Assembly: GCF_008195825.1 (NCBI RefSeq)
Contig: NZ_CP043329.1
Span: 2,666,001 to 2,730,000, forward strand
Direction of reading: 5' to 3'
Length of the DNA stretch: 64,000 bases
From: Pedobacter aquae
GTDB taxonomy: Bacteria; Bacteroidota; Bacteroidia; Sphingobacteriales; Sphingobacteriaceae
Part shown: in pieces, positions 1 to 64,000 of the stretch
Numbering within the stretch: position 1 is the stretch's first letter
How the letters are laid out: every line of letters starts with the position of its first letter
Made by a program: the position numbers and the translations under genes
Notes under the pieces: model-generated
Seen by the model: only the letters and a program-made list of their open reading frames with translations
The model's database searches: none
Told to the model about the DNA's origin: nothing

Positions 1-747
1 GATAACTTTAATGCTTCTGATATTACCAATAGCAACGCTAAGTTTGGTATTACCCGTTTGTAACCCGCTATAGATAGGCGAAAGTTTGTTTCTTATTCTT
101 GAAGTAGCGGCTTCTACCGTTAAGCCACCAACTTGTACTATACCTGCATAGGGAATATTGATCGTACCTTCTGGACTTACCGTTAATTGATAGCTAACTT
201 CAGAATAGCCATAAATATCAATCAATAATTGGTCGGCTGTACCAATCACATAATTTAAAGGCGTAGCTAATCTTAAATTAGGCTCAAAAGTGGTTGCTGC
301 ATTAGAAAATAACTCTTTACCAAATATTTTAGATTTTAAAGCTTGTAAAGCAGCATCTGCCTCGGTTTCTGTTTTTTTATCGTCTGAATTAGAAATGTCT
401 TCTACTTCGCCTTCAAAACTTCTGCTTCTGCTACCATCTTTTCCTTTTACAGTAGCATCTGTAGTGCCCGTTGCTGAGCTTTTGCTGTTTACAGCATTTA
501 CTCTTGCTCTTAGTTTTTGGATTTCTGATGGTTGCATGCCTCGGGCAGCAGCCATTTGCTCTAATTGTGCTTCTGATAATCCGGATGACTCTAATTGCTT
601 GATAATTTGCTTGATTTGTTCATCTGTTAGCTCATCTACACGAACATTAGAAAAATTCTGTTGTGTGATGCTTTGTGCTAAAGATGGCAGAGCGTTAAAT
701 GATAGAATAAGGAAAATGAAGTATATATATATCTTCTTGATATTCAT
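1..747 (-). CDS. Polysaccharide export protein with SLBB/poly-export domain, C-terminus missing
   Basis: The ATG at 747-745 opens a frame with no stop to the window edge: 249 codons, of which the rest lies outside. The product starts with a signal peptide (MNIKKIYIY, a hydrophobic core, then SLAQS near residue 28). A charged helical segment rich in E/Q/K follows (residues about 35-85). After it comes a poly-export (Wza-like) domain, with YVIGTADQLLIDIYGYSEVS and then a stretch like SPEGTINIPYAG. Wza-family proteins form the outer-membrane channel for capsule or exopolysaccharide. This fits the sugar-nucleotide genes that follow. Bacteroidota members are usually about 800 residues long, so only the N-terminal third is visible. 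Confidence 0.85.
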   Translation of the reverse strand, partial: MNIKKIYIYFIFLILSFNALPSLAQSITQQNFSNVRVDELTDEQIKQIIKQLESSGLSEAQLEQMAAARGMQPSEIQKLRARVNAVNSKSSATGTTDATVKGKDGSRSRSFEGEVEDISNSDDKKTETEADAALQALKSKIFGKELFSNAATTFEPNLRLATPLNYVIGTADQLLIDIYGYSEVSYQLTVSPEGTINIPYAGIVQVGGLTVEAATSRIRNKLSPIYSGLQTGNTKLSVAIGNIRSIKVI

Positions 748-840
748 GTTTAATTTTTCTTTTAAGCTTTGCAAAATTATCAATTTGTTTATATTATTTT
801 CTATTTGTTTTTTCCTTCGCCTGCTTGCCTCCGACAGGTA

Positions 841-1125
841 GGCGCTCAGGGTGACAGTATTTTGTCATGCTGAGCGGAGTCGAAGCATTTTTTTGAGTAC
901 CCTTCGACTCCGCTCAGGGTGACATTCCCTTCGACTCCGCTCAGGGTGACATCCCCTTCGACTCCGCTCAGGGTGACATTCCCTTTGACTCCCCACTTCG
1001 ACTCCGCTCAGTGTGACAGTATTTTGTCATGCTGAGCGGAGTCGAAGCATTTTTTGATTCCCCTTTGACTCCGCTCAGGGTGACATTCCCTTTGACTCCG
1101 CTCAGGGCGACATAACTCAAGGATA
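841..1125. repeat. Palindromic REP-like array, left side of GIY-YIG gene
   Basis: This non-coding stretch holds about eight copies of a roughly 24-nt unit built on CTTCGACTCCGCTCAGGGTG, in both orientations. Two head-to-head pairs (around 850-890 and 996-1048) form long near-perfect hairpins whose arms are CTTCGACTCCGCTCAG and its complement. The same unit occurs on the far side of the GIY-YIG gene. The 415-nt gap between genes holds nothing else that I can see. Confidence 0.85.
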
Positions 1126-1162
1126 CATGATTAAAGGCTTTATACCATAATCTTTTATTTAA

Positions 1163-1477
1163 TCATTTATTGAAATTATTAGCGCTACTTTGATTTTTAC
1201 AAACCGCTAGCTCCTTCAATTTCATCCAATTATTTTCTATAATCGCTTCTTTCTTTTTTCTAGTCCAGCCTTTTATTTGCTTCTCAAAAGCAATTGCCTG
1301 ATTTATTTCTGTAAAATCTTCACAGAAAACTAACTTAACTGGTCTTTTATTATATGTATAAGCATTTTTATCTTCTCCCGATTGATGCTCTTCTACTCTT
1401 CTTTCTATATTATTTGTTACACCCGTATAATATGAATGATCTCTACATTTTAGTATATAAACGTAATAGTATTTCAT
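1163..1477 (-). CDS. GIY-YIG nuclease family small protein
   Basis: This 104-residue protein is one GIY-YIG domain. YYVYILKC (residues 3-10) and YYTGVTNNIERRVEEH (about 16-31) correspond to the GIY and YIG motifs and the catalytic Arg. The conserved Glu is in the AFEKQIKGW segment (near 63-71). The signature is VYI...YTG, common in the YhbQ/UPF0213-like branch, so activity is plausible but unproven. It stands alone, with dense REP-like arrays on both sides, and has no operon link to the polysaccharide genes. Small GIY-YIG proteins of this type are often multicopy in Bacteroidota. Whether it acts on the repeats or merely sits among them cannot be told from sequence. Confidence 0.85.
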   Translation of the reverse strand: MKYYYVYILKCRDHSYYTGVTNNIERRVEEHQSGEDKNAYTYNKRPVKLVFCEDFTEINQAIAFEKQIKGWTRKKKEAIIENNWMKLKELAVCKNQSSANNFNK

Positions 1478-1499
1478 ATTAGTTATTTCATTTTAAAAC

Positions 1500-2062
1500 T
1501 TATCCTTCGACTCCGCTCAGGATGACATTCCCTTCGACTCCCTGCCTACCGGACAGGCAGGCGCTCAGGATGACATTCCCTTCGACTCCCTGCCTACCGG
1601 ACAGGCAGGCGCTCAGGATGACATTCCCTTCGACTCCCCACTTCGACTCCCCACTTCGACTCCGCTCAGTGTGACAGTACTTTGTCATGCTGAGCGGAGT
1701 CGAAGCATTTTTTTGATTCCCCTTCGACTCCGCTCAGGGTGACATTCCCTTCGACTCCCTGCCTACCGGACAGGCAGGCGCTCAGGATGACATTCCCTTC
1801 GACTCCCTGCCTACCGGACAGGCAGGCGCTCAGGATGACATTCCCTTTGACTCCCTGCCTACCGGACAGGCAGGCGCTCAGGATGACATTCCCTTCGACT
1901 CCCCACTTCGACTCCGCTCAGTGTGACAGTATTTTGTCATGCTGAGCGGAGTCGAAGCATTTTTTTGATTCCCCTTGACTCCGCTCAGTGTGACAGTATT
2001 TTGTCATGCTGAGCGGAGTCGAAGCATTTTTTTGATTTCCCTCCGACTCCGCTCAGGGTAAC
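1500..2062. repeat. Palindromic REP-like array with nested palindromes, right side of GIY-YIG gene
   Basis: The CTTCGACTCCGCTCAG unit recurs about a dozen times. Full hairpin pairs lie near 1651-1706, 1906-1957 and 1975-2027. In five units (near 1540, 1588, 1757, 1805 and 1853) a second palindrome with arms CCTGCCT and AGGCAGG is inserted inside the unit, splitting GACTCC from CGCTCAG. Apparent reading frames here (repeating CLPDRQ or CLSGRQ) are repeat translations, not genes. Confidence 0.85.
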
Positions 2063-2073
2063 ATTTTATTCAA

Positions 2074-3210
2074 CTATTCAAAGTAATTCATCGTTTGGTA
2101 GCCACCATCTTTCAGGTATTGATCTTTTTTAGTTTGATGTAAATCAGACGCTATCATATCCTTAACCAAAGCAGGTAAATCATATTTTAATTTCCAACCT
2201 AATTTTTCTTTAGATTTTGTAGGGTCTCCTAATAACAGTTCTACTTCTGTAGGCCTGAAATATTTAGGATCTACCTTTACTACAGTTTGCCCTAATTTTA
2301 AAGTTTCTAAGTTTAAGCCTAAAGCTGTAGCTTTTTCTTGGTCTACATCTATAATTACGCCTTTTTCATGTTCATCCTTACCACTAAACTCTAGCTCAAT
2401 TCCCAATTCAGCAAAACTCATCCTTACAAAATCTCTTACTGTAGTGGTTACACCAGTAGCAATAACGAAATCTTCTGGTTTTTCTTGTTGTAAGATTAAC
2501 CACATGGCTTCAATATAATCTTTAGCATGTCCCCAATCTCTTTGGGCAGATAGATTACCCAAGTATAAACAGTTTTGTAAACCCATGGCAATCTTAGCTG
2601 TTGCTCTGGTAATTTTTCTGGTAACAAAAGTTTCCCCTCTTATTGGACTCTCATGATTGAAAAGAATACCATTACAAGCAAACATATCATAAGCCTCGCG
2701 ATAATTCACTGTTATCCAATAAGCATACATTTTTGCAACTGCATAAGGCGAACGAGGATAAAAAGGCGTAGTTTCTGATTGAGGAACTGCCTGAACCAAT
2801 CCGTAAAGTTCTGATGTTGAGGCTTGATAGATACGTGTTTTCTTGGTTAAACCCAATAATCTTACAGCTTCTAAAATTCTTAGGGTACCAATACCATCAG
2901 CATTAGCGGTATATTCAGGAGTATCAAAGCTCACTTTTACGTGGCTCATGGCTGCCAAATTATAGATTTCATCTGGCTGAATTTCCTGAATCAACCGGAT
3001 TAAATTGGTAGAATCTGTTAAATCTCCATAGTGTAGCTTTAGTTTTATTCCCTGTTCATGAGGGTCTTGATATAAATGGTCTATTCTATCGGTATTAAAA
3101 AGCGATGATCTTCTTTTTAAACCATGAACCATATAGCCTTTTTTCAACAGGAATTCAGCTAAATAGGCTCCGTCTTGACCAGTAATACCTGTTATTAAAG
3201 CAACTTTCAT
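2074..3210 (-). CDS. gmd: GDP-mannose 4,6-dehydratase
   Basis: This enzyme converts GDP-D-mannose to GDP-4-keto-6-deoxy-D-mannose, the first step to GDP-fucose, GDP-rhamnose or GDP-perosamine. The 378-residue length is normal. The NAD(P)-binding motif GITGQDG is at residues 8-14, followed by the typical HGLKRRSS segment. STSELYG and SPYAVAK supply the catalytic Ser/Thr, Tyr and Lys of the short-chain dehydrogenase fold. [14 protein letters not shown] is the family's substrate-binding segment. No fcl/wcaG (GDP-fucose synthase) is in the window, so the final sugar is not known. Repeat arrays flank it on both sides. Confidence 0.96.
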
Positions 3211-3228
3211 TTATTTATTCTTAATATA

Positions 3229-3946
3229 TTAAAATGGAATGTTGGGATGTCTTTTTTGGAAAATTGGAATGTCAAATCTTCCCTTTAAAAATTCATTATC
3301 CTTAGTTCCGTTTATTTTCCTATTTGTATTTATCTAGTTTGGAATGTTGGAATGTTTTCTTTGGAAAATTGGAATACCAAATCTTCCCTTTAAAAATTCA
3401 TTATCCTTAGTTCCGTTTATCTTACTATTTGTATTAATCTAGTTGGAATGTTTTTTTTTTGGAAAATTGGAATGCCAAATCTTCCTTTTAAAAATTATTT
3501 TCCTTAGTTCCGTTTATTTTACTATTTGTATTTATCTAGTTGGAATGTTTTTTTTTGGAAAATTGGAATGCCAAATCTTCCTTTTAAAAATTATTTTCCT
3601 TAGTTCCGTTTATCTTACTATTTGTATTAATCTAATTGGAATGTTGGAATGTTTTCTTTGGAAAATTGGAATACCAAATCTTCCCTTTAAAAATTCATTA
3701 TCCTTAGTTCCGTTTATTTTACTATTTGTATTTATCTAGTTGGAATGTTTTTTTTTGGAAAATTGGAATGCCAAATCTTCCTTTTAAAAATTATTTTCCT
3801 TAGTTCCGTTTATTTTCCTATTTGTATTAATGTTTTTTTTTGGAATGTTGGAATGCCAAATTTATCCTTTTAAAAATTATTTTCCTTAGTTCCGTTTATT
3901 TTCCTATTTGTATTAATGTATTTAATTGGAATGTTGGAATGCCAAA
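3229..3946. repeat. Tandem array, seven ~95-115 bp units
   Basis: Seven copies are countable from the segment CCTTAGTTCCGTTTAT (near 3299, 3407, 3501, 3597, 3700, 3797 and 3885). Each unit has one or two TTGGAATG octamers, GGAAAATTGGAATGCCAAAT, an A/T-rich stretch, CCTTAGTTCCGTTTAT and TTGTATTAATCTAGTT-like sequence. Units differ by small indels. The CCAAAT...TTAGTTCC segment resembles the 3' end of the neighbouring four-helix-bundle gene, which reads CCAAATTTATCCTTTATAA at 3943-3961 and CCCAAGTTCC at 3971-3980. The units therefore look like decayed copies of the gene's 3' end plus its terminal repeat. The 737-nt gap holds no credible gene. Confidence 0.85.
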
Positions 3947-3947
3947 T

Positions 3948-4358
3948 TTATCCTTTATAAAAACTATCATCCCAAGTTCCATCTTTCATTTTCTTTTGTA
4001 ACGATTTTATTAATTGTATTAGAGCGTTTTCTATTTTATAATGCAATTGATCTAATTTTTCAAAATCACTTTTAATTATTTGATTAGCTTTTAAGAAACT
4101 ATAAATACATGAATGGTATTCTCCACTGGATCCTAAAGCTATATTTAAAAATTGCAGATATTCTTTAATACTTCTTCTGCAATAACCTTCTGCAATATTT
4201 CTACTTATACTATGTGCACTATCAATGCAATTACTTGCTGTTTTTTTTAACTCAAATGGGAAATTTGAAATTATTTCACATGATATCGCATACAAATCAA
4301 TAGCATCACTCCAGACTCTTAACTGTTTATAACCTCTATTAATATTATTACGTTCCAA
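3948..4358 (-). CDS. S23/IVP-like four-helix-bundle protein (copy 1)
   Basis: This 136-residue protein belongs to the four-helix-bundle family first seen in intervening sequences of 23S rRNA (S23/IVP, Pfam 23S_rRNA_IVP). Hallmarks are YKQLRVW near the N-terminus, SRNIAEGY (about residues 52-59) and the ALGSSGEY helix (about 74-81). The family's function is unknown. The start appears to be TTG (4358-4356), since no ATG is in frame before YKQLRVW. Copies 2 and 3 in this window end at 120 and 117 residues. This one has a C-terminal extension ending GTWDDSFYKG, and DNA resembling that end recurs in the adjacent tandem array. TTGGAATG-type repeats in opposite orientations bracket the gene. Confidence 0.8.
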   Translation of the reverse strand: MERNNINRGYKQLRVWSDAIDLYAISCEIISNFPFELKKTASNCIDSAHSISRNIAEGYCRRSIKEYLQFLNIALGSSGEYHSCIYSFLKANQIIKSDFEKLDQLHYKIENALIQLIKSLQKKMKDGTWDDSFYKG

Positions 4359-4445
4359 GTTATTATTAACGTTTTATGCTTTCTTCTTAAAACTCATGGT
4401 AGCAGAACAAAATCTTTCCAAATTCCAGATTATACTACATTTTTG

Positions 4446-4463
4446 TTCCATTCCAATATTCCA
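4446..4463. repeat. Inverted partner of the TTGGAATG terminal repeat
   Basis: TTCCATTCCAATATTCCAA here is the near-complement of the GGAATGTTGGAATG octamers on the other side of four-helix-bundle copy 1. The gene is therefore bracketed by inverted short repeats with an 8-nt period. This repeat abuts the stop codon of rfbA (4469). Confidence 0.6.
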
Positions 4464-4468
4464 AAAAA

Positions 4469-5341
4469 TTACAAAATCTTACCCTCAACAATATCCATTA
4501 AATATGTGCCATAACCACTTTTTACTAATGGTTTTGCTAAGGAAGCTAGTTGTTCTTTATTGATAAAATTCATGCGGTAAGCAATCTCTTCTATACAACC
4601 AATTTTTAATCCTTGCCTATCTTCTATCACCTGTACAAATTGTCCAGCTTGCATTAAAGATTCAAATGTACCTGTATCTAACCAAGCTGTTCCTCTACTT
4701 AAAACTCCCACTTTTAATTTACCTTGTTCTAAATAAACTTTGTTAATATCGGTTATTTCGAGCTCTCCCCTTGGAGAAGGTTTTATGTTTTTTGCTATTT
4801 CAACCACAGAATTGTTATAAAAATACAATCCTGGTACTGCATAATTTGATTTTGGTTTAATTGGCTTTTCTTCTATAGATTTTGCATTACGATGCTCATC
4901 AAACTCCACAACACCGTAGCGTTCTGGATCATGAACAGGATAAGCGAAAACTACTCCACCATCAGGATGGGTATTGGCTTGCATTAACCTTGCCATTCCA
5001 TCTCCAAAGAAAATATTATCTCCCAAAACTAAGGCAACCGAGTCATGCCCAATAAATTCTTCCCCAATGATAAAGGCTTGTGCTAAACCATCTGGAGAGG
5101 GTTGTACAGCATAAGAAAACTTACAACCTAAATTGGAACCATCTCCTAGTAATTTTTCAAAACCTGGTAAATCGTGAGGGGTTGAGATAATTAAAATCTC
5201 ATTAATACCAGCTAGCATTAATGTAGAAAGTGGATAATAAATCATCGGTTTATCATAAACCGGCATCATTTGCTTACTTACCGCCAAAGTAAGAGGATGT
5301 AAACGTGTTCCTGAACCTCCTGCTAAAATAATTCCTTTCAA
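4469..5341 (-). CDS. rfbA: Glucose-1-phosphate thymidylyltransferase
   Basis: This enzyme makes dTDP-glucose from dTTP and glucose-1-phosphate for dTDP-rhamnose and related sugars. It is 290 residues long, the normal length. The nucleotidyltransferase signature [11 protein letters not shown] is at residues 8-18, with the [19 protein letters not shown] segment next to it. [11 protein letters not shown] carries the metal-binding Asp, and later [18 protein letters not shown] and [14 protein letters not shown] are family motifs. rfbB, rfbC and rfbD are not in the window. A candidate promoter lies just upstream. Confidence 0.96.
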
Positions 5342-5367
5342 GTGTATCCCTTATTTTAATAATTCCG

Positions 5368-5402
5368 CAAATCTATCAAATTAAGTTTGATAAGGTTGCA
5401 AA
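5368..5402 (-). promoter_or_regulatory. Candidate Bacteroidota promoter for rfbA
   Basis: On the minus strand, TAGATTTG (5375-5368) matches the TAnnTTTG -7 consensus. A TTTG (5402-5399) lies 23 nt upstream as a possible -33 element. The -7 box ends 26 nt before the rfbA ATG. The spacing is at the long end of what is usual. Confidence 0.4.
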
Positions 5403-5458
5403 ACCTTTGTTATTTTCAATATTTTATAGTTAAAATTAAAGATGTTTAAACAAACATT

Positions 5459-6022
5459 CTAGGCGCCTTCTACTTTTTCCTTTAAATCTAAATACCATGC
5501 TTCACCATACTTTCTTATCAATGGTTCTTTTAGAAACTCGTATACCTTTACGTTTAAAGCGTCTCCAAAATTACAAGCATCGGCACAAATACTCCATCTA
5601 TCGTAATGTAAAACATCAAAATCCGGATAAGCGGTTATCCTTATAGGATATAAATGGCAGGAGATAGGTTTTTTCCAATTCACTTTACCTTCTTCGTAAG
5701 CTTTTTCTATAGCGCATTTGGTAATTCCGTTTTCCCAAATCACATAGGCACACTCTTTATTGGTGTCTACACATGGTGTGGTATAATCGCCTTCAAAATC
5801 TTTTACAGATGTACCCACTTGCTCTACAGTTTCAATACCTTTAGCTGTCATGTAGGGTTTAACCTGAGGATAAATCTCGTCTAAAATAGCCAACTCATGC
5901 GCTTCTAAAGGAGCACCCGCATCTCCTTCTATACAACAAGCCCCCTTACATTTATCTAAATGGCACACAAAGTTTTCTTTTAAAACATCTTCATGTACTA
6001 AAGTATTTTGAACTTCTAACAT
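5459..6022 (-). CDS. DUF3109 family cysteine-rich protein
   Basis: This 187-residue protein is conserved in Bacteroidota and of unknown function. Its N-terminal cysteine motif CHLDKCKGACC (Cys20, 25, 29, 30) resembles the YkgJ-type metal or Fe-S binding cluster. More cysteines follow in TPCVDTNKECAY, ITKCAIEKAY, SCHLYPIRI and SICADACNFG. The start is supported by a real Shine-Dalgarno-like AAGGAGAT immediately before the ATG, and by TAATTTTG (6053-6046) as a possible -7 box. It sits between sugar-nucleotide genes but has no obvious link to them. Confidence 0.85.
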   Translation of the reverse strand: MLEVQNTLVHEDVLKENFVCHLDKCKGACCIEGDAGAPLEAHELAILDEIYPQVKPYMTAKGIETVEQVGTSVKDFEGDYTTPCVDTNKECAYVIWENGITKCAIEKAYEEGKVNWKKPISCHLYPIRITAYPDFDVLHYDRWSICADACNFGDALNVKVYEFLKEPLIRKYGEAWYLDLKEKVEGA

Positions 6023-6079
6023 ATCTCCTTTATTATATCAACCCACAAAATTACTCTTTTTATCCTGAGAAGTTTCCGC

Positions 6080-6577
6080 TTATAACTTATTTCCCTCTTT
6101 ATCAACCATGCCTTGCTTTCTAGCTGGATTGCCATACCAAAGCTCAAAATCTTGAACCGCTTTAGTAATTACTGAACCAGCTCCAATAAAAGCATAAGCA
6201 CCAATATCATGGCCGCAAATGATGGTGCTATTGGCGCCCAAAGTAGCTCCTTTCTTCACCATAGTAGGCTTAAATTCGGCTTTTCGCTCTATAAAAGCTC
6301 TAGGATTGATGACATTGGTAAATACTACCGAAGGACCTATGAAAACATCATCTTGTATTTGGACGCCTTCATAAACAGAAACGTTATTTTGAATTTTAAC
6401 ACCGTCCCCAATTCTCACATTTTTACCAATAAATACATTTTGCCCTATCACACAATTTTTACCAATTTTTACGCTTTCGCTGATATGAGAAAAGTGCCAT
6501 ATCTTAGTCCCTTCGCCAATTTCAACAGCAGCATCTATAAGGGCTGTATCATGAACAAAAAATGTTTGCTTATCCAT
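6080..6577 (-). CDS. Left-handed beta-helix acetyltransferase (WbpD/WlbB type)
   Basis: This is a 165-residue hexapeptide-repeat acyltransferase with regular (I/V/L)GxxxxI repeats from about residue 15 to 140, such as KIGKNCVIGQNVFIG and KKGATLGANSTIICG. The nearest functional family is the N-acetyltransferase that acts on UDP-2-acetamido-3-amino-2,3-dideoxy-glucuronate (WbpD/WlbB). The context supports this: a DegT aminotransferase and a UDP-sugar 6-dehydrogenase are directly upstream, and the start overlaps the aminotransferase stop by 8 nt. The exact substrate is inferred. Confidence 0.8.
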   Translation of the reverse strand: MDKQTFFVHDTALIDAAVEIGEGTKIWHFSHISESVKIGKNCVIGQNVFIGKNVRIGDGVKIQNNVSVYEGVQIQDDVFIGPSVVFTNVINPRAFIERKAEFKPTMVKKGATLGANSTIICGHDIGAYAFIGAGSVITKAVQDFELWYGNPARKQGMVDKEGNKL

Positions 6578-7670
6578 AAAATTCTTTGATAAGTTTAGAA
6601 ACTTGCTGAATATCTTCTTCTTTCAGTTGATCATGTATGGGTAATGACAAAACTTCTTTGGTTAATTGCTGGGCAACCGGAAAATCTTGATTTAAACCAA
6701 TATATGCGGGTTGCTGCGATAATACTTTTGGATAGTAAATCATACTTTGAACACCATGCTGCGCTAAAAATTGCTTTAACTCATCTCTGTTTTGATGAAC
6801 TCTGATGGTAAATTGGTTCCAGCTGTGCTGACTATGCGTTGCTACTTGAGGTAGGCTTATTTCTTCAATTTCTAGAAGTTGCTGTTGGTATAACCTTGCC
6901 AAACCGACTTTAATAGCTAAAGAAGGTTTTAAATAGCGTAATTTAACTTGTAAAACGGCAGCTTGTAAAGTATCTAATCTTGAATTTCTACCCACCACTT
7001 CGTGTTGGTATTTAGCACTTTGACCATGGTTAGCTATCATCCTGATTTTTTTTGCCAGAGTATCGTCCTGTGTAAAAATAGCTCCTCCATCTCCGTAACA
7101 AGCTAAATTTTTTGTTGGGAAAAAGGAGGTACAACTGATATGACCAAAAGTTCCTAAATATTGGTTTTTATACATCCCACCAAAAGATTGTGCATTATCC
7201 TCAATGATGTATAATTGATGAGCTTTGGCAATCTCAAGCAATTCATCTACATCAACTGCTTGACCAAATAAATGTACTGCGATGATAGCTTTGGTTCTTG
7301 GATTAATGAGCGATTTTAGTTTTGTAACATCTATCTGAAAATATTGCGCATCAACATCTACCAGAACGGGCTTAGCACCTAGCAAACTCACCACCTCTAA
7401 AGCAGCTACATAACTAAAGGCTGGAACTATCACTTCATCGCCTTCGCCAATATTTAAAGCTCTTAATGCTATTTCTAAAGCATCGGTGCCATTAGCACAA
7501 GAAATACTATGTTTGATATTTAAAAACTGAGCAAGCTGATGTTCAAATTCAGTTACAGCTTTGCCTTTTATAAAATCTCCTGCCTGTAAAACAGCTTGCA
7601 TAGCCTCATCATACTCCACTTTCCTAGTGGCATATTCTAGAGGTAAATCTATCATACTTACAGGTTTCAT
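6570..7670 (-). CDS. DegT/DnrJ/EryC1/StrS aminotransferase (WbpE/WlbC type)
   Basis: This is a PLP-dependent sugar aminotransferase of about 366 residues. The Schiff-base Lys is in TSFFPTKNLACYGDGGAI. HLFGQAVDVDEL and EDNAQSFGG are PLP-pocket segments of the family. In the WbpA/B/E/D pathway such enzymes put an amino group at C3 of a UDP-3-keto-glucuronamide-type sugar. I favour the ATG at 7670, one base after the dehydrogenase stop. An ATG at 7685 would add five residues and overlap the dehydrogenase gene by 14 nt. The usual pathway partner WbpB (3-dehydrogenase) is not in the window. Confidence 0.88.
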   Translation of the reverse strand: MKPVSMIDLPLEYATRKVEYDEAMQAVLQAGDFIKGKAVTEFEHQLAQFLNIKHSISCANGTDALEIALRALNIGEGDEVIVPAFSYVAALEVVSLLGAKPVLVDVDAQYFQIDVTKLKSLINPRTKAIIAVHLFGQAVDVDELLEIAKAHQLYIIEDNAQSFGGMYKNQYLGTFGHISCTSFFPTKNLACYGDGGAIFTQDDTLAKKIRMIANHGQSAKYQHEVVGRNSRLDTLQAAVLQVKLRYLKPSLAIKVGLARLYQQQLLEIEEISLPQVATHSQHSWNQFTIRVHQNRDELKQFLAQHGVQSMIYYPKVLSQQPAYIGLNQDFPVAQQLTKEVLSLPIHDQLKEEDIQQVSKLIKEFYG

Positions 7671-7671
7671 G

Positions 7672-8940
7672 TTATAATCTTGCATCTACAAAAACTCGTG
7701 GAATAATAGATTTAGTATCAAAAATTACCGTTCCGTTCTTTTTAAAACCAGCATAATCTAATGCTAAAAATTGATGATGCGCTACTGCAATAATTACGGC
7801 ATCGTATTGTTCATCTGCTAAAGTAGGAATTAAAGAAAATTGATATTCTGCCGCCACTTCTTGTGGATTTGCCCAAGGGTCATAAACATCTACTTCTAAA
7901 CCAAATTGCTTCAATTCTTTATAGATATCAATTACTCGAGTATTTCTAATATCCGGACAATTCTCTTTAAAGGTAAAGCCTAATAAGAGTGCTTTAGCGC
8001 CCTTAATGGTATTTCCTTTACTAATTAATAGCTTAATCAATTTATTGGCAACAAACATCCCCATATTGTCATTCACCCTTCTTCCAGAAAGAATAACCTG
8101 TGGATGATAACCTAAAGCCTCGGCTTTATGAGCCAAATAATAAGGATCAACACCTATGCAATGCCCACCAACCAAGCCCGGTTTAAACTTTAAAAAATTC
8201 CATTTGGTGGCAGCGGCATCTAAAACATCATGGGTATCAATACCTATTCTATCAAAAATAAGTGCCAATTCATTTACAAAAGATATATTGACATCTCTTT
8301 GAGCGTTCTCTATAGCTTTTGCAGCCTCTGCCACTTTAATAGATGGGGCTAAATGAGTACCTGCTGTGATGATGGATTGATATAATTGATTTACAAATGT
8401 TGCAGTTTTTGGGTTTGAACCCGATGTTACTTTAATAATATTGCTTAAAGTATTGATTTTATCTCCAGGATTAATACGCTCTGGCGAATAGCCAACAAAA
8501 AAATCCTCATTGTATCTCAATTTACTATGAGCTTCTAAAACAGGAACGCAATCATCTTCTGTACAGCCTGGATAAACGGTAGACTCGTAAATGACAGTAT
8601 CTCCGCTTTTTAAAATACTACCTACCATTCTGCTTGCTTCTAAAAGCAATCCTAAATCTGGAGATTTAAAAGCATTTATAGGTGTAGGAACTGTGATGAT
8701 GAAAACATTGCAAGCAGCAATATCAAGTTGATTAGAGGAAAATTGTAGTTTTTCTGAATCGCTTAGCTCATCAGCGGTAAGCTGTAAAGTTTTATCTTCC
8801 CCTTTTTGGAGCTCTTTTATACGTTGTGTATCGATATCAAAACCTAGGGTTGGATAGCATTTACCAAAAGCTGCTGCTAGCGGTAAACCTACATATCCTT
8901 GACCAATAACGGCTATTGAAATTTGTTTAGAATCTATCAA
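7672..8940 (-). CDS. Nucleotide-sugar dehydrogenase (UDP-GlcNAc/GalNAc 6-dehydrogenase, WbpO/TviB type)
   Basis: This NAD-dependent enzyme oxidises C6 of a UDP-sugar to the uronate. It is 422 residues long, as expected. The Rossmann motif GQGYVGLPLA is at residues 13-22. EAAKAIENAQRDVNISFVNE and GLVGGHCIGVDPYYLAHKAE contain the family Lys/Asn and the catalytic Cys. NCPDIRNTRVIDI marks the C-terminal domain. YYLAHKAEALGYHPQ is typical of the WbpO/TviB (N-acetylhexosamine) branch rather than plain UDP-glucose dehydrogenase. It is the first gene of a three-gene run with the aminotransferase and acetyltransferase. Confidence 0.88.
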   Translation of the reverse strand: MIDSKQISIAVIGQGYVGLPLAAAFGKCYPTLGFDIDTQRIKELQKGEDKTLQLTADELSDSEKLQFSSNQLDIAACNVFIITVPTPINAFKSPDLGLLLEASRMVGSILKSGDTVIYESTVYPGCTEDDCVPVLEAHSKLRYNEDFFVGYSPERINPGDKINTLSNIIKVTSGSNPKTATFVNQLYQSIITAGTHLAPSIKVAEAAKAIENAQRDVNISFVNELALIFDRIGIDTHDVLDAAATKWNFLKFKPGLVGGHCIGVDPYYLAHKAEALGYHPQVILSGRRVNDNMGMFVANKLIKLLISKGNTIKGAKALLLGFTFKENCPDIRNTRVIDIYKELKQFGLEVDVYDPWANPQEVAAEYQFSLIPTLADEQYDAVIIAVAHHQFLALDYAGFKKNGTVIFDTKSIIPRVFVDARL

Positions 8941-8991
8941 AGTTTTACTAAAACAGTAAAATTATAAAATTCTATCAGAAATAGAACCTCT

Positions 8992-9780
8992 TTACTTTAT
9001 AATTTGAAGTGCCTGTCTTAAACCTCTGGCATCGCTAAGCTCCATGGTAATGCTACCTACCAAAACTTCTGCTTCTGCTTTTACTGGAATACGGTTTATA
9101 TCATCGGTTATCCATAAGAATAACTGACTATCTTTTTTAAAGATTCTTCCTGGTGAAATAGATGGTCTAAATTTTAAACATCTTAATTTCCCCTTATTGG
9201 TTCTGATCACCTCTTTGCCTAAATACTCTATGGTAAGTGGTGTAACTTCATCGCTTAAGAAATAACGTATGGTAAGTTTGTCTCCCACTTTTACACCAGA
9301 TAAATCTAAATTTCTTGCAAAATAATAGGCTGATACTAAATCAAATGTTTGCTCTACCGGAGATTTAAAAGTGCCTTTGTTAGCTATAACTTTACGCTCA
9401 TCTTGATAAAAGCGAGCTTTCTCTGCTCTTCTATAATTTTCTTCCTGAATATTCTCGGTATACAAAAAAGGTACAAAGGTTTTTTTGTTGATATAAGAAT
9501 CGTACCTGTTACGCACCTTATAAAAAATATCAAAGGTACCTGTAGTTTTACCTTGAACCAATAAATGATAAGTTGGTTGATTATCAAATTTTACATCGGT
9601 ATCTAAAACTCTTAAAGAAGCCTCTGCTGCGGTAATGAAGCCATATTTAAGTTTATATTTTAAAACCTCTCCGGTATTAAAAGAAGAGCTACTTAAATAA
9701 GCTATGTCTTGACCGCTTACTTGCTTAAAGCTTAGTATAGCGATGATGAGGATATATATGTACTTCATGGTTGGCTTCAT
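8992..9780 (-). CDS. DUF3108 secreted protein
   Basis: This 262-residue protein has a clear signal peptide (MKYIYILIIAILSF, cleavage near SGQ). The body is beta-rich, with the DUF3108 opening GEVLKYKLKYGFITAAEASL and a central TENIQEENYRRAEKARF. DUF3108 proteins are periplasmic or outer-membrane associated and of unknown function. Two ATGs, at 9780 and 9768, are equally plausible starts. Confidence 0.82.
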   Translation of the reverse strand: MKPTMKYIYILIIAILSFKQVSGQDIAYLSSSSFNTGEVLKYKLKYGFITAAEASLRVLDTDVKFDNQPTYHLLVQGKTTGTFDIFYKVRNRYDSYINKKTFVPFLYTENIQEENYRRAEKARFYQDERKVIANKGTFKSPVEQTFDLVSAYYFARNLDLSGVKVGDKLTIRYFLSDEVTPLTIEYLGKEVIRTNKGKLRCLKFRPSISPGRIFKKDSQLFLWITDDINRIPVKAEAEVLVGSITMELSDARGLRQALQIIK

Positions 9781-9864
9781 TATGTAAATCTAATTACGTA
9801 AAATATTTCTATTGATTGTATACATGATGATTTACATCCATCTAAAATCAAAAAGCAAACCAAA

Positions 9865-10380
9865 TTAATCCTTTCTCTTGTATAAAGGAACGGTAGAACA
9901 AGGCTCTCCGTACATGATGCTTTTTACAACCGGAAATAGCTTTGATGTTAAAGCAACAAAAGAAGCTGTAGGCACATAAATATCGCCACAACCTTTTACC
10001 ACAATTCTTTGATCTTTGTATTGTTGAGCATCTAACTTCTCTATTTCGCGGTTAAAAAGATAGATTTCTAAATCTTCTAAACTCCCGTATATGATAGTAG
10101 ACGCATAATCTGCCAATTTGGTTGCAAGCAACATATAAGCCCAAGTGGGCACTATAGCATCTGCAGAACAAGTAATAGCAATATGTTTCCCTGTATATTG
10201 CTCCCAGTTGTGGGTTTTGATAAATTCTCTAAAATCTTTTTCCTTTAAAATTAAACCATGGAAAAGATTATCCTTTATATCATAAACCAATCTTTCTCCG
10301 GCTGGCTTTAATTCTGCAAGGTCTACAGATACTAAGCCACTTTGAGCAACTTTGTTAACTATATTTTCCTGAATATCCAT
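9865..10380 (-). CDS. DUF2480 family protein
   Basis: This is a 171-residue cytoplasmic protein conserved in Bacteroidota, with no known function. Recognisable stretches are DIKDNLFHGLILKEKDFREF and IVPTWAYMLLATKL, plus a possible Cys ligand in VKGCGDIYVPTASF. No signal peptide or membrane helix is seen. It follows a strong terminator and so is probably its own transcription unit. Confidence 0.82.
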   Translation of the reverse strand: MDIQENIVNKVAQSGLVSVDLAELKPAGERLVYDIKDNLFHGLILKEKDFREFIKTHNWEQYTGKHIAITCSADAIVPTWAYMLLATKLADYASTIIYGSLEDLEIYLFNREIEKLDAQQYKDQRIVVKGCGDIYVPTASFVALTSKLFPVVKSIMYGEPCSTVPLYKRKD

Positions 10381-10383
10381 AAT

Positions 10384-10427
10384 GTAAAAATAAAAAAACC
10401 GGAGCCTATTTTTAAACAGACTCCGGT
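10384..10427 (-). terminator. Intrinsic terminator downstream of the PpiD-like gene
   Basis: Arms ACCGGAG (10398-10404) and CTCCGGT (10421-10427) form a stem. On the minus strand a T7-A-T5 tract follows it (10397-10385). The stem lies 21 nt past the PpiD-like stop codon. Confidence 0.85.
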
Positions 10428-10448
10428 CATAAAATGATGAATTACCGA

Positions 10449-12551
10449 TTAATAGAATTTTGCTCTATAATCTTTAACCTCTGCTTTTTCTCTTAAAACT
10501 TCAAATACAGCGCCATCTACTTGTTGAGAAAGTGCTTGCATTAATTGTTCTTTAGCTTTAGCAACATCTTTAAATGCTGGAGGATTGGTAAAGCCTTTAA
10601 CGGTATAAACATAAACACCAGCTTCACCTTCAATAGCTGAAGATAATTTTCCTGGCTGAGCGCCAAAAATTGAACCTATAACTTTATTCTCTTGAGATAA
10701 ACCTGGAATTACTGGATTTGCAAATACAATGTTTTCTACCGGAGTAACAGCTTTACCTAATTTTTGAGCTACCTGCGCTAAAGAAGAAGTGCCTTGTAAA
10801 GCTTTATCTGCTTTTTCTTTTAGCATTCTACCTTTAACCATATTTTGTACAGCTGGTTCTATTTGCTTCTTAACATCTTCTAATGATAAAGTTCCTTCTG
10901 GTTTAATTTTAGTTAAAACAGCAATTACATACTTATCACCAATGTCAAAAATTTCTTTAGAAACATCACCTTTTTCTGCGGTATACACCCAACGCACTAG
11001 GCTTCTTGCATCTTCTAATCCTGGAATACTAGCTTGTAAAGGACCAACATCCTCTCCTACTAATTTATTCATTTTCTTAGCTTGTGATGCTGCTTCAAAC
11101 TCTTTCAAGTTGCTTACTTCGCTTAAGAAAGATTGTGCTTTTTGGTAAGCCACTTGCTCTGTTTGTGAACTTGGCGCTAATGATTTATCAACCACAGCAA
11201 CTTTAACCACTTTAGAAGAACCAATTTGTTTTTGAACCTCGATAACATGAACTCCAAATTGAGTTTTGATAGTCATTACCTGCCCAACGTTAGCTGCAAA
11301 AACAGCATCTTCAAAAGCTGGCACCATAGCACCGCGACTGAATGTACCCAAATCGCCACCAGAATCTTTAGAACCATCTGTGCCAAACTCCTTAGCTAAT
11401 TTTGCAAAATCAGCACCTTTAGCGATAAGATTTTTGATAGAGTCTGCTTTTGCTTGTGCTTTATCAACACCGCCTTCTGCTGCCGGATTGATTAAGATAT
11501 GACGAGCTTTCACAGAATCTGGACCAACTCTAGTATCTATAAGCTTGGCTACTTTATAAGAGTTTCCAGAGAAATAAGGGCCATAAATATATCCGTTAGG
11601 CGCTGTAAACATTACAGAGTCTAATGCTGGCTCTAAAGCACCTTTCTTTTGATAAGTTAAAGGCATTTTAGTATCTGCATTGATAGCAACAAAAAGAGAA
11701 TCATTGGTACTGGTTCTTAAACCTTCAGTAATTTTATCAATTTTTGCTTTTGCTTCTAAGGTATCTTGTTTAGAAGGTGAAGCATCAAAAGAAACATACT
11801 CAAATGTTCTGGTTTCTGTTCTATTTTTGAATCTGAATTTATTTTTATCGTAATACTCTTGGTAATCAGCGTCAGTTAACTTTACCTGATTTGCAGGTAT
11901 AGAAGCGTAATCCAAAACTACATAATCAAACTTAACCAGTTTGTTTCTGTTGGTAAAATCGTCTTTAGCATCTAAAGAATTGGCGTAAACACCATTTTTA
12001 ATTAGGCTTAAATATTTTTGGTTGATACGCTCTTGCTCAACACTTTCTTCTAAAGCTAACCACTGTTTCTCTAACTGACCAGAAGGATCTGTTCCAGCAC
12101 TTTTTCTAGAGTTGATAGCCGTATTTCTATCAAAAGAACCAGTTTCAGGATTCGTGAAAATTTGTTGCATTTGTTGAGTAGGGTTATCAAACATGATGTT
12201 AAATAATTCTGTATTACCTACAGCAATACCTAATTTTTCTGTTTGCTTTTTCAGAATCACAGAAGACTGCATTTGATTCCAAGTGTTCTCTACCACATAA
12301 GACTGCATTTGGGCGTTTAAATTACCTCCCATTTGAGCTTTAAACTGTTGAGAGTTTTGCTCTACACGCTCATTAAAGTCGGTATACAAAATTTCTTCCC
12401 CATCTATTACACCTACCTCATTTTGTGCATCCGCAATAAATCCTCTTCCGCTACTAATTGCATCGCCTAAAAGAAATGCTACAATTGCTAAACCTATGGC
12501 TATAATAATAATCGCACCAGCTCGGTTACGCAAAAAACCCATGATTCCCAT
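10449..12551 (-). CDS. PpiD-like peptidylprolyl isomerase/chaperone
   Basis: This 700-residue protein has an N-terminal membrane anchor (GAIIIIAIGLAIVAFLLGD, residues about 12-30). A SurA/PpiD-like helical domain follows (to about 220). Then comes a parvulin (PpiC-type) domain starting KARHILINP and ending FGVHVIEVQKQ (about 345-445). A second, degenerate PPIase-like region fills the C-terminal part. It probably helps outer-membrane proteins fold at the periplasmic face of the inner membrane. It is adjacent to lptC, another envelope-assembly gene, and ends at a strong terminator. Confidence 0.9.
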   Translation of the reverse strand: MGIMGFLRNRAGAIIIIAIGLAIVAFLLGDAISSGRGFIADAQNEVGVIDGEEILYTDFNERVEQNSQQFKAQMGGNLNAQMQSYVVENTWNQMQSSVILKKQTEKLGIAVGNTELFNIMFDNPTQQMQQIFTNPETGSFDRNTAINSRKSAGTDPSGQLEKQWLALEESVEQERINQKYLSLIKNGVYANSLDAKDDFTNRNKLVKFDYVVLDYASIPANQVKLTDADYQEYYDKNKFRFKNRTETRTFEYVSFDASPSKQDTLEAKAKIDKITEGLRTSTNDSLFVAINADTKMPLTYQKKGALEPALDSVMFTAPNGYIYGPYFSGNSYKVAKLIDTRVGPDSVKARHILINPAAEGGVDKAQAKADSIKNLIAKGADFAKLAKEFGTDGSKDSGGDLGTFSRGAMVPAFEDAVFAANVGQVMTIKTQFGVHVIEVQKQIGSSKVVKVAVVDKSLAPSSQTEQVAYQKAQSFLSEVSNLKEFEAASQAKKMNKLVGEDVGPLQASIPGLEDARSLVRWVYTAEKGDVSKEIFDIGDKYVIAVLTKIKPEGTLSLEDVKKQIEPAVQNMVKGRMLKEKADKALQGTSSLAQVAQKLGKAVTPVENIVFANPVIPGLSQENKVIGSIFGAQPGKLSSAIEGEAGVYVYTVKGFTNPPAFKDVAKAKEQLMQALSQQVDGAVFEVLREKAEVKDYRAKFY

Positions 12552-12655
12552 ATGATTCTTTATTTATTTTAAATTTTAGAGGGCGCAAGATACAAATTTC
12601 AGTAATTAATGCGCAAATTTTATTTATTGGCTTTTTTAAGCTATTTCGGTATAAT

Positions 12656-13231
12656 TTAAGGCGTTGCGGTTGCAGTGCTATCTAAATCTGCATTAAATTG
12701 TATGGGGCCGCTACCTTGTTTTATTTCATAATAACTAAAGTCTTCTAATGCCCAGAAGCTAGTACCAGAAATAGTTGCTTGCCCAGTGTTGATACTTACT
12801 ACCTGATTAGAATAAAACTTCTTTGTATTCTCATCCCAAAATAACTCTTCTGATTTAAATGTCTCGCCTTTCATGTTTTTAGCTACAACATTTCTACGTA
12901 ATTCTATAGTTTTTTCATGCTCTCTTCTAATAGCATAATCAGAAGTTACAGTACTAGTAGGTTTTAGATTTTCATCGTAAAAAACTACATCAATGCCTTT
13001 TGGCATCTCATAATAAGGCTTTGCGGCTTTAAAATGTAATAAAATAGGCGCTTTTAGCTTGGCTTTAACTTTTGTAGAATCGCTATAAATAATTTCGGCT
13101 CCTTTGGTGGTTTCTACCTGAACATTTTCATTCAAATCAATAGGTTTGGCCGAATTTAAATCGCTATTGCAAGCTGACAAAAAAAAGCCACAAACACCAA
13201 TAAACAGAAAAAAAGAGATTCTGCTTAACAT
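12656..13231 (-). CDS. lptC: LPS export periplasmic protein LptC
   Basis: This 191-residue lipoprotein or anchored protein has the signal MLSRISFFLFIGVCGFFLSAC with a lipobox Cys at residue 21. The LptC fold is indicated by alternating strands such as GAEIIYSDSTKVKAKLKAP, then GIDVVFYDENLKPTSTVTSDYA and LRRNVVAKNMKGETFKSEEL. LptC bridges the inner-membrane LptBFG transporter to LptA. It is 2 nt from the outer-membrane protein gene upstream, so the two are probably co-transcribed. Confidence 0.85.
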   Translation of the reverse strand: MLSRISFFLFIGVCGFFLSACNSDLNSAKPIDLNENVQVETTKGAEIIYSDSTKVKAKLKAPILLHFKAAKPYYEMPKGIDVVFYDENLKPTSTVTSDYAIRREHEKTIELRRNVVAKNMKGETFKSEELFWDENTKKFYSNQVVSINTGQATISGTSFWALEDFSYYEIKQGSGPIQFNADLDSTATATP

Positions 13232-13233
13232 TT

Positions 13234-14526
13234 TTAGTCGTATTTATATTTCTGAAACCATCTATCGTTGATGGTAAAACCTAAGCTGATATTATAAAAA
13301 TTTTCTTTGATGAGGTTGTTATCAAGTGTACCACGCGTTCCAATCTCGCCAGAAACATTTATTTTATAGAATGCAGACCTATTTGAAACTAAAGGTAAAC
13401 CTAAACCAACATTAATACTTTTAACATCTATTTCGTTATTGTTAATCTTCACGTAAGATTTATCGTAATTAACACCAAAACGATAATCCATTAATTTAAG
13501 GTAATTGGTAACCGCATTAATATTAGGCACTATTACCCCACCAACCGATACGCCCCAAGTATTGTTAAGATTTGGATTATTACCATTGATACGGTAATTA
13601 GACCAATTAGACATTCTAAAATCGGCACCAATAAGCCATTTATTCTCTTTCATTAAGGAGATACCTAAAGTATGAGAAGCAGGTAAATTTATTTTCCCTT
13701 CACGGTCTAAAACAGAAGAAATAGTGTCTATTTTAAACTCATCGCCAGTAGAAATATTGGTGATATAAGTAAAGGTACTGTTGGTAGTATTGGTATTTAA
13801 TGATGATTTTAATGATGTATTATAGCCAATGGTTAAAGATGTTTTGGAAGACAAAGCAGCTATATATTGTAAGCCTAAATCTAAAGTTAAGCCACCAATA
13901 CCATTTCTATTTTCGGTTCTTGAATTAAAAAAAGAAGCAACGTTTTGGTATTGTGCAGAACGGGCCTCTTTCAAACTCCCAAACAAATAAGACATATTAA
14001 ACCCTAAATTTAGGTTTTTGCCTAAGCCGAAACCATAACCTAAATAAGCTTTAGATACACCACCTTCTCCTCTATAGAAATAATCAACATCTATATCTTC
14101 TACTTTGCCTGGTGTTGTAAAAGTATATCCGAAATTGCTATAAGGGATAAGACCAAAACTTACCGCAGATTTTTTATTTACCGGAACTGCAATAACCAAA
14201 TGCTTCAGCATGGCATTAAAACTATTTTCTGAATCTGAACCTTTTTTTAAGGTTTGGATGTTAGAGCCCACACCGATATCAAAAGTGGTTAATCTTATTT
14301 TTGAATAAGAAGCCGGATTGTTTGAGTTGATATTGCTGTATCCGCCGAAGTAACTTACCGCAGCTGATAAATTACCCATTCCTTTATTTTGAGGCATGTA
14401 AGTGCCTGTTAAATTACCTAAGCCAAATTTTGAATAAGGCGAATTTATGGTGGATTGCGCAAGAGCTGTAAAAGTAAAAGCTACCATTAAGGTAACCATT
14501 AATAAATATTTTTGAGTTTTAATCAT
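13234..14526 (-). CDS. Outer-membrane beta-barrel protein, function unknown
   Basis: The product has about 430 residues with a signal peptide (MIKTQKYLLMVTLMVAFTFTALAQ). After STINSPYSKFGLGNL comes a long series of amphipathic strands, with glycine-rich turns and aromatic ends. This fits a FadL/OmpP1-like barrel. I chose the ATG at 14526; a TTG start would add five residues. The start overlaps the coaX stop by 8 nt, and lptC follows, so coaX-barrel-lptC look like one operon. Confidence 0.7.
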   Translation of the reverse strand: MIKTQKYLLMVTLMVAFTFTALAQSTINSPYSKFGLGNLTGTYMPQNKGMGNLSAAVSYFGGYSNINSNNPASYSKIRLTTFDIGVGSNIQTLKKGSDSENSFNAMLKHLVIAVPVNKKSAVSFGLIPYSNFGYTFTTPGKVEDIDVDYFYRGEGGVSKAYLGYGFGLGKNLNLGFNMSYLFGSLKEARSAQYQNVASFFNSRTENRNGIGGLTLDLGLQYIAALSSKTSLTIGYNTSLKSSLNTNTTNSTFTYITNISTGDEFKIDTISSVLDREGKINLPASHTLGISLMKENKWLIGADFRMSNWSNYRINGNNPNLNNTWGVSVGGVIVPNINAVTNYLKLMDYRFGVNYDKSYVKINNNEIDVKSINVGLGLPLVSNRSAFYKINVSGEIGTRGTLDNNLIKENFYNISLGFTINDRWFQKYKYD

Positions 14527-15247
14527 GCTGATAGTTAACAACCTTATTTAAACCTATAAGAACCAAATGAGGTTCTGTAAGTATTTGGTGGGCAAAGATG
14601 CTATTTTTCAATCTAGTATCAAAAAACGATGCATCACCGCCACATAGTATAATTTTAGTTTCAGGATGTTGATTTAAATAATGATTGATGCATCCTGTAA
14701 CTTCAAAAATCAATCCGTTTATAACGCCACTTTGTAAAGCTTCTTTTGTTGAAGCTCCGTAAAAAGCGTTGTTATGTTCATCTAAAGTTACTAAAGGCAA
14801 CTTTCCGGTGAACTCATGCATGGCTTTAAACCGCATTTGTAAACCCGGGGAGATGCTTCCCCCTTTATATTCTTTTTGTTTGCTTATTAAATCGTAAGTG
14901 ATGCAAGTGCCTGCATCTATCACTAAAACATCTGTATTGCTAAATAAATGATTTGCTCCTATTACTGCTGCTAACCTATCTAAGCCTAATGTTTCTGGCG
15001 TTTGATACAGATTTTGAATAGGGATTTTAGTTTGATGGCTAAACTTTAAAACAGGAACGCCTATGTTAAAAGTAAAATCTTGTTTTACCGAAGCGTAAAT
15101 AAGCTGTTTGATAGCGTGTTTTTGTACTATCTTATTTAAGTCTTCTTCTTTAAGCTGTGCTACTTTTGTAATAGATACTAATTTGTCATCCTCAAAAACT
15201 GCAATTTTTGTAAATGTATTACCAGTATCTATGACTAGGTTAGCCAT
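14519..15247 (-). CDS. coaX: Type III pantothenate kinase
   Basis: This enzyme phosphorylates pantothenate, the first step of CoA synthesis. It is 242 residues long. The ASKHA phosphate motif is IDTGNTFTKIAVF (residues 5-17). ETLGLDRLAAVIGA and VLIDAGTCITYDL-type segments (LVIDAGTCITYDL here) are hallmarks, with GGSISPGLQMRFKAM next. Its ATG overlaps the purQ stop as TAATG, indicating translational coupling. Confidence 0.95.
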   Translation of the reverse strand: MANLVIDTGNTFTKIAVFEDDKLVSITKVAQLKEEDLNKIVQKHAIKQLIYASVKQDFTFNIGVPVLKFSHQTKIPIQNLYQTPETLGLDRLAAVIGANHLFSNTDVLVIDAGTCITYDLISKQKEYKGGSISPGLQMRFKAMHEFTGKLPLVTLDEHNNAFYGASTKEALQSGVINGLIFEVTGCINHYLNQHPETKIILCGGDASFFDTRLKNSIFAHQILTEPHLVLIGLNKVVNYQHD

Positions 15248-15939
15248 TAAGCATTCACCATTTTTAAGATAGATTCAAATAAAGGCAAGCCATCTTGATT
15301 TCCTAAAATAGCATCAGCGGCTCTTTCTGGGTGCGGCATCATTCCAAAAACGTTTCTCCCTGCATTACAAACACCTGCAATATTTTCTATAGAACCATTA
15401 GGATTAGCTTCTTCTGTGATATTTCCTACTGCATCGCAATATCTAAATAATACTTGGTCGTTATCATTTAGCTTTTTCAATTCATCAGCATGAGCGTAAA
15501 AATTACCCTCGCCATGCGCTATAGGAATATTTAAAACCTGGTTTGGAGCTATTGCCGATGTTACCAAAGAGTTTTGTGTTTGCGCTTTTAGGTAAACATT
15601 TTTGCAAATGAACTTTCTGTTGGTATTGTGTAATAAACCACCTGGTAGTAAACCTGCTTCTGTTAAAATTTGGAAGCCGTTACAAATACCCATTACATAA
15701 CCACCTTTATTTGCGAAAGCAATAACTTCTTGCATGATAGGAGAAAAACGAGCAATTGCACCAGAGCGTAAGTAATCACCAAAAGAGAAACCTCCCGGTA
15801 AGGCTATAAAATCTACATTTTGTAAATCGTGGTCTTTATGCCATAAAGGAACTACTTCTTGTCCAAGAATTTTATCGAAAACATAAATTAAATCCTGATC
15901 ACAGTTAGAACCCGGGAAAACTACTACGCCAACTTTCAT
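15247..15939 (-). CDS. purQ: Phosphoribosylformylglycinamidine synthase subunit PurQ
   Basis: This is the glutaminase subunit of FGAM synthase in purine synthesis. The 230 residues form a class I glutamine amidotransferase. The nucleophile is Cys86 in [26 protein letters not shown] precedes it, and the HGEGNFYA and MPHPERA segments supply the His and Glu. A separate PurQ implies the small-PurL/PurS form of the enzyme. A TAGTTTTG -7-like box lies in the 130-nt upstream gap. Confidence 0.95.
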
Positions 15940-16069
15940 TTTTCTTTTGATTATCAGGCTAAAACAGCCTGTAGATTTTAAAAAATTTTATTGAATATAC
16001 TCGTTAGCAAAACTAACTAAATTTTGATTTTATTTGGCCGACTATCTGTTAAAAAAAGTTAAAGCGCTG

Positions 16070-17047
16070 TTACACAAACTGGAAATAAACGACAAAACCA
16101 ATGATGCATAGAAAAAGAGGCTCGTAAAACCACTTTTTATTTGCCTGCAGAAAGTAATATGCCAATAAGGCCGAAACCGGAATTACAGCCAGATGAAAAT
16201 GATTGATACGGTAATCTGGTTTTAGATAAAAAGTAAAGGCCGCTATGATAAAAATAAAAAACAGCAGCTGAAAAGTTTTTCTAACCTGCACAAAACTTTT
16301 GAAAAAATTCTCTCTGAGATGATAAAAACCCAACAGCAAACCAATGGCAATGGGTAATAATACAATGTAATCTTGAAGCTGAATTCTGACAAAAATTGGA
16401 AAAGCACTAGTTAAAGGTCTCCAAATGGCGTAAAAAGCAGCTAGTTTATCATTCCAGAAATAGTAGACTCCTAGAAAAAATATGATGGTACAAAAACCCA
16501 ATATAACGGCTATCCACTCTCGCCAGTTAAAAGGCCTAAAAATGAGTAAGGCTAGCCAGAGTATCAAAATCATCCCGATAAAGGGGAAATAAAAAATGGT
16601 GCCTATAGCGGTAACCATGCCTAAATCAAACATGGTAGTTATAAATGCCATGTCTTTTGATGGAGCAAGTATGCGATAAACCATAAAAAGCAAGAAAAAA
16701 TTGCAAATTAATGGTGGCGATAAAAATAGAAAAGGTGTAAATACACTTGAAGAAACAATATAAACCAAAGCAGGTAAAAATGTTGATTTTCCTATAATAT
16801 TGAAGGTATTTACAATTCTGTTAAACAATAAAGCTTGTATAAAAACTACAATAGCAGCAAGCGTTACATTGGTAAAAGGCGTAAAGATGGTGTCTGACTG
16901 GGAAATTAATAAGCGATTGCCTACTTCAGAAAAACCTGTATTGATGCTTTCTGGTAGTTGAACATACAAACCAATTCTGAGTATATAAACCAGAAAAAAT
17001 AAGACGAACAGGTTAATAAAATTTAAGCTTCTAAATTGTCCTATCAT
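16070..17047 (-). CDS. Polytopic membrane protein (DUF6427-like)
   Basis: This 325-residue protein has about nine to ten predicted membrane segments and few charged residues. It resembles the DUF6427 proteins found next to this glycosyltransferase in related bacteria. The family name is a recognition call, not a search result. It lies 34 nt downstream of the glycosyltransferase gene, so a joint role in an envelope glycan is possible. Confidence 0.6.
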   Translation of the reverse strand: MIGQFRSLNFINLFVLFFLVYILRIGLYVQLPESINTGFSEVGNRLLISQSDTIFTPFTNVTLAAIVVFIQALLFNRIVNTFNIIGKSTFLPALVYIVSSSVFTPFLFLSPPLICNFFLLFMVYRILAPSKDMAFITTMFDLGMVTAIGTIFYFPFIGMILILWLALLIFRPFNWREWIAVILGFCTIIFFLGVYYFWNDKLAAFYAIWRPLTSAFPIFVRIQLQDYIVLLPIAIGLLLGFYHLRENFFKSFVQVRKTFQLLFFIFIIAAFTFYLKPDYRINHFHLAVIPVSALLAYYFLQANKKWFYEPLFLCIIGFVVYFQFV

Positions 17048-17081
17048 TATGGCAAATATAATTATTTAGCCCTAATAAGAT

Positions 17082-18071
17082 TTACTGCCTGTAGGTATTC
17101 ACTACTTTTTCTACAATAGCAGCCGTTTGGTTGGGGAAATCAACTTTAATTTTAAAGTCTTCTTTTATCCAAGTGTCTAAGTAAGAAACAAATTTCTTAT
17201 TGATATCATTCACCACTGGCACACCCATTAAACGGGCAGCTTCTGCATTACACTCTTGCTCAAACTGGTATTTCATAGGTACTAGCAAAACTTTTTTGCC
17301 GAGATATAAAGCTTCTGCAGGTCCTTCAAAGCCACCTCCGGTAAGTAAGCCTTCACAATTTTCTAAGCTCTTGTTATAATCATTGTTGGTGATAGGTTTT
17401 ACCCAAACATTAGCATATTGATAAGGCGTTTTTTGATGCTTACTAAATACATGCCACCTTACTTTAGGAAATAGATGAAGATATTTTACCAGAATCTTAT
17501 CATCAACAGCAGGCAGATAAACAGTGTAATGACCAAAATTTTTGGGGTTTAATGCTCTTATTTCACTTCTGATAACGGGGGTATAGATAAAATCATCGTA
17601 AGGTTGAAAATGAAAACCCACATGATCTGTTGTTGGGGCATAATATTTTAAAATCCACTCGGCATATAAACCTTTTTTTAGTGGCCTAGGAGTTTTGTCT
17701 GAAATAAAAGCAGCTTGATGACTTAAAGATACGCTGCGCTTACCCTGTAATTTACAAGCCCAAGCGGTTAGGGGTTCAAAATCGTTGATAATTAAATCGT
17801 AATCGTTTAAGGGAATACTACGCATATCTTTCCAAAACCTGCGTAAATTCATTAATTGATAAGATTTCCAATGGTCTACCCCACCTTTTTTTCCAAATAC
17901 AAAACTAAAACCATGAAACTGATACTTCACTTCTTGCTGTAAAGTAATATCAGCTTGTGTACCGCTAACAAGAATATCTAATTCGCCATACTGCTGTAAT
18001 AATGGCACAATTTCTTTTGCCCTGCTGATGTGGCCGTTTCCGGTTCCTTGTATAGCGTAGAGGATTTTCAT
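17082..18071 (-). CDS. Glycosyltransferase, MJ1255/VC2487-type GT-B family
   Basis: This is a 329-residue GT-B type enzyme. It opens with KILYAIQGTGNGHISRAKEI, the motif of the MurG-like MJ1255/VC2487 family. LTGGGFEGPAEALYLGKKVLLVP is the C-terminal nucleotide-sugar binding segment. The acceptor is unknown. A heptad repeat array lies 12 nt upstream of the start codon, where a ribosome-binding region would be. Confidence 0.82.
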   Translation of the reverse strand: MKILYAIQGTGNGHISRAKEIVPLLQQYGELDILVSGTQADITLQQEVKYQFHGFSFVFGKKGGVDHWKSYQLMNLRRFWKDMRSIPLNDYDLIINDFEPLTAWACKLQGKRSVSLSHQAAFISDKTPRPLKKGLYAEWILKYYAPTTDHVGFHFQPYDDFIYTPVIRSEIRALNPKNFGHYTVYLPAVDDKILVKYLHLFPKVRWHVFSKHQKTPYQYANVWVKPITNNDYNKSLENCEGLLTGGGFEGPAEALYLGKKVLLVPMKYQFEQECNAEAARLMGVPVVNDINKKFVSYLDTWIKEDFKIKVDFPNQTAAIVEKVVNTYRQ

Positions 18072-18083
18072 AGACAGTATAGC

Positions 18084-18150
18084 GTATTGAGTAGTGGGTA
18101 TGGAGTAGTAAATATTACGTAGTGGGTATTGAGTATGGAGTATGGAGTGA
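18084..18150. repeat. Heptad repeat array (GTATTGA type)
   Basis: Nine consecutive 7-mers follow without slippage: GTATTGA, GTAGTGG, GTATGGA, GTAGTAA, ATATTAC, GTAGTGG, GTATTGA, GTATGGA, GTATGGA. The array fills the gap between the LpxH-like gene and the glycosyltransferase and ends 12 nt before the latter's start codon. Confidence 0.85.
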
Positions 18151-18175
18151 ATTTCATCGATGATAAAAATAAAAT

Positions 18176-19012
18176 TTAAGCTACACTTTGTGTGAATTTT
18201 TTAAATAATTCTTTAATATCCATTTTAGATTGGGTGTCTTCAAACTCGTCTTCTTCTTTTTCTGTGTAAGCTGCCCCATCGTATTTATAAATGCTCCAAT
18301 TGCCATGATGGTATTCTAAGGATGTTAAACTTTCTACCCAATCGCCAGAATTGAGATAGGTTACTTGCCCTTTTTCATTTTGGATATTTCGCATTTCTGC
18401 ATGGTGTATATGCCCGCATATTACGTATTGATAATTTTTCTCGATGGCTAAATCGGCAGCAGTTTCTTCAAACTGATTGATGAATTTTACGGCTTCTTTA
18501 ACGCTTGCTTTTATTTTTTGCGAGAAACTGTATTTTTTTCTACCCATTTTTACTAAACACCAATTTACAAAGCTGTTGATGAGGATAAGTGTATCATAAC
18601 CTACAGCGCCTAATTTTGCTAACCATTTAGAATGTTGCATGGTTACATCAAAAATATCGCCATGAAAAAACCAGACTTTTGCCCCATCCACATCTAAAAC
18701 CAATTTATTTAAAAGTTGAAGTCCGCCCATGTTAAAATCTGTAAACTTACGTAGCATTTCATCGTGGTTACCGGTAAGGTAATACACCGGAGTTCCATCT
18801 GTTACAAACTTTAGAATTTTTCTGATGACTTTGGTGTGCGCCTCTGGGAAATAGGATTTACTAAACTGCCATATATCAATAATATCCCCGTTAAGGATTA
18901 AAATTTTAGGGTTTACGCTTTTTAGGTACTTCAATAATTCTTTGGCATGGCAGCCATAAGTTCCTAAGTGAATATCAGAAATTACCAGAATATCTATCTC
19001 TCTTTTTGGCAT
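18176..19012 (-). CDS. LpxH-like metallophosphoesterase (UDP-2,3-diacylglucosamine diphosphatase family)
   Basis: This 278-residue calcineurin-fold enzyme has metal-binding motifs in order: ISDIHLG (residues 11-17), LNGDIIDIW (about 40-48), GNHDE (about 81-85), FFHGDIFD and VICGHIHHAEM. The relatives cleave UDP-2,3-diacylglucosamine in lipid A synthesis, or are of related unknown specificity. A tiny membrane-protein ORF lies 12 nt upstream. Confidence 0.85.
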   Translation of the reverse strand: MPKREIDILVISDIHLGTYGCHAKELLKYLKSVNPKILILNGDIIDIWQFSKSYFPEAHTKVIRKILKFVTDGTPVYYLTGNHDEMLRKFTDFNMGGLQLLNKLVLDVDGAKVWFFHGDIFDVTMQHSKWLAKLGAVGYDTLILINSFVNWCLVKMGRKKYSFSQKIKASVKEAVKFINQFEETAADLAIEKNYQYVICGHIHHAEMRNIQNEKGQVTYLNSGDWVESLTSLEYHHGNWSIYKYDGAAYTEKEEDEFEDTQSKMDIKELFKKFTQSVA

Positions 19013-19024
19013 ATCCTAAGGAAT

Positions 19025-19129
19025 TTAATCTTCTTCTTCCTCTATGCGTAATTCAAAAGGACTGAAATAGAAGATAATGACTGCTAAAAGTGCTATAGCA
19101 ATTAAGAAACCATCATAGATATGTATCAT
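19025..19129 (-). CDS. Putative 34-residue single-pass membrane protein
   Basis: ATG at 19129-19127 and TAA at 19027-19025 enclose 34 codons. The product has a short N-terminus (MIHIYDG), a hydrophobic helix (FLIAIALLAVIIFYF, residues 8-22), then SPFELRIEEEED, a strongly acidic tail. This layout is what a small inner-membrane peptide looks like. It is in the same direction as the LpxH-like gene and 12 nt ahead of it. No homologue is recognised. Confidence 0.5.
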   Translation of the reverse strand: MIHIYDGFLIAIALLAVIIFYFSPFELRIEEEED

Positions 19130-19203
19130 ACATCGTTGTTTTTTCAAAGTAACAATACTAAGATTAACAACAAGTTAAGTAGTGATTAAGTTTAGTTTTT
19201 TGA

Positions 19204-19238
19204 GTAGAAAGTTAAAGGTAGAAAGTACAGAGTATAAA
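19204..19238. repeat. Heptad repeat array (GTAGAAA type)
   Basis: Five 7-mers in a row: GTAGAAA, GTTAAAG, GTAGAAA, GTACAGA, GTATAAA. It lies in the 185-nt gap between the small membrane ORF and the DinB gene. Nothing else is evident there. Confidence 0.7.
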
Positions 19239-19314
19239 GACCCTAAATTCGGATATTTAGGAGCTACTCTTAAATAATTTAAAGAAACCTTTGTACGAAA
19301 CAGCAATTTTTAAT

Positions 19315-19809
19315 CTACAACTGCTTAACATGATGTTTAGTATGTACCACCATAAAACGCAGCCAATTTTTAGCGTCTAAATAACCTAATCTAGGATGTT
19401 TAATTTTATAATGGGTATCAAAATTTTTAAAATCTGCTTCTAAAGCGGGTAGTTTTCTTTTAAGATTGATGATTTGATTTGCAGCATCTTCTAAACTGAT
19501 ACGCTCTACCTTAGCAGCAACAGCTTCTGGGGCTTTAATCTTACCTGGAGGGAAAACTCCGAAAAATAAAATGAGTCTAACTCGCCAATCGGGTTTATTG
19601 GTTTTAATATGAGCAGTTCTGTTTAAGCAATTTTCTGTCGCAATAGCTGCTGTTTTATTTACCCAAATGACATGTGAATAAACTTCTGAAACCGACCAAA
19701 CATTTGCCTCTGGCTTAGCAAAAAAATCATCTTCATGAATAGCTTTTAGGTATGCCAGGTAATAATCTAACAGTTTATGTAATGATTTAAAATTTGCTCT
19801 TACACTCAT
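19315..19809 (-). CDS. DinB-like superfamily protein
   Basis: This 164-residue four-helix protein matches the DinB/YfiT metalloenzyme-like fold. The metal-binding His residues would be His46 (SEVYSHVIWV) and the C-terminal HTKHH cluster (about residues 157-161). DinB-like proteins include thiol-dependent transferases, and the substrate here is unknown. The start overlaps the YjjG stop by 4 nt, indicating coupling. Confidence 0.8.
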   Translation of the reverse strand: MSVRANFKSLHKLLDYYLAYLKAIHEDDFFAKPEANVWSVSEVYSHVIWVNKTAAIATENCLNRTAHIKTNKPDWRVRLILFFGVFPPGKIKAPEAVAAKVERISLEDAANQIINLKRKLPALEADFKNFDTHYKIKHPRLGYLDAKNWLRFMVVHTKHHVKQL

Positions 19810-20498
19810 AACAAAGCTTTTAGTTCTGATAAATGATTGATATGCACATCAACATCTTCGGGTATGGTAAGCTTATTTGGATTAAAATAAATAGCATCCA
19901 TACCTATATTTTTAGCCCCTCTTATATCGGCTTCTATGCTATCACCAATCATGATACTCTCATGGACAGCGCCACATGCTAAGTTTAAAGCATGTTGAAA
20001 AATAGCCTTATCCGGTTTATTGATTCCTACTACTTCTGATATAATGATATTCTTGAAATAAGGCTTCAAATTGGTATTTTCTACTTTATACTCGGTAGAT
20101 TCTTTAAAACCGTTAGATATTAGATGTAAATGATATTTCTCATGCAGATAGGTTAAAACCTCATGCGTATGAGGAAACAAATTGGTTTTGGTAGGACAAA
20201 TACGTACATAATCATCCTCGAAAGAGATAGGTACTTTAGTTTCATCAATGCCTAAATCAATAAAAGTTTTTCTAAAACGTGTTTCTCTGAGTTCTTGTTT
20301 TGAGATTTCTCCTAAATGGTATTTAGCCCATAACTGATGATTATTAGCCGTATAAGTTTCAATTAAAATATCGGGGGAATGTAAGCCCAATACTTTTAAT
20401 TGATGATGATGGTATAATTCATAAATGGTTTCTTCTGCATTTTTATCAAAATCCCAAAGGGTATGATCTAAATCGAAGAAAATATGTTGGTATTGCAT
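19806..20498 (-). CDS. yjjG: YjjG-type HAD nucleotidase
   Basis: This 230-residue HAD hydrolase has nucleophile and acid Asp9 and Asp11 in FFDLDHTLWDF. SNGFKES is motif II, Lys in GINKPDKAIF is motif III, and MIGDSIEADIRGAKNIGM is motif IV. YjjG-family enzymes dephosphorylate non-canonical pyrimidine nucleotides. A heptad array ends 3 nt from the start codon, and this gene overlaps the DinB gene. Confidence 0.88.
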   Translation of the reverse strand: MQYQHIFFDLDHTLWDFDKNAEETIYELYHHHQLKVLGLHSPDILIETYTANNHQLWAKYHLGEISKQELRETRFRKTFIDLGIDETKVPISFEDDYVRICPTKTNLFPHTHEVLTYLHEKYHLHLISNGFKESTEYKVENTNLKPYFKNIIISEVVGINKPDKAIFQHALNLACGAVHESIMIGDSIEADIRGAKNIGMDAIYFNPNKLTIPEDVDVHINHLSELKALL

Positions 20499-20501
20499 GT
20501 T

Positions 20502-20578
20502 CAGTTGTCGGTTATCAGTTGTCAGTTGCGGGTTATCAGTTGTTGGTTTTCAGTTATTAGTTGCGGGTTATTAGTTTT
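20502..20578. repeat. Heptad repeat array, left side of four-helix-bundle copy 2
   Basis: Eleven consecutive 7-mers share GTT at positions 3-5: CAGTTGT, CGGTTAT, CAGTTGT, CAGTTGC, GGGTTAT, CAGTTGT, TGGTTTT, CAGTTAT, TAGTTGC, GGGTTAT, TAGTTTT. It runs from the start codon of yjjG to the stop codon of four-helix-bundle copy 2, with 3 nt and 1 nt to spare. Confidence 0.9.
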
Positions 20579-20579
20579 A

Positions 20580-20942
20580 TTATTTTGGGGTAAGTGATGC
20601 GTAATATTTTATAAATCCACTTAACAATTTTCTTGATTTTTGTAATACTTCTAACTTTCTTTCTAAGCTTTCTTGATTAATAAAGCCAAGATCATAAACT
20701 AAGTATAGCTGCGTTTCGAGCTCATATAAAGATCCTCGGGCGATATAAAAAAACCTAATAGAATCCTTTTGAGTTTCTCTGCCGCACCCTTCTGCTATAT
20801 TAGACGGAATGGATATCGCCGCTCTTTGAATTTGTGAAATAAGTCCGAACTTTTCAGAATCTGGAAATAATCTCGTCATTTCATATATAACTTTCACCAA
20901 ATATCTAGCTTCTTTCCAAACTTCTAAATCGGTATAATTCAT
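20580..20942 (-). CDS. S23/IVP-like four-helix-bundle protein (copy 2)
   Basis: The 120-residue product has the family N-terminus YTDLEVWKEA (residues 3-12), the signature SIPSNIAEGCGRET (about 49-62) and ARGSLYELETQL (about 73-84). The family's role is unknown. Relatives include ORFs in 23S rRNA intervening sequences, and the fold resembles Avd of diversity-generating retroelements. The gene is wedged between upp and yjjG. Inverted heptad arrays (20502-20578 and 20994-21035) bracket it and fill most of the space between the two host genes. Confidence 0.88.
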   Translation of the reverse strand: MNYTDLEVWKEARYLVKVIYEMTRLFPDSEKFGLISQIQRAAISIPSNIAEGCGRETQKDSIRFFYIARGSLYELETQLYLVYDLGFINQESLERKLEVLQKSRKLLSGFIKYYASLTPK

Positions 20943-20993
20943 TATCTCTTCAAAAAATTATTTTACGTAATAAAAAAGCTTCGCCAAAATTCA

Positions 20994-21035
20994 GGAACTG
21001 GAAACTGTCAACCGGCAACCGGCAACTGATAACCC
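20994..21035. repeat. Heptad repeat array, right side of four-helix-bundle copy 2 (inverted)
   Basis: Six 7-mers in a row: GGAACTG, GAAACTG, TCAACCG, GCAACCG, GCAACTG, ATAACCC. CAACTGATAACCC is the exact complement of GGGTTATCAGTTG in the left array, so the two arrays are inverted. It ends 1 nt before the upp stop codon. Confidence 0.88.
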
Positions 21036-21036
21036 A

Positions 21037-21678
21037 TTACACTTTTTCTCCAAAGGCTAAATCTCCGGCATCACCCAAACCGGGTACAATATAAGCTTTG
21101 CTGGTCATCTCTTCATCTATAGCTCCTAACCAAAGTTTGGCTTTTGGTAAATGAGCTTTTACATGTGCTACACCAACCTGGCTGGCAATGGCCGATACGA
21201 TATGTAAATCTTTAATCTTATAATTTGCCATCAATTCTTTGCAACAAAGTACCATACTTTGGCCAGTGGCCAACATAGGGTCGGCAATAATTAAAGTTCT
21301 TCCATCTAAATCCGGAGTAGAGAAATACTCCATTTTTATGATGAAACTACCATTCTTTTGCGTTTTCCTGTAAGCAGCAATAAAAGCAGAATCGGCTTTA
21401 TCAAAATAGTTCAGTAAACCTTGGTGTAAAGGTAAACCGGCTCTTAAAATGGTTGCTAAAACAGGCTGATTTTTAGTTAAATTTATATTGGCCAAGCCTA
21501 AAGGTGTTTGTACTTCAAACTCTTCATAAGTGAGCGTTTTGCTGATTTCGTAAGCAAAAATCTCCCCTAAACGTTCCATATTTCTTCTGAAACGCATGCT
21601 ATCTGTTTGTACATCTACATTTCTAAGTTCTGCTAAAAAATGGTTAGCTATGGTATTTTGCTGGCTGAGTATGAACAT
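21037..21678 (-). CDS. upp: Uracil phosphoribosyltransferase
   Basis: This enzyme salvages uracil with PRPP to UMP. It is 213 residues long. ATILRAGLPLHQGLLNYF and the PRPP loop LIIADPMLATGQSM are diagnostic. GAIDEEMTSKAYIVPGLGDAGDLAFG is the uracil-binding C-terminus. The four-helix-bundle element follows directly. Confidence 0.94.
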   Translation of the reverse strand: MFILSQQNTIANHFLAELRNVDVQTDSMRFRRNMERLGEIFAYEISKTLTYEEFEVQTPLGLANINLTKNQPVLATILRAGLPLHQGLLNYFDKADSAFIAAYRKTQKNGSFIIKMEYFSTPDLDGRTLIIADPMLATGQSMVLCCKELMANYKIKDLHIVSAIASQVGVAHVKAHLPKAKLWLGAIDEEMTSKAYIVPGLGDAGDLAFGEKV

Positions 21679-21712
21679 GCTATAAATTTACAATTTTTAC
21701 CCCTTCCGTTTA

Positions 21713-22984
21713 TCATTTATTTGTGTTGCTGGCATTTTCTAATAACTTCATATAAACCGGTTTCCAAGCTTTCCAAACGCCAAAGTTGCTTAAAGACTCG
21801 TTATGCCAAAGGCTAATGAAAGTACCGTTTACATTTTTCACTTCCTGAATGAGCTTATTTAAAACTTCTGTAGCCTCCTGAGGTTTTAAACCGAGGTAGC
21901 TTCTTAAAGTTTGATCCATCACTACAGTGGGAAAAACTTTTAAACTGGTGCTACGCTCTGTTTTTAAATTATACCAATAAAAAGGGGTACAAGTTCCTGC
22001 TCTAAAACCTATATCATCGGCGTAAGCCATAGAATAATCTTCTGTTATACCGGCTTCTAAAAGATTCTCAAAGGTTTCTGGCAAATTAAATTTCAAGTAA
22101 TGTTGCCTGCTTTTTTTGATAGGATGTTGAATAATATCTTCTAAAGCTTGTTTTTCTTTTAAAACTTCTTCTTGGTGGATATGACTTTCATAAGATGGAT
22201 GAATACCTAGCTCATACCCCAGCGCTAACTTGCTTAAAAGTTTTCTAAACTTTGGGTTGTGGTTATCAGGCGCTACATCAAACTGATGTTTATTCCCCAT
22301 TAAAATAAAATATTGGGTTTGGGTTTGATAATATTTATCCCACTGAGCAACTTGCTTATAAACATCAAAAGGATCTGTGAATTTTCCTTTTAACAAGGAT
22401 TTAAACTGTTTTAAAATCCTCCTAGTAAATTTCTCTGTTTTAAAATAATAAGGTCTATCTATATCTAAGGTGGGGATAAACTTGAATTGGCGTTTTTGAA
22501 AAGCTAAATCAGGGTAATAATTGTGTATAATGTTTAAAATATCATAAGCCCAAATATCTATTACTGGTTTATGTAAAAATGAATTTGCTTTCGAGATGCT
22601 ATATTTTGCTGGAAAACGTCTGTGCTGGTCTCGCCCTTTATTGGTATATTCCTCGTATCGGCTTAATAAATAAAAAGAAGCAGCAAAAACATCAAATGGC
22701 ATAACCGATGATTGTACAGGGAAAAATACTTGCACATCATGATAATCTATACTCACTAAATCTTGATGTTTAAGTCCTAACTCATCTAAAAGACCATAAG
22801 ACTTAAAATGGATTTCATCAGCTAAAGCCTCGGGAGCATAACTTATTTTAGGCCCTTGATAATTAGAAAACGTAGATGCATCATCCAGAACTTGGTGGTT
22901 AATACCCAACACCTGGCTAAACAAGAAATCAAAAATATATTGTTTCCTGCTATTTAGCTTGGGTGTATAGATGAGCAGTTGCAT
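21713..22984 (-). CDS. Polysaccharide deacetylase-fold protein
   Basis: This 423-residue protein resembles Bacteroidota proteins annotated as polysaccharide deacetylase family. An N-terminal region of about 170 residues is followed by FIPTLDIDRPYYFKTEKF, the NodB-like metal-binding start. GYELGIHPSYESH and FRAGTCTPFYWYNL are later barrel motifs, and SLWHNESLSNFGVWKAW closes the barrel. The substrate is unknown. It is separated from upp by 34 nt. Confidence 0.75.
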   Translation of the reverse strand: MQLLIYTPKLNSRKQYIFDFLFSQVLGINHQVLDDASTFSNYQGPKISYAPEALADEIHFKSYGLLDELGLKHQDLVSIDYHDVQVFFPVQSSVMPFDVFAASFYLLSRYEEYTNKGRDQHRRFPAKYSISKANSFLHKPVIDIWAYDILNIIHNYYPDLAFQKRQFKFIPTLDIDRPYYFKTEKFTRRILKQFKSLLKGKFTDPFDVYKQVAQWDKYYQTQTQYFILMGNKHQFDVAPDNHNPKFRKLLSKLALGYELGIHPSYESHIHQEEVLKEKQALEDIIQHPIKKSRQHYLKFNLPETFENLLEAGITEDYSMAYADDIGFRAGTCTPFYWYNLKTERSTSLKVFPTVVMDQTLRSYLGLKPQEATEVLNKLIQEVKNVNGTFISLWHNESLSNFGVWKAWKPVYMKLLENASNTNK

Positions 22985-23139
22985 GGCTAAAAATAGAGAT
23001 AATATTGAGATTTCTTACGAAAATCAGAAGATGATAATTTCATCAGTTATTTGATAATCTGGAAGTTACTATTAAGTATTTTATTTATATTTGTTTAACC
23101 TCGAAAAAACATCTCGCTTAATTACAGAAATTTTATTAA

Positions 23140-23290
23140 CTCAAGTCCACGTATAACCCACGTATACCCCACCTTTTATCCACGTTTTATCCATACTTCC
23201 TTCGAAGCTCCTCCTGAGCTTCTCCAATCCCCCTTAGGAAAAATGGGGGTATTTCTCGAACAAGTCTCGAACATGGTGCGAAGAAGGTGA
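23140..23290. other. Structured non-coding segment in a 370-nt gap
   Basis: The gap 22985-23354 has no ORF that looks real. Inside it are near-repeats of CACGTATA and CCACGTTTTATCCATAC. A perfect hairpin with arms GAAGCTC and GAGCTTC follows (near 23203-23221), then one with arms CCCCC and GGGGG (23229-23249), then two copies of TCTCGAACA. The layout suggests a dispersed repeat or a structured RNA. I cannot assign it to a family. Confidence 0.4.
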
Positions 23291-23354
23291 AAAGCTGAAA
23301 ACTTTATTATCCGCAAATCGCTTTATAATTTTGAAGAATGTTATAGGAAAACCT

Positions 23355-24065
23355 CTAGCTATTCGTTGTTTTGGTTGGTCTTACTTCTACTTTACTAGGC
23401 AATACTCTTGGGTGCATATTTAATAAATCTACCACCATTTGGCCCATGTCTTCGGGTTGTATTTTCCATGCATCTTTTTCAGTATTGGGTTCATGCTCGT
23501 TAAAATGGGTAGAAACAGAACCTGGCATAATGGTACTTACTTTAATGCCGTATTGCCTTAAATCTAACATAATAGCCTGCGTAAAACCTACTAAACCAAA
23601 CTTGCTAGCATTATAAGCTGCACCACCAGCAAAGAAATTTGTTCCTGCTAAACTGGCAATGGTAAAAATATAACCTGTGGTTTTCTTTAACTCTGGCAAA
23701 GCCGCTTTAATGCTATAAAATACCCCTGTTAAATTGGTGTCTATAGTATCATTCCAATCAGATACGGATAAATCTTCAATACTAGCAAAATGCCCAACAC
23801 CTGCATTGGCAATTAGAAAATCTAATTTGCCCCATTTGGCTATCATTTTATTAATGACTTCTTGTTGAGATGAAAAGTCTTTAACATCGGCTTCTAAAGC
23901 CAATACATCATGACCTAATTTCTGGGCCGCTGCCTCTGCACTAGCCAAACTTCTACTGGTAATAGCTACTTTTATACCTTGTTTAAGTAAAGCTTCTGCA
24001 ATACCAAAACCTATACCTTTGCTTCCGCCTGTTATGAGCGCTACTTTATCTTGTAATTTTTGCAT
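23355..24065 (-). CDS. Short-chain dehydrogenase/reductase
   Basis: This 236-residue classical SDR has cofactor motif TGGSKGIGFGIA (residues 14-25), NAGVG (about 87-91), catalytic Ser in IASLAG and YNASK (about 151-155). The Arg in ITSRSLASAEA suggests NADP preference. The substrate is unknown. The gene is divergent from uvrB. Confidence 0.88.
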   Translation of the reverse strand: MQKLQDKVALITGGSKGIGFGIAEALLKQGIKVAITSRSLASAEAAAQKLGHDVLALEADVKDFSSQQEVINKMIAKWGKLDFLIANAGVGHFASIEDLSVSDWNDTIDTNLTGVFYSIKAALPELKKTTGYIFTIASLAGTNFFAGGAAYNASKFGLVGFTQAIMLDLRQYGIKVSTIMPGSVSTHFNEHEPNTEKDAWKIQPEDMGQMVVDLLNMHPRVLPSKVEVRPTKTTNS

Positions 24066-24199
24066 TGTAAATGTTTTAAGCTATTAAAACAACCTTACAA
24101 TTAAAGTATTGTTTAACAGAAAAAACATTCTATCATTCAAAAGTAAAAAAGCGCCAGTTTTAATCTAAGAACAACACTAAATACTAGCCTATAACGTAT

Positions 24200-24275
24200 T
24201 TAAAATGAGCATCTTCGAATGTTCATTTTAAGGTTCAACAAAGGGGTTTATCTTTTAAAAGCTAAATCCCTTTTT
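24200..24275 (+). promoter_or_regulatory. Two hairpins upstream of uvrB (operator or terminator-like)
   Basis: The first dyad (24200-24231) has 11-bp arms, AAAATGAGCAT and ATGTTCATTTT, around a 6-nt CTTCGA loop. The second (24240-24275) pairs AAAGGGGTTTA with TAAATCCCTTT and runs into TTTTTG, like an intrinsic terminator on the plus strand. No plus-strand gene ends upstream. The pair may therefore regulate uvrB or end a short RNA. Confidence 0.45.
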
Positions 24276-24302
24276 GTTTGGTTAAAGCCTGTTGAAATCA
24301 TT

Positions 24303-24310
24303 TATATTTG
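24303..24310 (+). promoter_or_regulatory. -7 box six bases before uvrB
   Basis: TATATTTG matches TAnnTTTG exactly, and a TTTG lies at 24277-24280. The box ends 6 nt before the uvrB ATG (24317), which would put the transcription start at or next to the start codon. Confidence 0.5.
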
Positions 24311-24316
24311 TTAAAC

Positions 24317-26347
24317 ATGAATTTTAAAATAGAATCTTATTACAAACCTACCGGCGACCAGCCAACGGCCATAAAACAACTGGTTGAGGGCGTTAAAAGT
24401 GGAGAAAATTATCAGACACTGCTTGGCGTAACTGGTTCTGGTAAAACTTTTACCGTTGCCAATGTAATAGAACAAACACAAAAACCAACTTTAATATTAA
24501 GTCATAATAAAACATTAGCCGCACAGCTTTACGGAGAGTTTAAGCAATTCTTCCCTGATAATGCGGTTAACTATTTTGTATCTTATTATGATTATTACCA
24601 GCCAGAAGCATTTTTACCAACAACAAACACCTATATAGAGAAAGACTTACAGATAAATGAGGAGATAGAAAAACTACGGTTGAGAACAACATCGGCTTTA
24701 ATGTCTGGCAGAAGAGATGTTATTGTGGTATCTTCTATTTCTTGTATTTATGGTATGGGTAATCCCGAGGATTTTTCAAACTCGGTTTTTAGATTTGGTG
24801 TTGGTACTCGCATCAGCAGAAATGCTTTTCTGCACCGTTTGGTAGAGATTTTATATTCTAGAACGACCTTAGAATTTAAGCGTGGTACTTTTAGAGTAAA
24901 AGGCGATACGGTTGATATTTATCCGGCTTATTTAGATTTAGCGTATCGTATTTCTTTTTTTGGAGATGATATTGAAGAAATATCGGCTATAGACCCAGCA
25001 TCGGGTAAAACCCTAGAAAAAATGGACCAAGTAGCTGTTTTCCCAGCCAATTTATTTGTTACGCCAAGAGATAGATTTACCAGTGTGCTCCACCAAATTG
25101 GGGAGGATATGGAAAGTAGAAAAAAGCAATTTGAAGGCGAAGGTAGATTTTTGGAAGCCAAACGTTTAGAAGAGCGCACCAATTACGATATGGAAATGAT
25201 GCGTGAATTGGGCTACTGCTCTGGTATAGAAAATTACTCGCGTTATTTTGATGGTAGAACACCAGGGATGCGCCCTTTCTGTTTATTAGATTATTTTCCT
25301 GATGATTACTTAATGGTGATTGATGAAAGTCATGTTACCGTACCGCAAATAAGAGCCATGTATGGCGGAGACCGTTCTAGAAAATTATCTTTAGTAGAGT
25401 ATGGTTTTAGATTGCCTGCTGCCCTAGATAACAGACCTTTAAACTTTAATGAGTTTGAGAACCTTGCCCCACAAACCATTTATGTAAGTGCTACACCCGG
25501 AGATTACGAGCTAGAGAAAACAGAAGGTGTAGTGATAGAGCAAGTGATAAGGCCAACAGGCCTATTAGACCCCTTAATTGAGGTGAGGCCAGTGATAAAC
25601 CAGGTGGATGATTTGTTGGATGAAATAGATAAAACCATTAAATTGGGCGACCGTATTTTGGTAACTACCCTAACCAAAAGAATGGCAGAGGAATTGGCCA
25701 AATACATGGATAGGTTAAATATTAAAGTACGCTACATACACTCTGAAGTAAAAACTTTAGAACGTGTAGAAATTTTGCGTGGCCTCCGTTTGGGCGAGTT
25801 TGATGTTTTAATTGGGATTAACCTTTTAAGAGAAGGTTTAGATTTACCAGAGGTTTCTTTAGTTGCCATTTTAGACGCCGATAAAGAAGGTTTCTTACGG
25901 TCTGAACGTTCTTTAATACAAACCATTGGTAGAGCCGCCCGTAATGACAGAGGCCGGGTTATTATGTATGCCGATAAGATTACCGATTCTATGCGGATTA
26001 CCATGGAAGAAACCGAACGCAGAAGAGAAAAACAAATTAAGTATAACGAGGAGCATGGTATTGTACCTAAAACGGTTGGCAAATCTAGAGAGGCTATTAT
26101 AGAGCAAACATCAGTAGTAGATTTTAAAGGTGGTGTACAACAAACTTATGTGGATAATGCAGAAGTTACACTAGCTGCCGACCCAATAGTACAATACATG
26201 ACCAAGGCACAGCTTAAGAAATCTTTAGATAATACTAAAAAAGACATGTTAGCTGCTGCAAAAGATATGGATTTCTTACTAGCTGCTAAGCTAAGAGATG
26301 AAATGTTTGCTTTAGAAAAAATGATGGAAGAGAAATTTGGAAAGTAA
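24317..26347 (+). CDS. uvrB: Excinuclease ABC subunit UvrB
   Basis: This is the damage-verifying helicase-like subunit of nucleotide excision repair. It has 676 residues from the ATG at 24317; a TTG nine bases earlier is not needed. The Walker A motif GVTGSGKT is at residues 37-44. The beta-hairpin YYDYYQPEAFLPTTNTYIEK inserts between DNA strands. DESHVTVPQ is the DEAD-like box, and TIGRAARNDRGRVIMYAD is motif VI. The C-terminal UVR domain (AAKDMDFLLAAKLRDEM) contacts UvrC. The gene is monocistronic or is followed by the DUF4834 gene. Confidence 0.97.
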   Translation: MNFKIESYYKPTGDQPTAIKQLVEGVKSGENYQTLLGVTGSGKTFTVANVIEQTQKPTLILSHNKTLAAQLYGEFKQFFPDNAVNYFVSYYDYYQPEAFLPTTNTYIEKDLQINEEIEKLRLRTTSALMSGRRDVIVVSSISCIYGMGNPEDFSNSVFRFGVGTRISRNAFLHRLVEILYSRTTLEFKRGTFRVKGDTVDIYPAYLDLAYRISFFGDDIEEISAIDPASGKTLEKMDQVAVFPANLFVTPRDRFTSVLHQIGEDMESRKKQFEGEGRFLEAKRLEERTNYDMEMMRELGYCSGIENYSRYFDGRTPGMRPFCLLDYFPDDYLMVIDESHVTVPQIRAMYGGDRSRKLSLVEYGFRLPAALDNRPLNFNEFENLAPQTIYVSATPGDYELEKTEGVVIEQVIRPTGLLDPLIEVRPVINQVDDLLDEIDKTIKLGDRILVTTLTKRMAEELAKYMDRLNIKVRYIHSEVKTLERVEILRGLRLGEFDVLIGINLLREGLDLPEVSLVAILDADKEGFLRSERSLIQTIGRAARNDRGRVIMYADKITDSMRITMEETERRREKQIKYNEEHGIVPKTVGKSREAIIEQTSVVDFKGGVQQTYVDNAEVTLAADPIVQYMTKAQLKKSLDNTKKDMLAAAKDMDFLLAAKLRDEMFALEKMMEEKFGK

Positions 26348-26386
26348 CATTTCCTACATAAAAAAGTCTTATAAAACATAAAAAAC

Positions 26387-26394
26387 TATATTTG
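26387..26394 (+). promoter_or_regulatory. -7-like box five bases before the DUF4834 gene
   Basis: TATATTTG matches TAnnTTTG and is followed after 5 nt by the ATG at 26400. No good -33 element is seen. Confidence 0.35.
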
Positions 26395-26399
26395 CAATC

Positions 26400-26660
26400 A
26401 TGGGCGGATTATTAAAATTTATCATTATAACCATTTGTGTACTTTATATTTTAAGGGTATTAGCTCGTATTTTCTTGCCTTTTTTATTCAAAAAAGCGAT
26501 ACATAAAATGCAAGAAAAAATGCAGCAACAACAAGGTGGTGCATATCAACAACAAACAAAACCAGAAGGAAAAATCACGGTAGACTATATACCACCTCAG
26601 AAAAAAGAACCTAAGCTAGACAATGCTGGCGATTTTGTGGATTATGAGGAGGTAAAGTAA
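26400..26660 (+). CDS. DUF4834 family small membrane protein
   Basis: This 86-residue protein has one N-terminal membrane helix (FIIITICVLYILRVLARIFLP, about residues 7-27 in part). A charged, Gln-rich middle follows (EKMQQQQGG), then a conserved C-terminus GKITVDYIPPQKK and GDFVDYEEVK. This layout is that of DUF4834, a Bacteroidota family of unknown role. It follows uvrB by 52 nt in the same direction. Confidence 0.82.
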   Translation: MGGLLKFIIITICVLYILRVLARIFLPFLFKKAIHKMQEKMQQQQGGAYQQQTKPEGKITVDYIPPQKKEPKLDNAGDFVDYEEVK

Positions 26661-26667
26661 TCTTAAT

Positions 26668-26727
26668 TTTAACCACAAAGGGTGCAAATATTTAGGACTT
26701 TGCTTTATGCACTCCTTTGTGGTTAAA
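26668..26727. terminator. Bidirectional terminator between convergent genes
   Basis: Long arms TTTAACCACAAAGG and CCTTTGTGGTTAAA, extended by GTGCA/TGCAC with one bulge, form a hairpin. A/T tracts lie on both sides. It sits between the convergent DUF4834 gene and the lipoprotein gene. Confidence 0.8.
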
Positions 26728-26736
26728 TTTTTAAGT

Positions 26737-27168
26737 TTAAAATGGGACACAATCCAAGGCAGTTTTAGCTAAAACTACGTTATCAGATGTGCCAGAACTG
26801 TAATTAATACTAAACTTAAGTTCAGAGGCATTAATACTAGTAATTGTTAAATTATACGTGTTAGTACTACTATTGGCAGCTGTACTTATTAAGGTGATGC
26901 TTTTTCCATCTTCGCTTACTGTATAAGTTAAATTTCTACTGTTTCCTTCAAAACCCCAAGTATCAATAACAGAACCATCAGATTTAAACTCCCAATAAGA
27001 ATCCTCATTAAAACATCTTGAAGTGTTAAACGATTGATAATACCATTTTCCACTTGTCAATAATACTGTCACTCTTTCTTTTTCAGATTGCTCTTCATCT
27101 TTTTTACAAGAAGTAAATACTAATGCTGTACTTATAAACAGCATAAATAGGATAGTTGATTTTTTCAT
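26737..27168 (-). CDS. Lipocalin-like lipoprotein
   Basis: This 143-residue lipoprotein has signal MKKSTILFMLFISTALVFTSC with the lipobox Cys at residue 21. The body fits a small lipocalin-like barrel: the opening LLTSGKWYYQSF, then SYWEFKSDGSVID and LTYTVSEDGKSITLIS. It has two further Cys residues (in SRCFNED and LDCVPF) that could pair. The function is unknown. It stands alone. Confidence 0.75.
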   Translation of the reverse strand: MKKSTILFMLFISTALVFTSCKKDEEQSEKERVTVLLTSGKWYYQSFNTSRCFNEDSYWEFKSDGSVIDTWGFEGNSRNLTYTVSEDGKSITLISTAANSSTNTYNLTITSINASELKFSINYSSGTSDNVVLAKTALDCVPF

Positions 27169-27335
27169 AATTATTGTTGTTTGATTTTAGTTACGAATAT
27201 TTAAAGGTTTGATAGTTTTCTTTCATAGTGCTGGCTTTATTACTCATTTCATTTTAATATTTATGAGAAAATAAACCTGACATATCCAGAAAACATCTTT
27301 AGAAATACAGGGGTTTATTTCGCTTAAAAAACAAG

Positions 27336-27513
27336 TAATCTTTGTCGCAAAAATACAGGCTTAACCATTTACCTTACCTACCCCAAACGGGTAGGTAAAT
27401 TTTATTTGAATTCACTTAACTCTTAAAGCTTACTTAAATTTTATCATCAGGTTTTTATTATTCATTAGCTCTTTAAACCAAGACCTCTTCTGCTTTTTGA
27501 GTAGGCCTTTTTT
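27336..27513 (+). ncRNA. Candidate small RNA upstream of the YfhO-type gene
   Basis: This is a divergent 416-nt gap with no plus-strand gene ending in it. It holds TAATCTTTG at 27336 (near the -7 consensus) and a perfect 10-bp hairpin with arms TTACCTACCC and GGGTAGGTAA (27374-27398) before ATTTTATTT. At 27480-27513 AAGACCT pairs with AGGCCTT and a T6 tract follows. AGGCTTA near 27357 can also pair with TAGGCCT near 27502, giving a closed form about 150 nt long. That resembles 6S-type RNA, but the family call is a guess. Confidence 0.35.
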
Positions 27514-27584
27514 ATTTTATATCCTCACATACCTGATATATCTTGTATTTTTCTATTTTTGATGTTCAACACTTATAAATTAAA

Positions 27585-30068
27585 ATGAATTGGTTTAAGA
27601 AGAATGGTATACACTTGGCTGTCATAGGTGTATTTGTAATTTTATGTTTTATCTATTTCGCACCTGCTTTCCAAGGAAAAGTTCTGGTACAGAATGACGT
27701 TTCGCAGGCTAAAGCCATGCAAATGGAAATCATGAAGTATAAAGAAATAGATGGTAAAGCACCATTATGGACAAATAGTATGTTTGGGGGAATGCCATCT
27801 TACCAAATTTGGGCTACTTATCCTAAAAATATTACGACCTATATCATGACAAGCTATAGAGCCTTGTTTCCAAACCCGGTGGATATGGTATTATTATACA
27901 TGTTAGGAAGCTATTTACTTTTTAACGTTTTATTAGGTCTTTATAACGATAAACAAAAAAGCCTAAATGCTTATTTAGCCGCTATTGGTGCATTGGCATT
28001 TACTTTTTCTTCTTATAACTTCATTATTATAGAGGCAGGACACGGTAACAAAGCATTAGCCATAGGCTTCTTTGCCCCTGTTTTAGCTGGTATTTTACTA
28101 ACCCTAAGAGGCAGATACCTATTAGGAGCTGCTTTAACCGCATTATTTATCGCTTTAGAAATTAGGGTTAATCATATCCAAATGACTTATTACCTATTCT
28201 TAGCCTTATTAATTTTGGTGGGGATAGAGTTTTACCATGCTTACAAACAAAAGCTTACTAAAGATTTCTTCAAATCTATAGGCTATTTAACAGGCGCTGT
28301 ACTTATTGCTGTTATTATTAACGCTAGTATGTTGTGGACTACCTATGAGTACGGCCAATTATCTATCAGAGGGAAATCTAATTTAACCAGTACAAATACC
28401 CCTGCTAATACAGGTTTAGATAAAGAATATGCTTACCAATGGAGCCAAGGAGTAGGAGAGTCTATCACTTTCTTAATCCCTAATGCTTACGGAGGCGGTT
28501 CAGCATCATTATTAGATGAAAAATCTGAGGTGGTAAAAAATCTTACTTCAAAAGGGATAGACATCAATCAATCATTAGACTTTGCTAAACAATTACCCGG
28601 ATATTGGGGACCAAAGCCATTCACCTCTGGACCGTGGTATTTTGGTGCTTTTGTATTTTTCTTATTCGTTTTAGGATTATTTATTGTTAAAAGTCGTTTA
28701 AAATGGTGGTTATTAAGTGCAACGCTCTTGAGCTTGTTCTTATCATTCGGAAAAAATTTCAGTCTTATTTCTGATTTGTTTTTTGATTATTTTCCGCTCT
28801 ACAATAAATTTAGAGCGGTAGAGTCTACCTTGGTAATAGCCTCTTTATGTATTCCAATTTTAGCTATTTTGGCTTTCGCCGAGATTTTAAAAGCAGACAA
28901 AGACCAAAAAGCTATCTTAAAAGCTTTAAAAAACACCAGTTATATCTTAGGCGGAATTGTAGTTGTTTTACTAGCAGTACCAACTTTATTATTCAGCTTT
29001 AAAGCAGATAATCATCAAGATTTTATTACCCAACTGAACCAAGTAACCGGCGATATGTCTTTTGCTACTAGCATTGCACAATCTTTAGTAGAAGACAGAA
29101 TTAGCTTATTTAAAGCCGATGCTTTAAGAACCTTAATTTTTATTGCCGTAGGTGCTGGTATTTTATGGGCTATCATCAGCAAAAAAATCAATACTACTTT
29201 AGGCACATTAGCTATTGGAGTTTTAATTGTTACAGACTTATGGGCTGTAGATAAACGTTATTTAAACAACGAAAACTTTGTTGCTAAAGCGGTTATAGAT
29301 CAACAATTTAAAACCAGAGAGGTAGATGAATTTATATTACGTGACCCAGACCCAAATTACAGAGTTTTAGATTTAACTATCCCAACTTTTTCTAGCGCAA
29401 ATGCTACATATTTCCATAAAACAGTAGGCGGATACCATGCTGCCAAGCTTAAAAGATTTCAAGAAGTTATTGAAAAACAATTTACAGGAAGTATGAATCA
29501 GGATGTTTTAGACATGCTGAACACCAAATACTTTATTACACCAAGTAAAGATGGGCAAAACACTTCTATGCAAGTAAACAGCACTGCATGTGGTAATGCT
29601 TGGTTTGTAGATAAAGTACAGTTTGTTAAAAATAACGATGAAGAGATGGTAGCCATCAGTTCTTTTGATCCTAAAAAAGAAGCTATCATCAATGATGAAT
29701 TTAAAGCTCAACTAGATGATAAAAATTTAGGTACAAGCTTTAATGGAAAAATTAATTTAACAAGCTATCATCCAGACCATCTCAAATATGAATATTCTAT
29801 TGGCAAAAGTGCACTAGCTGTATTTTCTGAAGTTTGGTATCCTAAGGGTTGGAAAATGTATATAGACGGCGAAGAAAAGCCATATATAAGAGCTAATTAT
29901 TTGCTTAGAGCAGCCAAATTACCTGGCGGAAATCATACTTTAGAGTGGAAATTTGAACCAGAGTCATATTATTTTGGAGAAAAAATTTCGTTAATTGGTT
30001 CAATACTATTATCTTTAATCTTAGCTTTTGCATTTTATAAAGAGAGAATACAAAAGTTGAAAGCTTAA
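27585..30068 (+). CDS. YfhO-type large membrane protein
   Basis: This 827-residue protein has about a dozen membrane segments in residues 10-560 and a C-terminal soluble beta-rich domain ending with another helix (LIGSILLSLILAFAFY). Early motifs VLVQNDVSQAKAMQ, PLWTNSMFGGMPSYQIW and the later YNKFRAVESTLV are typical of the YfhO/GT-C-like family. In Firmicutes YfhO relatives help glycosylate teichoic acids. In Bacteroidota the role is not settled, but envelope glycan transfer is likely. A TATTTTTG -7-like box is at 27554. Confidence 0.85.
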   Translation: MNWFKKNGIHLAVIGVFVILCFIYFAPAFQGKVLVQNDVSQAKAMQMEIMKYKEIDGKAPLWTNSMFGGMPSYQIWATYPKNITTYIMTSYRALFPNPVDMVLLYMLGSYLLFNVLLGLYNDKQKSLNAYLAAIGALAFTFSSYNFIIIEAGHGNKALAIGFFAPVLAGILLTLRGRYLLGAALTALFIALEIRVNHIQMTYYLFLALLILVGIEFYHAYKQKLTKDFFKSIGYLTGAVLIAVIINASMLWTTYEYGQLSIRGKSNLTSTNTPANTGLDKEYAYQWSQGVGESITFLIPNAYGGGSASLLDEKSEVVKNLTSKGIDINQSLDFAKQLPGYWGPKPFTSGPWYFGAFVFFLFVLGLFIVKSRLKWWLLSATLLSLFLSFGKNFSLISDLFFDYFPLYNKFRAVESTLVIASLCIPILAILAFAEILKADKDQKAILKALKNTSYILGGIVVVLLAVPTLLFSFKADNHQDFITQLNQVTGDMSFATSIAQSLVEDRISLFKADALRTLIFIAVGAGILWAIISKKINTTLGTLAIGVLIVTDLWAVDKRYLNNENFVAKAVIDQQFKTREVDEFILRDPDPNYRVLDLTIPTFSSANATYFHKTVGGYHAAKLKRFQEVIEKQFTGSMNQDVLDMLNTKYFITPSKDGQNTSMQVNSTACGNAWFVDKVQFVKNNDEEMVAISSFDPKKEAIINDEFKAQLDDKNLGTSFNGKINLTSYHPDHLKYEYSIGKSALAVFSEVWYPKGWKMYIDGEEKPYIRANYLLRAAKLPGGNHTLEWKFEPESYYFGEKISLIGSILLSLILAFAFYKERIQKLKA

Positions 30069-30088
30069 ACCAACCAGTAAAAACCTAA

Positions 30089-30115
30089 AATCCCGATGCT
30101 AACCACATCGGGATT
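30089..30115. terminator. Bidirectional terminator between convergent genes
   Basis: A perfect 10-bp stem AATCCCGATG/CATCGGGATT with a 7-nt loop is followed by GTTGTTT on the plus strand. It lies between the YfhO-type gene and the convergent GT2 gene. Confidence 0.85.
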
Positions 30116-30140
30116 GTTGTTTCTAGACGTTTTTTTTAAA

Positions 30141-30875
30141 CTATTTTTTCAGTATTGATTTCATCGTAATGATGAAGTGATTAAAAATATTAGGCCAAAA
30201 ACCATAATATTTTTGAAGAATCAGGTAACGTTCTTTTAAACTTTCTCTATGCCTTTGTTTAGAGGCCCCGCCTTCTAAAAACTTAGCCACATACATTTGG
30301 GTGTTTACAATATGTTTGGCTTTTTTCGCAATTTTCAGAATCCAATCTATATCTCCGCTTAAGCGATATTGCAAATCATAAGGTTGAGCTAATGCTCTTT
30401 TCACATAAATAGCTTGATGGCCTACATTCATCCCATACTTAAAACTTTTCCAAGAGAATTGCTCTGGTATAAGATGTTTCCGAGGGCCTAAACTTTCTAA
30501 CTTCTCATTAATACGCAGTGTTTCTCCGTAATAGATATCAGCACCATCAGCGCAAGCGAAAACTTTTTCTACAGTATCTAAAGCATATATCTCGTCGCCA
30601 GAGTTCATAAAAAGAACATAATCTCCAGTGGCAACAGCCAAACCTTTATTCATAGCATCGTAAATACCTTTATCTGGTTCAGAATTAAAATAAAACAAGT
30701 TATCTTGATATTTTTTAATCACATCAACCGTTCCGTCTGTAGAAGCGCCATCAATAATAATATATTGTATGGGCTTATAAGTTTGGTTTAAAACAGAAAG
30801 CATAGTTCTTTCTATATGCTTTGCATCATTATAAACTATGGTAATAACAGATAAAAGAGGCTTTTCTTTTTGCAT
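30141..30875 (-). CDS. Family 2 glycosyltransferase
   Basis: The product has 244 residues from the ATG at 30875; a TTG two codons earlier is less likely. The GT-A start LSVITIVYNDAKHIERTMLS is followed by YIIIDGASTDGTVDVI. The metal-binding region is DYVLFMNSGDE, and SGDIDWILKIA is the acceptor-side Asp motif. It probably adds one sugar to an envelope polysaccharide. It is divergent from the DUF115-like gene. Confidence 0.9.
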   Translation of the reverse strand: MQKEKPLLSVITIVYNDAKHIERTMLSVLNQTYKPIQYIIIDGASTDGTVDVIKKYQDNLFYFNSEPDKGIYDAMNKGLAVATGDYVLFMNSGDEIYALDTVEKVFACADGADIYYGETLRINEKLESLGPRKHLIPEQFSWKSFKYGMNVGHQAIYVKRALAQPYDLQYRLSGDIDWILKIAKKAKHIVNTQMYVAKFLEGGASKQRHRESLKERYLILQKYYGFWPNIFNHFIITMKSILKK

Positions 30876-30926
30876 AAGCAATTTTAAGGGCTTTTTTATT
30901 AGCAGCGAAAGCTAATTAAATATTTT

Positions 30927-30934
30927 TAAATTTG
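30927..30934 (+). promoter_or_regulatory. -7 box six bases before the DUF115-like gene
   Basis: TAAATTTG matches TAnnTTTG and ends 6 nt before the ATG at 30941. No clear -33 element is seen. Confidence 0.4.
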
Positions 30935-30940
30935 TGCTTC

Positions 30941-31816
30941 ATGCAACAATTAGAAAATATATATAAATCCTTTAATTGGTTTTTCTCCAATCTGATAAAT
31001 ACAATTTTTTCTTTTTGTAAGGTTTTTCTTATTTCTGGTTTCAACCAAAAAATACACAAAACAACTCCTCATGATAGCTGTATTATTTTAGGTAACGGTC
31101 CATCACTTTCAAATTCATTAAAAGAATATCAAGACTATTTAGCTAAGTATTCATTGGTTTGTGTAAACCTTTTTGCCCTAACACCAGAATATGAACAGCT
31201 AAAGCCAGCATACTATGTCATGCATGACCCTGCGTTATGGAAAACAGAATTACCTTTGCCACAAAAAGTTTTTGCTGCTGTAAAAGAAAAAACAAATTGG
31301 CACATAACCCTGTTTTTTCCCTATAGAGCGAGAAAATCGGCTTTTGTACGAGCTCTAAATTCAGAACATATAAAAGTAGTTTACTACAACTATACTATTT
31401 TTAAAGGTTTTAATGCTATTGCCTTTAGCTTATTTAAACAACAATTGGCTATGCCACAAAGCCAAAATGTTTTAGTAGCCTCCTTATTTCTATCTATCAA
31501 CTTAAGATATAAAGAGGTTTATGTTATTGGAGCAGACCATACCTGGCATGAAAACTTAATTGTTAATGATGAAAATATACTTTGCTTAAAAAATGTTCAT
31601 TTTTATAGCGAGGGTGAACAAGTTTCTTATAAACCATTTTACAAAGGTTTGAACACGCAAGAAACCTTTAAAGTATCAGAGATTTTTGAAAATTGGACAA
31701 AAGTTTTTAGAGGTTACGAACATATCAAAAAATACGCAAAATACTGCAATACAAATATTTACAATGCTAGCCATGTTTCTTTTATAGACGCATTTGAAAG
31801 AAAAAAAATATCATAA
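30941..31816 (+). CDS. DUF115/MptE-like protein of glycan loci
   Basis: This protein of about 291 residues starts at ATG 30941, with a TTG three codons earlier rejected. Its core has CIILGNGPSLSNSLKEY (about residues 45-61), a motif shared by DUF115/MAF-type transferases and MptE-like proteins. VLVASLFLSINLRYKEVYVIGADH follows near the middle. In glycan loci such proteins are taken to be glycosyl- or sialyl-type transferases. The stop overlaps the next ATG as TAATG, so the two proteins are translationally coupled. Confidence 0.65.
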   Translation: MQQLENIYKSFNWFFSNLINTIFSFCKVFLISGFNQKIHKTTPHDSCIILGNGPSLSNSLKEYQDYLAKYSLVCVNLFALTPEYEQLKPAYYVMHDPALWKTELPLPQKVFAAVKEKTNWHITLFFPYRARKSAFVRALNSEHIKVVYYNYTIFKGFNAIAFSLFKQQLAMPQSQNVLVASLFLSINLRYKEVYVIGADHTWHENLIVNDENILCLKNVHFYSEGEQVSYKPFYKGLNTQETFKVSEIFENWTKVFRGYEHIKKYAKYCNTNIYNASHVSFIDAFERKKIS

Positions 31817-33999
31817 TGGAAACATTGTTATTAAACCCAATATCGCTTTGGCTAAGATGGCTTTTTACTAAAGCTGTTTACCTTTTTAAAAATAGAGGTA
31901 AGCATCTTAAAATAGAATATATGGTAGAGCTTAGTAGTTGTACTTTTGGTTCTTACAATACCATTTACAAATATACAAGACTTAGAAATAGTACTATAGA
32001 TAGCTTTAGTTATGTAGCTCGTAATACTTTAGTACAACATGCTAAAATTGGCAAATTTTGTTGTATTGGCCCTCATGTAAGTATAGGCTTAGGTGCGCAT
32101 CCAAGTTCTCAATATGTATCTAGTCATCCTTTATTTTATTCGATCATTGGTCAAGCATCTGGTTTAACACTGGTAGAAAAAGAACTTTTTCAAGAATATC
32201 AAGAAACGATTATAGAAAACGATGTTTGGATAGGTGCACAAGTCATTATTAAATCGGGTGTTAAAATAGGAAATGGGGCAATTATAGCTTCTGGCTCTGT
32301 AGTTACCAAAGACGTTGAACCTTATAGTGTGGTTGGTGGTGTACCGGCAAAATTCATAAAATATAGATTTGCTCAAGAGCAAATAACCTTTCTACAGAAA
32401 TTTAAATGGTGGGAGCAAAATTTAGATTGGCTAAAAGAACATAAAGATTTATTTCTTGATGTGGATTTACTGATGAAAAATTTAATCGTTAATAGCTTGG
32501 ATAGAAAGGAATCTTATAAAACAGGCACTATTGGCTCGCAAACCATTAAAGGAAGCATTTATTCTTACTTAGGAATCATCATTGGCTTTTTTAGTGTTAC
32601 TGTTTTACGTTCTCACGGATTGGGGCCTGAAGAAAATGGAATTTTAGATTTAATTCTGTCTTTCACCATGATTTTGGCCCAACTGGGTTCTTTAGGCTTT
32701 TTCAATGCCAGTATCAGATGCTTCCCCTATTTTAGAGACGAAACAAAAAACCACAACGGTTTTATGTTTTTATTACTAGCAATACCTTTTGTTGGACTTT
32801 TACTTTTCACCTTACTTTTTTACTTAGGTAAATCTGTATTACCTGTGGAAAGTAATTTCACTACGCTTTTTCAAGATTATACGCCTGTTATACTGGCACT
32901 TACTTTAGGTACGGTTTTATTTAATGCCTTAGATACTTTTAACAGAACGGCTTTATTAGATGCCGTTACGGGCTCAACACTAAAAGAATTTGTACAAAAA
33001 CTTACCGTAGCCATAGCTATGGGTTTGATGCTTTATTTTACCTTACCTTTTCCATTATTTCTATGGATTTGGGTATTGGCAAATCTCATCCCAACTGTAT
33101 GGATATTTATCAAACTGTACAGGAAAAAAGTTTTTAACCTCAAACCTGATTTTGCATTTTTAAATCCGGAAATGGTTAAGATGCTGAGTAGTGTGAGCTT
33201 ATTTGCTGTGCTTACGGGTTTCACCACTATGATTATCCAATACATTGATAAAATCATGATTAATGAGATGATTAATACTTCCTTAACAGGAATATACAGT
33301 ATCACAGCATTTTTTGGCACTGTTGTATTGATGCCTTCACGTATCATGTACAGAATTGGGGGCATCATCATAGCAGAGAAATGGAAGGTTCATGATATTG
33401 ATGGGATAAAATCTGTGTACAAGAAAAGTTGTATCAATCAGCTTTTAATTGCTATGCTGATATTTATTGGCATTTGGGCCAATATTGATAACGTATTTGA
33501 GATGATTCCTAAAGAATACGAGGCCGGTAAATATGTGATTTTATTCATCAGCCTTTCTGGCTTAATAGAAATGGCAACCGGCTTTAACGGTGTTATCATT
33601 GCCACCTCTAAATATTATAAGTACGATACTTATTTCTTTTTAGCACTTATATTCATCACGATAGCTACCAATTATATTTTTATCCCTATTTGGGGGATAA
33701 CCGGCTCTGCTATGGCAACAGCTTTGGCTACGTTGTTATTTAATTTCTTTAGATACCTTTTCTTGGTTATTAAGTTTAAGATGCAACCTATGGGCTTAAA
33801 TAACCTTTTTATACTGATGATAGGCTTGTTTACCCTCTTCATTATTGGTTATTTACCAAAACAATCTTTCTTTGTTTGGGATATTATCTTACGCTCGGGT
33901 ATCATCACTCTAGTATATGTAAGCAGCATTTATGTGCTTAAACTAGCTCCAGAAATGAATACCATCATTGATAAATATAAAACCAAATTATTAAGCTAA
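31816..33999 (+). CDS. Fused CatB-like acetyltransferase and Wzx-type polysaccharide flippase
   Basis: The 727-residue ORF has two unlike parts. Residues about 35-215 form a hexapeptide-repeat acetyltransferase of the CatB/O-acetyltransferase type, with the candidate catalytic His95 in GLGAHPSSQY and the terminal motifs DVWIGAQVIIKSGVKIGNGA and SVVGGVPAKFIKYRF. Residues about 235-727 are an oligosaccharide flippase with about 12-14 membrane helices, starting GSQTIKGSIYSYLGIIIGFFS. Normally these are separate genes of about 215 and 480 residues. The join lies near 32476-32520 with no stop. It may be a true fusion or the result of a lost stop or indel. Confidence 0.82.
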   Translation: METLLLNPISLWLRWLFTKAVYLFKNRGKHLKIEYMVELSSCTFGSYNTIYKYTRLRNSTIDSFSYVARNTLVQHAKIGKFCCIGPHVSIGLGAHPSSQYVSSHPLFYSIIGQASGLTLVEKELFQEYQETIIENDVWIGAQVIIKSGVKIGNGAIIASGSVVTKDVEPYSVVGGVPAKFIKYRFAQEQITFLQKFKWWEQNLDWLKEHKDLFLDVDLLMKNLIVNSLDRKESYKTGTIGSQTIKGSIYSYLGIIIGFFSVTVLRSHGLGPEENGILDLILSFTMILAQLGSLGFFNASIRCFPYFRDETKNHNGFMFLLLAIPFVGLLLFTLLFYLGKSVLPVESNFTTLFQDYTPVILALTLGTVLFNALDTFNRTALLDAVTGSTLKEFVQKLTVAIAMGLMLYFTLPFPLFLWIWVLANLIPTVWIFIKLYRKKVFNLKPDFAFLNPEMVKMLSSVSLFAVLTGFTTMIIQYIDKIMINEMINTSLTGIYSITAFFGTVVLMPSRIMYRIGGIIIAEKWKVHDIDGIKSVYKKSCINQLLIAMLIFIGIWANIDNVFEMIPKEYEAGKYVILFISLSGLIEMATGFNGVIIATSKYYKYDTYFFLALIFITIATNYIFIPIWGITGSAMATALATLLFNFFRYLFLVIKFKMQPMGLNNLFILMIGLFTLFIIGYLPKQSFFVWDIILRSGIITLVYVSSIYVLKLAPEMNTIIDKYKTKLLS

Positions 34000-34005
34000 A
34001 ACGGC

Positions 34006-35262
34006 TTATTTCAACTTAGCCAATGCTTCTTTTAATTGCGGAATTTTAGCTGCAATTTCATCGGCAGAACAAGCGCCAACAGATGCTCTATACCAACACA
34101 TATCATTGGTACCAAAAGCAGAAAAAGGTACTAAAGCAATATTAGCTTCTTTTATTAAATAGAAATTTAAATCTATAGATGATTTTAAGACCTCGCCTTC
34201 TGGTGTGCTTTTGCCTAAATAATCAATTTTTAAGGTAAGGTAGATAGCGCCCATAGGTTCAATAGCATCTACTGCAAAACCTTCGTTTTTTAAGGCGTTA
34301 ATACCTTTATAGAGTGTATCTAAACTATTTTGTATGCGGGTTTTAAAATCTCCTAAATAAGTATCAACAGCTAAAGTATCTTTTAAATACTTGGCCATAG
34401 CTACTTGCTCTGCCTTTGGAGCCCAAGCACCCATGTGACCAACAATAGCCTTCATTTTATCGATAATTTCTGCCGGACCAAAGCCCCAGCCTACTCTTAC
34501 ACCTGTTGCTGCAAAACATTTTGAGCTACCATCAATAAAAACGGTATAATCTCTTAATTCTGGAAATAAAGTTACAGGGTCTACATGTTGATGTTCGCCA
34601 AATGTTAGTTGAGCATATATTTGATCGTAAAGGATGTAGAGCGGTTTCTCTCCTGCGGTTCTGCTTTTATTTTCTGCAATTACCAATTCGCAAATCTCTC
34701 TAAGCCCTTGTTCAGAAAACATAGTACCCGTTGGGTTTAACGGGGAACATAAAGCCAATAAACTAGCGCCTTTTAGATGTGGTTTTAACTCGGCAGCAGT
34801 AGGCATGAAATTATTCTCAGGCTGGGTAGCTACACTAATTCCATGAGCGCCTAATAAATGAACGTAATGGTTATTATTCCATGATGGAGCAGGAAAAACT
34901 ACTTTATCTCCGGCATCAATCAAAGCTAAATAAGTGGCATAAATAAGCGGACGAGAGCCTCCAGAAATCAGAATTTCATTTTTTGCCGCGTAATCTAAAC
35001 CCATTCTGCTTTTCAAGAAATCAGAAACGCTTTCTCTTAAAGTTAAAACACCATCTGCAGGTGGGTAATTCGTCTGAAAATCAGCGTAAGCGTCAACAAT
35101 ATTACTTTGTAGCTCAGCAGGAATAGGATATAATTGAGCATCAAAATCACCGATAGTCAAATTAGCTATTTGTGCTCCTTTGGCCTTCATTTGGTTTACT
35201 TCGCCTGCTATTTTTATAATCTCTGACCCAATTAAGGTTTCTGCTAATACTGATACTTTCAT
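34006..35262 (-). CDS. Class I/II PLP-dependent aminotransferase (aspartate aminotransferase family)
   Basis: This 418-residue fold-type I aminotransferase has SPLNPTGTMFSEQGL (about residues 168-182) and YDQIYAQLTFG. The Schiff-base Lys is in DGSSKCFAATGVRVGW. The amino donor is not clear from sequence. It is next to the arginine genes in the same direction but separated by about 200 nt of repeats, so it may be independent. Confidence 0.85.
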   Translation of the reverse strand: MKVSVLAETLIGSEIIKIAGEVNQMKAKGAQIANLTIGDFDAQLYPIPAELQSNIVDAYADFQTNYPPADGVLTLRESVSDFLKSRMGLDYAAKNEILISGGSRPLIYATYLALIDAGDKVVFPAPSWNNNHYVHLLGAHGISVATQPENNFMPTAAELKPHLKGASLLALCSPLNPTGTMFSEQGLREICELVIAENKSRTAGEKPLYILYDQIYAQLTFGEHQHVDPVTLFPELRDYTVFIDGSSKCFAATGVRVGWGFGPAEIIDKMKAIVGHMGAWAPKAEQVAMAKYLKDTLAVDTYLGDFKTRIQNSLDTLYKGINALKNEGFAVDAIEPMGAIYLTLKIDYLGKSTPEGEVLKSSIDLNFYLIKEANIALVPFSAFGTNDMCWYRASVGACSADEIAAKIPQLKEALAKLK

Positions 35263-35272
35263 TGTTATTTTG

Positions 35273-35462
35273 GAATTACGATTGACGATTTTTGATTTTT
35301 CCTTGCGCTCGTTTCTAAAAAGTGCTAAATATGGTTTTGCGATTCTATCGCAGCTTTATTTTGAATTACGATTGACGATTTTTGATTTTTCCTTACACTC
35401 GGTTTTATTTTCTTGCGCTCGTTTGTAACGAGTGCTTAATATGGTTTTGCGATTTAATCGCA
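35273..35462. repeat. Tandem duplication carrying a heptad array (GATTTTT type)
   Basis: Two copies (35273-35353 and 35363-35462) each open with four 7-mers: GAATTAC, GATTGAC, GATTTTT, GATTTTT. Each then has CTTGCGCTCGTTT, TGCTAAATATGG-like sequence and a small dyad at GCGATT...ATCGC. The second copy also has GCGCTCGTT/AACGAGTGC, another dyad. The pair fills the gap between argH and the aminotransferase gene. Confidence 0.75.
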
Positions 35463-35465
35463 CCT

Positions 35466-36797
35466 TTACTTCACTAATTTATCAATCGCCATTTCTATTT
35501 TATCGAACTTAAATTGTGCTTGCAAATTCTGCATCATGGCTTTAACTTCTGGTAAATTTAAGTTTCCTATACTGCCTTCGTGGGTATGATTAACTTTTCT
35601 ATCGGTCTCAAAATTTCCTGCTTCGATATCTAAACCTACTTTTTTATAAGCTTCTCTAAATGGCATGCCAGCCAAAACCAAATTGTTTACTACCTCAACG
35701 CTAAATAAGTAAGCATATTTATCATCTGCCAAGATATTATCCTTAATCTTGATATTTTTCAGCATCAGTTTTGCCATATCCAAACAGCTCATCAAGCTAT
35801 TAAAAGCCGGGAAAAGCGTTTCTTTCAGCAATTGCATATCTCTATGATAACCTGATGGTAAATTGGTAGTTAACATCATGATTTGATTTGGCAAAGCTTG
35901 TAATTGGTTTGTACGACCTCTTATCAGCTCCCAAACATCTGGATTTTTCTTATGAGGCATAATGCTAGAGCCTGTTGTTAATTCATCAGGGAAACTGATA
36001 AAACCAAAATTCTGGTTCATAAATAAGCAAGCATCCATAGCCATACGGTTTAGCGTTGCCGCGATAGAAGACATAGCCTGTGCAACCACTCTTTCACTTT
36101 TACCACGTCCCATTTGCGCATAAACCACGTTATAATTTAGTGTATCAAAACCCAATAATTGCGTAGTTAAAGTACGGTTTAAAGGGAAAGATGAGCCATA
36201 ACCAGCAGCAGAACCCAAAGGGTTTTTATTACTGATTTTAAAGGCTGCTAACATCAACTCTAAATCGTCTATCAGGCTTTCCGCATAAGCTCCAAACCAC
36301 AAACCAAAAGACGATGGCATGGCAATTTGAAGATGTGTATAACCTGGTAATAATTTATCTTGGTGTTGCTCGGCAAGCTGGGTTAATAAATCAAACAGCT
36401 CTTTTGTAGAAAGCACCATTTCCTGAATTTGGCTACGGAAAAACAGCTTTAAATCAACCAAAACTTGATCGTTTCTAGAACGTCCGCTATGGATTTTCTT
36501 TCCTGCCTCGCCCACTCTTTGGGTTAAAAGCATTTCTACCTGCGAGTGTACGTCTTCTACACCATCTTCTATAGTGAAATTTCCATCGGCAATTTCCCGG
36601 TAAATATTTTTTAACTCATGTTGTACTTTATCCAAATCTTCTTTAGTCATTAAGCCAATACTTTCAAGCATTTGGGTATGTGCTAAAGAACCTAAAACAT
36701 CAAAAGCAGCCAGATAAAGATCCATTTCTCTATCCTGTCCAACCGTAAAAGTTTCTACCAGATTATTTGTTGATGTATTTTTTTGCCACAATTTCAT
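35466..36797 (-). CDS. argH: Argininosuccinate lyase
   Basis: This is the last step of arginine synthesis, cleaving argininosuccinate to arginine and fumarate. It is 443 residues long. The superfamily signature GSSIMPHKKNPDVWELIRG contains the catalytic Ser loop. EDVHSQVEMLL and HSGRSRNDQV are substrate-binding segments. A GTATTGA heptad array lies 8 nt upstream of its ATG, and the Fic gene is inserted between it and the deacylase gene. Confidence 0.96.
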   Translation of the reverse strand: MKLWQKNTSTNNLVETFTVGQDREMDLYLAAFDVLGSLAHTQMLESIGLMTKEDLDKVQHELKNIYREIADGNFTIEDGVEDVHSQVEMLLTQRVGEAGKKIHSGRSRNDQVLVDLKLFFRSQIQEMVLSTKELFDLLTQLAEQHQDKLLPGYTHLQIAMPSSFGLWFGAYAESLIDDLELMLAAFKISNKNPLGSAAGYGSSFPLNRTLTTQLLGFDTLNYNVVYAQMGRGKSERVVAQAMSSIAATLNRMAMDACLFMNQNFGFISFPDELTTGSSIMPHKKNPDVWELIRGRTNQLQALPNQIMMLTTNLPSGYHRDMQLLKETLFPAFNSLMSCLDMAKLMLKNIKIKDNILADDKYAYLFSVEVVNNLVLAGMPFREAYKKVGLDIEAGNFETDRKVNHTHEGSIGNLNLPEVKAMMQNLQAQFKFDKIEMAIDKLVK

Positions 36798-36805
36798 TTT
36801 TTGGA

Positions 36806-36834
36806 GTATTGAGTATTGAGTATTGAGTATTGAG
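36806..36834. repeat. Heptad repeat array (GTATTGA x4)
   Basis: Four identical 7-mers GTATTGA run without interruption. They end 8 nt before the argH start codon. The Fic gene begins on the other side. Confidence 0.85.
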
Positions 36835-36876
36835 ATTTTTAAATCATCATTTAATCAAATTCAATACAAATTGATA

Positions 36877-38226
36877 TTATTTATTGTAAAGCTCTATAGC
36901 ATTTTCTATTTGTGTATAAAACCAATTACCTATAGAATTAGTGATTGATTCCATTTCCTCTTTGGTTAACTCTTCATCATAAAGTTTACTTATTGTTGTT
37001 TTAGAACCAGAATAAGAAATCTCATACGCATTTTGATGAAATTGTATTTCAATAAACCCACCATTGAAACTACCACTATCTTTAACACTTTTTAATTTTC
37101 TATAACTCGATGAAAACCTGATTCTAATTATTTTTTGATTGTTATTTATTAAAAGAAGAAGTTTATTCAGAAAGTTATTTGTGAGCTTTTCGTTTATTTC
37201 CATTCCACTCACCCTTCCAAATTCAGTATTTAAAGCTACTTCTCTAGAGAAAAAAAACTGATCAAATTTTTTTAAACCTTTTTCCCATTCATAGGCAAGA
37301 GGAAAAATATGCTTCTTTACCAATTTTTCAAGAACACTATTGTCAAATTTAAGCTTAACCTCTTTATCTTGCTTTAACTTTTTCTTTAAAACTGATATTT
37401 TCTTTTCTAAATCGCCTTGCTCATCAATAGTTTCTCCCTTTGCTGCTTTTATAGAAATCTCTAAAGACCATTTTACTTGTTGTGAGATATATTCTATAAA
37501 AGGTTCATAATCTCCCACATCTGCTAAATGCAGAGCTCTCAGATAATTTTGCTTATCGGCTGATTTAATAATAATAGGAGGATAATTATGCTTCAAAAGC
37601 ACATAATTCATTAATAATCTAGATACTCTACCATTACCATCATCAAAAGGATGAATCCTAACAAACTTATAATGTAACATGGCAGCAAGTTTAACAGGAT
37701 GCAGATTATCTTCTCCTTCAGCATACCATTTTATAAGATCCTGCATTTCAAAAGGAGTATCTGTTGGAGAAGTGTAGTGAAAAATTTCACCATTTGCTAA
37801 CCTTACAGAATTAGGATGATTCTTATAATTACCAATATTAATGAGTCTTCTTGTATTCTGACCATCAGGAGTTATAGCTTCTTTCCAAAAAGGTCTAACA
37901 AGTATAATCTCATTTAAATTTTTTATTTTTTGTTCAATCAATGGGCTCTCCTTATCCTGCGCCCATTCTTCTACAAGTAGATAAGCAACATCGTGAGCTT
38001 TCATTTCTTCATACTCTCTTAAAGTATGATTTCCTTTTGTATCATCAAAAATAAGTAGAAGCTCTGTCTCTCCGTATGTTAAAGTGTTCCCCTCTAAATG
38101 ATTAGAATTAAAATTAAACTCAAGTCTGAACTTTTTATCTAGTTTAGTCTTATACTCAGGCTTTATGGGTTTTAAAGCCTCAAGTCTTGTCCACAACTGA
38201 TCTATAATTTCTATTGTTCTTGACAT
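36877..38226 (-). CDS. Fic-domain protein, N-terminally self-inhibited class
   Basis: The 449-residue protein has the Fic motif HPFDDGNGR at residues 192-200, complete with catalytic His. This predicts AMP or similar nucleotide transfer to a target protein. The inhibitory helix motif SNHLEGN (Ser41, Glu45, Asn47) precedes the Fic domain, as in class II Fic proteins. A C-terminal region of about 200 residues follows the Fic fold, with a Lys-rich segment (KKISVLKKKLKQDKEVKLK) and no clear name. It interrupts the arg run, which it does not obviously serve. Confidence 0.88.
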   Translation of the reverse strand: MSRTIEIIDQLWTRLEALKPIKPEYKTKLDKKFRLEFNFNSNHLEGNTLTYGETELLLIFDDTKGNHTLREYEEMKAHDVAYLLVEEWAQDKESPLIEQKIKNLNEIILVRPFWKEAITPDGQNTRRLINIGNYKNHPNSVRLANGEIFHYTSPTDTPFEMQDLIKWYAEGEDNLHPVKLAAMLHYKFVRIHPFDDGNGRVSRLLMNYVLLKHNYPPIIIKSADKQNYLRALHLADVGDYEPFIEYISQQVKWSLEISIKAAKGETIDEQGDLEKKISVLKKKLKQDKEVKLKFDNSVLEKLVKKHIFPLAYEWEKGLKKFDQFFFSREVALNTEFGRVSGMEINEKLTNNFLNKLLLLINNNQKIIRIRFSSSYRKLKSVKDSGSFNGGFIEIQFHQNAYEISYSGSKTTISKLYDEELTKEEMESITNSIGNWFYTQIENAIELYNK

Positions 38227-38242
38227 AGTCTAATATAAGTCT

Positions 38243-38258
38243 AAAATCGTAAATCGTA
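38243..38258. repeat. Short heptad repeat beside the Fic gene
   Basis: AAATCGT occurs twice in tandem, ending within 5 nt of the deacylase stop codon (38263). It resembles the complement of the GATTGACGATTT array at 35280. It is too short to weigh alone. Confidence 0.4.
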
Positions 38259-38262
38259 CCTC

Positions 38263-39327
38263 TTAAATAATCTCACTTATCATCTTCACATATAGCTTTA
38301 TGCCTTCTTCAATTTCATCCACATAAATAAATTCATCTGCGGTATGTGAGCGGGCAGAATCTCCCGGACCACATTTTAAAGATGGGATATTTAATAAAGC
38401 TTGGTCTGATGTTGTTGGCGAACCATAAGTTTTTCTACCTAAAGCCATACCTGCTTGTACAATAGGATGATCTATTGGGATAGAAGATGGCTTTAACCGT
38501 GTTGAACGAGGAATAACTTCACAATCTACAAACTGCCTGATGATTTTTAAAACTTCCTCATTGGTGTAAGCATCTGTTACCCTAACATCCACTGTAAACT
38601 TACACTCGTCTGGCACCACATTATGTTGCGAACCTGCATTAATAATGGTTACAGTTGTTTTGATAGGGCCTAAAGTTGGCGATACTTTTGTAAACTGATA
38701 ATCTCTAAACCAAGCAATATCTTTTAGTGCATTATAGATAGCATTTTCTCCTTCATTTCTTGCGGCGTGACCAGATTTTCCTTTAGTCACACAATCTAAC
38801 ACAAGTAAACCTTTCTCGGCCACTGCCAAATGCATTTCTGTAGGCTCTCCTACAATAGCAAATTCTAGTTTGCCTAAATCTGGCACAATGCGCTCTAAAC
38901 CTTCTTTACCAGAAATTTCTTCTTCGGCCGTAGCTGCAATAAGGATATTATATTTTAAATTTTCTTCCGGATAAAAGTATAAGAAAGTAGCTATTAAAGA
39001 TACCAAAGCGCCTCCAGCATCATTACTTCCTAAACCGTAAAGCTTTCCATCAATTATTTCTGGTAGAAATGGGTCGCGGGTATAACCTTGATTAGGCTTT
39101 ACCGTATCGTGATGAGAGTTAAGCAATATCGTTGGCTTTTTTGCATCAAAATGCTGGTTATAAGCCCAAATATTATTTCCTTTACGATGGATGTTAATAC
39201 CTCGCTGCTGTAAAAAAACAGCTATTTCATCGGCTGTTTTAGCCTCTTCTTTACTTAACGAGGGAATAGCAATTAACCTTTGTAATAATGCTAAAGCATC
39301 TTGAAACAAAATGTCTAAATCCATCAA
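38263..39327 (-). CDS. argE: M20-family deacylase, ArgE-like (acyl-citrulline or acyl-ornithine)
   Basis: This 354-residue M20 zinc peptidase-like enzyme has metal motifs NSHHDTVKPN (His near residue 73), GSNDAGGA and TAEEEISGKEG. The dimerisation domain is in the middle (KTTVTIINAGSQHNVVPDEC). Within this cluster it should remove the acyl group from the acylated citrulline made by ArgF'. It lies 3 nt from proC and so is probably in the same transcript. Confidence 0.85.
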   Translation of the reverse strand: MMDLDILFQDALALLQRLIAIPSLSKEEAKTADEIAVFLQQRGINIHRKGNNIWAYNQHFDAKKPTILLNSHHDTVKPNQGYTRDPFLPEIIDGKLYGLGSNDAGGALVSLIATFLYFYPEENLKYNILIAATAEEEISGKEGLERIVPDLGKLEFAIVGEPTEMHLAVAEKGLLVLDCVTKGKSGHAARNEGENAIYNALKDIAWFRDYQFTKVSPTLGPIKTTVTIINAGSQHNVVPDECKFTVDVRVTDAYTNEEVLKIIRQFVDCEVIPRSTRLKPSSIPIDHPIVQAGMALGRKTYGSPTTSDQALLNIPSLKCGPGDSARSHTADEFIYVDEIEEGIKLYVKMISEII

Positions 39328-39330
39328 TAA

Positions 39331-40152
39331 TTAATCTTTATCGTACAATTCGCCAGCTTTTTGTGCTGATAATTTTATTCCTTTAATCATGGCCGAGCTA
39401 AAGCCGTTATGCTCCATCTCATTTAAACCGGCAATGGTACAGCCTTTCGGCGATGTTACCTTATCAATCTCATGCTCTGGATGCGATGCTAACTGTAAAA
39501 GCAAATCTGCCGCTCCCTTAGCCGTTTGTGCTGCCATTTTTAAAGCTTCACCAGCATGAAAACCAACCTCAACACCACCTTGTGAAGCCGCTCTGATAGA
39601 ACGTAAGAAAAACGCAATTCCGCAAGCACATAAAGCTGTAGCTGATGTCATAAGCTCTTCGTTAATCACCACACAAATACCCACTGTATTGAAGATGTTT
39701 TTTACCAATTCTATATTCTCCTGAGATGCATTGCCTACCGAAATACAAGTCATAGATTGCTTAATAGCGATAGCCGTATTAGGCATTACCCTTACTACTT
39801 GCACATCTTTTTTCAATCTGTTTCTGATATCCTCGCAAGAAACTCCAGATATCACAGAAATGATTAAATGCTTACTTACATCTATTTGCCCAGCAATTTG
39901 GTCTAATACCTGATTTAATTGTTGAGGCAAAACCGCTAACACAATAATATCAGCTTGCGCAGATGCTGAAACGTTATCTGCACTAACCTGAAAGCCTTGA
40001 AATTTATACTCATCTAAAGCCTCAATATTTCTTCTGGTTAAAGTGATGCTAGATGCCGGATATAAACCAGATTGTGCTAAACCTTTAGCCAGAGATAAAC
40101 CGATATTACCACTTCCAAGAATGGCTATTTGATTTGATTTTTTAAAGTCCAT
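39331..40152 (-). CDS. proC: Pyrroline-5-carboxylate reductase
   Basis: This enzyme makes proline from pyrroline-5-carboxylate with NAD(P)H. The 273 residues open with the Rossmann motif AILGSGNIGLSLAKGL (about residues 10-25). VVRVMPNTAIAIKQSMTCIS is the active-site loop, and KAAADLLLQ-type helix and TSPKGCTIAGLNEMEHNGF form the C-terminal signature. It sits between argE and argB with gaps of 3-4 nt. The shared regulation of proline and arginine genes is an inference. Confidence 0.93.
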   Translation of the reverse strand: MDFKKSNQIAILGSGNIGLSLAKGLAQSGLYPASSITLTRRNIEALDEYKFQGFQVSADNVSASAQADIIVLAVLPQQLNQVLDQIAGQIDVSKHLIISVISGVSCEDIRNRLKKDVQVVRVMPNTAIAIKQSMTCISVGNASQENIELVKNIFNTVGICVVINEELMTSATALCACGIAFFLRSIRAASQGGVEVGFHAGEALKMAAQTAKGAADLLLQLASHPEHEIDKVTSPKGCTIAGLNEMEHNGFSSAMIKGIKLSAQKAGELYDKD

Positions 40153-40156
40153 GGGC

Positions 40157-41011
40157 TTATTTTGTTAATCTTGTTCCAAATATACTTTCTTTTTGTAAAG
40201 CAGCTAATTTAGCAGCATGACCGATATAAACTTCTTTCACCCCATTTTGAATGGCATCAAAAGCATTTTGTAGCTTGGGTAACATACCATCAGCAATAAT
40301 TCCATCGGCTTTTAGCTCTTCAAAATAAGATGGATTTATTTCTTGAATAACAGAATTATCGTCATTGATATCTCGCATCACGCCATTTTTCTCAAAACAA
40401 TAAATCAATTTTGTTTCATATAAAGATGATAAGCCTAGCGCTAAAGCCGAAGCAATAGTATCTGCATTGGTGTTAAATAATTGACCATTTCCATCATGCG
40501 TAAGCGCATTAAAAACAGGCACTAAACCTGCTTCTAACAAGGTTTTGATGATATTGGCATTCACAGCATCAGGCAATAAATCTCCTACAAAGCCAAAATC
40601 AACATCTTTAACGGGGCGTTTTACGGCTTTTATAGCGTTTGCATCGGCACCTGTCATCCCAATAGCGTTAACTTGGTTGGCTTGTAACTGGGCAACAATA
40701 TTTTTATTCACTAAACCACCATACACCATGGTTACTACGTCTAACATAGCGGCATCAGTAATTCTTCTGCCATTTACCATCTGCGTTTGTACACCTAGTT
40801 TTGCAGCTGTTTGCGTTGCTATCTTCCCGCCACCATGAATTAAGATTTTAGCTCCTGATAAGCCCGCAAAATCTTTTAAAAATTGTGCAAGTTGTATAGG
40901 GTTATCAATAACATTACCGCCTATTTTAATGATGTATAGAGCCTCACCCCGGCCCTCTCCGAAGGAGAGGGAGCCATGATCTAGCTTATCTTGTGGATTA
41001 TTTTTACCCAT
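40157..41011 (-). CDS. argB: Acylglutamate kinase, N-terminus altered by a repeat
   Basis: This enzyme phosphorylates N-acyl-glutamate. The 284-residue protein has the amino-acid kinase core IIKIGGNVIDNP and KILIHGGGKIATQTAAKLG. GMTGADANAIKA and NTNADTIASALA are later motifs. The family normally starts about two residues before IIKIGG. Here there are about 26 extra residues, MGKNNPQDKLDHGSLSFGEG and then RGEA, whose DNA (40942-40974) is a GGAGAGGG hairpin repeat. The native start seems to have been lost and replaced by an ATG upstream. Confidence 0.9.
   Translation of the reverse strand: MGKNNPQDKLDHGSLSFGEGRGEALYIIKIGGNVIDNPIQLAQFLKDFAGLSGAKILIHGGGKIATQTAAKLGVQTQMVNGRRITDAAMLDVVTMVYGGLVNKNIVAQLQANQVNAIGMTGADANAIKAVKRPVKDVDFGFVGDLLPDAVNANIIKTLLEAGLVPVFNALTHDGNGQLFNTNADTIASALALGLSSLYETKLIYCFEKNGVMRDINDDNSVIQEINPSYFEELKADGIIADGMLPKLQNAFDAIQNGVKEVYIGHAAKLAALQKESIFGTRLTK
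40942..40974. repeat. GGAGAGGG hairpin repeat inside argB
   Basis: The arms CCCTCTCC (40953-40960) and GGAGAGGG (40964-40971) flank a 3-nt loop, next to GCCTCACCCC. The same unit is in argC and at the end of argF'. It encodes part of the extra N-terminus of argB. Confidence 0.85.
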
Positions 41012-41063
41012 ATTTATTTAAAAACTTAAAAAATCAGACATTTTATTTACGCTATTTAGGTAA

Positions 41064-41114
41064 GCCCTCTCCTTCGTTCCAAAGGAACTCCTTAGGAGAG
41101 GGTTTGGGTGAGGC
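41064..41114. repeat. GGAGAGGG hairpin repeat overlapping the argF' end
   Basis: Outer arms CCCTCTCC (41065-41072) and GGAGAGGG (41095-41102) enclose an inner dyad GTTCC/GGAAC. The TTGGGTGAGGC tail follows. The unit covers the 3' end of argF' and supplies its stop codon. Confidence 0.85.
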
Positions 41115-42045
41115 ACATTTTTAATACCGCCTGTGCAGCCCAAACCCTATTATTTGCTTGATTAAGCACTAAAGAATTTGGTCCGTCTAGTATTTCGTGA
41201 GAAAGCTCTAAACCTCTTCTTACAGGTAAGCAATGCATTACGCCAGCGTTGTTGGTGAGTTTTAATTTCTCATTAGTCATCATCCAACCTTCACCATCAG
41301 AAAGTATTTTACCATAATCCTGATAAGAAGACCAATTTTTTACATAAACAAAATCAGCCCCGGCTAAAGCTTCGTCTTGATTGTTGGTAACGATAGCATT
41401 TCCAACAAATTCTGGCGCTAAATCGTATCCTGCTGGGTGGGTAATAACAAAATCGTAATCTGCTTTATTCATCCACTCTGCAAAAGAATTGGCAACAGCT
41501 TGTGGTAAAGGTTTAACATGAGGTGCCCATGTTAGTACTACTCTTGGTTTAGCGGTTGTTTTTAGCTCCTCAATGGTAATTAAATCGGCCAAACTTTGCA
41601 AAGGATGTCTAGTTGCTGATTCTAAACTCACAACCGGAACACCGCAAAACTGTACAAACTTGTTAAATATCAGCTCCGAGTAATCTTCATTTCTGTCTTT
41701 TAAACCAGGGAAAGAGCGTATACCTATGATGTCACAATATTCTCCCATCACACCGGCAGCTTCTCTAATATGTTCTACCGTAGTACCATTCATGATAATG
41801 CCATCTTGTGTTTCTAAAGCCCAGCCTTCTTTATCCATATTCATCACCATTACCTGCATACCTAAATTCATAGCAGCCTTTTGGGTGCTTAAACGGGTAC
41901 GTAAGCTAGGGTTTAAGAATATTAAGCCCAGCGTTTTATGCTTTCCTAAATGCTCATCAGCAAAAGGATTTGCTTTTAATTGGATAGCTTCTGAAACCAG
42001 TTGGTTAACATCAGACACATCTTTAACGGAGGAGAATAGTTTCAT
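41092..42045 (-). CDS. Acylornithine carbamoyltransferase (ArgF'; succinyl- or acetylornithine)
   Basis: This 317-residue transcarbamylase acts on an N-acylated ornithine. The carbamoyl-phosphate motif is NPSLRTRLSTQ (residues 45-55), not the STRTR of ordinary OTC. MHCLPVRRGLELSHEI is the family C-terminal segment. Residue 90 is Val in GTTVEHI. At the equivalent site Bacteroides N-succinylornithine enzymes have Pro and Xanthomonas N-acetylornithine enzymes have Glu. A small neutral residue leans towards the succinyl form. The last residues LTQTLS and the stop come from a repeat. Confidence 0.88.
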   Translation of the reverse strand: MKLFSSVKDVSDVNQLVSEAIQLKANPFADEHLGKHKTLGLIFLNPSLRTRLSTQKAAMNLGMQVMVMNMDKEGWALETQDGIIMNGTTVEHIREAAGVMGEYCDIIGIRSFPGLKDRNEDYSELIFNKFVQFCGVPVVSLESATRHPLQSLADLITIEELKTTAKPRVVLTWAPHVKPLPQAVANSFAEWMNKADYDFVITHPAGYDLAPEFVGNAIVTNNQDEALAGADFVYVKNWSSYQDYGKILSDGEGWMMTNEKLKLTNNAGVMHCLPVRRGLELSHEILDGPNSLVLNQANNRVWAAQAVLKMCLTQTLS

Positions 42046-42063
42046 CTTTATTGAGGGTTATGA

Positions 42064-42354
42064 TTAGATATTTATCATGGGATTTTGTCTGTTATCCCAA
42101 AAGAACACTAATAAAATAGTTTGTTGTGATGTTTCATAAAATAGGGAGGTATGCTTTGATATGAATGCTTTGCGAACATTTTTAATTTCTGATTCCTTAA
42201 ATAAATAAGGATTTACAGCTATTTGTTCTAAAACTTTTAATGTTTGCACTCTTAACTTTTCTGCTTGTTTAATATTCCATTGAATAGAAACAAACTGATA
42301 TATTGCATCAAAGGTTACTTCAGCTTCATCAGACCAACGTATTTCAAATTTCAT
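42064..42354 (-). CDS. RelE/ParE-family toxin
   Basis: This 96-residue protein has the RelE/ParE fold signature: an N-terminal IRWSDEAEVTFDAIYQFV, a conserved Lys/Arg-rich middle and the C-terminal LVFFWDNRQNP. It overlaps the antitoxin gene by 4 nt, as in many type II pairs. The pair interrupts the arg run between argD and argF'. Confidence 0.85.
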   Translation of the reverse strand: MKFEIRWSDEAEVTFDAIYQFVSIQWNIKQAEKLRVQTLKVLEQIAVNPYLFKESEIKNVRKAFISKHTSLFYETSQQTILLVFFWDNRQNPMINI

Positions 42355-42548
42355 ACGTTATATTTTCTCATTACTTCTTCTGTAGATTTTGTAAGTCCTG
42401 CTTTACCCTGCTCCTGACCTCTTTTAATTCCTTCCTTAACGTGGTCGGGTAAAAGATTTGCACTTTCTAATAATGAGAGATAATCCTCCATACTTAGTTG
42501 TACAGCTGTTTTATTTCCTTTCTCGTCTACTAAATAAGTAACTGTCAT
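42351..42548 (-). CDS. Antitoxin of a RelE/ParE-type pair
   Basis: This is a 65-residue protein. Its N-terminus MTVTYLVDEKGNKTAVQLSM resembles Phd/YefM-like or RHH-poor antitoxins, with a helical C-terminal half rich in Lys/Glu. Its identity rests mainly on size and on the 4-nt overlap with the toxin gene. A -7-like box lies 4 nt before its ATG. Confidence 0.75.
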   Translation of the reverse strand: MTVTYLVDEKGNKTAVQLSMEDYLSLLESANLLPDHVKEGIKRGQEQGKAGLTKSTEEVMRKYNV

Positions 42549-42552
42549 ATCA

Positions 42553-42560
42553 CAAATATA
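42553..42560 (-). promoter_or_regulatory. -7 box four bases before the antitoxin gene
   Basis: TATATTTG on the minus strand matches TAnnTTTG. It ends 4 nt before the antitoxin ATG, so the TA pair seems to have its own, nearly leaderless, transcript. Confidence 0.45.
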
Positions 42561-42568
42561 ACCATTAT

Positions 42569-42600
42569 CAAAAAGAGTTGAAAACCTAAGCTTTCAACTC
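42569..42600 (-). terminator. Intrinsic terminator at the end of argD
   Basis: On the minus strand, arms GAGTTGAAA and TTTCAACTC form a perfect 9-bp stem (42575-42600), followed by TTTTTGAT. The 5' arm overlaps the last codons of argD. It would end or thin the arg transcript before the TA pair and argF'. Confidence 0.8.
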
Positions 42601-43719
42601 CTTACTTAATGCTTCTAAAAATCTATCAGCGTGTTCTCTAGTTAAATTTAATGCTGGCAATAACCTAATCACGTTAGGTTTAGCTTCGCCAGTGAAGATA
42701 TGATGGTTAAATAATAAGTTTTTCTTCACTTGGTTAAGCTCTTCTGGTAAATCAATACCAATCATTAAACCTTTGCCACGTACTTCTTTAATGTGGTTTA
42801 GTTTCTGAAGCTCTTGAATTAAATAGCCGCCTATTTTAGCTGCATTATCCATCAAATGCTCTTGCTCCATCACTTCTAACACAGCTAAAGCTGCCGCACA
42901 AGCCAAATGGTTACCACCAAAAGTAGTACCTAACATACCATGCCAAGGTTTTAACGCCGGACTGATACTGATACCGCCAATAGGAAAACCATTGCCCATA
43001 CCTTTTGCCATGGTATAAATATCGGCATCTACACCAGCAAAATCTGAGGCATAAAATTTACCGCTTCTGCCGTAACCACACTGTACAGAGTCTGCAATAA
43101 AATAAGCTCCGTATTGTGTACATAATGAACGTATGCTTTGTAAAAATTCATCACTAGCAACCTGTATACCGCCAACACCTTGAATACCTTCTATTATAAC
43201 TGCACAAATTTCATTTCCTTGTTCAGCAAATAAGGTTTTTAGTGCATCAACATCATTATGAGGCAAGAAAACAACATTTTCTGTTTGGTTTACCGGAGCT
43301 ATAATTTTAGGATTATCTGTTGCCGATACTGCTAAAGATGTTCTGCCATGGAAAGCTTTTGTAAAAGCCACAATTTTTTTTCTTCCATTGGCAAAAGATG
43401 CCAATTTTAAAGCATTCTCATTAGCCTCGGCACCAGAATTACACAAGAAAAGCTGATAATCTTCTCTGCCTGATATTTTCCCTAGTTTATCTGCCAATTC
43501 TTCCTGTAAAGGAATTTTAATAGAGTTTGAGTAAAAACCCAATTTACCTAACTGCTGTGTTAAGCGCTCTACATAATGCGGATGCGTATGACCTATAGAG
43601 ATTACAGCATGCCCACCATAAAGGTCTAAATATTCCTGTCCTTTATCGTCCCAAACCAAGCTCCCCTGGCCTTTTACGATTTCTATATTGTTTATTGGGT
43701 ATACGTCGAAAAGTTTCAT
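42586..43719 (-). CDS. argD: Acylornithine aminotransferase
   Basis: This PLP-dependent class III aminotransferase converts N-acyl-glutamate semialdehyde to N-acyl-ornithine. The 377-residue protein has FLCNSGAEANENALKLA and IIEGIQGVGGIQVASDEFL. The Schiff-base Lys is in YTMAKGMGNGFPIGG. The ATG is 6 nt from a heptad array. A four-helix-bundle gene is inserted between it and argC. Confidence 0.94.
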   Translation of the reverse strand: MKLFDVYPINNIEIVKGQGSLVWDDKGQEYLDLYGGHAVISIGHTHPHYVERLTQQLGKLGFYSNSIKIPLQEELADKLGKISGREDYQLFLCNSGAEANENALKLASFANGRKKIVAFTKAFHGRTSLAVSATDNPKIIAPVNQTENVVFLPHNDVDALKTLFAEQGNEICAVIIEGIQGVGGIQVASDEFLQSIRSLCTQYGAYFIADSVQCGYGRSGKFYASDFAGVDADIYTMAKGMGNGFPIGGISISPALKPWHGMLGTTFGGNHLACAAALAVLEVMEQEHLMDNAAKIGGYLIQELQKLNHIKEVRGKGLMIGIDLPEELNQVKKNLLFNHHIFTGEAKPNVIRLLPALNLTREHADRFLEALSKELKA

Positions 43720-43725
43720 TTTTTA

Positions 43726-43761
43726 GAGTTGTAAGTTTTAGGTTTTTAGGTTGTAAGTAGC
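43726..43761. repeat. Heptad repeat array, left side of four-helix-bundle copy 3
   Basis: Five 7-mers occur in register apart from one extra T at 43747: GAGTTGT, AAGTTTT, AGGTTTT, AGGTTGT, AAGTAGC. The array fills the space from the argD start codon to the stop codon of four-helix-bundle copy 3. Confidence 0.85.
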
Positions 43762-44115
43762 TTATGCTCTAACTTTTTGAATTAATAAAATAAGCATTGC
43801 CTTCACTTCATTGATGTTTTTTTCTAAAATTAAATAATCTTCTATAGGTAAATAACCGAGGTCTTTTGCAAGCAGCAGAAAGTATTCTGTTTCGTTTGCT
43901 GATCCTAAAGCAATATTCAAATATTTACCGAAATCGTTTTTAGTATTTTTTCCACATCCCTCAGCAATATTGGCCGGTATAGATGATGAAGCCCTTCTAA
44001 TCTGACTGGTAACTGAATAAATCTCTTCTTTCGGAAAGTTCTTAGTCACGCTGTAGATTTTAAGCGTTAATTCATGTGACTTTACCCATACTCTTAAATC
44101 TTTGTAATTCTGCAT
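43762..44115 (-). CDS. S23/IVP-like four-helix-bundle protein (copy 3)
   Basis: This 117-residue protein has YKDLRVWVKS (residues 4-13), SIPANIAEGCGKNT (about 45-58) and ALGSANETEYFL (about 69-80). It is closely like copy 2 and more distant from copy 1. It sits between argD and argC. Inverted heptad arrays lie on both sides and the gene with its arrays occupies nearly the whole junction. It has no evident part in arginine synthesis. Confidence 0.88.
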   Translation of the reverse strand: MQNYKDLRVWVKSHELTLKIYSVTKNFPKEEIYSVTSQIRRASSSIPANIAEGCGKNTKNDFGKYLNIALGSANETEYFLLLAKDLGYLPIEDYLILEKNINEVKAMLILLIQKVRA

Positions 44116-44120
44116 TGGCT

Positions 44121-44155
44121 AACTTATAACTCAAGAACTTATAACCTAAAACCTT
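44121..44155. repeat. Heptad repeat array, right side of four-helix-bundle copy 3 (inverted)
   Basis: Five 7-mers follow: AACTTAT, AACTCAA, GAACTTA, TAACCTA, AAACCTT. ACTTATAACCTAAAACC is close to the complement of GGTTTTAGGTTGTAAG on the left side. It ends 4 nt from the argC stop codon. Confidence 0.82.
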
Positions 44156-44159
44156 TTAG

Positions 44160-45179
44160 CTAAAACCCAATCGCTTTCAACCTCAATCCTTCTTTTTCAT
44201 CCAAACCAAACATCAAATTCATATTTTGTACGGCTTGGCCTGATGCGCCTTTTAGTAAGTTATCTATGATGGATAAAATCATCAGTTTATTGCCGTGTTT
44301 TTCTAGATGAATAAAGCATTTATTGGTATTCACAACCTGCTTTAAGTCTATATTTTCCTTGCTGATATGCGTGAAAGGTGCATCTGCATAAAAATCTTGA
44401 TATAATTTCTCTGCTTCTTCTAAACTTAAATCACAATCCATATAGCTTGAGGCCATAATTCCACGAGCAAAACTACCGCGATAAGGAATAAAGTTTAACA
44501 CTAAATCCTCTTGTTCTCCTGTCTTTGCTCCCTCTCCTTTGGAGAGGGTTGGGGTGAGGCTTTTTAGGCTTTCGCCGATTTCATTTAAATGCTGATGCTC
44601 AAAAGCTTTATAAACCGATAGGTTATTACTCCTCCAACTAAAATGAGAGGTTGTTGTTGGCTTTTGCCCTGCCCCTGTAGAACCTGTTGTTGCAGTGATG
44701 TGTACTTCAGATTTTAACAGCCCGGCTTTGGCTAAAGGCAATAAAGCCAGTTGTAAACAGGTTGCAAAACAACCTGGATTAGCAATATTCTGAGCTGTTT
44801 TTATGGCTTCTTTGTTAAGCTCGGGTAAACCGTAAATAAATTTTCGATTTTCGATTTTTGATTTTTGATTGAGCCTGAAATCTTGAGAAAGGTCAATAAT
44901 TTTGATGTTATCGTTAAAATTATTTGCTTCTAAAAACTTTCTAGCATCGCCATGCCCAACGCATAAGTACAACACATCGATATCCTGCGAAAGCTTATCG
45001 GTAAATTTCAGGTCGGTATCGCCAAGTAAATCAGTATGCACATCTGATATTAAGTTACCAGCATTGCTATTACTGTGTACATAAGCAATATCAACCTTTT
45101 GGTGATTAACCAAAATTCTTAAAAGCTCTCCGCCAGTATATCCTGCACCACCAATTATACCTACTTTTATATTACTCAT
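44160..45179 (-). CDS. argC: N-acyl-gamma-glutamyl-phosphate reductase with two repeat-derived insertions
   Basis: The enzyme reduces N-acyl-glutamyl phosphate. The 339 residues include the NADP motif GIIGGAGYTGGELLRIL (8-24), catalytic Cys137 in NPGCFAT and the FIPYRGSFARG segment. Two stretches are foreign to the family. Residues about 103-113 (LNQKSKIENRK) are encoded by a heptad array. Residues about 206-223 (KSLTPTLSKGEGAKTGEQ) are encoded by a GGAGAGGG hairpin repeat. Both keep the frame and probably fall in surface loops. It overlaps argG by 8 nt. Confidence 0.93.
   Translation of the reverse strand: MSNIKVGIIGGAGYTGGELLRILVNHQKVDIAYVHSNSNAGNLISDVHTDLLGDTDLKFTDKLSQDIDVLYLCVGHGDARKFLEANNFNDNIKIIDLSQDFRLNQKSKIENRKFIYGLPELNKEAIKTAQNIANPGCFATCLQLALLPLAKAGLLKSEVHITATTGSTGAGQKPTTTSHFSWRSNNLSVYKAFEHQHLNEIGESLKSLTPTLSKGEGAKTGEQEDLVLNFIPYRGSFARGIMASSYMDCDLSLEEAEKLYQDFYADAPFTHISKENIDLKQVVNTNKCFIHLEKHGNKLMILSIIDNLLKGASGQAVQNMNLMFGLDEKEGLRLKAIGF
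44528..44560. repeat. GGAGAGGG hairpin repeat inside argC
   Basis: Arms CCCTCTCC (44530-44537) and GGAGAGGG (44541-44548) flank a TTT loop, with TTGGGGTGAGGC after it. This is the same unit as in argB and at the argF' end. It is read in frame as TPTLSKGEG. Confidence 0.9.
44845..44872. repeat. Heptad array inside argC
   Basis: Four 7-mers (CGATTTT, CGATTTT, TGATTTT, TGATTGA) lie in the coding sequence. They are of the same type as the intergenic array at 35273 and 35363 and encode NQKSKIENR on the minus strand. Confidence 0.85.
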
Positions 45180-46374
45180 CTTTAATACCCTCGTTTACTT
45201 TATGCCAGATACTTACTTGGTTACCAAATATTTTAGAAAATCCTTTTACATCGTCTCCGGTATAACCTTCGTTCATCTCGCCATAGCTGCCAAATTTGCT
45301 ACTCATTAAATCGTTCTCAGACTCGATACCGATAATCAGGAATCTGTAAGGTAATAGCTGTACAAATACTTTTCCGTTGACTGTTTTCTGGGTATTTTCT
45401 AAGAAAGCTTCAATATCTCTCATCACAGGGTCGTGAAACTGACCTTCATGCATCCAATTCCCGTAGAACATGGCCAATTGGTCTTTCCAGCTTAACTGCC
45501 ATTTGGTTAAAGTATGCTTTTCTAAAGCATGGTGAGCTTTGATAATTACCATTGGTGCTGCGGCTTCAAAACCAACTCTTCCTTTTATCCCAATAATGGT
45601 ATCACCTACGTGGATATCTCTTCCTACGCCAAACGGAGCAGCAATTTGCTGTAAAACTTGAACGGCTTCTGTTGGATGGTTATATTTTTTGCCATTTACA
45701 GCTACTAACTGCCCTTTTACAAATTCAAGCTCAACATTTTCTGCCTCTGTTTTGGTTACTTGAGTTGGCCATGCTTCTTCTGGTAGCATACCATTAGAAG
45801 TTAGGGTTTCTTTACCGCCTACAGAAGTACCCCAAATACCTTTATTGATAGAGTATTTAGCTTTTTCGGCATTAATTTCTACGCCATGTTTATGTAGATA
45901 TTCAATCTCTGCTTCTCGGCTCAATTTCAAATCTCTAATAGGCGTAATAATACCCACTTTAGGAACCAAGATATTGAAAATCATATCAAAGCGCACTTGG
46001 TCATTACCAGCACCTGTACTACCATGAGCAACAAAATCAGCATTAATTTCTTTTGCATAGTTTGCAATAGCAGTAGCTTGGGTAACACGCTCTGCACTTA
46101 CAGAAAGTGGGTAAGTATTGTTCTTTAACACATTACCAAAAACTAAATATTTTAAACAAGAATCATAATAGCCTTTTACTGCATCAACAGCGTGATGAGA
46201 AGCCACCCCTAAACTGTAAGCTCTTTCTTCTATTTGTTTTAATTCTTCTTCAGAAAAACCTCCGGTATTTACAATAACCGAGTGTACTTCTAAATCCAAA
46301 TCTTTAGTAAGATATATGCAACAAAACGAGGTATCTAATCCTCCGCTAAAGGCTAAAACTACTTTTTTCTTCAT
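45172..46374 (-). CDS. argG: Argininosuccinate synthase
   Basis: This enzyme joins citrulline and aspartate with ATP. The 400-residue protein opens with the ATP pyrophosphatase loop VLAFSGGLDTSFC (residues 5-17). VAHGSTGAGNDQVRF and NKGIWGTSVGG are substrate-binding segments. It is the second gene of the arg run, after the GNAT gene, and is translationally coupled to argC. A heptad array with a hairpin is 7 nt upstream of its ATG. Confidence 0.96.
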   Translation of the reverse strand: MKKKVVLAFSGGLDTSFCCIYLTKDLDLEVHSVIVNTGGFSEEELKQIEERAYSLGVASHHAVDAVKGYYDSCLKYLVFGNVLKNNTYPLSVSAERVTQATAIANYAKEINADFVAHGSTGAGNDQVRFDMIFNILVPKVGIITPIRDLKLSREAEIEYLHKHGVEINAEKAKYSINKGIWGTSVGGKETLTSNGMLPEEAWPTQVTKTEAENVELEFVKGQLVAVNGKKYNHPTEAVQVLQQIAAPFGVGRDIHVGDTIIGIKGRVGFEAAAPMVIIKAHHALEKHTLTKWQLSWKDQLAMFYGNWMHEGQFHDPVMRDIEAFLENTQKTVNGKVFVQLLPYRFLIIGIESENDLMSSKFGSYGEMNEGYTGDDVKGFSKIFGNQVSIWHKVNEGIKDE

Positions 46375-46381
46375 TTTTTTA

Positions 46382-46419
46382 GTATTGAGTATGGAGATAT
46401 GAGATTTGCGATCTCATAT
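46382..46419. repeat. Heptad array with hairpin before argG
   Basis: Five 7-mers follow: GTATTGA, GTATGGA, GATATGA, GATTTGC, GATCTCA. The last ones form a perfect 9-bp dyad ATATGAGAT/ATCTCATAT (46397-46419). The array lies between argG and the GNAT gene. Confidence 0.75.
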
Positions 46420-46436
46420 TTCGATACAGTTTATTT

Positions 46437-47090
46437 TTAAATTAATCCGGCTACTACCATTTTTAAAGAGCGTAATTTTGCTTCTATTCTTTGTAGTAAA
46501 GTAGCTTTGTGTGTTATCTTCTTTAACCTTTCGGCTTCTTCGGCTTTTTTCTCTTCTGGGTCGTAAAGCATAGCTGTACACATGCAATTCTGCCTGTTTT
46601 TACTCATCAGAATATCGTAGTTTACGCAGCTTTGGCAGCCTTTCCAGAAATTCTCATCTTGGGTAAGTTGCGAATAAGTAACGGGCTCGTAACCTAAATC
46701 AGAGTTGATTTTCATAACCGCTAAACCCGTTGTTAAACCAAATATTTTAGCGTCCGGATATTTTTCTCTAGATAAATCAAATATCTTAAACTTAATAGCC
46801 TTAGCTAAACCAGCTTTACGGTAAATAGGGTTAACAATTAAACCAGAGTTAGCAACAAACTCGCCATGGCTCCAAGTTTCTATATAACAAAAGCCTGCCC
46901 AAGTGCCATCTTTATGTAAAGCAATAACTGCTTTACCTTCCAACATTTTATTGGCAACATATTCTGGAGAACGCTTTGCTATACCTGTTCCACGCACTTT
47001 TGCAGAGGTTTCCATCTCTGTGCAAATAGTTTCTGCATAACCTACATGTTGCAAACCAGCAACCAGTATGTTAAAATCTTTAGTATGCAT
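46437..47090 (-). CDS. GNAT-family acyltransferase, candidate first arginine enzyme
   Basis: This is a 217-residue GNAT-fold protein. ALHKDGTWAGFCYIETWSHG and NPIYRKAGLAKAIKFKIFDLS hold the CoA-binding region (about residues 55-115). Its C-terminal part has a cysteine cluster, CQSC then CMC, which could bind metal. No classical argA or argJ is in the window. Position as first gene of the arg run makes it a candidate for the N-acylglutamate synthase that the pathway needs. This role is inferred from context only. Confidence 0.75.
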   Translation of the reverse strand: MHTKDFNILVAGLQHVGYAETICTEMETSAKVRGTGIAKRSPEYVANKMLEGKAVIALHKDGTWAGFCYIETWSHGEFVANSGLIVNPIYRKAGLAKAIKFKIFDLSREKYPDAKIFGLTTGLAVMKINSDLGYEPVTYSQLTQDENFWKGCQSCVNYDILMSKNRQNCMCTAMLYDPEEKKAEEAERLKKITHKATLLQRIEAKLRSLKMVVAGLI

Positions 47091-47104
47091 TTTTTGAAAA
47101 AGAT

Positions 47105-47174
47105 AAATCCTTCATGAGGGATTTTAATCAGAATAAACAAAAATTTAATTAGAGACCTGTTTACTTACAAACAG
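47105..47174 (-). promoter_or_regulatory. Attenuator-like hairpins before the arg genes
   Basis: Reading the minus strand, a hairpin CTGTTT-GTAAGT-AAACAG (47174-47157) is followed by a T-rich stretch. Next AAATCC/GGATTT (47124-47105) is followed directly by ATCTTTTT and then the GNAT ATG. A competing long pairing is AAACAGGTCT (47162-47153) with AGACCTCTGTTT (47230-47219), whose 5' arm lies inside the Arg codons of the leader ORF. This is the layout of ribosome-dependent attenuation. Confidence 0.55.
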
Positions 47175-47203
47175 AAAAAGAGATTGAAACTATCAGCAGA
47201 GGT

Positions 47204-47341
47204 TTAGGCCCTGGTGACAAACAGAGGTCTTCGTCGTAGTAAACGAATAGATGTGTGTAAATCAGAAAGCAACATATAAAAATTAAACGCCTTTTTAACA
47301 GCAGCTAATTTCTTAAAAGTATGTAAGTTTTGTTGTTTCAT
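47204..47341 (-). CDS. Arg-rich leader peptide, putative attenuation leader
   Basis: ATG at 47341-47339 after AAAGAA, and TAA at 47206-47204, enclose 45 codons. The product starts MKQQNLHTFKKLAAV and ends SIRLLRRRPLFVTRA. Five Arg residues (33, 36, 37, 38, 44) fall in the last 13 positions. An internal ATG at residue 23 could give a 23-residue form. It lies between the desaturase and the first arg gene, in the arg direction. Slow decoding of the Arg codons could choose between the hairpins downstream. I know of no described homologue. Confidence 0.6.
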   Translation of the reverse strand: MKQQNLHTFKKLAAVKKAFNFYMLLSDLHTSIRLLRRRPLFVTRA

Positions 47342-47439
47342 TTCTTTGTATCCATCAACCACTTAGGGCTGATATTTGACGCAAAAGAGCGCATTATTTT
47401 TATTAATTACAATAAAAAAATGCAATTAATAATAATATA

Positions 47440-47478
47440 ACACAGAGGTATTGAAAAAACAACACAACACCTCTGTGT
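47440..47478 (-). terminator. Terminator after the desaturase gene
   Basis: Perfect 10-bp arms ACACAGAGGT and ACCTCTGTGT enclose a 19-nt loop, followed on the minus strand by TATATTATTATT. It lies 10 nt past the desaturase stop codon. Confidence 0.75.
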
Positions 47479-47487
47479 GTAAAGCAT

Positions 47488-48216
47488 TTAAGCTTTTCTT
47501 AATTTTATAATTCTTACCCAATGTAAAACCTTTAAAATAGGATATACTGGATCAAACTCGAACCACTTTTTTGCAAAGTTTGGACTGTTTGGAAACTTAT
47601 GGTGATTGTTTTGAAAAAGCTCTCCTAACATGAAAAAATCAAAAGGGGTTGAGTTTTTAGATTTATCATCATTATCAAAATTTGAATAACCATATTTATG
47701 TCCGCACCAGTTTACAATAGCGCCATGTAATGGCCCCATGATAAAATGGATAGGAAGTAATAAAAACATCCACCAAGAGGTTGCAAAAAACACATAAAAA
47801 GCAATGTAACCTAAGCCAAACAAAATTCTAGTGATAAAAGAAGAAGCTACTTTATCTATAAATTTCCATTCAGGATAGTTGCCTTTAAACTCTTTATCTG
47901 CTTGTAAAGTTCCTTGGGCAAAACCATTGTACATGCCTCTAGTATTCCACATCATTTGGAAAACATCTTCAAAAAAGTGTGGCGAATGCGGGTCTTTTTC
48001 TGTATCTGAAAAAGCATGGTGCATACGGTGCATAATGGCGTAAGCTTTAGGTACTAAGTAAGAAGAACCTTGACTAAACCAAGTGAAAATATAAAAGGCT
48101 TTCTCCCAGAATGCATTTAAAGTAAACATTTTGTGAGAAGCGTAACGGTGAAGGTAGAAGGTTTGGGCAAAAAGGGAAAGAAACCAATGTGCCAAAAAGA
48201 AAATAATAATGTACAT
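47488..48216 (-). CDS. Acyl-CoA/fatty-acid desaturase
   Basis: This 242-residue di-iron membrane desaturase has the three His boxes: HRYASH (residues 23-28), HRMHH in IMHRMHHAFSDTEKDPH, and NNHHKFP near the C-terminus. Hydrophobic segments lie between the boxes. It probably adds a double bond to fatty acyl chains in the membrane. It is monocistronic, with its own terminator. Confidence 0.9.
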   Translation of the reverse strand: MYIIIFFLAHWFLSLFAQTFYLHRYASHKMFTLNAFWEKAFYIFTWFSQGSSYLVPKAYAIMHRMHHAFSDTEKDPHSPHFFEDVFQMMWNTRGMYNGFAQGTLQADKEFKGNYPEWKFIDKVASSFITRILFGLGYIAFYVFFATSWWMFLLLPIHFIMGPLHGAIVNWCGHKYGYSNFDNDDKSKNSTPFDFFMLGELFQNNHHKFPNSPNFAKKWFEFDPVYPILKVLHWVRIIKLRKA

Positions 48217-48307
48217 GTGTGATTTAAAAAAAAATTCAGATAATATAATCTGGCTACTAAGTTAGGGTAATTGTTTTTAATCTAAAAAAAGCCATCATTT
48301 TAATTTG

Positions 48308-49342
48308 TTAAATATTTAAGTAAACGTAATTTTCTTGCTCCTTGTTATAAATGGCCTTGTAACGTTTATACTGCTGCTCGTCTCCCAATTTTTGGTAGGT
48401 TAAAGCCATACCTTTCAAAATATCGGGCCTAAAGTATTTATTTGATGTATTTAGCAAGCTATTAGCTAGTTTTAAATCGGCCAAAGCCAAACCATAATCT
48501 TTAATTCTATTTTTCACTTTCGCCAGCATCAATAAAGAACGTATGGTGCCTACCCTATGGTGTAATTTATTTGCTAAAATATTGGCTTGTACAAAAAACC
48601 ACTTCGCTTCTGTAAACTTATTCTGATGCCAATAAACTCGGCCCAATTGCTGATAACAATTCATTTCGGCTTGTTTACTATTCATCCTGTAAGCCATTAG
48701 TAAAATTTTGGTAAGGATTTGTTGCTCTGCTTGTTTTAAATTTCCGGCCCTCAGCATCAACTCATTTTGTTGTAATAACGCTTTCACTAGTTTTTGATCT
48801 TGCTCCATAATTCTGTATCCGGCTATGGCCATATCATTAAAATCGGCAGCAGCTTTATCATCTCCAGATAATAAAGATAATTGATACAAATAGCTTGAAG
48901 TTTGTGCCACTTGGGCATGGTTAAGTTGCGCCTGATAAAGGAATAATGCTTTACTAAAATGATGATAAGCAATATCTAAATCGCCTGATAAGGTTTCTGT
49001 AACGGCCATCATTTTATATAAACCTGCTTGGTGATTAAGTAAGTTTGCCTTCGAATAAAAATCAAGCTGTTGCGGTAAAGCGTTAAAATAATGTTGACGC
49101 TGGTGATAGCTAATTGCGCTTACGCTGATGTTTAGACTTAAAGCATCGGTTACGCTTTTTACCAGTTGATAAGTATCTAAAAGCACAATACCATCTGCCA
49201 ATAAATACTTATCTGGTTGTTTATGGAAAATAGAATCGGCAAATTTTTGTTGGATATTACTGGATAAAACAAAATTCCCTCTTGCAAAGCTCTTCCCTGT
49301 TATACAAATACATAAAACTGATAAAAGAAAAAAACGTAGCAT
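48308..49342 (-). CDS. Secreted TPR-like protein
   Basis: This 344-residue protein has a signal peptide (MLRFFLLSVLCICITGKSFA). The rest is helical, with degenerate TPR-like repeats such as LDIAYHHFSKALFLYQAQL and NCYQQLGRVYWHQNKFTEAK. TPR proteins usually hold partner proteins together, but no partner is indicated. It is not clearly linked to its neighbours. Confidence 0.7.
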   Translation of the reverse strand: MLRFFLLSVLCICITGKSFARGNFVLSSNIQQKFADSIFHKQPDKYLLADGIVLLDTYQLVKSVTDALSLNISVSAISYHQRQHYFNALPQQLDFYSKANLLNHQAGLYKMMAVTETLSGDLDIAYHHFSKALFLYQAQLNHAQVAQTSSYLYQLSLLSGDDKAAADFNDMAIAGYRIMEQDQKLVKALLQQNELMLRAGNLKQAEQQILTKILLMAYRMNSKQAEMNCYQQLGRVYWHQNKFTEAKWFFVQANILANKLHHRVGTIRSLLMLAKVKNRIKDYGLALADLKLANSLLNTSNKYFRPDILKGMALTYQKLGDEQQYKRYKAIYNKEQENYVYLNI

Positions 49343-49373
49343 GAGGGTATTTTAATTAACAAGCTAAATGCTT

Positions 49374-50249
49374 TTATATGATATTTTGCAAACGCTTAGC
49401 GCTGATTTTGATACTTTCATAAGGATTGATATCAAAGTTTTCTTGCTCTACAAAAGGATATTTTAAGCCTGATAATTTTGCTTCCTTAGTAAAAGACTCA
49501 AAATTAATAGAACCGCTGCCAACTTCTGTATTTTTTTGAGGGTTTACCTTATCCATATCTTTTACATGCCACAAAGCAAAACGACCTTTATAAGTTTTAA
49601 AGAGCTTTAAAACATCTTGCTTTGCTCTTACGGCCCAATATAAATCTAATTCAAAATCTATACTTGGAAGTGTATTTTCTACTAATATCTCATAAGCTGT
49701 TTTATCTCCTAGTTGCTTAAACTCAAAATCGTGATTATGGTAAGCCAGTTTCAATCCTTCTTTTTCTAATCTTTTAGAAGCCTTGTTAAGCTTATCAGCG
49801 AAAGCTTTTACACTTTCTACACTATTAAATATTTGAGGGTTGATGAAAGGGACAACAATATATTTTTGTTGCAGTGTTTTGGCAGCTGCAATATAGGCGT
49901 CTAAAATAGCATCATTACCTGTTTTTTCCCATTCGCTAAATTCGTAATGAGCGCTGGGCGAGGTTAAGCTATATTTATCTAACAATTGTTTAAACTGCGT
50001 TGGAGTTAAGCCCCAAAAACCATTTTTTACAGAGTAGCCATAACCTTCTACCCAAGAATAACCTGCTTTTGATACCTCAGCAATTACATTTTCTACACCT
50101 TTAGAAAATTCGTCTCTTAAAGAATAAAGCTGTATTCCTATTCTTTTTTTATCATCTACCAAACAGCCAAGATTTGGTAAAACCAAAACCGATGCGGCAG
50201 CCAAACCTACTTGCCTGATAAATACTCTTCTACTGTTAGATGCTTTCAT
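49374..50249 (-). CDS. Sugar phosphate isomerase/epimerase-like TIM barrel (exported)
   Basis: This 291-residue protein has an RR-containing signal (SRRVFIRQVGLAAASVLVLP). The xylose-isomerase-like barrel follows: IGIQLYSLRDEFSKG, then KLAYHNHDFEFKQLG, and later FELDLYWAVRAKQD and the acid-rich EQENFDINPYESIK end. Such proteins act on keto-sugars or their phosphates. It opens the sugar-oxidation cluster and is 2 nt from the next gene. Confidence 0.82.
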   Translation of the reverse strand: MKASNSRRVFIRQVGLAAASVLVLPNLGCLVDDKKRIGIQLYSLRDEFSKGVENVIAEVSKAGYSWVEGYGYSVKNGFWGLTPTQFKQLLDKYSLTSPSAHYEFSEWEKTGNDAILDAYIAAAKTLQQKYIVVPFINPQIFNSVESVKAFADKLNKASKRLEKEGLKLAYHNHDFEFKQLGDKTAYEILVENTLPSIDFELDLYWAVRAKQDVLKLFKTYKGRFALWHVKDMDKVNPQKNTEVGSGSINFESFTKEAKLSGLKYPFVEQENFDINPYESIKISAKRLQNII

Positions 50250-50251
50250 AA

Positions 50252-51136
50252 TTAAACGTCACAAATTTTAACTGCTTGATATAAAGATGCTATTTTATCT
50301 TCCTTTTTAGGGATAAATTCTTGAGCAACATAGCCTTTAAAACCTGTTGCTACAATGGCTTTCATAATAGCCGGGTAATTTAGCTCCTGATTTTCGTCTA
50401 TTTCATTTCTACCGGGTACACCTGCGGTGTGGTAGTGTGCTATATAAGGGTGACTATCTTTTATGGTATGGATAACATCTCCTTCATCTACCTGCATGTG
50501 GTAAATATCATAAAGCAATTTGAAGTTTTCTGAGCCTACTCTTTTACAAAGCTCAACACCCCAAGCTGTTTTATCGGCAAAGTAATCTTTATGGTTAATT
50601 TTACTATTTAAAAGCTCCATAACTAGGGTTACTTTGTGCTTTTCTGCAAGCGCCATCAGCTCTTTTAAACCTTTAGCGGCATTATTTAAACCGGTTTCAT
50701 CATCCATACCTCTGCGGTTTCCGCTAAAACAAATTAAGTTTTTATAACCTGCTTTAGCAACCATAGGAATCATCTCGGTATAATTCTGGATAAGTTTCTC
50801 ATGAAAGTTAGGTTCTGCAAAGCCATCAACCAAATTGATTTCTGCTCCGTTACACATGCTAGAATCTATACCATGTTTTTTCAGAATATCCCACTCTTTA
50901 GGCCCAACCAAATCAATAGCTTTAATTCCTATCTTTTTTGATAAAATACAAAGCTCTTCTAAAGACAGAAAACCATAGGTCCATTTACATACAGCATGGT
51001 TGATATTACCTTTTAAAGTGATGCTTTGCTTTTCATCAGAAGAATTGCCGAAACTTAGCATAGGTGTTGTGGTTAAAGCAGCAGTGCCTGCTAGTATATT
51101 TTTAATAACTGATCTTCTATTAGTTTTCTTTGGCAT
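50252..51136 (-). CDS. Hydroxypyruvate isomerase-like TIM barrel (exported)
   Basis: This 294-residue protein has an N-terminal RR signal (TNRRSVIKNILAGTAAL). The barrel resembles the hydroxypyruvate isomerase family: HAVCKWTYGFLSLEELC, KVTLVMELLNSKINH, LLYDIYHMQVDEGD and YVAQEFIPKKEDK with Glu and His metal ligands. It probably isomerises a small keto-sugar. It lies between the other barrel gene and the MFS transporter, a few bases from each. Confidence 0.82.
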   Translation of the reverse strand: MPKKTNRRSVIKNILAGTAALTTTPMLSFGNSSDEKQSITLKGNINHAVCKWTYGFLSLEELCILSKKIGIKAIDLVGPKEWDILKKHGIDSSMCNGAEINLVDGFAEPNFHEKLIQNYTEMIPMVAKAGYKNLICFSGNRRGMDDETGLNNAAKGLKELMALAEKHKVTLVMELLNSKINHKDYFADKTAWGVELCKRVGSENFKLLYDIYHMQVDEGDVIHTIKDSHPYIAHYHTAGVPGRNEIDENQELNYPAIMKAIVATGFKGYVAQEFIPKKEDKIASLYQAVKICDV

Positions 51137-51147
51137 TATGATGCAAA

Positions 51148-52416
51148 TTAATGAGTTAAAGCCTCTTTTTTCTTATTCTTCATGTAAATAACTAAACCTG
51201 TAAAAGCTACCACCAAAATTATTGGAATAACTAAGGTAGCTTGTAAAACTTCTGGACCGGCTGCATTTTTTGCCTCATTAAGCAAATTAGCCATTTCTGT
51301 ACCTGGTGCTGCACTTAAATAGTCGGCTTCATTAGCACCTGCCGGGAGTTTTTTTAGGATTAATCTATCATAAAAACCTCCCATGAAAATGGTATAAACA
51401 GAAACTGCAAACATACCGGCACCGCCCATTAGGTTTAAACCTAAAGCACCCGATTTTGGTATATTCTCTGCCACAAAGCCTAACATGGTAGGCCAGAAAT
51501 AACATACGCCTAAGCCAAAAATAAAGGCTGCAAAATAAATAGCATTTCCTGTTAAAGTACTTAATAAGTATAAACCTAAAGCAGCTAAAATAGCAGAAAT
51601 TAACAATACCCCTTGCGGAGAAAAACGATGAACAATAGGTTCTGCCAAGCCTCTGCCAATAACCATTACACCTGTAGTAAGGGTTAATATCAGGATAGCA
51701 TTATCGGTAACGTTTTTAAGTAATACATCAATCCATTGGCCTGTAAAAAGCTCGGTAATAGCAGTACCAAACATACAGATGAACATGAAAATAAATAAAG
51801 GCGATGTTACCGATTTATACATCGTAGCGGTAGAAACACCAGAAGCTACACGCTCTGTTACCGGGAAATCTAATTTAGAGAATAAGTAACCGTATACCAA
51901 TGTTGGCACTATCATTATAGCTACTTGTATTTGCCAGCTTAAACCTATGCTGTTAAATAAAATCACGATAAGTGTACCTAAAAATATACCACCAGGGAAC
52001 CATAAATGGAAATGGTTAAGCTTGGTAGTTTTATTATCTGGGTAAATGGTTGCAACAAGTGGGTTACAAGCCGCTTCTACAGTTCCGTTGGCAATGCCTA
52101 TGAGTAAAGTAGAAATGAAAAGTGTCCAATATCCTTGTGCGAAAATGGTTAAGACGATACCTAACAAATGAAAGATAAAGGCCATTACCAATAATCTTTT
52201 CATGCCAATGGCATCAACAATAAAACCACCTATAACTACGGCTAAAGGGAAGCCCCAGAAAGCGGTAGCTGTTATGGTACCTAATTCTGTTGCGGTTAAT
52301 TGAAAATCTGTGCCTAGTTTTCCTAAGATACCGGCTCTTATTCCGAAAGATAAAGAGGTAACCAACAGCGCAAGACAGCTTGCCCAAAAAAGTTGGCTTT
52401 TTTTAATATTGTTCAT
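51148..52416 (-). CDS. MFS sugar transporter
   Basis: This 422-residue membrane protein has about 12 transmembrane segments in two halves. GFIVDAIGMKRLLV is the loop 2-3 MFS motif, and EAACNPLVATIYPDNKTTKLN resembles NupG/FucP-type sugar permeases. It probably imports a sugar for the neighbouring enzymes. Confidence 0.85.
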   Translation of the reverse strand: MNNIKKSQLFWASCLALLVTSLSFGIRAGILGKLGTDFQLTATELGTITATAFWGFPLAVVIGGFIVDAIGMKRLLVMAFIFHLLGIVLTIFAQGYWTLFISTLLIGIANGTVEAACNPLVATIYPDNKTTKLNHFHLWFPGGIFLGTLIVILFNSIGLSWQIQVAIMIVPTLVYGYLFSKLDFPVTERVASGVSTATMYKSVTSPLFIFMFICMFGTAITELFTGQWIDVLLKNVTDNAILILTLTTGVMVIGRGLAEPIVHRFSPQGVLLISAILAALGLYLLSTLTGNAIYFAAFIFGLGVCYFWPTMLGFVAENIPKSGALGLNLMGGAGMFAVSVYTIFMGGFYDRLILKKLPAGANEADYLSAAPGTEMANLLNEAKNAAGPEVLQATLVIPIILVVAFTGLVIYMKNKKKEALTH

Positions 52417-52452
52417 TTAAAATTGGGTTAGGTTATAATTGGTTGGCTTGTA

Positions 52453-53142
52453 TTAAAGTGCTTTAATCATGATGTTTTTAAACCAAACTTCATCGCCATG
52501 GTCTTGTAATACAATTTTTCCTGATTTAAATTTACCAAAATCAGGCATAGATTTAAACTTACTAGCAGCTACCATTTTATTCCAAGCATCATCCCACATG
52601 GTGGTAGAAACAACTTTAACACCATTTAAATAAAATTCTAACTTGCCATTATTGCTTATAATTTCGGCTTTATTCCACTCGCCAGCTGGTTTTACTGTTT
52701 CTTTGCTGCAAGGAATTAAATCGTATAAATCGCCTGCTCTGTGTTTAAATATTTTAGCATCTGGATGCCCATCATTATCTAAAACTTGCATTTCTGGACC
52801 AGTTAAGTAAGGTTGTGGATATTTCTTAGCATCCTCCAATACATTAAACATGATACCGCTATTGGCATTTTTTGCCACTTTCCACTCTAGTTTTAAATGA
52901 AAATTTGCATAATCTTTATCGGTAGCTAAATCTCCACGTTGAGCTTTATCTGCAACCGGTTTGAAATGAAGAACTCCATCTTCTACTGTCCAAGCGGCAC
53001 CTGTTTCTGCTTTGCCGTAAGTATGCCAATCTTGAGTTCCGTTTGCTAATAAGTTTTCCCAGCCTTTATTGGCTTTCACTTTTTGCGATTTGCATGATAG
53101 CGTTACCAATAACACTAACATGAAGGTTAAAATACTTCTCAT
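52453..53142 (-). CDS. DUF1080 lipoprotein (3-keto-glycoside hydrolase family)
   Basis: This 229-residue protein has a lipobox (LLVTLSC, Cys17). The concanavalin-like DUF1080 domain starts GWENLLANGTQDW and includes NSGIMFNVLEDA, then PEMQVLDNDGHPDAK, and ends VWFKNIMIKAL. Bacteroides relatives cleave 3-keto-glycosides. This fits the oxidoreductases nearby. Its ATG overlaps the cytochrome stop as TAATG, showing coupling. Confidence 0.87.
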   Translation of the reverse strand: MRSILTFMLVLLVTLSCKSQKVKANKGWENLLANGTQDWHTYGKAETGAAWTVEDGVLHFKPVADKAQRGDLATDKDYANFHLKLEWKVAKNANSGIMFNVLEDAKKYPQPYLTGPEMQVLDNDGHPDAKIFKHRAGDLYDLIPCSKETVKPAGEWNKAEIISNNGKLEFYLNGVKVVSTTMWDDAWNKMVAASKFKSMPDFGKFKSGKIVLQDHGDEVWFKNIMIKAL

Positions 53143-53540
53143 TATTTCTTAATTGTTAAGATATATTTGACCATTTCCTCGGCATCAGCCTGACTAACTT
53201 GTGGATGAGCAGACATTGGAACTTCTCCCCAATTTCCTTGTCCGCCATTGATAATTTTACCAGCAAGCATGGCAATATTTTCTGGTGTAGCTTCATATTT
53301 TGCAGCTACATCTGCATAAGATGGACCAACTAATTTTTGCTGTTCTTTATGGCAGCCCAAACAGTCTGATTGTGCAATTAATTGCTTGCCCTTTGGTTCT
53401 TCTGCCGCTGGTGTTGTTGCGCTTTCTGCTACTGCCGTAGCTTCTGAATTTGTACTTTCTGCACTTTGCTGACTACCACCGCCACAAGCCCATAAACTAA
53501 CAGCCAGAATACTTAAACTTAATACTTTATTGATTTTCAT
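53142..53540 (-). CDS. Cytochrome c-type lipoprotein
   Basis: This 132-residue protein has a lipobox (LWACGGG, Cys19). An Ala/Ser/Glu-rich linker follows, then one heme c motif CLGCH (residues 60-64) and a Met ligand in VPMSAHPQV. It likely takes electrons from the GMC dehydrogenase. It sits between the DUF1080 gene and a barrel gene. Confidence 0.9.
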   Translation of the reverse strand: MKINKVLSLSILAVSLWACGGGSQQSAESTNSEATAVAESATTPAAEEPKGKQLIAQSDCLGCHKEQQKLVGPSYADVAAKYEATPENIAMLAGKIINGGQGNWGEVPMSAHPQVSQADAEEMVKYILTIKK

Positions 53541-53549
53541 AATGATACT

Positions 53550-54602
53550 TTATATGCCTAAAACTTGATTATTAAAATTTGCATCGCCACCAGAAGCAGC
53601 AAAATCATCAAAAGCTTTTTCTGTAACCCTGATGATATGGTCTGCAATAAATTTCGCCCCTTCCTTAGCTCCATCTTCTGGATGCTTGATAGCGCATTCC
53701 CATTCTAAAACGGCCCAACCATCGTAATTGTATTGTGCCAATTTGCTAAATACCGATTTAAAATTCACCTGTCCATCGCCCAAAGAGCGGAAACGTCCGG
53801 CCCTGTCTATCCAGTTTTGATAACCACCATAAACACCCTGTCTGCCCGTTGGGTTAAACTCTGCATCTTTAACATGCATCATTTTTATACGCTCATGGTA
53901 AATATCGATAAAAGCTAAATAATCTAAACACTGCAATACAAAATGCGATGGATCATATAAAATATTGGCTCTTTTATGATGATTTACTTTATCTAAAAAC
54001 ATTTCAAAAGTTACGCCATCGTGTAAATCCTCACCAGGATGAAGTTCATAACAAAGGTCTACGCCATTTTCATCAAAAACGTCTAAAATAGGTTTCCAGC
54101 GTTTTGCTAACTCATCAAAACCTGTATCAACCAAACCTGCTGGGCGTTGTGGCCATGGGTAAACAAAAGGCCATAACAAAGCACCACTAAAAGTAACATG
54201 AGCATTTAAACCCAAATTTTTTGATGCTTGTGCGGCATACTTAAGTTGTTGTACTGCCCAAGCAGTTCTAGCTTTTGGATTTTTGTGTAATTCTGTTGGT
54301 GCAAAGGCGTCAAATAAATCGTTATAAACAGGATGAACTGCTACTAATTGCCCTTGAAGGTGCGTAGAAAGTTCGGTAATTTCTAAACCTGCTGCATTTA
54401 CTTTTCCTTTGATTTCATCGGCATAAGTTTTACTTTCTGCTGCTAGTTTCAAGTCTAAAAACCTGCTATCATTTGTGGGTAATTGCAAGCCTTTAAAACC
54501 CAAGTCTTTTGCCCATTTGCAAATACTATCTAAACTATTAAAAGGCGCTTGGTCTCCTATAAATTGCGCTATAAATAATGCTGGTCCTTTTATTGTTTTC
54601 AT
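53550..54602 (-). CDS. Sugar phosphate isomerase/epimerase-like TIM barrel (cytoplasmic)
   Basis: This 350-residue barrel protein has no signal. KGLQLPTNDSRFLDL opens the barrel, CYELHPGEDLHDG and LYDPSHFVLQCLDY hold metal ligands, and AVLEWECAIKHPEDG is the closing Glu segment. It is the third barrel in the cluster. A heptad array lies 10 nt upstream of its ATG. Confidence 0.83.
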   Translation of the reverse strand: MKTIKGPALFIAQFIGDQAPFNSLDSICKWAKDLGFKGLQLPTNDSRFLDLKLAAESKTYADEIKGKVNAAGLEITELSTHLQGQLVAVHPVYNDLFDAFAPTELHKNPKARTAWAVQQLKYAAQASKNLGLNAHVTFSGALLWPFVYPWPQRPAGLVDTGFDELAKRWKPILDVFDENGVDLCYELHPGEDLHDGVTFEMFLDKVNHHKRANILYDPSHFVLQCLDYLAFIDIYHERIKMMHVKDAEFNPTGRQGVYGGYQNWIDRAGRFRSLGDGQVNFKSVFSKLAQYNYDGWAVLEWECAIKHPEDGAKEGAKFIADHIIRVTEKAFDDFAASGGDANFNNQVLGI

Positions 54603-54612
54603 TGTTATCTGA

Positions 54613-54640
54613 GATTTGCGTAGTGAGTATTAAGTCATTA
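54613..54640. repeat. Heptad array in the sugar-oxidation cluster
   Basis: Four 7-mers follow: GATTTGC, GTAGTGA, GTATTAA, GTCATTA. The array spans the gap between the Gfo/Idh/MocA stop (54638) and the barrel gene start (54602). It is weaker than the others because the units vary. Confidence 0.5.
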
Positions 54641-55780
54641 AAAATTTATCCATTTCTGGGATGATTTTCCAGACTCGATTACCTTTTCTATAAATGTCAT
54701 CCCTCTTACACCTTCTGTTACACCCGGATAATCAAGTGCTTCTTTTGCTGGCTGCTGCTGGTTCATTTCTGCTAAAACAGTTAAAGCAAAATTTCTGTAC
54801 AAGTTAGCAAAAGCTTCTAAATAACCTTCGGGATGCCCTGCTGGTGTGCGTGTATTATGCGAAGCAAAAGAACTTACATAAGCACCGCCAGTTCTGTAGG
54901 TTTGAGCTGGCGCATCTAACCATTTTATAACTAAAGAGTTAGCATCCACTTGTTGCCATTCTAAACCTCCTTTTTCACCGTAGACTCTTATTTTAACGTT
55001 ATTTTCTTCTCCAGCAGCTATTTGTGTAGCCATTAAAACCCCGCTTGCCCCATTATTAAATTTAAGTAGAACGGCGCCGTCATCATCTAACCTTCTGCCC
55101 TCAATTACGGTATTAATATCAGCACAAAGCTTGGTAACACTTAAACCGCTTACATACTCGGCAAGGTTAAAAGCATGGGTCCCAATATCGCCCATGGCAC
55201 CAGCAATACCACTTTTAGATGGGTCTGTACGCCAATCGGCTTGCTTATTTTCTACCGCTGTACTTAACCAACCTTGCGGATATTCTACATAGATTTTTCT
55301 TATGGCTCCTAGCTTACCTGCCAAAACTTGCTGACGGGCTTCCTTCACCATAGGATAACCTGTGTAAGTATGGGTTAACAACAGTTTTTTACCTGTTTGC
55401 TGCTGTATTTTTTCTAACGCTAATGCTTCTTGAAGAGATAGTGTGATAGGTTTATCTAAAATAACATGGAAACCATTTTCTAAAGCCATTTTAGCTGGCT
55501 CGAAATGTAAATGGTTTGGTGTTACAATACTGATAACTTCTACTCTTACGTTTTCTGGTAATTTTTTTTCTGTTTCTATGAGTGTTTGGTAAGATGGATA
55601 AGCTCTCTCTGGCGATAAGCCTAATATAGCTCCCGTTTGTGCAGATTTCTCTGCCGAGCTACTAAAAGCCCCACAAACCAATTCATAACAATCGTCTATT
55701 CTTGCTGCTATACGGTGTACTGCCCCAATAAAAGCATCGGGACCACCACCTATCATGCCTAATCTTAATTTTTGTTTCAT
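54638..55780 (-). CDS. Gfo/Idh/MocA family oxidoreductase 1
   Basis: This 380-residue NAD(P)-dependent sugar oxidoreductase has the Rossmann start LGMIGGGPDAFIGAVHR, EKPI-type motif as ILDKPITLSLQEA, and the catalytic GDIGTHAFNLAEY. No signal peptide is seen, so it is cytoplasmic. It is 4 nt from the next gene of the cluster. Confidence 0.88.
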   Translation of the reverse strand: MKQKLRLGMIGGGPDAFIGAVHRIAARIDDCYELVCGAFSSSAEKSAQTGAILGLSPERAYPSYQTLIETEKKLPENVRVEVISIVTPNHLHFEPAKMALENGFHVILDKPITLSLQEALALEKIQQQTGKKLLLTHTYTGYPMVKEARQQVLAGKLGAIRKIYVEYPQGWLSTAVENKQADWRTDPSKSGIAGAMGDIGTHAFNLAEYVSGLSVTKLCADINTVIEGRRLDDDGAVLLKFNNGASGVLMATQIAAGEENNVKIRVYGEKGGLEWQQVDANSLVIKWLDAPAQTYRTGGAYVSSFASHNTRTPAGHPEGYLEAFANLYRNFALTVLAEMNQQQPAKEALDYPGVTEGVRGMTFIEKVIESGKSSQKWINF

Positions 55781-55783
55781 AAG

Positions 55784-56356
55784 TTATGGTGTTAGAAAAA
55801 CAGGATCTCCTTTTTTATAAGGGATACAAGCGTCATATCTGCCTGGTACTTCTACATAAGTTAAAGCTTGACTACCGCCTATTTCTGATGTAAAATAACC
55901 TAATAAAGTTAACTCTTTCATCATTCTAAAATAGTGTGGCGGCGCTTCTTTTTCTTTAGTTTCTTGATACGCTTTTTGTTGTTTATCTAAATGGGTTAAT
56001 AAAGCTTTTTTCTGGTCTTTATCTAAAGAAAGGAAATCTGCTTTATATTGTTTTTTAGCTTCATCATCAACGTTTTTCAATCCGTCAAGGAACACTTTTT
56101 GATGTTCTTTATCATAACAATCTTTCACCATTAGGGCCATAAACTCACCTGCTTTGGTAGCTTTTGCACCTGGTGTATCGGTTTCTGGAATAATGGTTTC
56201 TGCAATTTCATCTAAAAGTAAAACATCATTGCTATTAAACAAATCATTTATTTGCTTTGGCGATGAAGTACAACCTGTTAAAGTGAAAATTTCTGCCCCT
56301 AAAACAGTACCTCCTAATAATAGGGCTACTGATGATATGGCTTCTCTTCTATTCAT
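55784..56356 (-). CDS. Gluconate 2-dehydrogenase subunit 3-like protein
   Basis: This 190-residue protein has an N-terminal RR signal and a hydrophobic run with a possible lipid-attachment Cys (LTGC, residue 29). LDEIAETIIPETDTPGAKATK is the family hallmark. It is the small subunit of GMC-type sugar dehydrogenases, and a GMC gene is two genes upstream. The rest of the protein is helical and Lys/Asp-rich. Confidence 0.85.
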   Translation of the reverse strand: MNRREAISSVALLLGGTVLGAEIFTLTGCTSSPKQINDLFNSNDVLLLDEIAETIIPETDTPGAKATKAGEFMALMVKDCYDKEHQKVFLDGLKNVDDEAKKQYKADFLSLDKDQKKALLTHLDKQQKAYQETKEKEAPPHYFRMMKELTLLGYFTSEIGGSQALTYVEVPGRYDACIPYKKGDPVFLTP

Positions 56357-56380
56357 GATTTTAATGTTTTTGGTCTTTAA

Positions 56381-57823
56381 TTAAACACCTAGCGTCCAGC
56401 CGGCTCTGTAATTTCTTTTTACAAATTGATTAGCTTCCTCAAAATTGGTTACCCGCATTTGCGTATTATCCCAAAGTAATTTGATGTTTCTGCCTGGGAA
56501 AATGTCTTTACCATCTTTTTGCGTTTTGATATCATAAGACCTGATAGCTAAATTGGCCATTAAAAGCGCTTCTGTTAAAGGAACCGCTTTTTCAAATGGC
56601 GAGCTCAGTTCTTTGTTACCATAACCTGCTAGGCAAGCTTCTACCCATTGTGCATAATGACCATTGGTGCTGCCGGTAACTCTGTCGTATTTTTGTTTAA
56701 CTTTTACTTCCTGAGTTTTGCTAGTAGGTAATAAACGAGGGTTTTGGTTATAAGTACCTGCCATCATTTTGCCTTTAGTACCTATAAATAACATCCCGTT
56801 ACCACCATCGCCAAATACTTCATTTGGACCTAATTCTTCTGGGCGTTCTGGCTGTATACCGCCATCCATCCAATGTAATTTAATAGCCGATTTGTTTTTT
56901 GCCGTTGCCGGGAAGTTCAAGATAACATGACTAGAAGGGGGGCAAGAATCTGGGAAATAACCTCGTTTAAACTCATCAACATAAACAGAACCCACACTAG
57001 CTTCAACAGAAGTTGCTGCATTTAAGCCTAAAACTGTGAACGGACCTTCCATTAGATGGCAACCCATATCGCCTAGTGCTCCAGTACCGTAATCCCACCA
57101 GCCTCGCCAGTTAAAAGGCACTAATTTATCTACATAATTTTTCTGAGGTGCAGTGCCTAACCATAAATCCCAATCTAGCTCTTTTGGAATTTCTGCAGCT
57201 TGTGATGGCCACGGAATACCTTGTGGCCATACAGGGCGGTTTGTCCAGCAGTAAACGGTATGTACTTTACCAATAACATCAGCATCAAACCATTCTTGCA
57301 TTTGCCTTACACCATCATCTGAAGCGCCTTGATTACCCATTTGGGTAACTACTTTATACTTTTTAGCGGCATCTAATAAGACACGAGCTTCATAAATATC
57401 ATGCGTAAGCGGTTTCTGCACATAAACATGCTTACCCAATTGCATGGCTGCTAAAGTGGTGATAGCGTGGTTATGGTCTGGTGTTGAAACGCAAACGGCA
57501 TCAAAGTTTTTTGATTCTTTATCAAAAAGCTCTCGCCAATCTTTGTAATATTTTGCTGTTGGATAATCTTGTCTTGCTTTTAATGCTCTTCTATCATCAA
57601 CATCACATAAAAAATTAATAACGGCTTTGCCTGAGTTATGGAAGCTTTTTAAATCGCTATAACCTTTACCGCCAACCCCAACTCCTGCAATATAAAGTTT
57701 ATCGCTAGGGGCTAAAAAGCCTTTACCCAAAACATGTCTGGGTACAATAGTAAAAGCTGCCGCTGCAATAGCGCCAGATTTGATGAAGTTTCTTCTACTT
57801 TGATGATTACTTTCGTTCTCCAT
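56381..57823 (-). CDS. Gfo/Idh/MocA family oxidoreductase 2 (exported)
   Basis: This 480-residue protein has a Tat-like signal (SRRNFIKSGAIAAAAFTIVP). The Rossmann domain starts LYIAGVGVGGKGYSDL. VYVQKPLTHDIYEAR is the EKP-like motif, and GALGDMGCHLMEGPFTVLGL holds the catalytic His. Exported members oxidise or reduce glycosides in the periplasm, which fits 3-keto-glycoside formation. Confidence 0.87.
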   Translation of the reverse strand: MENESNHQSRRNFIKSGAIAAAAFTIVPRHVLGKGFLAPSDKLYIAGVGVGGKGYSDLKSFHNSGKAVINFLCDVDDRRALKARQDYPTAKYYKDWRELFDKESKNFDAVCVSTPDHNHAITTLAAMQLGKHVYVQKPLTHDIYEARVLLDAAKKYKVVTQMGNQGASDDGVRQMQEWFDADVIGKVHTVYCWTNRPVWPQGIPWPSQAAEIPKELDWDLWLGTAPQKNYVDKLVPFNWRGWWDYGTGALGDMGCHLMEGPFTVLGLNAATSVEASVGSVYVDEFKRGYFPDSCPPSSHVILNFPATAKNKSAIKLHWMDGGIQPERPEELGPNEVFGDGGNGMLFIGTKGKMMAGTYNQNPRLLPTSKTQEVKVKQKYDRVTGSTNGHYAQWVEACLAGYGNKELSSPFEKAVPLTEALLMANLAIRSYDIKTQKDGKDIFPGRNIKLLWDNTQMRVTNFEEANQFVKRNYRAGWTLGV

Positions 57824-57833
57824 GTGTAGGGTA

Positions 57834-59513
57834 TTAAAGGTTCATCTTTTTAAGTTCAGAAACAGCGTGGTCTACCGCTCTGGCAGTAAAAGCCATATAG
57901 GTTAAAGATGGATTTACGCAACTTCCTGATGTCATGAAAGAACCATCTGTTACGTAAACATTTTTGGCATCCCAAACTTGATTGTATTTATTTACCACAG
58001 AGGTTTTAGGGTCTTTACCCATACGGGCTGTACCCATTTCATGAATACCTTGGCCAAAACCGTAACCATTATCATGCGCTTTAACATCTTTAAGACCTGC
58101 TTTTTCAAGCATTTCTTGAGCGTCATCCATCATATCTTTACGCATTTTAATCTCATTCTCTTTTATTTCAGCATCAATAGCTAAAACTGGTAAGCCCCAT
58201 TTATCTTTCACAGTTTTATCAAGGGTAACTTTATTTTCATGATAAGGTAAAATCTCACCAAAGGCTGTCATCCCCATGGTCCATTGACCAGGTTGTAATA
58301 AAGCCTCTTTTAACTCGGCACCTATACTTAGTTCTGCAATTTCACGGTTCCAGCCTTGTCTGCCCGCCGCACCTTGATAGCCAAAGCCACGTAGGTAATC
58401 TCTTTTCTCGCCATTCATGTTTCTAAAACGAGGCACATAAATACCGTTGGGTCTTCTTCCGTAATAATATTTATCATCATAGCCCTCTGCAATACCAGAA
58501 GCACCTAATCTGAAGTGATGATCCATCAGGTTATGACCAAGCTCGCCACTGCTACTTCCTAAACCGCCTTCCCAAACATCGGTTGCAGAGTTCATTAATA
58601 CCCAAGCAGAGTTTAAGGTTGATGCGCAAAGGAAAATCACTTTGGCTTTATATTCATAAGTTTTGTTAGTTTCTGCATCTATAATTTCTACACCTGTGGC
58701 TTTTTGGGTGTCTTTATCATAAAGAATTTTAGTGACAATAGCATGCGGGCGAAGTGTAAGATTACCAGTTGCCATAGCTGCTGGCAAAGTAGAAGACTGT
58801 GTACTGAAATAAGCTCCAAAAGGACAACCTAATGAGCATTTATTTCTGAACTGGCAATTGCTACGACCTTTAACAGGAGCAGTAACATGGGCAACACGAC
58901 CAATAAACATGTGTCTTTGGTCTTGATATTGTTTTTTGATACGAGCTGCTACATCTTTCTCTACACAATTTAATGCCATTGGAGGTAAAAACTCGCCATC
59001 AGGCAAGTGAGCTAAATTTTCTTTTGACCCACTTATACCAGCAAATTTTTCCGCATAGCTATACCAAGGTGCAATTTCATTGTAACGAACTGGCCAGTCT
59101 ACAGCGATGCCTTCTTTAGCATTGGCTTCAAAATCTAAATCACTCCAGCGGTATGATTGTCTTCCCCACATTAAAGACCTTCCACCAACATGGTAGCCAC
59201 GGTACCAATCAAAGCGTTTCACTTCTGTGTAGGGAGCATCTTTTTCGTTTACCCAAAAACTCAGGTTTTTTTCTGATAGCGCATAATCTCTTTTAAGAAC
59301 AGGATAGTTATCTATCATCTCTTGCGTTCTTCTACCTCTGTGCTCAAACTCCCAAGGAGCTTTAGTGGCATTTTCATAGTCTTTTACATGCTCTATGTTT
59401 CTGCCTCTTTCTAGTACAAGAGTTTTCAAACCTTTTTCTGTAAGTTCTTTAGCTGCCCAGCCTCCGGAGATACCGGAACCTATAACTATGGCATCATAGC
59501 TTTGTTCTGACAT
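57834..59513 (-). CDS. GMC-family sugar oxidoreductase (FAD dehydrogenase)
   Basis: This 559-residue flavoprotein has the FAD motif VIGSGISGGWAAKEL (residues 10-24). GGRSLMWGRQSYRW is a GMC loop. A cysteine cluster CQFRNKCSLGCPFGA follows. The catalytic His and Asn lie in HEMGTARMGKDP and GSCVNPSLTYMAF. Relatives with a subunit-3 partner and a cytochrome pass electrons to the respiratory chain while oxidising a sugar hydroxyl. The gene heads a run of at least four. Confidence 0.9.
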   Translation of the reverse strand: MSEQSYDAIVIGSGISGGWAAKELTEKGLKTLVLERGRNIEHVKDYENATKAPWEFEHRGRRTQEMIDNYPVLKRDYALSEKNLSFWVNEKDAPYTEVKRFDWYRGYHVGGRSLMWGRQSYRWSDLDFEANAKEGIAVDWPVRYNEIAPWYSYAEKFAGISGSKENLAHLPDGEFLPPMALNCVEKDVAARIKKQYQDQRHMFIGRVAHVTAPVKGRSNCQFRNKCSLGCPFGAYFSTQSSTLPAAMATGNLTLRPHAIVTKILYDKDTQKATGVEIIDAETNKTYEYKAKVIFLCASTLNSAWVLMNSATDVWEGGLGSSSGELGHNLMDHHFRLGASGIAEGYDDKYYYGRRPNGIYVPRFRNMNGEKRDYLRGFGYQGAAGRQGWNREIAELSIGAELKEALLQPGQWTMGMTAFGEILPYHENKVTLDKTVKDKWGLPVLAIDAEIKENEIKMRKDMMDDAQEMLEKAGLKDVKAHDNGYGFGQGIHEMGTARMGKDPKTSVVNKYNQVWDAKNVYVTDGSFMTSGSCVNPSLTYMAFTARAVDHAVSELKKMNL

Positions 59514-59628
59514 TCGTTTAATATTAAAAATTGGTTAAGTGAATATAGAAATTAAATTCTTTAAATCAAGATGCAAAGTGTAAAAATTACAATATCTAAT
59601 TTGCTCTTTTTGAGGTTCTAAAACGGGA

Positions 59629-59683
59629 AAAGCCATACTAGTAAGACAATATCATTAATATTGTTACTTACCAATATGGCTTT
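59629..59683 (-). terminator. Long hairpin after the SGNH hydrolase gene
   Basis: Arms AAAGCCATA and TATGGCTTT enclose a second pairing (GACAATAT/ATATTGTT), giving a stem of roughly 20 bp in all. It lies 31 nt past the SGNH stop and ahead of the GMC gene. The stem itself ends in A/T-rich sequence. Confidence 0.65.
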
Positions 59684-59713
59684 ATAAACCAAACTATACC
59701 TTAGTAGAAGTAT

Positions 59714-60385
59714 CTATAAATAGGCTTTTAAGAGTTTTGCCCAAACTGCATAACCTGCTGCTTTTAGGTGTAAACCGTCATGCGTATATTCCTTTTTCAT
59801 GCGGCCATCGGCATCTAGAAATATTTTATGCGTATCTATTAGGCTAGCTTTTTCTGCTGCTGCTAGCTTTTTTAAACCTGCATTAACCGCTGCAATATGT
59901 TCATCCTTATTATAATGGTTTTTAAACTGTGTAAAAGTATTATTAACAGGAAATAAGGTTTGTAGATAAATTTTTGTATCCGGAGATTCTTTTTTAATCT
60001 GCTTTACTATACGGTGATAATTGTTCATGATTAAGCTATCAGGAATATTTCTTGAAATATCATTAATACCTATTAATAAAAAAACCTTAGCAGGCTTACC
60101 TTCTGTTACTTCCCCTAACCTTTCTAAAACGCCATAAGAAATATCTCCAGAGATACCTCTATTTTTAATATTTGGATTACCTAAGAGTTCTACCCAATCT
60201 GCCCCGGCGGTAATGCTATTGCCTAAAAAAACAATATCTGTTTTGGCATTTGGGTAACTTTTAAATTGTTCTACTTTAAGCTCAAAATTATTGGGGCGAT
60301 AAGTAGAATCCCATTTTACAACTTGTGCATTGCTATGGCTAGCAAAGAAAAATAGCACAAGGCTAAAGCATAATAACTTCTTCAT
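59714..60385 (-). CDS. SGNH/GDSL hydrolase
   Basis: This 223-residue secreted protein has a signal peptide (MKKLLCFSLVLFFFASHSNA). The SGNH blocks are FLGNSITAG (nucleophile Ser57), GISGD, GINDIS (Asn108) and THDGLHL (Asp203, His206). It is an esterase or acetylesterase of unknown substrate, perhaps acting on acetylated glycans. It lies 20 nt from the phosphoesterase gene. Confidence 0.9.
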   Translation of the reverse strand: MKKLLCFSLVLFFFASHSNAQVVKWDSTYRPNNFELKVEQFKSYPNAKTDIVFLGNSITAGADWVELLGNPNIKNRGISGDISYGVLERLGEVTEGKPAKVFLLIGINDISRNIPDSLIMNNYHRIVKQIKKESPDTKIYLQTLFPVNNTFTQFKNHYNKDEHIAAVNAGLKKLAAAEKASLIDTHKIFLDADGRMKKEYTHDGLHLKAAGYAVWAKLLKAYL

Positions 60386-60405
60386 ATATTTAAGTTTATG
60401 GAGGT

Positions 60406-61812
60406 TTAAATTACAGTTTTCTCTTCATATTTATTGCCAAACCTATCGGTTGCTTGTACTTTGATAATTTTCACTTCAGGGTTGACATGAGCCATAAACA
60501 AATGTTCTGTTCTTCTTGGCTCTGCAAAAGAGCGTGGTTTAGGTAATTGATCGCCTTTGTATAATTTTACGCTTAAAGGATCAAAACCTTTGGTTTGCTC
60601 TAATAAGCCCATGTATTTATCATCAGCCCACCATTCTATTTTCCATTGCGGGTCCCAATTCCAAACATTGGCCAAAAGCCTTTTTTGCGCTGTTAATTCT
60701 TCTATATGCAAACTTATTTGATGCGTTTTAGGTTTCCGCATAGATTTATAATACCAATCTATCTGGTTGCCTTTTACATGATAAACGCCATAACCACGAG
60801 GAGCACCATCGCCACAGATTGGGCCCGTCCACCAAGCGCCACAAACGGTCCCATGTACATGTTCATAAACATTATCTGAGATGTAATTATCATTGTAATG
60901 CGTATGGCCAGACATGATATGCACTTGTCTGCCTTTTAGAATTTCATACAAAGCGGTGTTATTCTTTACCGCATTATGTACAGGAATATGTAGGCCTATA
61001 ACGATTAAATGCTCTTTAGGAACAAAAGCTAAATCTTTCTTTAACCAAGACAACTGTTCTTCTGTGATGTAGCCATCGTATTTTCTTTCTTCGCCTAGGT
61101 ACCGAACATCATCTAAAACAACATAATGTACCTGCCCCCTGTTAAAAGAATAATAGGTTGGCCCGAAATTTTGCTTAAAGGTTTTATCAGAAGTTTCATC
61201 TCCGCCTTGGCGATAATCCATATCATGATTACCTAAAGCTTGGAAAAATGGTATGCCCATTTGTTTAACCGCTTCAGCATAGTCTTTAAATAGCTCAAGT
61301 TCATCCCAAACTAAATCTCCAACACCTATGCCATGTACCAAAGCTTTATCGCCTAAATTTTTAACCAATTCCTGTACATCAGGCACAGATTCTTCCAACA
61401 TCTGCTTTACATCGGCCTTGTTTTTTACCTGTGGGTCTGCCCATATAACGAAATAATGCTCTTGATCGTCCTGTTTAAGTTTGGTTAAGTTAAAATCAAA
61501 ACTGTTTGTGGTATTTAAATTTTCATATTGTTTTGAGATACTGTTTTGAGTTTCAAACTCGTACCCAGCTGGGGTACTCATAAAAACATGGGTAGCTTTA
61601 TCATGAGCTTTTAGTTTATACAAACCATTTTTATCGGTTTTCACTACACTAAAACCATCAGAAATAACCACATCTGCCAAAGCTTTACCATTTGTTTTTA
61701 CGCTTCCGCTGATGGTTTTATCAGCTTTACTTAAAAAACCATGGCTATTTAAACTTATAAAAGCGCTACCGGCTATTAGACTGGTGCTTTTGATAAAAAA
61801 TCTTCTGTTCAT
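60406..61812 (-). CDS. Calcineurin-like phosphoesterase, three-domain
   Basis: The product has 468 residues from ATG 61812; a TTG five codons earlier is not favoured. An RR signal (MNRRFFIKSTSLIAGSAF) is followed by a beta-sandwich domain (about residues 35-120). The metallophosphoesterase core has WADPQVK, GVGDLVWDE, LGNHDMDY, IGLHIPVH and MSGHTHYND. A C-terminal domain starts near CGAWWTGPICGDGAPRG. This is the exported calcineurin family with N- and C-terminal accessory domains. The substrate is unknown. Confidence 0.87.
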   Translation of the reverse strand: MNRRFFIKSTSLIAGSAFISLNSHGFLSKADKTISGSVKTNGKALADVVISDGFSVVKTDKNGLYKLKAHDKATHVFMSTPAGYEFETQNSISKQYENLNTTNSFDFNLTKLKQDDQEHYFVIWADPQVKNKADVKQMLEESVPDVQELVKNLGDKALVHGIGVGDLVWDELELFKDYAEAVKQMGIPFFQALGNHDMDYRQGGDETSDKTFKQNFGPTYYSFNRGQVHYVVLDDVRYLGEERKYDGYITEEQLSWLKKDLAFVPKEHLIVIGLHIPVHNAVKNNTALYEILKGRQVHIMSGHTHYNDNYISDNVYEHVHGTVCGAWWTGPICGDGAPRGYGVYHVKGNQIDWYYKSMRKPKTHQISLHIEELTAQKRLLANVWNWDPQWKIEWWADDKYMGLLEQTKGFDPLSVKLYKGDQLPKPRSFAEPRRTEHLFMAHVNPEVKIIKVQATDRFGNKYEEKTVI

Positions 61813-61829
61813 ATATGATGAAAACAAAT

Positions 61830-61855
61830 AAAGGCTAGCGTATTAGCTAGCCTTT
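61830..61855 (-). terminator. Terminator after the DUF5689 gene
   Basis: Perfect 10-bp arms AAAGGCTAGC and GCTAGCCTTT with a 6-nt loop are followed on the minus strand by ATTTGTTTT. It lies just past the DUF5689 stop codon. Confidence 0.85.
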
Positions 61856-61861
61856 TAATAT

Positions 61862-63415
61862 TTAATTAGTTAATGTAGTGACGTTTGAAGCCTGAATTTC
61901 AGTAATTTCCGATGTTGGAGACATGAGATAAAAAGTATGCGTTCTAGGGCTTGTCCAAGCTTTTGTGGTGGTATTATAAACTCCACCTAATTTCACAAAA
62001 TAGCCTGCATCTGATGGTGTTGAATGTGGAATTATAAATTGATTAGTTCCTTGAAAAAAGAAAGGTTGGTTTGTAGATGTTGCGACATCAATTGTACTGT
62101 AACGGTCGTTATCTACAATGCGATAACCCTGACCAGCTACTTCATTAAATATTGTTGTTTTACCGGTTCCACCAAAGAAAACAACATCTAAAGGAATAGA
62201 AGTTTCTGTAACATTAATCCCCTCAAAAACTGCAATACCACCAGCATTTCCACTATTCGGTAATAAGCCAGAACTAGCATTTCCAAAACCATCTCCAGCA
62301 TTGGTAACATAATTTATAGCTGCTAACCATTTTGCTGAGCTTATGTTCGTAGAATTTGGTCCGTTTATACGCTTATTACTACCTCCTACATAAAAGAATT
62401 CTCCTTTAGAAACTGTACCAGAAGTGATGTTAAACTTATAAGTTCTGCCCCCACCTGTAGCCCAACCGCCAGCAGGTGCAGTTCCTGGATATGGGGTTGC
62501 AGTGCCAGCATTAGTACATGTCACTACAGATATGGGGTTTTTCTCAAAATCTATATCACGGGTAGCTATAAATTGGAAATATTCATAATTACCATCTGAA
62601 CCTTTAGAATCATTTACAAACCCTGTTATTAAAATAGGAAATTTACCTAAACCTGGTCCGTTAGGGTCTGGAGGAGCAACTTGATCTGTTATATCATCAA
62701 TACTTCTTGGCCATAATTGTATCTGTAAGCTATCTGCTGTTAGTTCTTTTAAAAAAATAATACCTGTAAATGTGGCATTAGCAGGAAGTGTAACGTTAGC
62801 AAAATTAGCCGCAGCCTCGGTATGTAAAAAAACGCTATCAGCCCCATTTACTACACTTTTATCACCTTCAAAAACATCTGTTGGTAAAGGAACCGGATTA
62901 ATTGTTCCTGATTTTATTTGAACTAGTGTACTTTCGAAATCACGCGGCCTTTGATTAATATTTAAACTAGAAGTTACTTGGGTTCTTAATGGCCTATCAC
63001 TTGCTATTTTTTCAACGGCGCTTTCTGTAAGGCCAGTAATTTGTAAAGAACCATTTATTTTAGTTAGGGTTTTTCCATTGATATTAATCATTAAAGAATC
63101 TCCAGGTTTATATGTTGACGCATTCTCTAAGGCTAAAATAATTCCTCTGGTTCTAGATCTCCTAGTGTTTTGTATTATTACCATTCCGGATGGTACATTT
63201 GCAGCATCGGGATTAGAAATTACAACACCTGTAATTTTTTCTGCCCCCATTAGTTTGTCTTTATCTAATAATACATCCGCATCAACATAAAGACCTCTAA
63301 CATCTTCTATAGATGTGATAGGGCTTAAAACCCCCTCTGCAAAATTATTTTTTTCACACGACATCCATCCGAATGAAGTAATAAAAAGTAAGAAGTATAA
63401 AAATTTCTTTTTCAT
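61862..63415 (-). CDS. DUF5689 lipoprotein
   Basis: This 517-residue protein has a lipobox (SFGWMSC, Cys20). The DUF5689 region starts SITSIEDVRGLYVDADVLL and contains repeated beta-sandwich elements, for example KPGDSLMININGKTLTKING. Such lipoproteins accompany SusCD pairs and probably bind glycans or proteins at the cell surface. The SusD-like gene lies directly upstream. Confidence 0.83.
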   Translation of the reverse strand: MKKKFLYFLLFITSFGWMSCEKNNFAEGVLSPITSIEDVRGLYVDADVLLDKDKLMGAEKITGVVISNPDAANVPSGMVIIQNTRRSRTRGIILALENASTYKPGDSLMININGKTLTKINGSLQITGLTESAVEKIASDRPLRTQVTSSLNINQRPRDFESTLVQIKSGTINPVPLPTDVFEGDKSVVNGADSVFLHTEAAANFANVTLPANATFTGIIFLKELTADSLQIQLWPRSIDDITDQVAPPDPNGPGLGKFPILITGFVNDSKGSDGNYEYFQFIATRDIDFEKNPISVVTCTNAGTATPYPGTAPAGGWATGGGRTYKFNITSGTVSKGEFFYVGGSNKRINGPNSTNISSAKWLAAINYVTNAGDGFGNASSGLLPNSGNAGGIAVFEGINVTETSIPLDVVFFGGTGKTTIFNEVAGQGYRIVDNDRYSTIDVATSTNQPFFFQGTNQFIIPHSTPSDAGYFVKLGGVYNTTTKAWTSPRTHTFYLMSPTSEITEIQASNVTTLTN

Positions 63416-63442
63416 TGTTTTTTATGTATGAAATAAAACTTA

Positions 63443-64000
63443 TTAAGGTTTTTGCCACCAAACTTGGGTAGTAATATTATCTGGCCCCTGTATAGCTACT
63501 GCTGCCTTATAATTTATACTGTTAGATGATTGAATATAAACTGGATAATTTAAGCGGGCAGGCATAAGTCCACCATTGGCCAAGCCTGCTCCTTTTGGAA
63601 TATTAGGGTGCCCTGTCCTACGATACTCAAACCATTGTTGTAAATCCGTAAAAAACATAGCATAATATTTTTGAAGATGGATGAGTTCCATTTTTTGATT
63701 AAATGAATAAGTATCATCCCATTTAACTTTATCGAATGTCAAATAATTATTAGGTACAGTTAAACCCCATAATGTTATTCCATTTGTAGCTCCTCTATCA
63801 TAGTAAATTTTTGGACTTGTAGAGATATATCCCTTTAATGCTGCTTCTGCAAGGATTAATTGTAATTCTCCATAATTCATGATATTACCTAATAGAGGCT
63901 CTATTTTAAGTGATAATGGGAATGAAGATTTTGCTTCCGGTGCTTGTCCAGGTGCATATCCACTTGGAATACCTGCATAATCACCTTGGTATAATGTAGC
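63443..64000 (-). CDS. SusD/RagB-like outer-membrane lipoprotein, N-terminus outside
   Basis: The frame stays open to the window edge, giving 185 codons. An ATG at 63880 is not a true start: the upstream codons read ATLYQGDYAGIPSGYAPGQA and PEAKSSFPLS in frame. YGELQLILAEAALKGYIS (just after) and the MELIHLQKYYAMFFTDLQQW segment are the SusD-like C-terminal TPR region. SusD proteins bind oligosaccharides or peptides with a SusC porin, expected beyond the edge. Confidence 0.85.
   Translation of the reverse strand, partial: ATLYQGDYAGIPSGYAPGQAPEAKSSFPLSLKIEPLLGNIMNYGELQLILAEAALKGYISTSPKIYYDRGATNGITLWGLTVPNNYLTFDKVKWDDTYSFNQKMELIHLQKYYAMFFTDLQQWFEYRRTGHPNIPKGAGLANGGLMPARLNYPVYIQSSNSINYKAAVAIQGPDNITTQVWWQKP

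Follow-up and report, generated by a model that had tools for sequence, protein, structure and literature searches.

The S23/IVP gene located between upp and a yjjG-like gene of Pedobacter aquae, together with the two inverted arrays of 7-nt repeats (heptads) that enclose it, is best explained as one minimal mobile cassette that is inherited as a unit, a reading to which we assign a probability of about 0.72. It was observed that gene and arrays co-occur and differ together from site to site, and that the whole unit is present or absent at three gene junctions. The window, which is the whole stretch of 64,000 nt that was analysed (contig NZ_CP043329.1, positions 2,666,001 to 2,730,000), carries this element with the following components:

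19806..20498, minus strand: HAD hydrolase gene (yjjG-like), the downstream host gene
20502..20578, minus strand: D (downstream) arm, 11 tandem heptads with a GTT core
20580..20942, minus strand: S23/IVP four-helix-bundle gene, 120 aa (PF05635 E = 5.3e-38; 2gsc E = 1.9e-24)
20996..21035, minus strand: U (upstream) arm, inverted relative to the D arm, 5.7 heptads
21037..21678, minus strand: upp (uracil phosphoribosyltransferase), the upstream host gene

Read along the minus strand, upp is followed by the U array, the IVP gene, the D array and the yjjG-like HAD gene; on the plus strand, the D arm reads NRGTTNN (CAGTTGT, CGGTTAT, CAGTTGT, CAGTTGC, GGGTTAT and so on). The first-pass annotation, made from the sequence alone, had described an 11-unit array and an inverted array of about 6 units around an S23/IVP gene at the upp-yjjG junction, ending within 1-4 nt of the host codons, and this description was borne out: besides the array lengths given above, the outer end of the U arm lies 1 nt from the upp stop codon and that of the D arm 3 nt from the yjjG-like start codon, the 13-mers quoted for the left and right sides, GGGTTATCAGTTG (20530-20542) and CAACTGATAACCC (21023-21035), are exact reverse complements, and the gene reached 129.9 bits with the PF05635 (23S_rRNA_IVP) profile, whose curated cut-off is 33.8. 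The element has terminal inverted repeats, built as tandem heptads, and these complementary repeats enclose the ORF. Its inverted score of 19.5 was reached by 0/2000 dinucleotide shuffles (mean 8.2, maximum 17.0), and the best inverted score among 51 other window genes, with 200-nt flanks, was 12.0. No transposase or recombinase was found between the arms, where the sole ORF of at least 80 aa is the PF05635 gene; a Pfam scan of the element's gene returned PF05635 only, with no Y1 tyrosine transposase, and no reverse transcriptase with template and variable repeats was found inside the element or in its immediate neighbours.

Three IVP genes were identified in the window (3948-4358, 20580-20942 and 43762-44115), with inverted scores of 17.5, 19.5 and 12.5, respectively, the last of which barely exceeds the best control (12.0). 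The other two elements are composed as follows:

43711..43758, minus strand: D arm of the second element (argC-argD junction), AGGTTTT-like heptads
43762..44115, minus strand: IVP gene of the second element
44121..44152, minus strand: U arm of the second element
3948..4358, minus strand: IVP gene of the third element, with TTGGAATG (8-nt) arms

The TTGGAATG arms of the third element are present in many copies at 3235-3967, where this arm type is expanded to a higher-order repeat of 85-105 nt, and as a single short arm at 4449-4468. The genome (3.85 Mb) harbours eight IVP genes, and inverted flanks were significant at p <= 0.05 in 8/8 of them and at p <= 0.01 in 6/8; by eye, the two sides of their 300-nt flanks matched in inverted orientation, and the repeat units differed between most loci. 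Two other repeat regions of the window were recorded. A GIY-YIG gene (1163-1477) lies among CTTCGACTCCGCTCAGG arrays and their complement, in both orientations (841-2063; inverted score 21.0, direct score 36.0), and is perhaps part of another gene-plus-repeat element. The 7-nt repeat ATTTTCG x 4.4 is found within the argC coding sequence (44840-44870).

The presence or absence of the unit was followed at three junctions, which were read by eye from printed sequences and whose filled gaps measured 416-603 nt. For upp-yjjG, 18 genomes of the genus were searched, of which 14 possess upp and nine keep the junction; the element was found in 4/9, one of them with a frameshifted gene, and the remaining 5/9 were empty, with gaps of 32-177 nt devoid of heptad arrays. 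Two of these empty junctions (G014 and G017) contain a short TTCAG-containing stretch, which might be a remnant. For argC-argD, 15 genomes were compared: one is empty (a 4-nt gap), two have no adjacent argD, five carry an IVP of type A with AGTT-containing heptads, and four carry type B, with AAAGCTN-like heptads on both sides and 44-49% identity to the type A copy of the window. The remaining three (L300, L304, L305) hold an unrelated insert, palindromic (CCTCACCCTAACCCTCTCC...GGTGAGGC) and with no IVP gene. The third junction, between thiolase and acyl-CoA dehydrogenase genes, was represented by 30 loci, 29 of them with both genes, and these comprised 12 gaps of 2-45 nt, eight elements with an IVP gene (one broken), eight intermediate gaps of 72-146 nt and one other insert. 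Gaps with arms and no full gene thus occur, since 7/8 of the intermediates, as judged by eye, carry arms on both sides (L340, L345, L360) or on one side (L343, L346, L350, L364) and no full gene, L355 being armless.

The comparison with empty sites that had been proposed for upp-yjjG was in this way extended to all three junctions, and the vacant ones had no such arrays; they were too diverged, by eye, to fix the element ends or a target site duplication. Moreover, the genes that neighbour IVP loci are unrelated: 152 loci fall into 46 junction clusters, the two largest of which comprise 45 and 29 loci.

How general the inverted flanks are was assessed in a pool of 219 loci taken from the genus, the phylum, named GTDB contigs, plasmids and IMG/VR contigs, which covered Bacteroidota, Cyanobacteriota and Gemmatimonadota besides the IMG/VR contigs. 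L037-L050 and L183-L185 had been excluded beforehand, and 28/235 hits were dropped, namely 19 with a predicted protein shorter than 90 aa, 7 duplicates and 2 with short flanks, leaving 207; the 19 short predicted ORFs may be decaying copies. The first-pass annotation had proposed that IVP genes elsewhere be examined for inverted arrays of 7-nt period, and these were present: inverted flanks reached p <= 0.05 in 151/207 loci and p <= 0.01 in 124/207, in a sample biased to high-scoring IVP hits in which the 80 named loci represent one subfamily. Direct flank repeats reached the same thresholds in 40/207 and 33/207 loci; 56/207 showed no significant inverted arms, and the 40 with significant direct repeats had them instead or as well. 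The median flank score over the 207 loci was 14.0 for inverted and 9.0 for direct matches, and 8.5 for shuffles. Among 226 control ORFs from the same loci, the 99th percentile was 13.9, a value exceeded by 106/207 IVP loci, and the highest-scoring control (L090, 892-1243) is itself a second IVP gene. When lags of 3-20 nt were compared, the mean z-score was 3.31 at lag 7 and 2.57 at lag 14, with all others below 0.8, and the best lag was 7 or 14 in 155/207 loci.

PF05635 was found in 157/198 sampled Bacteroidota genomes. In the plasmid loci, which are mostly cyanobacterial, the arms of 10/13 were matched by at most 1/100 shuffles. In searches of plasmids, one Calothrix strain proved to have a 100% identical copy of an element on a second plasmid, and another Nostoc to have a 98% copy; neither was counted as evidence of movement, and no transposition event was observed. 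The IVP protein of the window had no match at E <= 1e-5 among 50,697 phage records, and a search with the GGGAATC pattern returned three IMG/VR contigs, none with an IVP match.

Additional evidence that gene and arrays form one unit came from the relationship between heptad type and protein clade, which was examined in the 152/207 loci with a 7-nt z-score above 2. Protein identity correlated with arm similarity over 10,321 non-syntenic pairs (Spearman 0.258), while 300 permutations gave values of at most 0.099 and the reversed-orientation control gave 0.073. Arm similarity was 7.3-8.0 below 50% protein identity, 9.4 at 50-60% and 11.8 at 60-75%; between different host orders, assigned from genus names, the correlation was 0.43 over 1,931 pairs, a figure computed without permutations. 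The thiolase-junction IVPs do not form one clade in a tree of 42 IVPs (AU p = 1.6e-5), where the starred branches force at least 4 changes, so that this junction was reached more than once. L358, from the thiolase junction, is sister (100/97) to L029, from a fadB-thiolase junction, and both have AGTATCAAG heptads; similarly, L351 and L207 are paired (99/88) and have similar AGAT-type units. The argC-argD IVPs may constitute one clade (1 change, support 51/91), and the replacement of type A by type B at this site could therefore represent divergence in place. Over 786 orthologue pairs, the similarity between the two arms of one element remained steady at 14.6-16.4 as the orthologues diverged, whereas the similarity between arms of the same side dropped from 36.7 to 14.0, which suggests that the two arms change together. 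These observations, along with the empty sites and the arrays found at IVP genes elsewhere, support the earlier suggestion of an unrecognised element composed of the gene and its array termini.

With regard to arm anatomy, a significant 7-nt array was detected in 210/414 arms, of which 165/210 have 3-5 units. Among 78 named loci, the GTT core was repeated in runs of 4 or 5 units in 50 U and 46 D arms, the shuffles giving mostly 1. The outer edge of the U array lies at most 10 nt from the upstream stop codon in 61/105 loci, and the edge of the D array lies between -10 and 20 nt from the next start codon in 48/81. A 35-nt super-period, which would be a sign of a pentamer, was absent in 13 long arms. 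As for orientation, the IVP gene is co-oriented with both neighbours in 163/189 loci overall, that is, in 155/164 from Bacteroidota, 8/11 from plasmids and 0/14 from IMG/VR contigs, for which the neighbours are ORF-based and less sure because the contigs are mostly GC-rich. In this last set (L173-L195), 8/14 IVP genes are opposite to both neighbours, and in L175, L176, L182 and L186 the opposite neighbours are long and just 15-37 nt away. Co-orientation as a general rule was rejected on account of the IMG/VR set: orientation is biased, yet the direction differs between sets, and the bias may differ by clade.

An alternative explanation, in which the arms act in RNA, deserves to be considered first. 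According to it, the unit would be an intervening sequence whose arms pair in the operon mRNA, with the IVP gene in the loop and an RNase III-like cut of the stem, and the arms would be kept because they pair as RNA. The co-orientation with both neighbours in Bacteroidota agrees with this explanation, as does the stable duplex formed by the arms, with a median of -40.0 kcal/mol against -26.4 kcal/mol for arms taken from different loci, and the rRNA intervening sequence (IVS) of Coxiella, which has 428 nt and a 28-bp terminal stem cut by RNase III, is alike in size and layout (PMC4990558). However, if selection acted on an RNA stem, an excess of G-U over A-C mismatches would be expected in the sense strand, and 125 against 139 were found (p = 0.42), which lends no support to such selection; the antisense arms pair slightly better (-42.6 kcal/mol; stronger in 81 loci and weaker in 68, p = 0.039), and the IMG/VR genes show no co-orientation with both neighbours and often face against both. 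We consider this explanation unlikely, though it survives better than the other two discussed below.

Heptad arrays are also found alone, and two of these solo arrays lie in the window:

36804..36834, no strand assigned: solo array GAGTATT x 4.4, 6 nt before a start codon
18119..18148, no strand assigned: solo heptad array of GTATTGA / GTATGGA type

The length of the first is kept at the same place in two relatives, with a one-base difference in one. Across the genome, the RGTTRNY pattern gave 121 overlapping hits, compared with 6 for the reversed control, and at least about 20 RGTT sites could be distinguished among the matches listed. Only 1/16 RGTT loci, the window element itself, has an IVP gene within about 1.5 kb. 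Solo arrays outnumber gene-bearing arrays in this genome, from which it follows that arrays exist and persist alone. The 20 array regions compared are intergenic, apart from single arrays in L317 and L333, and several arrays are placed directly 3' of a stop codon or 5' of a start codon. Two further arrangements were also noted. Three rRNA operons of the genome (L315 1473-1526, L326 and L328) have a palindromic pair of RGTT arrays in the 23S-5S spacer, and a gene-less array pair whose arms differ (AAAGTAG and GAGTATT types) lies between two genes in L332 (1445-1537), the latter counting against the cassette reading.

Given this abundance, it could be argued that the arrays came first, arising by slippage or serving as host regulatory sites, and that IVP genes settle or survive between them. 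Such a sequence of events would accommodate the solo arrays, common as they are and with no IVP nearby at 15/16 loci, as well as the solo array that is stable in three species, and MacGregor read TAACTGA arrays as possible regulatory sites (PMC4679880). It accounts poorly, however, for arrays that are inverted and placed on both sides of the gene, for heptads that track the protein clade across junctions and host orders, and for the lack of such arrays at empty junctions. The lengths of IVP-adjacent arrays, moreover, peak at 4-5 units with no fall-off. Genome-level counts point the same way: among 198 Bacteroidota, RGTT hits outnumbered those of the reversed control by 5 or more in 31/157 genomes with an IVP and in 1/41 without (Fisher p = 0.007, kinship ignored). 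Within the IVP genomes, the excess occurred in 6/11 with an IVP at least 50% identical to that of the window element among the matches listed and in 25/146 others (Fisher p = 0.008, with a threshold set post hoc, counts read by hand and kinship ignored). The arrays-first order of events is thus improbable, and somewhat more so than pairing in RNA. Under the preferred reading of a mobile cassette, the solo arrays would be remnants of former copies.

The protein itself is under purifying selection. Between the window IVP and the copy that G007 has at this junction, dN/dS was 0.12, and values of 0.04-0.14, which point to strong constraint, were obtained in 7/11 pairs with finite dS, dS being saturated in the other 4. 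At least one IVP gene appears to be transcribed, as one is listed among the differentially expressed genes of Flavobacterium psychrophilum (PMC5787105). A domesticated host regulator, immobile and acting on its own operon through RNA or DNA binding at the flanking arrays, would explain this selection, the arrays that adjoin start and stop codons and the IVP type kept over long distances at argC-argD, but it is very improbable in view of the unrelated neighbours (46 clusters among 152 loci), the patchy presence at all three junctions examined and the thiolase-junction IVPs that are not one clade.

The solved homologue of the window IVP is XCC0516 (2gsc, E = 1.9e-24), a toroidal homopentamer built of four-helix bundles (PMC4990558). 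Since heptads are clade-specific, it is suggested that the protein recognises its own arrays, and the homopentameric ring, taken together with arms of mostly 3-5 heptads, leads to the proposal of one ring per arm, in which the IVP protein would bind the heptads with one heptad per subunit; this geometry is based on the published pentamer and on array length. The cassette, which sits tightly in the space separating a stop codon from the next gene's start codon, could then move as follows. An IVP ring would bind one arm, at about one heptad per subunit, and two bound arms would bring the element ends together in a synapse, where cutting and joining would be carried out by a putative host or trans-acting enzyme. 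In Bacteroidota, in which the gene mostly reads with its neighbours, transcription would probably be supplied by the host operon. Copies could later lose the gene, leaving paired or solo heptad arrays.

A broader reading, which we put forward tentatively and regard as doubtful, would unite IVP cassettes, orphan heptad arrays (STRR, TAACTGA, GGGAATC) and rRNA intervening sequences in one mobile superfamily, in which each member would be a ring protein that recognises a 7-nt code of its own, at one heptad for each subunit, and that spreads from junction to junction, perhaps via the host transcript, while lacking its own recombinase. Insertion between codons and the fixed orientation in Bacteroidota would be consistent with an RNA step, while the IMG/VR loci, which lack co-orientation, weaken this superfamily reading. 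Joining PF05635, a family with no known function, to heptad arrays, which had no known partner protein, gives both a testable identity, that of a mobile unit of very small size whose 7-nt code is specific to its clade. A mobile unit that has no recombinase would amount to either a parasite of a new type or host enzymes put to a new use.

Among known systems, the rRNA IVS is the nearest kin, and it may be the same thing in another place. It shares the protein family, a similar size and an ORF within complementary terminal repeats (PMC4990558), and IVP ORFs have been described at several 16S and 23S insertion sites (PMC11270868). The window element differs in lying between protein genes (upp and HAD), outside rRNA, and the ends of IVP cassettes are clade-specific 7-nt arrays. 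The cyanobacterial STRR, TAACTGA, GGGAATC and GGGGA(C/T)T repeats are, like the arms of the window element, intergenic 7-nt arrays (PMC4679880, PMC4692102), of which Rehm reported GGGAATC and GGGGA(C/T)T in 2015 (PMC4692102), whereas MacGregor found the TAACTGA arrays mostly immediately 5' of start codons (MacGregor 2015, PMC4679880); inverted pairs were reported in Xanthomonas (PMC4679880/PMC4692102). TAACTGA corresponds to the heptad TCAGTTA on the opposite strand, and no exact tandem TAACTGA was found in the window element, in which the core is likewise AGTT and the units vary (CAGTTGT, CGGTTAT and others). The parts of these two papers that were covered make no link to an IVP gene, although MacGregor suggested that an unidentified repeat-binding protein could be involved as a possible mobile element (PMC4679880).

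IVP genes have also been found in other contexts. Eighteen were listed in cas loci, in many cases together with cas4 or cas6 (PMC3936711), a set for which our results offer an alternative reading, since copies in plasmid cas operons have inverted arms and cas-associated IVP genes may therefore be insertions. Three such copies from cyanobacterial plasmids (L163, L165 and L172), two at cas6-cas4 and one at cas10-cmr3 within the operons, are flanked by inverted arms; L163 gave a direct match stronger than the inverted one. Four-helix-bundle genes are among those unique to one Arthrospira strain (PMC8700078), and in two strains of Flavobacterium columnare such a gene lies between guanylate kinase and adenylyltransferase genes, with gaps of 33-88 nt by the printed coordinates, and was listed as a phage element (PMC5524665). 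Avd of diversity-generating retroelements is a homologous four-helix-bundle protein (PMC10053308), and the second IVP copy of the window gave a bAvd match below the cut-off; in contrast to those retroelements, the IVP element has neither a reverse transcriptase nor template and variable repeats.

No link between IVP genes and heptad arrays was recognised in the open literature covered, which included PMC10910872 and PMC11637426 and consisted mostly of titles and the beginnings of abstracts, subscription papers and preprints lying outside it. In its general plan, the cassette resembles the REP/RAYT system, which likewise comprises a gene with short end repeats and many solo repeats throughout the genome. 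RAYT carries a catalytic Y1 domain, whereas the sole gene of the IVP element belongs to PF05635 and its repeat is a tandem heptad array. We know of no element that combines an IVP protein, protein-specific tandem heptad ends and the absence of a recombinase.

Follow-up and report, generated by a model that had tools for sequence, protein, structure and literature searches.

An S23 four-helix-bundle gene with inverted heptad arms between upp and yjjG of Pedobacter aquae: a probable copy of a minimal mobile element akin to rRNA intervening sequences

The closest described relatives of the insert reported here are the intervening sequences (IVSs) of 23S rRNA genes. In Coxiella, according to the excerpt of the published account used here (PMC4990558), the IVS carries an S23 open reading frame (ORF) and terminal inverted repeats that form a 28-bp stem, it is excised by RNase III, and it holds two to three tandem GACAGAT heptamers whose number depends on the strain. 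The same excerpt cites an older proposal that the IVS was once a mobile element, and it describes a homopentameric Xanthomonas relative. Heptamers of the TAACTGA type at start codons have been described elsewhere as direct repeats without a gene and were read as possible translational control (PMC4679880, excerpt). The family PF05635 is described as resembling Avd of diversity-generating retroelements (PMC10053308, excerpt), and a '23S rRNA IVP' is named in a figure legend of a survey of CRISPR neighborhoods (PMC10910872, excerpt). Within the open-licence literature searched, no account was found of S23 genes that lie between other genes and are bordered by inverted heptad arms, and the new point of this study is, within that literature, the joining of single parts that were already known (S23 in rRNA IVSs, TAACTGA heptamers, and the resemblance to Avd).

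The window analyzed in this study is a stretch of 64,000 nucleotides of Pedobacter aquae (contig NZ_CP043329.1). The upp-yjjG junction in it, at 20499-21036 (yjjG start codon to upp stop codon), consists of an S23 gene and two heptad arrays, with the following features.

19806-20498, minus strand: yjjG (name from NCBIfam)
20501-20577, minus strand: focal 3' arm of 11 heptads (array A), inverted with respect to array B and 2 nt upstream of the yjjG start codon
20580-20942, minus strand: S23 four-helix-bundle gene, 120 aa (PF05635/TIGR02436)
20993-21034, minus strand: focal 5' arm of 6 heptads (array B), inverted with respect to array A and 2 nt downstream of the upp stop codon
21037-21678, minus strand: upp (name from NCBIfam)

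The three genes lie on the same strand, and the genes around the junction comprise upp, yjjG, and one DinB-like gene. The focal protein is a member of the S23 family by PF05635 (E 5.3e-38; 129.9 bits against a cut-off of 33.8) and by TIGR02436 (E 1.8e-36; 124.6 bits against 24), and structure 2gsc matches it with an E of 1.9e-24. Between upp and yjjG the S23 gene is the sole listed ORF of at least 60 aa, and the insert has no transposase of its own. The initial annotation of this junction had described an S23-type gene filling it, flanked by heptad arrays of 11 and 6 units in inverted orientation, a left-hand sequence with its exact complement on the right, and array ends 1-4 nt from the host start and stop codons. 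Our analysis agrees on all of these points: GGGTTATCAGTTG is single in the window (20530), as is its exact reverse complement (21023), and both arrays end 2 nt from the host codon. The lag-7 self-match is 43/74 in array A and 26/37 in array B, which was reached by none of 10000 mononucleotide shuffles for either array, and the 13-nt exact inverted match between the arms was reached in none of 1000 shuffles. Considering that these shuffles are simple and that the stretch was chosen for its repetitive look, we regard recurrence at other loci as the stronger evidence.

On the one hand, the focal copy shares with the Coxiella IVS an S23 ORF, complementary ends, heptamers before the ORF, a similar length, and sense orientation to the host transcript, and the intergenic copies hold the IVS parts (S23 ORF, heptamers, inverted ends) in identical order, as far as the excerpt describes them (PMC4990558). 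On the other hand, the focal copy sits in a protein operon and the Coxiella IVS in rRNA; the S23 ORF is under purifying selection in the focal copy but is decaying in Coxiella by the description in that excerpt; and RNase III excision is published for the Coxiella IVS (PMC4990558), whereas in the focal copy it is proposed. The predicted fold of the focal 538-nt transcript is closed by the two arms, which form complementary ends of the IVS type. The focal copy, which carries the S23 ORF, lies outside any 23S rRNA gene, and an Rfam search of window 19700-21800 returned no rRNA and one weak sRNA match (E 0.14). The kinship with rRNA IVSs rests on the published anatomy (PMC4990558, excerpt) and on an Azospirillum plasmid copy (L148), which lies within a full-length 23S rRNA match (1286-4484) and has arms of 36 nt, 86% complementary, with GACGGAT/GACAGAG heptads. 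A single-protein scan for further copies gave one locus, L173.

The remaining known systems share single parts with the focal locus. The focal 3' arm, 2 nt from the yjjG start, has units TCAGTTA and TCAGTTG, the first of which is TAACTGA in reverse complement, and both the focal arm and the published heptamers lie just before a start codon (PMC4679880). S23 and four-helix terms are absent from the excerpt of that paper, whereas the focal array flanks an S23 gene. Avd is a four-helix-bundle relative of S23, and the bAvd and Avd models give weak matches under their cut-offs; membership in Avd was rejected (NF033474, 19.8 against 80 bits). MITEs and REPINs are likewise short, with inverted ends, a location in gene junctions, and geneless versions, but the ends of the S23 element are alike in period and not in sequence, and the gene carried by its full version is no known transposase. 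The suggestion of the initial annotation that gene and array termini form an unrecognized element is supported as regards a minimal mobile element; its anatomy is not wholly unrecognized, because 23S rRNA IVSs have an S23 ORF, complementary ends, and heptamers.

The P. aquae genome has eight PF05635 genes, three of which lie inside the window, and all eight sit in intergenic gaps as judged by eye. The other two genes of the window have the following surroundings.

3235-3947, minus strand: 3' side of the third S23 gene, TTGGAATG units of 8 nt, not 7, within a longer tandem repeat (about 96 nt)
3948-4358, minus strand: third S23 gene (L007), TTG start in the ORF list, PF05635 E 1.3e-18
4412-4467, minus strand: 5' side of the third S23 gene, inverted TTCCAAA/ATTCCAA units (limits by eye; arm score 17.5)
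43725-43760, minus strand: 3' arm of the second S23 gene, units of TTGTAAG/TTTTAGG type (limits by eye)
43762-44115, minus strand: second S23 gene (L001), PF05635 E 6.9e-41
44118-44159, minus strand: 5' arm of the second S23 gene, inverted to its 3' arm (limits by eye; arm score 12.5)

Beside the third gene, this TTGGAATG-containing repeat occupies window 3235-3967.

From 18 congeneric genomes, 91 S23 matches were obtained and 88 loci were used, leaving out one match at a contig end and two second fragments of broken genes. To score the arms, each 5' flank was locally aligned with the 3' flank in inverted orientation, and mismatched pairs from different junctions served as the reference. True pairs had a median score of 13.5 and the mismatched pairs one of 8.0, and true pairs exceeded the 95% mismatched level at 69 of the 88 loci and the 99% level at 51, compared with 25 and 19 when the flanks were aligned in direct orientation. 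The 19 loci under the 95% level include one of the eight P. aquae copies (L004, 10.0 against 10.5), the other seven being above it. When one locus was taken from each of 28 junction groups, the observed mean was 13.9 and the top of 20000 permutations was 10.9. As a control, 51/88 S23 loci reached a score of 12.5, against 10/375 ORFs in a 464-kb sample of the same genome, and two of these ten were S23 genes. The highest inverted score of the 375 ORFs (21.0) belongs to a GIY-YIG gene (1163-1477, minus strand) bordered on each side by repeats of the CCCTTCGACTCCGCTCAGG type, both tandem and inverted (window 900-2063), and thus possibly another small gene with repeat ends; the CCCTTCGACTCCGCTCAGG-type repeats resemble the flanks of S23 locus L126.

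The period of seven also recurs. In the 100-nt flanks (5'/3'), self-match is raised at lags 7 (0.38/0.39), 14 (0.35/0.35), and 21 (0.35/0.35), against about 0.27-0.32 at other lags and 0.25 at lag 7 in a control stretch 500-600 nt upstream. A survey of 127 loci (88 from the genus, 29 from the phylum, and 10 from plasmids) found a strong period-7 segment in 68 5' flanks and 63 3' flanks, period 8 in 20 and 22, and periods 5, 6, and 9 in at most 10. The 5' arms have a median of 5.6 heptads, with 26/68 between 5 and 6. Units of 8 nt occur in some copies, among them the third S23 gene listed above and, by eye, a copy on a plasmid of Gemmatirosa, which has a GC-rich genome (L147, flanks of GGGCAGGA type). 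The heptad unit varies from locus to locus, sometimes among species at one junction, and the arms of one copy are alike. At the same junction, own arm pairs scored a mean of 14.4 and cross pairs 12.0, with equal values in several junction groups. As RNA, the duplex of own arms beats the median of mismatched arms in 72/88 loci and is better than all 20 mismatches in only 27/88.

Beyond the genus, 198 genomes were sampled from the phylum, which we take to be Bacteroidota; 157 of them have PF05635 matches, and the copy number ranges from 0 to 16 across the sample. Among 29 loci of other genera, which are the best-scoring of many more matches, 19 were above the 95% and 9 above the 99% mismatched level, with 10 below 95%, and a Riemerella copy has the same arm-gene-arm layout. 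The initial annotation had made its reading depend on whether S23 genes elsewhere have such inverted arrays, and most of these congeneric and best-scoring phylum loci do. S23 relatives are also present on 27 plasmid records, mostly cyanobacterial, from which 12 stretches were sampled; arm scores were obtained for 10 of them, and L147 and L148 were judged by eye, L148 also by repeat search. Six of the ten scores were above the 95% level and those of L139, L141, L142, and L143 below it, with the arms of L141 in direct orientation; the visible arm units are GGGAGTA, GGGTGTA, GGGAACA, GGGAAAA, and GGTGACA. Plasmid copies lie between cas6 and cas4 (L141 and L149), between cas10 and a cmr3-type gene (L143), and after a TraM-domain gene (L144), and they stand antisense between ribonucleotide-reductase genes (L138) and between ABC-transporter genes (L139); where both neighbors are annotated, 7/9 are sense and 2/9 antisense. 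A phage origin was rejected, since 50,697 phage records gave no S23 match at E 1e-5; in viral contigs, a search reaching close relatives only gave one S23 locus.

Sites with and without the insert were compared at the focal junction and on plasmids. Among the 18 congeners, upp was found in 14: an S23 element stands beside it in four (L150, L151, L154, and L157), upp is next to yjjG without the gene and such arrays in five (L155, L156, L158, L159, and L162), and the neighbor of upp is different in five. The empty junction of L158 has another repeat-like stretch, which is CACAGAG-like. A copy on Trichormus and Scytonema plasmids is absent, gene and both arms together, from the Nostoc carneum and Tolypothrix plasmids, which are about 97% identical. 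The 5-nt sequence GTAAT is single in the empty site and stands on both sides of the insert, the one clean 5-nt case of target-site duplication; the other empty sites have replaced bases. The comparisons of PCC 7003 with PCC 7002 and of Nostoc C052 with two C057 plasmids likewise show the whole unit missing, with replaced bases at an end, and at the site of the Nostoc C052 copy Nostoc ATCC 53789 carries an inverted pair without a gene. In addition, Nostoc C052 pC052_E has a decayed copy at the Trichormus-type place, the Calothrix brevissima insert lies at the last codons of the upstream gene in comparison with three relatives, and Calothrix PCC 7716 and NIES-4105 are too divergent for the insert ends to be defined. 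The initial annotation had allowed that the arrays might be fixed parts of the junction, present without the gene; the five congeners with an empty upp-yjjG junction and the near-identical plasmids lacking gene and arms speak against this.

Copies also differ between close species. At one junction in four of them, L002/L012 and L032/L041 belong to different S23 lineages, by a protein tree of 70/88 proteins (the rest have an internal stop or fewer than 95 aa), and have different arms, while L017, located at a different junction, shares 72-75% identity and the arm unit with L002/L012. At a junction whose neighbors are presumably argC and rocD, two S23 lineages are represented among the copies of three close species, and in G003 the junction is filled by a different inverted-repeat insert (L185, CCTCACCC...CCCTCTCC...GGGTGAGG), of which a piece of about 34 nt matches many places in all four genomes searched. 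At what we take to be a thiolase junction, an S23 element is present in G003 and G007. G000 and G004 carry a geneless inverted pair there, with a unit that by eye equals the one in the S23 element of the adjacent junction; the G000 pair (L177) also has a unit of about 95 nt several times in tandem. Several junctions keep one S23 lineage across species. Over 2257 cross-junction pairs, arm similarity showed no overall correlation with protein similarity (Mantel r 0.05, reached by 207/2000 permutations), and tracking of the protein by the arms at all distances was rejected. At a protein identity of at least 0.65, arms were shared in 5/9 pairs, which are non-independent.

In the genus, the S23 gene is co-directional with both neighbors at 78/88 loci and in 34/42 junction groups. 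Where the neighbors are themselves co-directional, 34 of 35 groups are sense and one antisense (P about 1e-9 for equal odds), with neighbor strands taken from the longest ORF near the gene and not from annotation. A need for read-through expression would be enough to explain this sense orientation. The pooled pN/pS over 15 chosen close pairs, which are non-independent, is 0.12, and by this measure selection maintains the S23 protein; in two plasmid pairs the changes are too few for pN/pS to be judged.

Arm, gene, and arm form a unit that is wholly absent from the compared sites, mostly lies in sense, and has a conserved protein. Considering these results, we think it probable that the insert represents one copy of a minimal mobile element in which a 5' heptad arm and an inverted 3' arm enclose the S23 gene, and that the element belongs to a class that includes the S23-type rRNA IVSs, and the part of this explanation that concerns the element and its IVS kinship appears likely with slightly more assurance. 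Mobility is suggested by comparison of sites, and at any single site loss instead of gain is possible.

The main competing explanation is that the heptad arrays are primary, as regulatory or self-amplifying sequences of the TAACTGA kind, and that S23 genes are passengers settling between or inside them. In the 464-kb sample, 18 intergenic period-7 arrays were found, one being the focal 5' arm and most being without an S23 gene, against 0, 0, 2, 1, 0, and 2 arrays at periods 5, 6, 8, 9, 10, and 11, and these counts are low because the detector, which needs 21/28 lag-7 matches, misses even the 11-unit focal array. Among 13 stretches viewed by eye, several geneless arrays follow a stop codon, as 5' arms do, or precede a start codon, as 3' arms do, and geneless inverted pairs occur at L097 as well as at the thiolase junction and in Nostoc ATCC 53789. 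The idea that arrays are unique to S23 genes was rejected, because geneless arrays outnumber S23 genes in the genome sample. Such arrays, together with the published heptamers in whose excerpt S23 goes unnamed (PMC4679880), favor this explanation, but the compared empty sites are without arms as well as gene, and the arms match each other within an S23 locus. Moreover, of 20 genomes sampled at 90-400 kb (G024 left out) with the same detector, whose counts are low, arrays were present in 7/13 with S23 and 0/7 without (Fisher P 0.044, with GC and kinship uncontrolled), although G141, G082, and G120, with 10, 11, and 13 S23 genes, showed none in the sampled stretches. We give primary arrays a small but real chance, and geneless arrays may be remnants, non-autonomous copies, or a separate phenomenon. 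The window itself contains heptad-like arrays without an S23 gene at 18084-18148, 19202-19239, and 36804-36834. They fall between genes of the same direction, and the first and third directly precede a start codon, as a 3' arm does.

The other explanations concern the means of movement or deny it. If S23 were the cargo of a REPIN-like non-autonomous element that Y1 (IS200/RAYT-type) transposases mobilize in trans, this would fit the short inverted ends in gene junctions and the Y1_Tnp matches in all 18 congeneric genomes. RAYT recognizes defined REP sequences, however, and the S23 ends share no sequence between loci, while the presence of Y1 in every genome would equally fit no involvement; we consider this route improbable. 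Two Y1 matches lie close to upp (G002:C1:799654-799998 and G017:C109:27818-28162), in one congener with and one without the S23 element. A retroelement has also to be weighed, in which S23 would act together with a reverse transcriptase, as its relative Avd does, and the element would move through cDNA. The resemblance of PF05635 to Avd (PMC10053308, excerpt), the weak Avd-type matches, and the sense orientation in operons could be taken in its favor. RVT_1 is present in only 7/18 congeneric genomes, which led us to reject reverse transcriptase as a general need, and it is missing from the single-contig G008 with its 8 S23 matches. The ORF list for 15000-27000 shows no reverse transcriptase next to the focal gene, the sole RVT_1 match of the genome being far from the window at C1:902312, and a retroelement seems very unlikely. 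Slightly less credible still is that S23 genes are old vertical genes, ancestral at these junctions and lost here and there, with arrays arising by local slippage. Purifying selection and the lineages kept across species at several junctions would agree with it, but it is opposed by different lineages at one junction in close species, by the copy number of 0 to 16 across the phylum sample, and by nearly identical plasmids with and without the unit, and slippage alone gives no matched inverted arms.

For the minimal mobile element, we suggest the following course. The element would be transcribed together with the host operon, its arms would pair into a stem in the operon transcript, and RNase III would cut the element RNA out, as published for the rRNA form. 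Such removal would make the insertion tolerable; by analogy with that form, we hold the chances for and against RNase III processing of intergenic copies to be evenly balanced. The S23 ring protein may act on the arms, which may change by slippage and may be kept matched by copying between the inverted arms. Integration could be a rare DNA-level event using a host enzyme, a guess made because RVT_1 is missing from many genomes with several copies, and any particular integration step is proposed with considerable doubt. In a broader and tentative form, S23 elements might be a bacteria-wide class of transposase-less mobile elements, rRNA IVSs being copies that landed in rRNA. The five-subunit ring might then read the heptads, perhaps one per subunit (5' arms most often have 5-6 heptads), with arms kept matched but free in sequence, so that the period and not the sequence is recognized.

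In summary, if the proposed element is true, the annotations 'four helix bundle protein' and 'S23 ribosomal protein', together with part of the scattered heptamer arrays, would refer to one kind of element, and heptad arrays beside start codons would have a source. The old idea that rRNA intervening sequences come from a mobile element would become directly testable through free-standing copies and empty sites. Recognition by period rather than by sequence, which we put forward as a speculative possibility, would be a new principle for the ends of mobile elements. Finally, the element would give a reason for the S23 genes inside cas and cmr operons, where they may be mistaken for functional partners.
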